A stretch of 22,105 bases of DNA, taken from IMG/VR virus record IMGVR_UViG_3300048838_000684, positions 1 through 22,105 of that record; one strand, 5' to 3'. Positions within the stretch are counted from its first letter, which is position 1. Every line of letters begins with the position of its first letter. The translations under genes were made by a program, and so were the position numbers. The notes under the pieces were generated by a model that saw nothing but the letters and a program-made list of their open reading frames with translations, was not told the DNA's origin and made no database searches. This stretch comes from a virus. This document shows positions 1 through 22,105 of this stretch, piece by piece.

Positions 1-1
1 C

Positions 2-211
2 TGGGTCGATGGCGCGCGCACGCGGCGCGGGTCCAAACCAGCCGAGCCGCCTCGCAACATCGGCAAGTCCGCGCTCGCGGAGTGCGTGCTGCACGACCCC
101 GACAGCGATCGGTGCATGTGCGACCGCTGCGAGTCGGACCGGCGGCGCGGGAGCGGCTACGGCGAGCGGGTGGCGCCTAGCGGAGCCAAGCGGCCGGGGG
201 TGAGCGCATGA
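2..211 (+). CDS. Cys-rich small protein, 5' end cut off
   Basis: An open frame enters from the left edge and ends in a TGA that overlaps the next start as ATGA. Sixty-nine residues are visible and the start lies outside the window. Near residues 38-43 it has a C-x-C-x-x-C cluster, with another Cys upstream (ECVLHD), which suggests a small metal-binding knuckle. The frame has the strong third-position GC of the neighbouring genes, unlike the competing frame that opens at the ATG at 9. I do not recognise a family. It resembles the many small Cys-rich proteins of phage early regions and sits directly upstream of a winged-helix gene, so it is probably co-transcribed with it. Confidence 0.6.
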   Translation, partial: WVDGARTRRGSKPAEPPRNIGKSALAECVLHDPDSDRCMCDRCESDRRRGSGYGERVAPSGAKRPGVSA

Positions 212-507
212 CCCACCAGCTCACGTTCGACGAGATCCGCCGCGCGCGCACCGACGACCCGGCGACATCGAAGGACGCCGCGCGCCAGTCCCACGGCCTG
301 GCCAGCGAGCACCGGCGCCAGATCCTGGCCGCGCTCGAGGGCGGCGTCGAGTTGACCGCTGGCGAGATCGCGGTGCGGTGCGGGCTGACGTCGCTGCAGG
401 TCTCGCGGCGCATGGCCGAGCTGCGCAGCGACGGCGAGATCGTCGCCACCACGAACACGCGACCGACGCCCAGCGGACGGCCGGCGCAGGTGTGGAGGAG
501 AGCATGA
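208..507 (+). CDS. Winged helix-turn-helix DNA-binding protein
   Basis: This 99-residue protein is probably a cytoplasmic DNA-binding regulator. The N-terminus carries a DDPATSKDAA stretch, a pattern often seen at the start of small phage winged-helix proteins. It is followed by a helical segment (RRQILAALEGG), a helix-turn-helix (LTAGEIAVRCGLTSLQVSRR, about residues 50-69) and a wing-like basic tail with GEIVATT. This is the general MarR/ArsR-like winged-helix layout. It starts inside the previous stop (ATGA) and its own TGA overlaps the following ATG, so it lies in a tightly coupled operon with the RusA gene further on. The fold is inferred from pattern only. No target can be named. Confidence 0.7.
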   Translation: MTHQLTFDEIRRARTDDPATSKDAARQSHGLASEHRRQILAALEGGVELTAGEIAVRCGLTSLQVSRRMAELRSDGEIVATTNTRPTPSGRPAQVWRRA

Positions 508-818
508 CCATCAACCCACTCGACATGCGGCACTTCAGCGCCGAGGTCTTCGTCGACCTGATGACGCGGTTGCAGCAGGCCGTGGACGACCACGTCGCGC
601 GGTTCCCGGACCTGGACCGAACCATGCTCCGGCTCGGTGTGGTGAGCGGCGCCGCGCAGGTGTTCGGCGGGATCGTCCGAGAGTCATGCGGCGACAACGA
701 GAGGTGGAGGGATCGGGCGGTCGCCAGCCACTGCATCACGTTCGCCAAGTTCGCGGGCGCTCCCATCGAGGTCGTCGACGGTCCCGAGGTGAAGCGCGAC
801 CCGCCGGGGAGGAACTGA
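504..818 (+). CDS. Hypothetical phage protein (104 aa)
   Basis: The ATG at 504 is preceded by GGAGGAG at 494-500, a strong ribosome site, and overlaps the preceding TGA as ATGA. The protein is acidic and mainly helical by composition, with an N-terminal stretch (FVDLMTRLQQAVDDHV) that could form an amphipathic helix and a central Ala/Gly-rich segment. It contains two Cys (C in RESCGD and SHCITF) but no metal motif. No signal peptide or membrane segment is visible. I do not recognise the family. Its place between a winged-helix gene and a Holliday junction resolvase suggests an early, DNA-related or host-directed role, which is inference only. Confidence 0.65.
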   Translation: MTINPLDMRHFSAEVFVDLMTRLQQAVDDHVARFPDLDRTMLRLGVVSGAAQVFGGIVRESCGDNERWRDRAVASHCITFAKFAGAPIEVVDGPEVKRDPPGRN

Positions 819-1039
819 TGGCCACCGTCACCGGCAACCCGAAGCTGGCCGACACGGTGCGCATGTGGCGCCAGATCGGCGGCACCGTCAACGTGGCGCG
901 CCGCACCGGCGAGTTCGTGTTCTGGCACCGCGAGGTCGGCAGCGACCGCTGCAACAGCCGGCGCAAGGACACGCCGCGGGCGATCCGCCAGATGCTGAAG
1001 CGGCTGGTGGTCATGGTCGCCAAGGGAGGCCGGTCGTGA
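818..1039 (+). CDS. Small basic hypothetical protein (73 aa)
   Basis: The ATG at 818 overlaps the previous TGA (ATGA), with GGGGAGGAA at 806-814 as ribosome site, so it is a coupled operon gene. The product is basic, with Arg/Lys clusters at residues 28-30 (ARR), 48-50 (SRRK) and near the C-terminus (MLKRL), and it has several aromatic residues. That composition fits a nucleic-acid-binding protein, but no motif confirms it. A longer reading from the ATG at 686 exists in this frame, but it would overlap the previous gene almost entirely and lacks a site like the one at 806. Function unknown. Confidence 0.6.
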   Translation: MATVTGNPKLADTVRMWRQIGGTVNVARRTGEFVFWHREVGSDRCNSRRKDTPRAIRQMLKRLVVMVAKGGRS

Positions 1040-1476
1040 CGTTCTCGGCCACGTTCCGCGTCGACGGCATCCCGAAGGCGCAGCCGCGCGCCAAGGCGAC
1101 CATGCGCGGCCGCCACGCCGGCGTCTACGACCCGGGCACGTCCGACGGATGGAAGGCACTCGTCGCGATCGCGGCGCGCCCGATGCGTCCGGCGTCACCG
1201 ATCGAGGGCGCGGTCGCGGTAGGCATCGACCTGTTCTTCCCGCGGCCGAAGTCCCTGTGCCGGCGCAAGGACCCGGAGGGGCTGGTGCGGCACATCGCGA
1301 AGCCCGACCGAGACAACTGCGAGAAGGCGATCCTCGACGCGCTGAAGCAGGACGGGTGGTTCCGCGACGACTCGCAGGTCTGCGACGGCCGCGTGCGGAA
1401 GTTCTACCACGCGAAGGGTGGCCGGCCTGGCGCGCAGATCACCATCCGCGAGCTGGCGGATCAGGGGGTCGCGTGA
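1036..1476 (+). CDS. rusA: RusA-family Holliday junction resolvase
   Basis: RusA-family enzymes are dimeric, metal-dependent endonucleases that cut four-way junctions symmetrically. In phages they resolve recombination or replication intermediates before packaging. This 146-residue protein starts at GTG 1036, which overlaps the prior TGA, with GGGAGG at 1024-1029. The diagnostic segment is KPDRDN (residues 89-94), then DAL at 101-103, then DDSQV at 111-115. The spacing of Asp91, Asp93, Lys97 and Asp112 matches the catalytic Asp70, Asp72, Lys76 and Asp91 of E. coli RusA, so the active site looks intact. The N-terminal VDGIPKAQPR and the DLFFPRPK strand are also typical. Its 3' end overlaps the convergent leftward gene by 16 bases. 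Confidence 0.9.
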   Translation: MTFSATFRVDGIPKAQPRAKATMRGRHAGVYDPGTSDGWKALVAIAARPMRPASPIEGAVAVGIDLFFPRPKSLCRRKDPEGLVRHIAKPDRDNCEKAILDALKQDGWFRDDSQVCDGRVRKFYHAKGGRPGAQITIRELADQGVA

Positions 1477-1766
1477 CGCGTGCCGATCACTTGCAGCGGC
1501 ATCTCGGCCCGGAAGCCGTCGAGCCGCAACGCGTAGCCGTCGCCGGAACGGAACGCCTTCCACGTCTTGGTGCCCTGCGCGCCGTCGACGACGGCGTAGG
1601 TCTGGACCTCGATCTCGACGATGCCGGATGCCCAGCCCTCCGGCCAGCCGAGATAGCGCGTCCTGATCTCACCGAGTTCCCGAAGCGACAGGCCGACGAG
1701 CGTCTCGCCCTCCGGGATCGCGGCCATGAGCTTCGTGACGATCTCGACGGGGAGCTTGGTGTCCAT
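1461..1766 (-). CDS. Hypothetical protein, last gene of leftward operon
   Basis: This 101-residue product is read leftward from the ATG at 1766 and is the third gene of the repressor operon. It has a helical N-terminus (LPVEIVTKLMAAIPEGE), then a mixed strand-rich region (SGIVEIEVQTYAVVDG), suggesting a small alpha/beta fold. Third-position GC is high in this strand and frame, which supports a real gene over the opposing frames. The start follows the upstream gene's TGA by three bases with GGGACTGATCC just before it. The same junction sequence is found before the middle gene. It overlaps the 3' end of rusA tail to tail. No family is recognised. Co-expression with a repressor suggests an immunity or accessory role, which is inference. 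Confidence 0.65.
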   Translation of the reverse strand: MDTKLPVEIVTKLMAAIPEGETLVGLSLRELGEIRTRYLGWPEGWASGIVEIEVQTYAVVDGAQGTKTWKAFRSGDGYALRLDGFRAEMPLQVIGTRHATP

Positions 1767-1769
1767 GGA

Positions 1770-2081
1770 TCAGTCCCACTCTTCGTGGCTCGCGACCTCG
1801 TCGGCCTGCCGGAACAGCATACGTCGCTGCTCCTCGGTGAACGTGAACCACGCGGCCCGGATCTCCTTCGAGACGTAGTTGCGCCAGTCGTGGACCTTCC
1901 TGGCCAGCTCCCACTGCGGAGTGGTCACGGCTGCGTCTTCGGTGGTGACGAACTCCTCGTCGGGGTGGGAGGAGTAACGGGCGAGCGAGCCAGGGACCAG
2001 AATCCCGCTTCGCCGCGAGTCGTTTCTGATGTGGCGCCTGGGCGGCTCAGGGATGCCGTCGACGGGGTAGAGCTTGGTCAT
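1770..2081 (-). CDS. Hypothetical protein, middle gene of leftward operon
   Basis: This is a 103-residue leftward gene immediately after the small HTH gene. The N-terminus (MTKLYPVDGIPEPPRRH) is proline-rich and basic. The C-terminal half is helical and aromatic, with WELARKVHDWRNYVSKEI and FTFTEEQRRMLFRQADEV. The TEEQRRML pattern looks like an interaction helix, but I cannot assign it. The start is three bases after the TGA of the HTH gene, with AAGGA overlapping that stop, so translation is probably coupled. The codons spelling MTKL beside the junction repeat those spelling MDTKL in the next gene, which suggests a duplicated gene boundary. Function unknown. Confidence 0.65.
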   Translation of the reverse strand: MTKLYPVDGIPEPPRRHIRNDSRRSGILVPGSLARYSSHPDEEFVTTEDAAVTTPQWELARKVHDWRNYVSKEIRAAWFTFTEEQRRMLFRQADEVASHEEWD

Positions 2082-2084
2082 GGA

Positions 2085-2327
2085 TCAGTCCTTCGCCGCG
2101 GCGCGGCTGGCCTCGATGGCGGCGCGGAGCGTCGGAAGGTCGACGCTGAGCTTGCCGGCCAGGAGCGTCAGTGTGCCCATGCGGGGCGTGTTCTCCTCGC
2201 TGGTGGCCATCCTGAACAGGGTGCGTTCGGGGAACCCGACCCGCTCACACCATGCGCGCAGCGACTCGCCGGGCTCGGCCACGGCGGCGACGAGGTCTTG
2301 GAGGGTTGCGGCGGTGCGTCTGGCCAT
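2085..2327 (-). CDS. Small helix-turn-helix (Cro/CI-like) repressor
   Basis: This 80-residue protein is all helical by composition, with a helix-turn-helix core: LRAWCERVGFPERTLFRMATSE gives the two helices, followed by PRMGTLTLLAGKLSVDLPTL, the usual third and fourth helices of the lambda-repressor-like (XRE) fold. There is no C-terminal cleavage or dimerisation domain, so it is Cro-sized rather than CI-sized. I chose the ATG at 2327 over the one at 2363 because the extra twelve residues would run through the likely promoter. A -10-like TAGAAA ends only seven bases before this ATG, so the mRNA may be leaderless, as for lambda cI from its maintenance promoter. It heads the leftward operon and faces the early operon. 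Probable autoregulator of the divergent control region. Confidence 0.75.
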   Translation of the reverse strand: MARRTAATLQDLVAAVAEPGESLRAWCERVGFPERTLFRMATSEENTPRMGTLTLLAGKLSVDLPTLRAAIEASRAAAKD

Positions 2328-2334
2328 GCCGGAG

Positions 2335-2363
2335 TTTCTAGCACCGCTGCCACAAAAAGCCAA
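2335..2363 (-). promoter_or_regulatory. Leftward promoter for the repressor operon
   Basis: Read on the minus strand, TTGGCT (2363-2358) is followed after exactly 17 bases by TAGAAA (2340-2335) with an upstream TGC, giving an extended -10. The expected start site falls at or next to the A of the repressor ATG at 2327, implying a leaderless message. The match is moderate and is called by eye. Confidence 0.45.
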
Positions 2364-2408
2364 GAACCGCCGCTTGACTTCCGATGCCAGATGGCCGATA
2401 GTGGCAGC
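2346..2408. promoter_or_regulatory. Candidate operator half-sites in divergent control region
   Basis: GCTGCCAC at 2346-2353 lies within the spacer of the leftward promoter. Its perfect inverted copy GTGGCAGC at 2401-2408 overlaps the rightward -10 element. Extended to 16 bases the two sites agree at 12 positions. A third, weaker TGCCA lies at 2384-2388 inside the rightward spacer. Positioning on both promoters is what one expects for the binding sites of the neighbouring small repressor. Binding is inferred. Confidence 0.4.
2374..2402 (+). promoter_or_regulatory. Rightward early promoter
   Basis: TTGACT at 2374-2379 is followed after exactly 17 bases by GATAGT at 2397-2402, a good housekeeping-sigma promoter for such a GC-rich genome. 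Start would be near 2409, about 90 bases before the ATG at 2499. It should drive the long rightward operon that includes the recombination genes, and it overlaps candidate repressor half-sites. Confidence 0.6.
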
Positions 2409-2498
2409 AGCAACGAAGACAAGAACGCCCCGACTGCCGCCAACTTCCTAGGGCGGACGGCAGCCGGAGCAGACCCGAACCCTGAACAGGAACGAGCC

Positions 2499-2828
2499 AT
2501 GCACACCGATACCCCGCTCTTCACCGCCGCACAACTCGCAGCCGAGATCGCCCCGCGCGGTCGCGGCCATGCCGGCCGCCAGCCTTGGGAGCGCCCGGCC
2601 CACTGGACGCCGAGCTACGTCGTCTGCTGGCAGGGCATCCTCATTGCGCTGGACGGCCAGTGCGAGATCGAGGACGCCTGCATCGGCGAGGTCGACGAGT
2701 TCGAGGACTGCCACCCCAGCGCCGAGGTCACCGACGACGCCGCGCTGGGGATCGTGCAGGGCTGGCCCGGCAGCCTGATCGCCGCGGTCGGCGAGCAGAC
2801 GGCGCCTGACGACCGGCAGGGGGACTGA
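2499..2828 (+). CDS. Hypothetical protein, first gene of rightward early operon
   Basis: This is the first gene after the rightward promoter, with a start at ATG 2499 and AGGAA about eight bases before it. It is a 109-residue acidic protein. The N-terminus is helical (LFTAAQLAAEIAPRG), the middle holds an aromatic strand region (WTPSYVVCWQGILIALDGQ), and a cluster of acidic residues with three Cys (CEIEDAC..EDC) follows. The Cys spacing does not match a known zinc finger. There are no membrane segments. As the first product of the early operon it is the position where phages often carry anti-host or anti-repressor proteins, but nothing in the sequence shows such a role. Family not recognised. 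Confidence 0.65.
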   Translation: MHTDTPLFTAAQLAAEIAPRGRGHAGRQPWERPAHWTPSYVVCWQGILIALDGQCEIEDACIGEVDEFEDCHPSAEVTDDAALGIVQGWPGSLIAAVGEQTAPDDRQGD

Positions 2829-2832
2829 GCCC

Positions 2833-3183
2833 ATGGCGCACGAACTCTGCATGGCCTGGGACGGAGACGAGGACCGCTGCTCGCAGACGATGCCGTGCCC
2901 GAGGCATGGTGCGCACGCGCGGAGCACGGCGGCTGATAGCCAGCCGTCCAACTTCCACGCCCTGACGCTCGCCGTTGAGGGCATCACCAAGCGGCTGCGG
3001 CAGGTGCAGCAGCAGGTCGTCGCGCAGTCGGCCGGCTGCATGACCGACGACGACCGCAGCTACCTCGGCTCGATCTGCGGCGTGCTCGACAGCGCCGAGA
3101 ACCTGACGCATCTCGCGGCGACGCGGCTGCGGCTGATGGCCAAGGACAACGATGCGGCGGTGGCCGCGGATGGGCGCGCATGA
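2833..3183 (+). CDS. Hypothetical protein with N-terminal Cys/His cluster
   Basis: This 116-residue product begins four bases after the previous stop, with a G-rich ribosome site (CAGGGGGACTGAG) in front. The first 26 residues contain four Cys and two His (ELCMAW, DRCSQTM, PCPRHGAH), a likely metal-binding patch. The remainder is helical, with an amphipathic stretch (LAVEGITKRLRQVQQQVVAQ, residues about 47-66) that could form a short coiled coil, then a helical segment containing LDSAENLTHLAATRLRL. Its TGA overlaps the next ATG. No known family is recognised. Several genes in this window share the pattern of a Cys-rich head on a small helical protein. Confidence 0.6.
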   Translation: MAHELCMAWDGDEDRCSQTMPCPRHGAHARSTAADSQPSNFHALTLAVEGITKRLRQVQQQVVAQSAGCMTDDDRSYLGSICGVLDSAENLTHLAATRLRLMAKDNDAAVAADGRA

Positions 3184-3566
3184 GTACGACCCCTTGCAAG
3201 GTGTGCGGCACACCAACCGAGATGACCGGAACGCGCCTGTGCGACCGGTGCTGGGAAGTCACGAGCCGCGGCGGGGTGTTCCCTGTCGACATCGCGGCCA
3301 TCAAGTGGGCCAAGCTCGACCCGCGCCTCGGCAACTACGAGGACTGCAACGCCGCAGTGATCTTCGATCTTGCATCAGAGCTGGTCGGCGCGCGACCGGC
3401 GAGGCTTGGCTGGCATCGCATCGACAGCGAGCGCGTCGCGTTCAAGGTGCTCGGCGACGACTGCGAGGTTGTCTGGATCGTCACCGTGGACCACGACGCC
3501 GATGGCGACAGTGATGGGTGGCGTGATCGGAGCACGGCGACGCGCGTGGAGGTCATCCGATGCTGA
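3180..3566 (+). CDS. Zinc-ribbon protein of unknown function
   Basis: The first 25 residues hold a classical four-Cys zinc ribbon: CKVC (residues 6-9), then CDRC (21-24), each pair spaced C-x2-C. The rest of the 128-residue product is an alpha/beta-like region with many hydrophobic strands (FKVLGDDCEVVWIVTVDHD). Such ribbons in phage early proteins usually bind nucleic acid or host polymerase, but nothing here decides between them. It starts within the previous stop (ATGA), and its 3' end overlaps the next gene by seven bases. Good third-position GC supports the frame. Confidence 0.6.
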   Translation: MSTTPCKVCGTPTEMTGTRLCDRCWEVTSRGGVFPVDIAAIKWAKLDPRLGNYEDCNAAVIFDLASELVGARPARLGWHRIDSERVAFKVLGDDCEVVWIVTVDHDADGDSDGWRDRSTATRVEVIRC

Positions 3567-4156
3567 CCCACGAAGAGATCCAGCGCCTCGCCGAAGGCGC
3601 GCCGCCTGCCGGCGAGTGGAGCGAGACGCTGCAGGAACTGGCGCGGCGGTGCCTTGGGCACGTCGCCGTCGTCACGGCCTGCAACGGTGACTTCAGCTAC
3701 ACGCGGATCATCAGCGTGCTCGGGCCGTTCGCCGATATGGACGACGCTCACGTCGCCGGCTGCGCCGAGACGCGCAAGCACATGCCGGGCGACCAAGGCG
3801 ACGAGGACGAGTCGTCGATCGAGTTCGACGTGTGCGAGTTGCTGCACCGCGACGTTGTCGACCACAACCCTGGTGACGACGACCAGGAAGATCAACAGCA
3901 CCGCAGGCCCTGGGCCAGGAGTGTGCCTGTGACCGACCTCCGCCCCCGCCTCCGCGCCCTGCTCGACCGAGGCTGCTTCCTTCCCGAAGCCCGCGACCTC
4001 GCCTCGGCCGTCCTGCGCGACGCCGAGCGCCGAGCCTTCGACCGTTCACGGGCCGATCGGCACCAAGCCTGCCGCTCCTATGAGTTCGAGGTGATGGTGC
4101 CCGTCCCGATCATCGCGACGCCGCAGATCACCTACATCCCGCCGGAGGACGCATGA
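3560..4156 (+). CDS. Hypothetical protein, possibly two fused or overlapping units
   Basis: The open frame gives 198 residues. Residues 1-105 form an acidic part with three Cys. Residues 106-123 are a low-complexity Asp/Gln/His linker. From residue 124 a separate Arg-rich helical unit follows (LRPRLRALLDRG and VLRDAERRAFDRSR), ending with a proline/isoleucine-rich tail. At the join there is an internal GTG at 3929 with AGGAG at 3917-3921. A TGA in the +1 frame overlaps that GTG as GTGA, the junction style of this genome. The second half may therefore also be made as its own protein, or a frameshift may separate two genes. The end overlaps the exonuclease start (ATGA). No family recognised. 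Confidence 0.5.
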   Translation: MLTHEEIQRLAEGAPPAGEWSETLQELARRCLGHVAVVTACNGDFSYTRIISVLGPFADMDDAHVAGCAETRKHMPGDQGDEDESSIEFDVCELLHRDVVDHNPGDDDQEDQQHRRPWARSVPVTDLRPRLRALLDRGCFLPEARDLASAVLRDAERRAFDRSRADRHQACRSYEFEVMVPVPIIATPQITYIPPEDA

Positions 4157-5079
4157 CCGCCATCCCTCTGGACCGGTCCAAGTCGATCGGCGGCAGCGAC
4201 GTCGCCGCGATCATGGGCCTCTCGCCGTTCCGCACGCCGCTCGACGTCTGGCGCGAGAAGGTGCTCGGCCAAGACGACTTCGAGGGTTCCCGCGCGACCC
4301 GCGCCGGAGAGCGCTTCGAGCCGCACCTGCTCGCCGCCTACCAGGCGAAGCTGGCCGACGGCGACCGCATGTGGCGCCCGGAGCCGACCATCGACGGCTA
4401 CCGCCGCTCGTCGCCCGACGCCATGGCCGAGATCGGCGGCTGGCTCCGCATTGTCGAGGGCAAGACAACGATCGTCGGCGCGAAGTGGGGCGAGGACGAC
4501 ACCGACCTGGTGCCGCTCGACTACGTCGCGCAAGGCACGTGGTACGCCGACATGCTCGGCGCCGAGGGCATCGACTACCCGGTGCTGATCTGGCCCTTGG
4601 ACATGCGCGACCTGCTCGGCCTCACGCCGGCGGAGATCGTCGCGCACCACGACGTCACGCTGCGAACGCTCAAGGTGCCGTTCTCGCCCGCGTTCGCCGC
4701 GAAGTGCCGCGACGCCGCCGACCGCTTCTGGCACGAGAACGTGCTCGGCGAGACGCCGCCGCCAGCGGTCGACAACGAGGACGCGAAGCGCATGCTGCGC
4801 GTCGTTGCCGGCAGGACGGTCGACCTCGACGAGGACGACGTGCGCACCCTGCTGCGCCGCGACCGCTGGAAGGCCGCGATCAAGAAGCTCGAGCAGCTCG
4901 TCGAGGGAGCCGACTTCACGATCCGCACCAAGCTCGGCGACGCCGAGGAAGGCTTCGCCGGCGGCTGGCCCGTCGTGCGCAGCAAGCTGATCGAACGCTC
5001 CGCGTACTCCGTGGCAGCGACCAAGTACCGACCCCTGACCCTCACCAAGCACTGGAAGGAGATGCAGAAGAAGCCATGA
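4153..5079 (+). CDS. YqaJ-family (lambda-exonuclease-like) recombination nuclease
   Basis: This enzyme family degrades one strand of double-stranded DNA from ends to give 3' tails for an annealing protein. The 308-residue protein has the full motif series: IGGSDVAAIMGLSPF (12-26), RAGERFEP (50-57) with the motif-I Glu, SPDA (87-90) with Asp89, EGK (102-104) with Glu102 and Lys104, and DYVAQ (123-127) with the conserved Gln. Together these are the PD-(D/E)xK active site of YqaJ nucleases. Length is normal for the family. It lies directly before the RecT-like gene with an ATGA overlap, the usual pairing of exonuclease and annealing protein, so the two likely act together. Confidence 0.88.
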   Translation: MTAIPLDRSKSIGGSDVAAIMGLSPFRTPLDVWREKVLGQDDFEGSRATRAGERFEPHLLAAYQAKLADGDRMWRPEPTIDGYRRSSPDAMAEIGGWLRIVEGKTTIVGAKWGEDDTDLVPLDYVAQGTWYADMLGAEGIDYPVLIWPLDMRDLLGLTPAEIVAHHDVTLRTLKVPFSPAFAAKCRDAADRFWHENVLGETPPPAVDNEDAKRMLRVVAGRTVDLDEDDVRTLLRRDRWKAAIKKLEQLVEGADFTIRTKLGDAEEGFAGGWPVVRSKLIERSAYSVAATKYRPLTLTKHWKEMQKKP

Positions 5080-5975
5080 CCGACACCGCCCCCCAAACCG
5101 TTGCCACGAAGCCCGACCGGGCCGTGGCTGTTCGTCAGCCGCAACGCGGCGACTTCGCTCCGATGGCCATCAACGAGGCCGTCAAGTTCGCCGAGCTCGT
5201 GCAGAACGCGGACGGGATGATCCCCAAGGCCTACCTGCGCAACCCGGGCAAGATCCTCGCGTGCGTCCTCGCCGGCCAGGAACTCGGCGTCGGTCCGATG
5301 GCCGCGCTGCGCGCCTTCCACGTCGTCGAGGGCAAGCCATGCGCGGACTACTCGTTCTGGGTCGCCAGGCTCAAGGCCGCGGGCTACCGGGTCGAGTGGC
5401 CGGTGCGCTCGCAAGAGAAGGTCACGGTCAAGCTGACGGCGCCGAACGGTGACTCCCACGAAGAGACGTGGGACAAGGCGCGCGCTGTCACTGCCGGGCT
5501 CTGGAACGGCAAGGACCCGTGGAAGAAGTACCCGCAGACGATGCTGTCGGCCCGCGCGGTGACGTCGGCCGGGCGAGTGTTCGCTGGCGAGATCATGTTC
5601 GGCTGCTACGAGAACGACGAAGCCGACGAGATCATGCGCGACGCCGTCGTCGAGAGCATCAAGACGCACACGCCTGACGGGCCGGCGACGTCGCGTGCTG
5701 CGGCTGCCGCCGGATCCAAGGTCGACGACGAGACGATCGCGCGTGAGTCGAAAGCGAAGGAGTGCTTCGACATGGCCAAGGCACTCGGCCTCGGCCGCCC
5801 CGACGTGTTCGACCTCTACAAGGAGATCGGCATCGAGCACACCGACAAGACCCGCATGGGCGAGCTGTCGATGGCCGACCTGGAGAAGCTCGCCGAGCGC
5901 CTCGACGCCGAGGCGAAGCTGCGTAGCGGCGAGGGCAAGACCGACGTCGCCGAGGGTGAGGAGACCAAGCAGTGA
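5076..5975 (+). CDS. RecT-like phage single-strand annealing protein
   Basis: It would bind single-stranded DNA exposed by the exonuclease and pair it with a homologous strand. The 299-residue protein has an N-terminal core with ILACVLAGQELGVGPMAALR (residues 60-79), VEGKP (84-88), SFWVARLKAAGYRVEW (93-108), TWDKARAVTAGL (131-142) and PWKKYPQTMLSARA (148-161). I recognise these as the conserved blocks of the phage RecT-like group found next to YqaJ nucleases. The C-terminal 80 residues are charged and helical and probably variable. Start at ATG 5076 overlaps the exonuclease stop. Assignment rests on motif memory plus gene order. The biochemical activity is inferred. Confidence 0.72.
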   Translation: MTDTAPQTVATKPDRAVAVRQPQRGDFAPMAINEAVKFAELVQNADGMIPKAYLRNPGKILACVLAGQELGVGPMAALRAFHVVEGKPCADYSFWVARLKAAGYRVEWPVRSQEKVTVKLTAPNGDSHEETWDKARAVTAGLWNGKDPWKKYPQTMLSARAVTSAGRVFAGEIMFGCYENDEADEIMRDAVVESIKTHTPDGPATSRAAAAAGSKVDDETIARESKAKECFDMAKALGLGRPDVFDLYKEIGIEHTDKTRMGELSMADLEKLAERLDAEAKLRSGEGKTDVAEGEETKQ

Positions 5976-7258
5976 CCGACCCCGCCCCCCTGTCGATCGT
6001 CGAGCTGCGCGCCAGCAATGTGAAGAGGCTTCGCGCCGTCACCATCCGCCCCGACCAGCACGGCAACCTGGTCGTGCTCGGCGGCCGAAACGGCCAAGGA
6101 AAGACCTCCGTGCTCGACGCCATCACCATGGCCCTCGGCGGCAAGGACGCGTGCTGCCCCGAGCCGCTGCGCCGCGGCGCCGACCATGGCGAGGTCGTCG
6201 TCGACCTGGGCGAGCTGGTCGTCCGCCGCACCTTCACCGCCGGCGGCGGCGGGACGCTGGTCGTCTCCAACAAGGAGGGAGCCCGCTTCCAGTCGCCGCA
6301 GACCATGCTCGACGCCCTGGTCGGGAAGCTGACGTTCGACCCGCTCGCGTTCTCGCGCGAGACCGGGAAGCGCAAGGCCGAGATCCTCCGCGACCTGCTC
6401 GGGCTCGACTTCGCCGGCCTCGACCAGCAGCGCGCCGCGATCTACGCCGACCGCATGGCGGTGAACCGGCGGGCCTCCACGATGCGTACCCGCGCCGAGG
6501 GCCTCCCGCACTACCCGGACGCGCCGGCCGAGGCGCCGTCGGTGGCCGGCCTGGTTCAGGATCTCGAACGCATCCGGACGAGCAACCGCGAGGTGGAGCA
6601 GACCAGGGCCGCGCTGCTGCAGGCACGCCAGGGCCTCGAACTGGCGCGAGACGTCGTGGCCAAGCTGCAGGAACAGCTGACGGAGGCCGAGTGGCGCGCT
6701 GCCGAAGCCACCGAGAAGGTCGTCGCCCTGGAGGCGCGAGTCGAGACGATGCCCGAGGCCGACCCCGCGCCCGTGCTCGGGGCGATCTCGAACGCAGAGG
6801 CCTGTGCGAAGCAGGTCGAGGCGAACTGGAAGCGCGCCGAGGCCTTCGCCGAGGCAGCGCTGGCGACGTCGGAGTCCGAGCGCCTCACCGAGGCCATCGA
6901 CGCCATCGACGAGCAGAAGACTGCCGCGATCGCCGCCGCCGACATACCGGTGCCCGGCCTCGGCTTCGACGCCGACGGCAACGTCACCCTCGACAGGCTC
7001 CCGCTCGAGCAGGCCTCCAGCGCCGAGCAGCTGCGCGTCTCGGTCGCGATCGGCGCGCGCATGAACCCCAGGCTCCGCGTCCTGCTGATCCGCGACGCCA
7101 GCCTGCTCGACCACCAGTCCCTACGACTCCTCGCCGAGACGGCGCACCAGGCCGGCATGCAGTGCTGGCTCGAACGCGTCGAGTCGGACGAGATGACCAC
7201 CGTCCTGATCGAGGACGGCGAGGCGGTCGCGCCCCGCGCACAAGAGACCACCGCATGA
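5972..7258 (+). CDS. RecF/SbcC-like AAA ATPase
   Basis: This 428-residue ATPase of the SMC/RecF/SbcC superfamily starts at GTG 5972, overlapping the previous TGA. The Walker A motif is GRNGQGKTS (38-46). Residues about 190-310 are Ala/Glu/Arg-rich heptad-like sequence that should form a coiled coil. The ABC signature region is SSAEQLRVSVAIG (349-361), and the Walker B strand is VLLIRD (370-375). The residue after the Walker B Asp is Ala-Ser rather than the usual catalytic Glu, so hydrolysis may be slow or use another residue. The coiled coil is short compared with SbcC. Placed between the annealing protein and SSB, it probably helps load or manage recombination intermediates at DNA ends. Confidence 0.82.
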   Translation: MTDPAPLSIVELRASNVKRLRAVTIRPDQHGNLVVLGGRNGQGKTSVLDAITMALGGKDACCPEPLRRGADHGEVVVDLGELVVRRTFTAGGGGTLVVSNKEGARFQSPQTMLDALVGKLTFDPLAFSRETGKRKAEILRDLLGLDFAGLDQQRAAIYADRMAVNRRASTMRTRAEGLPHYPDAPAEAPSVAGLVQDLERIRTSNREVEQTRAALLQARQGLELARDVVAKLQEQLTEAEWRAAEATEKVVALEARVETMPEADPAPVLGAISNAEACAKQVEANWKRAEAFAEAALATSESERLTEAIDAIDEQKTAAIAAADIPVPGLGFDADGNVTLDRLPLEQASSAEQLRVSVAIGARMNPRLRVLLIRDASLLDHQSLRLLAETAHQAGMQCWLERVESDEMTTVLIEDGEAVAPRAQETTA

Positions 7259-7722
7259 GCAACTACAACCGCGTCATCCTCCTCGGCAACCTCACCCGCG
7301 ACCCCGAGCTGCGCCACACCAGCGGCGGCACCGCCATGGCCAAGCTCGGCATGGCGATCAACCGCCGGTACACCGCGAACGGGGAGGCGAAGGAGTCCGT
7401 CTGCTTCGTCGACCTGGTCGCGTGGGGCAAGCAGGCTGAGGTGCTGCACAAGTACGTGCACAAGGGCTCGCAGCTGATGGTCGAAGGCCGGCTCGAGTTC
7501 TCGCAGTGGGAGGACAAGAGCGGCGGCAAGCGCAGCAAGCTCGAGGTCGCCGTCGAGAATTTCCAGTTCGTCGGCGGCAAGAAGGCCGACGGCGGTGGCA
7601 GCAGCAGTGGCCGCAGCGGCGAGCGCGTCGAGTACGCTGACGACCCGCCCCCGAAGACCCGCAAGCAGGCCGAGCACCGCGACGTGGGCCAGGAGCCGGA
7701 CTACGGCGACATCCCGTTCTGA
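7255..7722 (+). CDS. ssb: Single-stranded DNA-binding protein
   Basis: SSB coats single-stranded DNA during replication and recombination. The 155-residue protein has the bacterial OB-fold sequence from residue 1: NRVILLGNLTRDPELRHT, then FVDLVAWGKQAEVLHKYVHKG and LMVEGRLEFSQWEDKSGGKR. A flexible Gly/Ser-rich linker follows, ending in the acidic tip PDYGDIPF, the tail that SSBs use to recruit partner proteins. The intact tip argues that it functions with host or phage partners. It closes the recombination operon, overlapping the ATPase stop as ATGA, and a structured non-coding gap follows. Confidence 0.93.
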   Translation: MSNYNRVILLGNLTRDPELRHTSGGTAMAKLGMAINRRYTANGEAKESVCFVDLVAWGKQAEVLHKYVHKGSQLMVEGRLEFSQWEDKSGGKRSKLEVAVENFQFVGGKKADGGGSSSGRSGERVEYADDPPPKTRKQAEHRDVGQEPDYGDIPF

Positions 7723-7983
7723 CCGCAGAGGGACTGGCGACCCCGCATGTGAAACCGACACCGGTAGCCGGACGACCCCTCGGACCTGTCGCCGTTACAA
7801 CATCGAGACAATGACAGCGCCGTTCGGCCCGGTGCGACAGTTACACCCCCGCCCGTTTTGCTGAAAAGCGGGCCTCGACGATGTTGACGCACCGCCGAGG
7901 CCCTGGACCGCACCCAACTTGGGATCAGGAGCGATCGTGATGCGCGTATCGGAGCGCCCCGCGCCGGGGCTGGAGGCTGGGCC
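7723..7983 (+). other. Structured non-coding gap after ssb
   Basis: This is the largest gap in the window and contains no convincing long gene. It holds CTGTCGC (7786-7792) pairing with GCGACAG (7834-7840). A second hairpin runs at 7851-7873 (GCCCG-TTTT, loop GCTG, AAAA-G-CGGGC, one bulged G). A third joins GGGCCTCG (7870-7877) to CGAGGCCC (7896-7903), sharing four bases with the second, so the two are mutually exclusive. CCCAACTTGGG is a short palindrome at 7913-7923. There is no U-run for a classical terminator. At 7772-7799 lies a degenerate copy of the late motif (CGACCCCTCGGA). Candidates are an attenuator, a small RNA or an origin-like region. Confidence 0.45.
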
Positions 7984-7987
7984 GTGA
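7937..7987 (+). CDS. Possible 16-codon leader peptide
   Basis: A tiny frame opens at GTG 7937 (followed at once by ATG 7940). AGGAG at 7927-7931 is at good spacing, and the frame ends at a TGA that overlaps the next gene's GTG as GTGA, exactly the junction used by real genes here. It lies just after the pair of overlapping hairpins, where a translated leader could influence the downstream gene. The peptide (MRVSERPAPGLEAGP) shows no run of a regulatory amino acid. It may simply be fortuitous. Confidence 0.28.
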   Translation: MMRVSERPAPGLEAGP

Positions 7988-8328
7988 TGCGGCTCGGGGA
8001 CTCGTCGTGGTGGCTGTCGATCGAGTCGAGCGGCGAGGCCTGGCTGCTGCACCAGGTGATCGCCGGCAAGCGACCGCGGACGGTGCGTGTGGGTCGGTAC
8101 ACGTCGTGGCGGCACTGCCTGCAGGCGATGGAGAACGCGCCGAAGAGCCGGAAGGTGCCGAAGGAGGTTCTGCGCGCGCTGCGGGACCTTGTGGGTGCGA
8201 CGGAGGCTGGCGGGGAGTACCTCGGGGAGTTGCCGGGCGAACCCTCGGAATCTTCTGGCGCGGTTGGGGACGGTGCATCTCGCACTGACCCCCAACCCCC
8301 CGAGGACGATGACGAAGGCAGCGAGTGA
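7984..8328 (+). CDS. Hypothetical protein (about 114 aa)
   Basis: The start is GTG 7984 or ATG 7987, with GGAGG at 7972-7976 suiting either. The first half is aromatic and strand-forming (SSWWLSIESSGEAWLLHQVI). Then come basic residues (GKRPRTVRVGRYTSWRHC) and a helical part (KVPKEVLRALRDLVGATEAG). The C-terminal third is acidic and low in complexity, ending EDDDEGSE. Its 3' part contains a copy of the repeated late motif (8237-8260) and overlaps the next gene by 20 bases, so this DNA is used for coding and possibly regulation at once. No family is recognised. Confidence 0.6.
   Translation: MMRLGDSSWWLSIESSGEAWLLHQVIAGKRPRTVRVGRYTSWRHCLQAMENAPKSRKVPKEVLRALRDLVGATEAGGEYLGELPGEPSESSGAVGDGASRTDPQPPEDDDEGSE
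8237..8260 (+). promoter_or_regulatory. Late motif, copy at 8237 (inside coding sequence)
   Basis: GCGAACCCTCGGAATC followed by TTCTGGCG matches the copies at 11535, 18344 and 20735 over the core GCGAACC-N2-C-R-GAATC. Here it lies within the reading frame of the gene at 7984-8328. It precedes the coiled-coil gene, 56 bases before its ATG at 8309 or 20 bases before a possible in-frame GTG at 8273. The region after the core does not match the other copies. Confidence 0.5.
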
Positions 8329-9781
8329 GGCGGCGAGTTCCCCCTACCTGAGCGACGAGTCCCTCCGCAAGTACGCAGAACGCGGCGCGTACGCGATGAG
8401 GACGATGGCGGCCGAGATCCTGCGGCTGCGGCAGGACGTGGCGCTATGGAAGAAGCTGACCGAGGAGGCGCTGACCAGCGTCATGCACGCGCACGAAGCG
8501 CTCGAGGCCGCTGGGATCCCCAAGATGCTGCTCGAGAAGCGGGTGGCGAAGCTGGTCGAGCACCGCGACGAGCTGCGCTTGGAGCGCGACGCCACTCTCG
8601 TCGCGGGCCAGGAGTGGGAGCGCCAGGCGAAGGCGACCCCTGACGTCGCCTCGCGCGAGCGGTGCATCGACCTGCTGACCAAGGCGCTGGGCAAGACCCC
8701 GGCGACGGTGTCCGAGGGCATCGAGCTGCTGACGATCGATCTGGCCGAGACCCGCGTCGACCGCGACATCAAGGTCGAGAACCTGACGCGGGAGCGTGAC
8801 GTGGCGCGATCCGAGCTGCTTGCTCGGACCCTCGAACTCGGATCGAGGACAGCCGCCATCGAGGTGGCGCACGACGCGCTCGACGATGCCGGCGTCACCC
8901 GCGATGGCACCGGTCCCGACACTCTGCCGCTGCTGCTTTCCGAGCGTGTGGACCGACTCACCAAGCAGCGCGATGACCTGCGATTCGAGCGCGACGCCTG
9001 GCGCCGGGAGGCGGGGTACGCGCCGCGTCCCGCTGCGAACGCCGCCAAGTCGGACGGCGACGACAGCAGCGAGCTGTCGCAGCTGCGCCAGGCGCTGGGC
9101 CTGCTGTCGACGCTGGCGCCGTCGCTGGTGATGGACACCGCCGACCCGCTGGGGATGGCGAAGCGGATCGAGGCGATGGTCCGCGGGCAGGTTGCTCGCG
9201 CCGAGAGGAAGCGTGACGCGGCCGTCGCCGACGTCGGCGAGTACGACAAGATCCGCGAGGCCCTGCAGGCGACGTGCAAGGTGCACGGCAAGCGCGGCGA
9301 GGAGTCGTTCGTGTCGTTCGTCGAGCGGCTGGCGCAGGAGCGCGACCGGATGCGGTTCGAGCGCGACATGGCGATGCGCGGCGGGTCGAAGTCGTCGCCG
9401 ATGCCCGAGGTCCGCGACGAGCCGCTCGCCGGCACGGGCGGGGGTGTGCAGATGCCGGGCGGGGCGATGATGCAGCGTCGTTTCCCTGACGACCCCTGCC
9501 CCTACGACCTCGGCGGCCGAGCGAAGGCAGCCGAGGCGAAGCTGGCCGAGGTGCAGGACCGGCTTGTGACCATCGCCGGACGCCGCGACCAGTGGCGGAA
9601 GCGGGCGGAGAAGGCCGAGGCGGACTGCCTGGTGGCGCGCAAGGTGTGCGGCGCGATCGCGGGCGTCACCAAGCTCATCGAGGGCGCGGCGCGGAAGGTC
9701 GCGCCCAAGCAGCCGGGCGAGACGTCCGGCGAGGCGCCGCCGGCCTGCGGCGTGGCGCAGAAGGCCGCGGAGGCGCCGTGA
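8309..9781 (+). CDS. Coiled-coil repeat protein (490 aa)
   Basis: This long, highly charged Arg/Glu/Asp/Ala protein has heptad-like patterning through most of its length, so an extended coiled coil is likely. It carries recurring units: a helix motif H-x-ALxxAG (62-69, 188-195), then LEKRVAKLVEHRDELRLERD (75-94), LSERVDRLTKQRDDLRFERD (210-229) and FVERLAQERDRMRFERD (337-353). This points to internal duplication with the signature R-V-x-x-L-x3-R-D-x-L-R-x-E-R-D. The C-terminal part has another RDQWRKRAEKAEAD unit and a Cys. The ATG at 8309 gives an overlap with the previous gene. GAGGA lies very close to that start. No enzyme motif. A scaffold-like or structural role is possible but unproven, and it is not next to the head genes. 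Confidence 0.7.
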   Translation: MTKAASEAASSPYLSDESLRKYAERGAYAMRTMAAEILRLRQDVALWKKLTEEALTSVMHAHEALEAAGIPKMLLEKRVAKLVEHRDELRLERDATLVAGQEWERQAKATPDVASRERCIDLLTKALGKTPATVSEGIELLTIDLAETRVDRDIKVENLTRERDVARSELLARTLELGSRTAAIEVAHDALDDAGVTRDGTGPDTLPLLLSERVDRLTKQRDDLRFERDAWRREAGYAPRPAANAAKSDGDDSSELSQLRQALGLLSTLAPSLVMDTADPLGMAKRIEAMVRGQVARAERKRDAAVADVGEYDKIREALQATCKVHGKRGEESFVSFVERLAQERDRMRFERDMAMRGGSKSSPMPEVRDEPLAGTGGGVQMPGGAMMQRRFPDDPCPYDLGGRAKAAEAKLAEVQDRLVTIAGRRDQWRKRAEKAEADCLVARKVCGAIAGVTKLIEGAARKVAPKQPGETSGEAPPACGVAQKAAEAP

Positions 9782-10050
9782 GCGACCTTCCCCACTGGCG
9801 CGACGCGCGCATCGTTCTTGGGCCTCATGGGCACAGCGAGTTCACCATCACGGACTGCCGCGGGAACCGGGTCGAACTGCCCGTCAAGTCCGTGCGCATC
9901 GACCTGGAGGCTGACGGGGTTGCGTCCGCGACCCTAGTTCTCGACGGCGTTCGTGTCGACGCGAGGGTGATGCAAGTTTCCTTGGATGCACTGAACGAGC
10001 CGCCCGAGATCGAGGACAAGCCGCAGGTCGCCGAGGACGGTGCGCCGTGA
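9778..10050 (+). CDS. Hypothetical beta-rich small protein (90 aa)
   Basis: The GTG at 9778 overlaps the previous TGA as GTGA. The 90-residue product has alternating hydrophobic residues throughout (ARIVLGPHGHSEFTITD, VRIDLEADGVASATLVLDG, VRVDARVMQVSL), so it should fold mostly as beta strands, followed by an acidic tail. No Cys cluster, membrane segment or signal peptide. A longer reading in the same frame upstream overlaps the coiled-coil gene and is rejected. Small all-beta proteins of this type occur among phage accessory proteins. No family can be named. The stop overlaps the next GTG. Confidence 0.6.
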   Translation: MSDLPHWRDARIVLGPHGHSEFTITDCRGNRVELPVKSVRIDLEADGVASATLVLDGVRVDARVMQVSLDALNEPPEIEDKPQVAEDGAP

Positions 10051-10223
10051 GGTGTCGCCGATGCCCTTGGTGCGGCGGTGTCTACGACGCCGTCGAGCTT
10101 GATGGGATCGACGCCGACGGTGCACCGAACGAGCCGTGCGCGTGCGGCGCGTTCGAAGCGGAGCCTGATGCCATCGAGAGACACGAACGCGGGGTCGCCG
10201 CCAGCATGGGGATCGACCCGTGA
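10047..10223 (+). CDS. Small zinc-ribbon-like protein (58 aa)
   Basis: A short frame runs from GTG 10047 (overlapping the prior TGA) to TGA 10221-10223, which in turn overlaps the next GTG. The peptide has four or five Cys in two groups: RCRRCPWCGG near the start (Cys3, 6, 9) and PCAC at residues 32-34. This is a zinc-ribbon layout. The acidic helical tail is AFEAEPDAIERHERG. The perfect GTGA junctions on both sides and the clustered Cys support a real gene. It resembles small phage zinc-finger proteins of unknown function. Confidence 0.55.
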   Translation: MRCRRCPWCGGVYDAVELDGIDADGAPNEPCACGAFEAEPDAIERHERGVAASMGIDP

Positions 10224-10960
10224 TCACCACCCCCGCCGCCCGCCCCTTCCAGCTCGACGCCATCCTCGCGTGCGAGCGCGACGGGCACCCGGACTTCGCC
10301 TGGGTGCCGACGTGGGGCGACCTCGGCTACGAGGAGTGCACGCGGTGCGGCGAGAGCCGCTGGCACGGCCGGCTGCAGGACCGCGACGCCGTCTTCCGGG
10401 CGGGCCTGTACCACCGGCGCGCCGGGTGGAGCGAGTGGCTGGTGCCGTTGGTCGAACTAGTCGCCCAGCAGGTCGTCGAGACTGATGATGCCGCTTGCGG
10501 CCACAAGCCGCGTCAGGCCGTCGGCTGCTTCCTGGAACGAGACCCCGCACGCGGCGATTCTGCGCAGGACCAGTATCAGGGCCTCGGTGTCGCTCATGCC
10601 GCGCAGCATACAGCCACGCTGCGGGCGATGCGTGAGCGCAGCACCGACCCTGCGTTCGCGCACGGACCGGACGGCATGTGGATCGACGGTGTCGAGCGCA
10701 TCCACGACAAGGACGGTCGCGGCTACATCGAGCGCGGGCCCGGCAACCGCATCGCGATCTGGACCGGGCCGGCGCATGGGGTGAGCGTTCCCGCTGCCCG
10801 GCGCGGCCCCGGCGGCTCCCGCCCGCGCAACCCCGACCGCGACGCCGCCATCATCGCCGCGCTCGGTGAGGGCCAGCGCCCGACCGACATCGCCGCCAAG
10901 TGGGGCGTGTCGCCGTCGCGCATCTCCCAAATCGCCAAGAAGGCGCGGAGGAGCACGTGA
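10220..10960 (+). CDS. HTH protein upstream of sigma factor, with odd middle segment
   Basis: The open frame from GTG 10220 gives 246 residues. Residues 1-80 include a C-x2-C pair (ECTRCGE) and aromatic sequence. The C-terminal 45 residues are a good helix-turn-helix (RDAAIIAALGEGQRPTDIAAKWGVSPSRISQIAKKARR) of the sigma-region-4 type. The middle, about residues 81-136, is unlike a protein segment: 14 of 46 third positions are A/T, against far fewer on either side. On the opposite strand this same stretch encodes a better-looking small gene (10457-10597). So either one protein carries an antisense gene, or the true second gene starts near ATG 10629 and encodes only the HTH part. The stop overlaps the sigma gene's GTG. 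Confidence 0.5.
   Translation: MITTPAARPFQLDAILACERDGHPDFAWVPTWGDLGYEECTRCGESRWHGRLQDRDAVFRAGLYHRRAGWSEWLVPLVELVAQQVVETDDAACGHKPRQAVGCFLERDPARGDSAQDQYQGLGVAHAAQHTATLRAMRERSTDPAFAHGPDGMWIDGVERIHDKDGRGYIERGPGNRIAIWTGPAHGVSVPAARRGPGGSRPRNPDRDAAIIAALGEGQRPTDIAAKWGVSPSRISQIAKKARRST
10457..10597 (-). CDS. Probable small antisense gene (46 aa)
   Basis: This leftward frame from ATG 10597 to TAG at 10457-10459 encodes 46 residues: a helical, amphipathic sequence with TEALILVLRRIAACGVSF, then EAADGLTRLVAAS, and an acidic end SLDDLLGD. Thirty-nine of 46 codons end in G or C, against 32 of 46 for the opposite frame over the same bases, so the coding signal favours this strand. The sequence looks like a folded helical miniprotein rather than a shadow. 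A TATGCT lies about ten bases before the ATG, but there is no Shine-Dalgarno site. It is one of only four leftward genes proposed here. Function unknown. Confidence 0.45.
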   Translation of the reverse strand: MSDTEALILVLRRIAACGVSFQEAADGLTRLVAASGIISLDDLLGD

Positions 10961-11532
10961 CGCCGACGGAGTTGTTCGACGCCAACCAGGCCCTGGCGCT
11001 CTGCGTCGCCAACAAGTTCGGCCGCCGCATCGACTTCGCCGTGGGCCTGGAGTTCGAGGACCTGCAGCAGATGGCGATGCAGGGGCTCTGGCACGCGTCG
11101 CAACGGTTCGACCAGTCGCGGGGCCTCCTGTTCTCGTCCTACGCCTACGGGTGCATCCAGGGCTACATCCTTCGCGGCATCAACCAGTTCCGCTACGGCG
11201 GCTCGCCGAAGGCCGTCAGCAACCTCGACCACACGAAGGTGCGTGCGACCGAGCCGGGTGAGTTGATGCGCGTCGCCGGGACCGCATCGGACGACGCGTT
11301 CGCGGCGGTCGTCAGCGCCGAGTCGGTCGACTTCGTGCGGGACGCGATCGACGAGCTGCCGGAGAGGCACGCCGCGGTCATGCGCATGCACATGCTCGGC
11401 ATGAAACGGCCGGCGATCGGGGCCGTGCTGGGGATCTCCCGCGAGCGGGTCCGGCAACTGATGATCGCGGCGAAGGCGAGGGTGCAACGACGCATTCGGC
11501 TCGTGGCGCCGACGCTGGCGGAGGCGGGGTAA
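10957..11532 (+). CDS. Phage sigma-70-family RNA polymerase sigma factor
   Basis: This 191-residue protein would direct host RNA polymerase to phage promoters. Region 2 is clear: LEFEDLQQMAMQGLWHASQRFDQ is split here as residues 31-40 (EFEDLQQMA, core binding) and 41-53 (QGLWHASQRFD). It is followed by GLLFSSYAYGCIQGYILR (56-73), the -10-recognising and melting helices. Region 4 spans about 125-180, with ELPERHAAVMRMHMLGMKR (133-151) and the helix-turn-helix AIGAVLGISRERVRQLMIAA (153-172). A weak region 3 lies between. No region 1.1 is present. It uses GTG 10957 with GGAGGAG at 10947-10953 and overlaps the HTH gene upstream. The repeated motif begins two bases past its stop. By analogy with T4 gp55 or SPO1 gp28 it is likely the late-gene switch. 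Confidence 0.83.
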   Translation: MTPTELFDANQALALCVANKFGRRIDFAVGLEFEDLQQMAMQGLWHASQRFDQSRGLLFSSYAYGCIQGYILRGINQFRYGGSPKAVSNLDHTKVRATEPGELMRVAGTASDDAFAAVVSAESVDFVRDAIDELPERHAAVMRMHMLGMKRPAIGAVLGISRERVRQLMIAAKARVQRRIRLVAPTLAEAG

Positions 11533-11534
11533 CG

Positions 11535-11560
11535 GCGAACCATCGGAATCCCCGTTGACA
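11535..11560 (+). promoter_or_regulatory. Late motif, copy at 11535
   Basis: The core GCGAACCATCGGAATC is followed by CCCGTTGACA. Over 26 bases it differs from the copy at 20735 at only two positions. It fills the 38-base gap between the sigma gene and the large exported protein, starting two bases after the sigma stop. From the end of GAATC it is 20 bases to ATG 11571, or 29 to ATG 11580, the latter matching the spacing at the other late genes. TTGACA resembles a housekeeping -35 box, but no -10 box follows. Confidence 0.65.
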
Positions 11561-11570
11561 AGGCGGTCGG

Positions 11571-14500
11571 ATGGCCACCATGCAACGAGCTGTCCACGTC
11601 GCCCGCAACCTGCTGCCGGGCGTCCCGAACTTCTTGCTCGGGCTGGTGATCACCGCCCTCGCGCTCTGCGCAGCCGTCAACGCACAGACCGTGCGGGTGG
11701 CCAACTACTCGCACCTGCCCTTCGACGGCTGGCACCGCACGACGGTCGACACGAAGCCGGCACACGCAGCCGGCACGCTGCCAGATGGCACCCGCTACGT
11801 CCTGGGCCGGCAGCTCGGCCTGGCGGTCTGGGCGGTCGACCTGCACCTGACGATGACGCCGGGCGAGGAGCGGGCCGTGCGCCTCGAGCTCGCGACCGCG
11901 TCGCCGCCTCCTGCCCTGCCGCTGCCGGGCGACCCGATCGGCCACTTCGGCGGCTGGGCGACCTTCGGTGGCGTGCCCATGTCGATCATCGGCCTGGAGG
12001 CAGACGGCGCCGCCTGGAACGTCCATCTGCGTAGCCGCGTGGGCCGCACGTTCGTGTGCGACGTGTGGCTTGACTGGCGGCCGGACGAGCCGTGGCTGGC
12101 TGCCGGCGAGATCCTGCTGACCTCGAGCAACCCGTCCGTCCCTGACGTGATCGAGGCCGTGCCTGCTGGTGGGCTGGCGTTCAGCTTCGGCGATGGCATG
12201 GTGTTCGGCAACCAACCGGCCGTTCCGGGTACTTCGTTCGCCGATGGCCAGGGCCGCGCGACGCCCATCACGGTGGCGTGGCCGCGCCATGCGCCGAGCG
12301 GCGAGCGATGGCTGTCGACCGTGCCGGCGGCCGTGAACCTGACGACGTGCGCCGTTGGCATCGCCAGGCTGTGGCCCGGTGGCAACCCTCGGCTGCCTCC
12401 GGGCCTGAACACGGTGGCATGGACGCAGCAGAGGTGGAACGAGGCTCTGAGCCGCATGCGCAGTTGGGTGCCGGGTGTGATGGGAGCCAACGCCAGCAGC
12501 ACGGACACCGGCGCGCAGGGCGACCAAGTGTGGGTGGCCGGCGAGTGCATGGCAGGGCTCGGCCCGGAGAAGGTCGCCTACATCTCGGCCCTCAAGATGT
12601 TCGCGCGGCCGGCGCACCACCGGCGCCCGGACGGCTCGCTGCTGGACCCTGCCGTAGAGCATCCCGGCGTTCAGTTCTGGCAGGCTCGCCCGCACCAGCA
12701 GAGCACGCACGACCTGCTCGGCAAGGCACGCGGCATCGACTCGGTGGATACCAACGGATGGTGGGGCCCGGACCGCGAGCACTGGCTCTACAACACGGTT
12801 GCCGCAGCCGCGCGGCTCACGGGCTCGCGGGCGTTGCAGTGCGAGATGTCGCACCAGGCCCTGCTGTTCCTCGCCAGTGAGGTGCTTCCCGGTCCAGGCC
12901 ACGGCCAGTGGGTGACCGCCGGCCCGGACAGTCCGCGCGCCGTTGGCTGGGCCTGCCTGCTGGCGCTGCACCTGTGGCACGACCTGGAGGACCGGCCGCT
13001 TGCCGCTCGCGTGCGCCAGCGGATCATCGACCGCTTCCAGCAGGTCTACCTGCCGGCGTTCGGCTCGGCGCCCGGCGACGTGTGGGACGTGCGCACCAAC
13101 GACCCGCGCCTCGGCACCGGCTCCCGCTGGATGCCGTGGCAGCAGTCGGTCGGCGCCTACGGGCTCGACCGGCTGGGCGTGGCGTTCGGCATCCCTGCTG
13201 CGCGTGACCTCGGCCTGCGGGCCGCCAAGGCCGTCCTGCGGGACGCGGTCTACCAGACGGGCGGGCGGTGGCAGTGCTACAGCAACGTCGCCATCGACGG
13301 CGGGGTGCCCGAGCCATGGAACGGCTACTGGCTGTTCGGCATGCCGATGGCCGTCGCCACCGTGCTCGCCCACGAGCCGCAGAACGAGAAGGCCAGGGCC
13401 GTGTGGGCGCAGATGCTGGTGGACGCCGTGCAGCCGGGCGAGGTGTCGTGGCTGCCGCCTGAGACCGTGCTGGCACCCGTTCAGCAGACCGGCGCCACGA
13501 GCGTCACGCAGCGCGGCATCACCTGGACGTTCGCCTCGGCGCGGCCCGTGGGCCAGTTCTGCAACGGCGACTGGTGGGTGGTCGGGCCGGTGACGGTGAC
13601 GGGCATCACGCCGGGGCTGCAGACCGCGAACGGACGCACCACCGGCGGCAGCATGCTCAACCCGCTCCCGCTCGCCAGCGGCCGGCAGGGCTATGACTCG
13701 CATCTGTTCGCGCCCTACCTCGGCGACGAGACGGGACAACCGCGCTGGCGTCCCGAGATGTCCCTGCAGGTCCCGGCGACCATCACCACGGGCAGCATCG
13801 TCTCGACCGTGCCGCAGTTCGGCCCTGCCGGCGACCAAGTGTCGGTGCTCAAGACCGCGTGCGTGCTCACCGTGCTCGCCTCTGCGCCGCCGGCCGATGC
13901 CTTCCGGCCAGCCTACGCCGGCACCGATAAGAGCATCCCGGCCGTTTTGAGCGACGTGGATTGGAGCGCGCTCCAAACTCTGGCGCCGGCACCCGGCATG
14001 CCCGACATGGCGGCGACGCTCGCGCGCTTCCAGGGCAGCGTCTGGCTGGACCACTTCCCGAGTTGGACCTCGCGCTACATGCACCCGGTTGACGGGCTGC
14101 CGGACTACTACCGGGGGTTCTCGACCGTCATCGGCAACGCAGCCCTCGCGGTCAACTGCTCCGGCGTACCGGCAACCGTTAGGCAATCGCTAACAGTTGC
14201 CCTGTGCCAGATGGGCATCGACAACCACCGCCACATGCAGCTCGGCGCGCGCTGGGGCGTCAACGGCCACTGCAACGGCCGCAAGTTCCCGATCCTGTTC
14301 GCCGGTCGCATGCTCGGCGATGCCGAGATGTTGTCTGCCGGCGTCACCTACGCGCCCACGATGACGCGGCCCGGCGGCCCCGGCGTCGTGCCGTTCAGTG
14401 AGGACGGGCAGACGTTCTACGTGCGCGAGACCTCGCCCGGCGTCTTCAACTGGGGCTTCGGCGGCTACACCGAGGCGCACGTGGGCCTGCCCGAGTGGGG

Positions 14501-14771
14501 CAACTTCCACCTGACCGGCAGCCCGACCGACTATCGCGAGTGGGCGAACGGCGCAGGCGACTACCGGCGCTGTTGCTCGGCGAACGGCTGGGCCGGCGTC
14601 ACGCTCGCCATGCGCGCGATGGCGCTACGGGACGCCTGGAATCAGCCGGCCTACTTCGATTACATGGACCGCTACATGCAGACCGAAGGCGGCCCTGGGA
14701 CGACCGAGTGGACGCGGGCCTGGGAGCCGTGGCAGGCGCGCATGTGGGACATGCACAGAGGAGGCTTGTGA
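11571..14771 (+). CDS. Very large exported protein, candidate (alpha/alpha)6-type carbohydrate-active enzyme
   Basis: This 1066-residue product is the largest in the window. Residues 1-38 look like a signal peptide: basic start, hydrophobic core FLLGLVITALALCAAV, cleavage likely after VNA. Residues about 40-230 are strand-rich (GHFGGWATFGGVPMSI, CDVWLDWRPDEPWLAAGE). A large central and C-terminal part is helical, with repeated Trp/Gly motifs: WNGYWLFGMPMAVATVL, NGDWWVVGPVTVTG (about 665-678), QGYDSH, MGIDNHRHMQLG and NGHCNGRKFPILFAGRML (about 899-916). The layout of a beta domain and helical toroid recalls polysaccharide lyases and related enzymes. The WWVVGPV and GRKFPILFAG blocks recall uncharacterised exported Planctomycetota proteins, from memory only. 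Catalytic residues not identified. Start could be ATG 11580. Overlaps the next ATG. Confidence 0.8.
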   Translation: MATMQRAVHVARNLLPGVPNFLLGLVITALALCAAVNAQTVRVANYSHLPFDGWHRTTVDTKPAHAAGTLPDGTRYVLGRQLGLAVWAVDLHLTMTPGEERAVRLELATASPPPALPLPGDPIGHFGGWATFGGVPMSIIGLEADGAAWNVHLRSRVGRTFVCDVWLDWRPDEPWLAAGEILLTSSNPSVPDVIEAVPAGGLAFSFGDGMVFGNQPAVPGTSFADGQGRATPITVAWPRHAPSGERWLSTVPAAVNLTTCAVGIARLWPGGNPRLPPGLNTVAWTQQRWNEALSRMRSWVPGVMGANASSTDTGAQGDQVWVAGECMAGLGPEKVAYISALKMFARPAHHRRPDGSLLDPAVEHPGVQFWQARPHQQSTHDLLGKARGIDSVDTNGWWGPDREHWLYNTVAAAARLTGSRALQCEMSHQALLFLASEVLPGPGHGQWVTAGPDSPRAVGWACLLALHLWHDLEDRPLAARVRQRIIDRFQQVYLPAFGSAPGDVWDVRTNDPRLGTGSRWMPWQQSVGAYGLDRLGVAFGIPAARDLGLRAAKAVLRDAVYQTGGRWQCYSNVAIDGGVPEPWNGYWLFGMPMAVATVLAHEPQNEKARAVWAQMLVDAVQPGEVSWLPPETVLAPVQQTGATSVTQRGITWTFASARPVGQFCNGDWWVVGPVTVTGITPGLQTANGRTTGGSMLNPLPLASGRQGYDSHLFAPYLGDETGQPRWRPEMSLQVPATITTGSIVSTVPQFGPAGDQVSVLKTACVLTVLASAPPADAFRPAYAGTDKSIPAVLSDVDWSALQTLAPAPGMPDMAATLARFQGSVWLDHFPSWTSRYMHPVDGLPDYYRGFSTVIGNAALAVNCSGVPATVRQSLTVALCQMGIDNHRHMQLGARWGVNGHCNGRKFPILFAGRMLGDAEMLSAGVTYAPTMTRPGGPGVVPFSEDGQTFYVRETSPGVFNWGFGGYTEAHVGLPEWGNFHLTGSPTDYREWANGAGDYRRCCSANGWAGVTLAMRAMALRDAWNQPAYFDYMDRYMQTEGGPGTTEWTRAWEPWQARMWDMHRGGL

Positions 14772-15052
14772 TGGCGGCGCGAAAGGTGTGGAAGTTCCCC
14801 GTCTTTGCCAACGACAACGTGATGATCCCTGCCGGAGCGCGGATCCTGATGATGGCCACACAGCCGCAGGGGTGGCACCTATGGGCAGAGGTGGACCCTG
14901 AGCAGCCAAAGGTCGCGAGGCGGGTTGCCATCATCGGGACCGGGTGGGATGTGCCGGAGAATCACACGCACATCCATTCGTGGATCGACGGCTACTTCGT
15001 GTGGCACGCCTACATTGAAGACGAGCCGGACATGCACCGGGGGGCGCTGTGA
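14771..15052 (+). CDS. Small phage protein of DUF7352-like type
   Basis: A 93-residue product starts at ATG 14771 (or GTG 14768) with a very strong ribosome site, AGAGGAGG at 14757-14764. The pattern is distinctive: KVWKFPVFANDNVMIPAGAR at the start, then ILMMATQPQGWHLWAEVDPE, RRVAIIGTGWDVPE and YFVWHAYIED. I recognise this order (K-x-W-K-F-P, P-x-G-A, G-x-x-x-L-W-A-x-V-D-P, I-x-G-T-G, V-W-H) from small phage proteins grouped as DUF7352, whose function is unknown. It is beta-rich and soluble. It immediately follows the large exported protein and begins a run of small genes. Confidence 0.65.
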   Translation: MAARKVWKFPVFANDNVMIPAGARILMMATQPQGWHLWAEVDPEQPKVARRVAIIGTGWDVPENHTHIHSWIDGYFVWHAYIEDEPDMHRGAL

Positions 15053-15327
15053 TGCTGACCGAGGCGAAGGCATGGGAGAACGACGCGCTCCACCTCGCGC
15101 ACTGCGGGCTGTGTGCGAACAGCGCCGTGCATTGCGCGTCCGGGCAGGCTGCGCGCAACGAGTGCTTCGAGGGCGAGTTCGTGCCGCCCACCCGCGACCC
15201 CGCTCTGCGCAAGGCGGCGCTGGATGCCGACCGAGCCCTCGCGCGATGGCAGGGCAGCAGCACGAATGCGGACTACGACGCCTTCTGCATGGCCATGGAC
15301 GCGCTGCGGGAGGAGTTGGCGAAGTGA
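15052..15327 (+). CDS. Small Cys-rich hypothetical protein (91 aa)
   Basis: The start is ATG 15052, or GTG 15049 which overlaps the preceding TGA as GTGA. An N-terminal Cys/His cluster (LHLAHCGLCANSAVHCASGQ, about residues 14-33, then NEC) looks like a small metal site. The remainder is helical and charged (RDPALRKAALDADRALARW and FCMAMDALREELAK). The end is encoded by a 19-base sequence that recurs at the end of the next gene and includes that gene's ribosome site. Similar Cys-headed helical proteins occur early in the window. No family recognised. Confidence 0.6.
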   Translation: MLTEAKAWENDALHLAHCGLCANSAVHCASGQAARNECFEGEFVPPTRDPALRKAALDADRALARWQGSSTNADYDAFCMAMDALREELAK

Positions 15328-15542
15328 CTCCACAAGACCAAGCCACCGCGAACAAGCTCCGCAAACTGCGCGAGACCTACGAGGCCGAGCGCAGCCGGAT
15401 CCTCGACGATCACATGGCGAAGCACTACCCAGGCAAGGACGGCCTGTGGATCCGCGCGGTGCGCGCGTCCATCGAAGTGGAGAGTTGGCCGGAGTGGAAG
15501 CGGCGCGCGTGCTACGCCCAGTCGGAGGAGTTGGCGAAGTGA
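15309..15542 (+). repeat. 19-base direct repeat at two gene ends (15309-15327 and 15524-15542)
   Basis: GGAGGAGTTGGCGAAGTGA occurs exactly twice, at 15309-15327 and 15524-15542. Each copy encodes the C-terminal EELAK plus stop, supplies GGAGGAG as a ribosome site, and contains the GTG of the following frame in the GTGA overlap. It works as a ready-made gene junction and may mark a past duplication or recombination point. Confidence 0.7.
15324..15542 (+). CDS. Small helical hypothetical protein (72 aa)
   Basis: A GTG at 15324, inside the GTGA overlap with the previous stop, follows GGAGGAG at 15309-15315. The product is highly charged and helical: TANKLRKLRETYEAERSRIL, then a middle segment HMAKHYPGKDGLWIRAVRAS and a Trp/Arg-rich end SWPEWKRRACY. 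The composition suits a small dimeric helical protein, possibly nucleic-acid-binding, but no motif settles this. The C-terminus EELAK and stop are encoded by the second copy of the 19-base junction repeat. Not recognised. Confidence 0.6.
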   Translation: MTPQDQATANKLRKLRETYEAERSRILDDHMAKHYPGKDGLWIRAVRASIEVESWPEWKRRACYAQSEELAK

Positions 15543-15598
15543 GCCAATCGCAAACGAGCGATAACCGCCCACAACGCGCCCAAACCGATCACCTATGA
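15539..15598 (+). CDS. Possible 19-codon mini-gene
   Basis: A frame from GTG 15539 to TGA 15596-15598 encodes 19 residues (VSQSQTSDNRPQRAQTDHL). Its GTG sits in a GTGA overlap behind the GGAGGAG of the junction repeat, and its TGA overlaps the next ATG as ATGA. It therefore bridges what would otherwise be a 52-base gap with two perfect junctions. Third positions are much less GC-rich than in neighbouring genes, so the peptide may matter less than keeping ribosomes moving through the operon. Confidence 0.35.
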   Translation: MSQSQTSDNRPQRAQTDHL

Positions 15599-15777
15599 GC
15601 ACCATGCGCAAACAAGTCACATGGACCATCACCTCCGACACCGACGTGCCGCTGCGCGACCTGCGCAAGCCCGTCGCCGTGATGGTGCGCGACGGCCACC
15701 TCGCCGTCGAGGTCGAGACGGTCAAGACGCGGTGGCGCTACGTGCCGGAGATGGCGAAGCGGAGGAAGGGCAAGTGA
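15595..15777 (+). CDS. Small basic hypothetical protein (60 aa)
   Basis: Sixty residues from ATG 15595. Alternating hydrophobic residues (KQVTWTITSDTDVPL, PVAVMVRDGHLAVEVETV) predict a small beta fold, and the end is strongly basic (AKRRKGK). It starts in an ATGA overlap with the mini-frame upstream and ends in a GTGA overlap with the membrane-protein gene. A positively charged tail next to a membrane-protein gene could suggest RNA, DNA or membrane contact, but nothing is diagnostic. Function unknown. Confidence 0.6.
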   Translation: MSTMRKQVTWTITSDTDVPLRDLRKPVAVMVRDGHLAVEVETVKTRWRYVPEMAKRRKGK

Positions 15778-15968
15778 CCGCAACCGACTGGATCTTCCTC
15801 GCCACCTCATCCACCCTCGTGGCCCTCGTCCTGTTCTTCGCCGTGCAGGCCGCGCGCTGGCGTCGCCTCTACGTCGCGTCCCTGCGCATGTGGGCCGCCG
15901 ACAAGCTCCTGCGCCACCTGCAAGACGCCGAGCGGGAGACGGCCCGGCGCTACACGTCAAGGAACTGA
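15774..15968 (+). CDS. Small single-span membrane protein (64 aa)
   Basis: The start is GTG 15774 in a GTGA overlap. Residues 5-27 (DWIFLATSSTLVALVLFFAV and on) form one clear transmembrane segment. It is followed at once by a basic stretch (RWRRLYVASLR) and a helical, charged C-terminal part (KLLRHLQDAERETARRY). The positive residues after the span would place the C-terminus in the cytoplasm by the positive-inside rule. The size and layout resemble phage holins or spanin-like proteins. However, only one span is present and no endolysin gene is adjacent, so a lysis role is a guess. Confidence 0.6.
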   Translation: MTATDWIFLATSSTLVALVLFFAVQAARWRRLYVASLRMWAADKLLRHLQDAERETARRYTSRN

Positions 15969-16213
15969 TGCCCTACGACTTCGCCGAGCTAGAGCACCTG
16001 CTCAACGTCGTCCAGGAGGTCGCCGACGACTGCGGCCGGTCGCGCCTGCACATCATCGTCACCAACAAGGACACCGACGAACGCCGCGAACTCTCGGCCG
16101 CCTACCACCCGCAGGAGTTGGCCAGCCAGATCCGCGAGGCGCTGCGGCGCTCGGCGCAGGTCGATGCGCTGGTCACGCTCGGCCGCGCCATCGTGCAGGC
16201 GGAGGCCGAGTGA
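15968..16213 (+). CDS. Small hypothetical protein (81 aa)
   Basis: ATG 15968 overlaps the previous TGA. The product is helical at both ends (FAELEHLLNVVQEVADD and QIREALRRSAQVDALVTLGR) with a short strand region in the middle (RLHIIVTNKDTDERREL), giving a plausible alpha-beta-alpha miniprotein. No Cys cluster, membrane span or catalytic motif is visible. The stop overlaps the next GTG as GTGA. Not recognised. Confidence 0.6.
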   Translation: MPYDFAELEHLLNVVQEVADDCGRSRLHIIVTNKDTDERRELSAAYHPQELASQIREALRRSAQVDALVTLGRAIVQAEAE

Positions 16214-16479
16214 GCAGGGCCACGAAGCGAGGGCGGTCCATCGCCGAATACGCCAAGACGGCGAAACGGCCGCCGAGCAAGCGGTGCTCCACCTGCCGCG
16301 ACAAGGTGCTCGCGGCCCACGTCCTCGACTTCATCAAGCTGCGCGAGTCGCCCGAGCACCGGACGTGGCAGACGTGGCCGTGGTTCCGCGACTTCCTGCG
16401 CGACGAGCACGGTATCGACGTGGTGAGCGTGACGACGCTCTACAACCACATTCGCAACTGCCTGGGGCGCACATGGTGA
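16210..16479 (+). CDS. Small basic protein with HTH-like C-terminus
   Basis: This 89-residue product starts at GTG 16210. The first 15 residues (SRATKRGRSIAEYAK) closely resemble the start of the next protein (VKRTKKGRNLTEYLA). A C-x2-C pair (CSTC) follows. Then come a helical segment (KVLAAHVLDFIKLRES) and a Trp-rich region (TWQTWPWFRDFLRDEHG). It ends with VSVTTLYNHIRNCLG, which looks like the recognition half of a helix-turn-helix. The protein is probably DNA-binding, and a later C-terminal Cys could complete a metal site. It overlaps the metallophosphoesterase gene by seven bases, so the two are likely made together. Family not recognised. Confidence 0.6.
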   Translation: MSRATKRGRSIAEYAKTAKRPPSKRCSTCRDKVLAAHVLDFIKLRESPEHRTWQTWPWFRDFLRDEHGIDVVSVTTLYNHIRNCLGRTW

Positions 16480-17792
16480 AGCGCACCAAGAAGGGCCGCA
16501 ACCTGACGGAATACCTCGCCGCGCCCGAGAACGTCATCAAGAACGAGCGCGAGCGCGCCAAGCTCCAAGAGCGCAAGGCACGCGAGGCCGCGCGGCAGGC
16601 GCAGATCCTCGCCGGCAAGCGCAAGACGCCGCCGACCGTCGAGGACATGCTCGCCGACATCGTCCGCGTGGCCGAGGATCCCGACAGCAACCCCATCGGC
16701 CACACCACGCGCAGCATCAGCCGGGCGCGCTACGAGCAGTTCGGCCACTTCCCTGTCCTGTTCGTCGACCGGCAGTTCGGCCAGTGGAACCACGCGCTGG
16801 GAGCCGCCGGCCTGCGCGACAAGGTGGGCACACAGCTCTGGCGCCGCAACAGGGCCAAGGAATCGCGCCGCGAGCACGCGCAACGATACTTCGAGCGCCA
16901 CGTGCTGCCGTACGTCGCGCACCAGGAAGACTATCGCCGGCTGCACAAGCCATACCTGCTGCTGTCCATCAGCGACCTGCACGCGCAGTGGCTGTGCCCG
17001 TTCGTGTTCTCGGCGTTCCTGCAAGCCATCCGCGACCTGCGGCCAAACGGCGTGCTGGTCAACGGCGACTGGATCGACGGCAGCGAGATCAGCCGGCACC
17101 AGAAGATCCCAGGGTGGACGGTGCCGCTGGTTGACGAGTTGTCGTTCGCGCGCGCGATGTTCCGCCGCATCCGGCAGGCGATGGGCGACGATGGCGACCT
17201 GTTCGTAGTCGACGGCAACCACGACCCGACGACGCGGCTGGCCAACTACCTCGCGCACGTAGCGCCCGCCATCGCCAACATGCCCGAGCTACGGGTTGAC
17301 AACCTGCTGGGCCTCGGCGATGCCGGCGTGCGCATCATGCAGGGCGGTTCGATCCTGTCGCCGAAGGGCCAGGAGGACGCGAAGCCCGGGTTCCTGCTGT
17401 GGGACTTCTACCGCATCCACCACGGCACACGGCTCGGCTCGGACCCGGCACGGCTCGAGCTCCGCGACGCCGGCCGCAGCGGGCAGAGCGGGCACGTGCA
17501 CCGCGCGTCGCTGGCGTTCGGCACCACTGAGCGCGACGAGGGCCTGTCGTGGATGTGCACGCCGATGGCGAGCCGGCACGAGGTCGGGCGGTCCTACATG
17601 CACGGCACGACCACGGGCTGGCAGCGCGGGTTTGGCGTCGCCTGGCTCTACCCTGACGGGACGGTGCACCAGTATCCGGTGGTGGTCAGCGGCTCACCGG
17701 AGCGGATCACGGTCGAGGGCCACGTCTACACGCGGGCGAAGGGTGCGGACGACCCGGAGCCGCGGGGCAACTGGCTGGAGTTGGTGGCGTGA
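16473..17792 (+). CDS. Metallophosphoesterase with N-terminal DNA-binding-type domain
   Basis: This 439-residue protein has the complete calcineurin-like metal site: SDLH (167-170, Asp168 and His170), NGDWID (197-202, Asp199), GNHD (248-251, Asn249 and His250), HHG (316-318) and GHVH (340-343). It should be a two-metal phosphodiesterase or phosphatase. The substrate is unknown, though DNA or nucleotides are plausible. Residues about 53-113 (PTVEDMLADIVRVAED then RQFGQWNHALGAAGL) match the shape of the homing-endonuclease-associated repeat, which contacts DNA. A basic N-terminus (KRTKKGRNLTEY) is shared with the upstream gene, and charged helices link the parts. Start is ATG 16473. GTG 16476 is a close alternative. 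Confidence 0.85.
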   Translation: MVKRTKKGRNLTEYLAAPENVIKNERERAKLQERKAREAARQAQILAGKRKTPPTVEDMLADIVRVAEDPDSNPIGHTTRSISRARYEQFGHFPVLFVDRQFGQWNHALGAAGLRDKVGTQLWRRNRAKESRREHAQRYFERHVLPYVAHQEDYRRLHKPYLLLSISDLHAQWLCPFVFSAFLQAIRDLRPNGVLVNGDWIDGSEISRHQKIPGWTVPLVDELSFARAMFRRIRQAMGDDGDLFVVDGNHDPTTRLANYLAHVAPAIANMPELRVDNLLGLGDAGVRIMQGGSILSPKGQEDAKPGFLLWDFYRIHHGTRLGSDPARLELRDAGRSGQSGHVHRASLAFGTTERDEGLSWMCTPMASRHEVGRSYMHGTTTGWQRGFGVAWLYPDGTVHQYPVVVSGSPERITVEGHVYTRAKGADDPEPRGNWLELVA

Positions 17793-18094
17793 CCTTCGAG
17801 CACATGCTCAAGCGCCTGCGCGCGTCGGCGCCGCCTCTGCTGCCCGTCCGCGTCTACGTCCGCGACCGTCTCGGCGATGCCCTCGGCGACACGTCGCTGG
17901 AGCGCAAGGGCAAGCGCCCGTCACACTTCGTCATCCGCATCCGACGCGCCAGCCTGCAGGTCATGCGGGACACGCTGCTCCACGAGTGGGCGCACGCGAT
18001 CGCCTGGCGCGACGGACACGAGACCGTATGTGACCATGACCCCGAGTGGGCGCTCGCCTACTCGCGGGTCTACCAGTTGATCGTCGAACAATGA
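17789..18094 (+). CDS. SprT-like zinc metalloprotease (small)
   Basis: This 101-residue protein starts at GTG 17789 (GTGA overlap) and carries LLHEWAHAIAW, that is the HExxH zinc-protease motif at 65-69. A second His follows in CDHDPEW (His83), the typical spacing for the third ligand of SprT-like domains. The preceding strand region (SHFVIRIRRASLQVMRDT) also fits. It is shorter than full-length SprT and lacks the C-terminal zinc ribbon. SprT/Spartan enzymes cleave proteins cross-linked to DNA. In phages the target is not known. Its place beside the metallophosphoesterase suggests a DNA-processing set ahead of packaging. Confidence 0.78.
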   Translation: MTFEHMLKRLRASAPPLLPVRVYVRDRLGDALGDTSLERKGKRPSHFVIRIRRASLQVMRDTLLHEWAHAIAWRDGHETVCDHDPEWALAYSRVYQLIVEQ

Positions 18095-18333
18095 ACCCAC
18101 TGCACCACCCCGCCTTCCACCGCTTCGAGGCCAACGTCGCCAAACGCCTGTCCGCCGGTGTCGTCGAATACGGCGACGCCAGCATGCGCAAGCCGTCCGT
18201 CGCCCTCATCGAAGAGGTGCAGCAGGAACTGGAGGACGTGACCGGCTGGTCGGCGATCCTGTGGCTGCGCCTGGAGAACATCAAGGCGATGGCCGAGGCG
18301 GTGGATCCGGCGCCGCAGGAAGACTGCGCGTAG
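18091..18333 (+). CDS. MazG-like hypothetical protein (80 aa)
   Basis: ATG 18091 overlaps the previous TGA. The protein is helical and contains GVVEYGDASMRKPSVALIEE followed by a Glu/Asp-rich stretch EEVQQELEDVTGW (41-53). Phage MazG-like all-alpha NTP pyrophosphohydrolases have the same order: EYGD, then a helix with EE-x3-E-x2-D. These remove nucleoside triphosphates such as dUTP-like or alarmone substrates. The second acidic helix of full MazG is not obvious, and the protein is short, so activity is uncertain. It is the last gene before the late-motif copy at 18344. Confidence 0.5.
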   Translation: MNPLHHPAFHRFEANVAKRLSAGVVEYGDASMRKPSVALIEEVQQELEDVTGWSAILWLRLENIKAMAEAVDPAPQEDCA

Positions 18334-18343
18334 GCGAGACGTA

Positions 18344-18370
18344 GCGAACCCTCAGAATCCTGATTGCATC
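18344..18370 (+). promoter_or_regulatory. Late motif, copy at 18344
   Basis: GCGAACCCTCAGAATC then CTGATTGCATC lies in the 54-base gap between the MazG-like gene and the packaging module. From the end of GAATC it is 28 bases to ATG 18388, which lacks a strong ribosome site. At 20-25 bases past GAATC it shares GATGGC with the copy at 11535. Confidence 0.6.
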
Positions 18371-18387
18371 CGCTGCCTGATGGCGGC

Positions 18388-18795
18388 ATGACCGAGAACC
18401 AGGCCACCGAGGCAGTCCCCCAGACTCAAGCCGAAGCCCCACGCACGAAGCTGCTGCGCGTCAACATGCCGCAGCTCCTCGCGACGCTGGTCAACTACAC
18501 CGCGCCGGCCAACATCGCGCTCAACGTCGCCTTCGAGGAGCACCGCGATGCGCACCCGTCCGGCGACGCGATCGCCGATGTGCTGCACTTCCAGGCCGTC
18601 GAGCAGTGGTGCCATGAGAACCCGTCGGACGCCGCGCGCATCGTGCTCTGCGCCGTCTACCTCGCCAACGGCCGCTTCGTCGCCCAGGAGCAGATGCCGC
18701 CGGAAGAGCCCGATTCCGCCGCGACCGGAGAGCCGCAGCCGGAGGCGGAAGGCCAGGCCCAGCCTGCAGAGGGATCGGCCGCCGATCCCGGCTGA
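18388..18795 (+). CDS. Hypothetical protein, first gene of packaging module
   Basis: A 135-residue product. I chose ATG 18388. An in-frame TTG at 18364 lies inside the late motif. After a polar N-terminus rich in Gln/Glu/Thr there is a helical core: LRVNMPQLLATLVNYT, ANIALNVAFEEHRDA, IADVLHFQAVEQWCHEN and ARIVLCAVYLANGRF. The C-terminal 35 residues are a low-complexity acidic Pro/Glu/Ala tail. No family is recognised. Position directly before the small terminase suggests a packaging or head-assembly accessory. Its stop overlaps the terminase start as ATGA. Confidence 0.65.
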   Translation: MTENQATEAVPQTQAEAPRTKLLRVNMPQLLATLVNYTAPANIALNVAFEEHRDAHPSGDAIADVLHFQAVEQWCHENPSDAARIVLCAVYLANGRFVAQEQMPPEEPDSAATGEPQPEAEGQAQPAEGSAADPG

Positions 18796-19295
18796 TGCCG
18801 AGGAAGCCCAGGCCGAAGGGTAAGCCGAAGGGCGCGCCGCGCGGCAAGGACAAGCCGTTCACGGCCGACCAGCAGCGGGTGTTCCTGCAGCTGGTGTCCG
18901 CGACCATGTACCCGTCGGTCGCGGCAAGGCACGTTGGTGTCACGCCGCAGGCGATCAGCAACCGGAAGCGCCTAGACGAAGGGTTTCTGATCGCCTTCGA
19001 GCGGGCGGACGCCACCGCTGAGTTCAACCTGGTCGCGATCGTGCTGCGAGCAGCGCAGAAGGACTGGCGCGCGGCCATGCGGCTGCTCGAGTCTCGATGG
19101 CCTGAGCGTTGGGGTCGGCCGGAGGTGCGGGCGTCGTTCACGAAGGGGGACGCGTCCAAGGACATGGCCGAGCAGATGGTCGGCCTGCTGCAGGCTGCGG
19201 TCCTGACCATGCCGCTCCCCGACTTCGCCGACGGCGCGCAGCCGCAGAAGGTCGCAGAGCCGGCAGGAGACGCCGAGGACGCGAAGCCGGCATGA
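18795..19295 (+). CDS. Terminase small subunit (probable)
   Basis: The small subunit recognises the phage DNA and recruits the large subunit to start packaging. This 166-residue protein has a basic N-terminus (PRKPRPKGKPKGAPRGKDK) and then a helix-turn-helix (YPSVAARHVGVTPQAISNRK, about 39-58). Next come the helical oligomerisation-type region ERADATAEFNLVAIVLRAA and DWRAAMRLLESRWPERWG, a pattern typical of small terminases. The acidic tail is variable. It sits immediately ahead of the large subunit with an ATGA overlap, which strongly supports the call. Confidence 0.8.
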   Translation: MPRKPRPKGKPKGAPRGKDKPFTADQQRVFLQLVSATMYPSVAARHVGVTPQAISNRKRLDEGFLIAFERADATAEFNLVAIVLRAAQKDWRAAMRLLESRWPERWGRPEVRASFTKGDASKDMAEQMVGLLQAAVLTMPLPDFADGAQPQKVAEPAGDAEDAKPA

Positions 19296-20728
19296 TCGCG
19301 ACCGGTGCACGTCAGCAGATCGCGCTGCCGCAGAGGTGGTCGAAGCTGCGATACCACCCGGGCCAGCATCGGTTCATCAGTTCGACGGCACGATTCGACG
19401 TGCTCGAGGCCGGTCGCCGCAGCGGCAAGACCGAGCTGCCCAAGCGCATGGGCGTGCTGGAGGCGGTGCGCATGGGGCCCGTCTACCAGCAGAACGGGCT
19501 CACCTGGTACACGAAGTTCTGCGCGCCGACGCGCGACCAGTCGAAGTTCATCTACTGGGAGGATCTCAAGCGGCTGTCCGAGCCGTGGTGGGAGCGAGAC
19601 CCCAGCGAGAGTGACCTGCAACTGTTCCTTCGCGGCGGCGCGCAGGTCTGGGTCTGCGGCCTCGACAAGCCGGCGCGCATCGAGGGGTCGCCGGTCGACA
19701 GGCTCGCCGTCGACGAGCTGGCCGAGGTGAAGGACGGCGCGTGGGACCGCAACCTCTATCCGGCGCTCGGCACGCCAGGTCGGCTTCCGGGTCGCGCGTG
19801 GCTCTACGGCGTGCCGCGCCCAGGCGGCCAGTTCGCGAAGCTGGCGAAGAAAGCGAAGGATCCCACTGAACCGGACTACACGTACCACACGTGGTCGAGC
19901 GAGGGCATCGTCGAAGAGTCAGTGTTCCGGGCGGCGAAGCGCGGCGACCCGCTGATGTTCGCGCAGGAGTGGCTGGGCCAGCGCGTCAGCATGGAGGGCC
20001 GGGCCTACTACACGTTCGACACGGCCCAGAACCTGCGCACGCTCGAGTATCGCCCGAGCCTGCCGCTGCTGTTCTCGTTCGACTTCAACCGGGCTCCCGG
20101 CGTCGCCGTGGTGTCGCAGGAGCAGGCGCTCGCTGGGCTGCACGTTGGCTTCTGCGAGTCCTGTGGTGCGGAGGGTGCCGGGCTCTCCGGCGAGCCGTGC
20201 ACGAAGTGCCGCGCGCTGCTGCCGCTGGCCACCGCCACGTGCGTGATCGACGAGGTCCACATCGAGCGCGGAAGCAACACGCCGATGGTCTGCGTCAAGC
20301 TGGTCAACAAGTGGAAGCACCACGAGGGGCGCGTCATCTGCTACGGGGACGCCACCGGCGGCGCCAAGAAGACCAGCAGCGTGGAAGGCTCGGACTGGGA
20401 CCTGATCCGGCAGTACCTCGGCCAGGCGTTCCCACAGGCGGTCTACGACGTCGACAAGGCCAACCCGCCCGAGCGGGTCCGCGTCAACGCCGTGAACATG
20501 CGCGCGTGCAACGCCCTGGGGGAGCGCCGCTTGTTCGTCGACCCGCAGAAGGCGCCGAACCTCGCCCGCGACTTCGAGGAGCAACTGGTGCTCAGCGGCG
20601 GCAGCGGCGAGCTCGACAAGGACTCCGACAAGACCCTGGGCCACGCCGCAGACGGCATCGGCTACCAGATCCACAAGCTCTACCCGTCGGTCTACGGGGA
20701 CCTGGGGCTGACCTCGACGCCCATGTGA
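19292..20728 (+). CDS. terL: Terminase large subunit with inserted zinc ribbon
   Basis: TerL is the packaging motor: an ATPase pumps DNA into the procapsid and a nuclease cuts it. This 478-residue protein has Walker A GRRSGKT (41-47), Walker B LAVDE (138-142), and an RNase-H-like nuclease with FSFDFN (261-266, Asp264), CYGDATGG (350-357, Asp353) and HAADGIGY (451-458, Asp454). Inside the nuclease domain, between the first two Asp strands, lies CESC (288-291) plus CTKC (303-306), a four-Cys zinc ribbon that ordinary TerL proteins lack. Start at ATG 19292 overlaps the small subunit. An upstream extension in this frame is out of place and rejected. Confidence 0.92.
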   Translation: MIATGARQQIALPQRWSKLRYHPGQHRFISSTARFDVLEAGRRSGKTELPKRMGVLEAVRMGPVYQQNGLTWYTKFCAPTRDQSKFIYWEDLKRLSEPWWERDPSESDLQLFLRGGAQVWVCGLDKPARIEGSPVDRLAVDELAEVKDGAWDRNLYPALGTPGRLPGRAWLYGVPRPGGQFAKLAKKAKDPTEPDYTYHTWSSEGIVEESVFRAAKRGDPLMFAQEWLGQRVSMEGRAYYTFDTAQNLRTLEYRPSLPLLFSFDFNRAPGVAVVSQEQALAGLHVGFCESCGAEGAGLSGEPCTKCRALLPLATATCVIDEVHIERGSNTPMVCVKLVNKWKHHEGRVICYGDATGGAKKTSSVEGSDWDLIRQYLGQAFPQAVYDVDKANPPERVRVNAVNMRACNALGERRLFVDPQKAPNLARDFEEQLVLSGGSGELDKDSDKTLGHAADGIGYQIHKLYPSVYGDLGLTSTPM

Positions 20729-20734
20729 CCGGTG

Positions 20735-20760
20735 GCGAACCCCCGGAATCCCCGTTGACA
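20735..20760 (+). promoter_or_regulatory. Late motif, copy at 20735
   Basis: GCGAACCCCCGGAATC then CCCGTTGACA follows six bases after the terL stop in the 52-base gap before the portal gene. From GAATC it is 30 bases to GTG 20781. The nearly identical copy at 11535 lies 9.2 kb away, so this conservation outside coding sequence suggests selection. No -10 box follows TTGACA. Confidence 0.65.
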
Positions 20761-20780
20761 GTCGGCCAACGTCGTCGGGC

Positions 20781-22105
20781 GTGACACGCATCACCGAGAT
20801 GGCGCCAGAAGGCGCGACCCTGCCCGTTCGCTACACCTTCGAGTCGGTCACGCACCTGCTGCCGAAGGGCTCCGACATCGCCGAGGACTCGCCGCGGCCC
20901 GACCTGCCCCGGCCGGCGCTCGTCGAGATGCGTGAGGCCGCACGGCTCCCAGACAACCTGATGGGAGGCACCCGGGCGATGCGTTCGGCCCACGAGGAGA
21001 CGCTGGGCAAGGAAGAGGCGGAGACGGACCGCAACTACGAGATCCGCATCAAGCGGTCGACGTGCTTCCCCTTCTACAAGGACACGCTCTGCGACCTGGC
21101 CGCACGCCCGTTCGGTCGCGACATCTCGTGGGAGCAGGACCCGAGCGATCGGTTCGACGAGTTCCGCCGCGACGTGGACGGCACGGGCAAGTCGCTGACC
21201 GTGTTCGCCAAGGACACCCTGCTGTTCGGCATGCACCGCGGCATGGACCACTGCCTGGTGGATGCCAGCTCCGGCAGCGGCGAGAGCGCGGATCGGACCG
21301 ACCTGCGCCGCGTCTACGCGCACCGTATCGACGCCCTGGCGTTGCTCGACGTGCGCGACAAGGTCGACGACACCGGCCGCAAGCGCGTCGTCTACTGCCG
21401 GTTCGTCAAGCTGGAGGTGAAGGAGACCGACAAGTTCCAGCACGAGGTCGAGACGATCATCGTCGAGCTGACGAAGGAGATCGGTGACGCCGAAGGAAGC
21501 CGCGTCGAGTGGCGGTTCGACGAGAAGGCCCGTCGCTGGGTGGCGTCGGCAGCGAAGCCGTACAACCCTGGCAGCAAGGGCATCCCGCTGTTCACGGTCT
21601 ACACCGAGCAGACGGGGCACTACCGGGCCGCCCCGGTGCTCGAAGACCTGGCGTGGGTCAACCTCGCGCACTTCCAGTCTCGCAGCGACCACGCGCATGT
21701 GATGCGGGTCGCCAGGCTGATCACGCTGCTGACACTCGGCTGGCCCGACGACGCGCACCCGGACCCGACTAAGAAGCAGAAGCCGATCAAGCTCGGCCCG
21801 CTCTCGCGGCTCAACTCTCCGAAGGGTCCACAGGAGGCGGACGCTCGGTTCCTGGAGCCATCCGGCGAGTCGATCGACCTGTCGTTCCGCGACATGGAGC
21901 ATCTGGCCGACGAGTGCAAGCGCCTCGGTGCGCGGCACCTGACCAGCAAGACCGGCAACATCACCGCGCGCGCCGTCACCACCGACGATCAGAAGGCGAC
22001 GAACAACCTGCAGGCGTGGTGCAACCGGATCGACGTCTACCTGCGCCAGATCCTGGAGGCCGTGGCCGAATGGCTCAACCTGGGCGAGTTGCCGGCCAAG
22101 GTGCA
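20781..22105 (+). CDS. Portal protein, DUF4055 type (3' end outside window)
   Basis: The frame from GTG 20781 is open to the right edge, giving about 441 residues. The portal forms the ring at one capsid vertex through which DNA enters. The DUF4055 signature is visible: KGIPLFTVYTEQTGHYRAAP, then LEDLAWVNLAHFQSRSDHAH and VMRVARLITLLTLGW. A helical region with HLTSKTGNITARAV and a C-terminal helix (LRQILEAVAEWLNLG) follow. There is no clear ribosome site before GTG 20781, and ATG 20799 is an alternative. The GTG fits the 28-30 base spacing from the late motif. Position right after terL agrees with a portal. Confidence 0.85.
   Translation, partial: MTRITEMAPEGATLPVRYTFESVTHLLPKGSDIAEDSPRPDLPRPALVEMREAARLPDNLMGGTRAMRSAHEETLGKEEAETDRNYEIRIKRSTCFPFYKDTLCDLAARPFGRDISWEQDPSDRFDEFRRDVDGTGKSLTVFAKDTLLFGMHRGMDHCLVDASSGSGESADRTDLRRVYAHRIDALALLDVRDKVDDTGRKRVVYCRFVKLEVKETDKFQHEVETIIVELTKEIGDAEGSRVEWRFDEKARRWVASAAKPYNPGSKGIPLFTVYTEQTGHYRAAPVLEDLAWVNLAHFQSRSDHAHVMRVARLITLLTLGWPDDAHPDPTKKQKPIKLGPLSRLNSPKGPQEADARFLEPSGESIDLSFRDMEHLADECKRLGARHLTSKTGNITARAVTTDDQKATNNLQAWCNRIDVYLRQILEAVAEWLNLGELPAKV

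Follow-up and report, generated by a model that had tools for sequence, protein, structure and literature searches.

A candidate late promoter element and a phage sigma factor gene in an uncultured, G/C-rich tailed phage

Gene order and the repeated element

The window analysed here, a virus record of 22,105 bases with 69% G+C, covers part of the genome of an uncultured tailed phage. Its relevant features are as follows.

2085-2363, − strand: small divergent ORF at the early promoter, without a family match
2374..2402, + strand: host-type sigma-70 promoter TTGACT-17-GATAGT, 5' of the early block
4153, + strand: YqaJ exonuclease, first in the + strand order given here
5076, + strand: RecT-like gene, named from its sequence
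5972, + strand: AAA ATPase
7255, + strand: SSB
8237..8252, + strand: element copy 1 (GCGAACCCTCGGAATC), lying in the 3' portion of ORF 7987-8328
8309..9781, + strand: 490-aa ORF, first gene past copy 1, without a family match
10220..10960, + strand: 246-aa protein with a C-terminal helix-turn-helix (HTH), overlapping the start of the sigma gene
10957..11532, + strand: phage RNA polymerase sigma factor, 191 aa, FliA/WhiG-like, with sigma-70 regions 2 and 4
11534..11560, + strand: element copy 2, full block GGCGAACCATCGGAATCCCCGTTGACA, 1 nt past the sigma gene's stop codon
11571..14771, + strand: 1066-aa ORF, first gene past copy 2, with a signal-peptide-like N-terminus and a second ATG at 11580
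16476, + strand: phosphoesterase
17789..18094, + strand: SprT-like protein, before the terminase genes
18344..18369, + strand: element copy 3 (GCGAACCCTCAGAATC...TTGCAT), in the gap 5' of ORF 18388-18795, itself 5' of terS and terL
18388..18795, + strand: 135-aa ORF, first gene past copy 3
18795..19295, + strand: terminase small subunit (terS; phrog_4102, 7.5e-14)
19292..20728, + strand: terminase large subunit (terL)
20734..20760, + strand: element copy 4, full block GGCGAACCCCCGGAATCCCCGTTGACA, in the terL/portal gap
20781..22103, + strand: portal protein (PF13264, 2e-22; phrog_145, 3.9e-70), first gene past copy 4, with an alternative ATG at 20799; it runs off the window

Small ORFs lie between the 1066-aa gene (11571) and the phosphoesterase gene (16476). 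The 1066-aa protein matches phrog_34846, of unknown function, and over the C-terminal 43% of its length it shares 33% identity with proteins from large Mycobacterium phages (Redno2 gp43 and others). The SprT-like protein is unusually conserved: in relatives with a TerL identity of only 46%, it reaches 66%. From 2300 onward, the promoter at 2374 is the only one of host type that we found; because a single match does not exceed the chance expectation, the argument for this promoter is its placement. The largest + strand gap past the early block (7723-7936) holds a TTGAC at 7884 without the element, as well as two inverted repeats (GCCCGTTTT..AAAAGCGGGC and GGGCCTCG..CGAGGCCC), and could be a terminator plus a middle promoter.

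An earlier note on this DNA had described four copies of an upstream element, GCGAACC-N2-C-R-GAATC. This exact pattern matched perfectly at 8237, 11535, 18344 and 20735, in all four cases on the + strand, and a scan of the window at up to 2 mismatches revealed no further copies; the 'weaker relative' that had been placed at 7772 differs at about 5 positions and did not enter our 3-mismatch list. The reported agreement between the copies at 11535 and 20735 (24 of 26 bases) was reproduced, and theirs is the best 26-mer pair in the whole window. The copy at 8237 has three neighbours at 15/16 identities. No 16-mer with three neighbours at 15/16 or better arose in any of 180 shuffled sequences (0/100 dinucleotide and 0/80 triplet shuffles). 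Real gaps between genes make up 573 nt, or 2.6% of the window, yet they hold three of the four copies, as had been claimed; the chance of this is about 7e-5, or 9e-6 when strand is counted, and the fourth copy (8237) lies inside ORF 7987-8328.

The copies head the gene blocks 8309-11532, which includes the sigma gene, 11571-18333, 18388-20728 and 20781 onward. Copies 2 and 4 are near-identical over a longer conserved block of about 27 bp, which runs from GGCGAACC through TTGACA and ends there; copy 3 has TTGCAT where these two have TTGACA, and no TTGAC follows copy 1. Between copy 1 and the ATG at 8309, within the final part of ORF 7987-8328, stands a strong hairpin (GGTTGGGG..CCCCAACC, window 8262-8298), and the surrounding region (8230-8320) has a fold z-score of −3.25. 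This could be a leader hairpin or a processing site.

GAATC stands 29 nt from the start codon at 11580, 28 nt from that at 18388 and 30 nt from that at 20781, in agreement with the earlier note, while copy 1 is 56 nt from the ATG at 8309. The note had also found no convincing ribosome site at starts that follow the element. This holds for 18388 and 20781 but not for 11571 and 8309, which have weak sites. Genes 15595, 18091 and 18795 have no ribosome site either, and they also have no element.

The sigma gene and the register of the proposed promoter

The most telling feature, which the earlier note did not include, is the sigma gene beside copy 2. Its stop codon ends at 11532, about 3 bases 5' of that copy (11535), and the gene itself belongs to the block headed by copy 1. 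The protein is recognised by Pfam (PF04542, 1.6e-8; PF04545, 4.7e-7), by the sigma70 superfamily model TIGR02937 over nearly its whole length (1.3e-17) and by phrog_351 (2.1e-27). Direct searches yielded no relatives of this sigma, and an AlphaFold model built from the one sequence was of low confidence (pLDDT 49). The recognition helix, SRERVRQ, aligns with TRERIRQ of the housekeeping SigA in solved structures, and in SigA these residues read TTGAC of the −35 box. The sigma factor is most likely the reader of the element. The 246-aa protein encoded just before it gave an HTH_23 hit below the cut-off (E 0.0014) and a match to phrog_6223 (0.004), and is a possible co-activator.

TTGAC is uncommon on the + strand of the window, with nine occurrences, and four of these sites (2374, 7884, 11555 and 20755) fall in gaps. 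Compared with all permutations of the word, the gap enrichment has a P of about 4e-4, which is somewhat flattering because two of the four gap sites belong to the near-identical copies. The earlier note had pointed to a T at 22 bases past GAATC, which we also see in all four copies, and had judged it too little to define a −10 box. We could define none either: no register gave a shared −10 hexamer, in a comparison limited to 4-5 copies and to a new sigma whose specificity was not known beforehand.

Two registers compete for the promoter. If GGAATC takes the −35 position, the 28-30 nt to the start codon fit a leaderless message, since with the usual 17-nt spacer this is, by arithmetic, the distance expected between the −35 hexamer and the start of a leaderless gene. 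That register comes without a visible −10 box and without support from the sigma helix. If TTGAC is instead the −35 box, the register agrees with both the SigA-like helix and the gap enrichment of TTGAC, and with a 17-nt spacer transcription would therefore start about 10 nt inside genes 11580, 18388 and 20781. Such a start is acceptable for the portal gene, which has the alternative ATG at 20799, and possible for ORF 18388, where the next ATG is at 18460. It is hard to accommodate for the 1066-aa gene, because the first residues of this protein look like a complete signal peptide. Leaderless or very-short-leader late messages are plausible: the annotated starts agree with the leaderless register, and the sigma helix points to the other one.

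Related phages and the downstream DNA

One contig of the same species, L005, is 99.8% identical to window positions 14868-22105 and runs about 7.35 kb further downstream. Because of this identity the copies that it shares with the window are not independent evidence, whereas the 7.35-kb extension is new DNA. We scanned the extension with a 16-column matrix built from the four window copies. The top match is a degenerate copy, GCGAACCCACGGACTT at L005:8885, in a 79-nt gap right past the stop of a Mu F-like head-morphogenesis gene and about 60 nt from the start codon of ORF 8962, which occupies the scaffold position ahead of a P22-type coat gene. Its score is modest, being matched by 8.8% of permuted matrices, or 19% in the 26-column form. 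The TTGAC at L005:8904, 3' of this match, is the only one on the + strand of that stretch. The expectation that further copies would precede other late genes was thus borne out once, by a degenerate copy.

Two other differences and features of this contig are worth recording. Between L005 4425-5847 and window 19292-20728, L005 lacks 11 nt inside terL, so that terL is frameshifted in one of the two contigs; either an assembly error or a real difference could account for this. A 260-nt gap before the major coat gene (L005 9829-10088) contains internal repeats, AAGTGCTGCAG and GAGAGGGATCCGCGC, each present twice, and has no Rfam match.

About 80 phages share this terminase type, the nearest TerL being about 46% identical; in genome contigs TerL is at most 42% identical. 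In the roughly 80 phages of this terminase type (1.02 Mb, up to 2 mismatches) the element gave 21 matches, 3 of them from L005, against 31 for a reversed control. Apart from the conspecific contig, none of these TerL relatives carries the element. Searching all viral contigs, we found the exact pattern in 113 stretches with one match each, a second copy occurring only in L005, and the longer pattern with TTGAC in 7 matches, of which the six besides L005 are single and lie in contigs of 39-58% G+C. We attribute both sets to chance.

In two syntenic relatives, L140 and L129, the position between recombination and packaging genes is also taken by a sigma gene, but a different one. They lack this element, and our search turned up no late element belonging to either, so a joint change of sigma and motif would be conjecture. 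De novo repeat searches in the sigma-bearing relatives G008, G003 and MW202657 gave no late-promoter-like family. G008 does have a start-associated repeat, AAAGGAAGACGACGATGA, in 3 copies (reverse-complement coordinates 4400, 4648 and 6981), with a similar family in G003; it resembles a ribosome-site repeat. As far as the collections show, the element appears confined to this lineage, which is what one expects from phage sigma/promoter pairs.

Interpretation and comparison with known systems

We favor, with moderate confidence, the explanation that the element is a late promoter family served by the phage-encoded sigma, giving messages with no or very short leaders. The promoter reading is supported because the element family is beyond chance, one-stranded and placed in gaps, with the sigma gene adjacent. 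It also upholds the family part of the earlier interpretation, given the sigma gene beside copy 2, the placement at block starts and the degenerate copy in L005. Against it stand the position of copy 1 within an ORF and without TTGAC, the lack of a shared −10 box, the degeneracy of the L005 copy and the fact that L140 and L129, the nearest sigma-bearing relatives, have no comparable late element.

Under this promoter reading, host RNA polymerase would read the early genes from the TTGACT-17-GATAGT promoter at 2374. The middle block would then yield the phage sigma, which would redirect host core RNA polymerase to GCGAACC-N2-C-R-GAATC(-N4-TTGAC) sites and so switch on the packaging and head genes; via copy 1, it would also switch on its own block. 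The first transcribed base might coincide with the start codon or lie no more than some ten bases away, leaving no or very short leaders, although this step is the weaker one. The upstream half of the block may be recognised by a second DNA-binding protein acting alongside the sigma, possibly the 246-aa HTH protein. More speculatively, the promoter could consist of two parts, with the SigA-like region 4 of a small two-domain sigma reading TTGAC and the HTH partner reading GCGAACC-N2-C-R-GAATC, to give leaderless mRNAs with no usual −10 and a sign that has changed completely between sigma-keeping relatives. We hold this elaborate version to be rather unlikely.

Several other explanations bear on the same observations. 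Activator-dependent late promoters have the activator site just upstream of the −35 box, and the element could be such a site, with a phage activator such as the 246-aa HTH protein binding immediately 5' of a TTGAC −35 that is read by a host or phage sigma. The block stops exactly at TTGACA in two copies, TTGAC is enriched in gaps, the HTH protein is encoded immediately 5' of the sigma and the CGAACC / CGGAATC halves of the element resemble a weak direct repeat whose spacing could suit a dimer. Nevertheless, we regard an activator site as unlikely, given that a 17-nt spacer would put the start about 10 nt inside genes 11580, 18388 and 20781, that copy 1 has no TTGAC and that no −10 box is seen. 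The element also looks like known stoperators in being a short, asymmetric repeat of single orientation in gaps, and the divergent ORF 2085-2363 occupies the spot beside the early promoter that one would predict for a repressor; a repressor site used across the late region in lysogeny is nonetheless very improbable, as an immunity operator should lie close to the early divergent promoter at 2374 and no copy does, that ORF has no family match and none of the proteins searched was recognised as an integrase.

The near-fixed 28-30 nt to the start codon at three copies, with a Shine-Dalgarno that is weak or missing at two of the three starts, could point to an RNA-level element acting in translation initiation. 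The copies have no common fold, the element has neither an Rfam match nor anti-SD pairing within it, and the start codon is 56 nt away from copy 1 and about 60 nt away from the L005 copy, making this role quite improbable. We give just as little credence to a neutral repeat without function that arose by recent duplication: two copies are near-identical across 27 bp, but the others have the core only, and all stand at the starts of gene blocks in one orientation. A sigma-54 promoter (GG-N10-GC) is the most improbable reading, to the point of being almost negligible. Copy 3 offers AG-N10-GC with its TTGCAT, and copies 2 and 4 offer GG-N10-GA, but no copy has both invariant dinucleotides and the phage sigma belongs to the sigma-70 family. 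Comparing sigma-54, ECF and SigR registers by eye, we found no consistent second box.

If the late-promoter reading is right, an uncultured G/C-rich phage would provide both a new sigma and the sequence that probably serves as its promoter, and late gene control in this phage group would become testable in vitro. The two could form an orthogonal sigma/promoter pair. Since the closest relatives keep the place of the sigma gene but not the element, the group could also serve the study of promoter-specificity turnover.

As a style of gene control this would be familiar in phages, and it is probably the recognition sequence itself that is new. Sigma factors of the T4 gp55 and SPO1 gp28 type redirect host core polymerase to later genes, as we propose for the phage sigma here. 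The promoter sequences differ: T4 late promoters consist of a −10 only and need the sliding clamp, and SPO1 promoters have other hexamers. ECF promoters (GGAAC-N16-CGTC) and SigR promoters (GGAAT-N18-GTT) have −35 boxes that GAACC and GGAATC in the element resemble. However, no CGTC or GTT stands at the required spacing across the copies, and the region 4 helix of the phage sigma is SigA-like.

Cluster K mycobacteriophages carry the SAS, which contains AGGAG in the ribosome-site position, and the ESAS, which is an inverted repeat (PMC3203893). Like these, the element is short and conserved, keeps one direction and precedes phage genes at scattered positions, close to their start codons. Unlike them, it is not an inverted repeat and is not in the ribosome-site position, with copies 28 to about 60 nt from the starts and no AGGAG or other Shine-Dalgarno-like core directly 5' of the start. 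Closer in arrangement are phiEco32 and Salmonella phage 7-11, which encode a sigma and repeat a well conserved phage motif a few times 5' of structural genes, while their early genes are read from host sigma-70 promoters (PMC4331800). Our phage likewise has a sigma-70-family factor and few motif copies, in the direction of transcription, 5' of late or structural genes. The motif of those two phages, TG-TGATGT-TATA, is A/T-rich and −10-like (PMC4331800), whereas the one described here is a G/C-rich 27-bp block that ends in TTGAC, with no recognisable −10.
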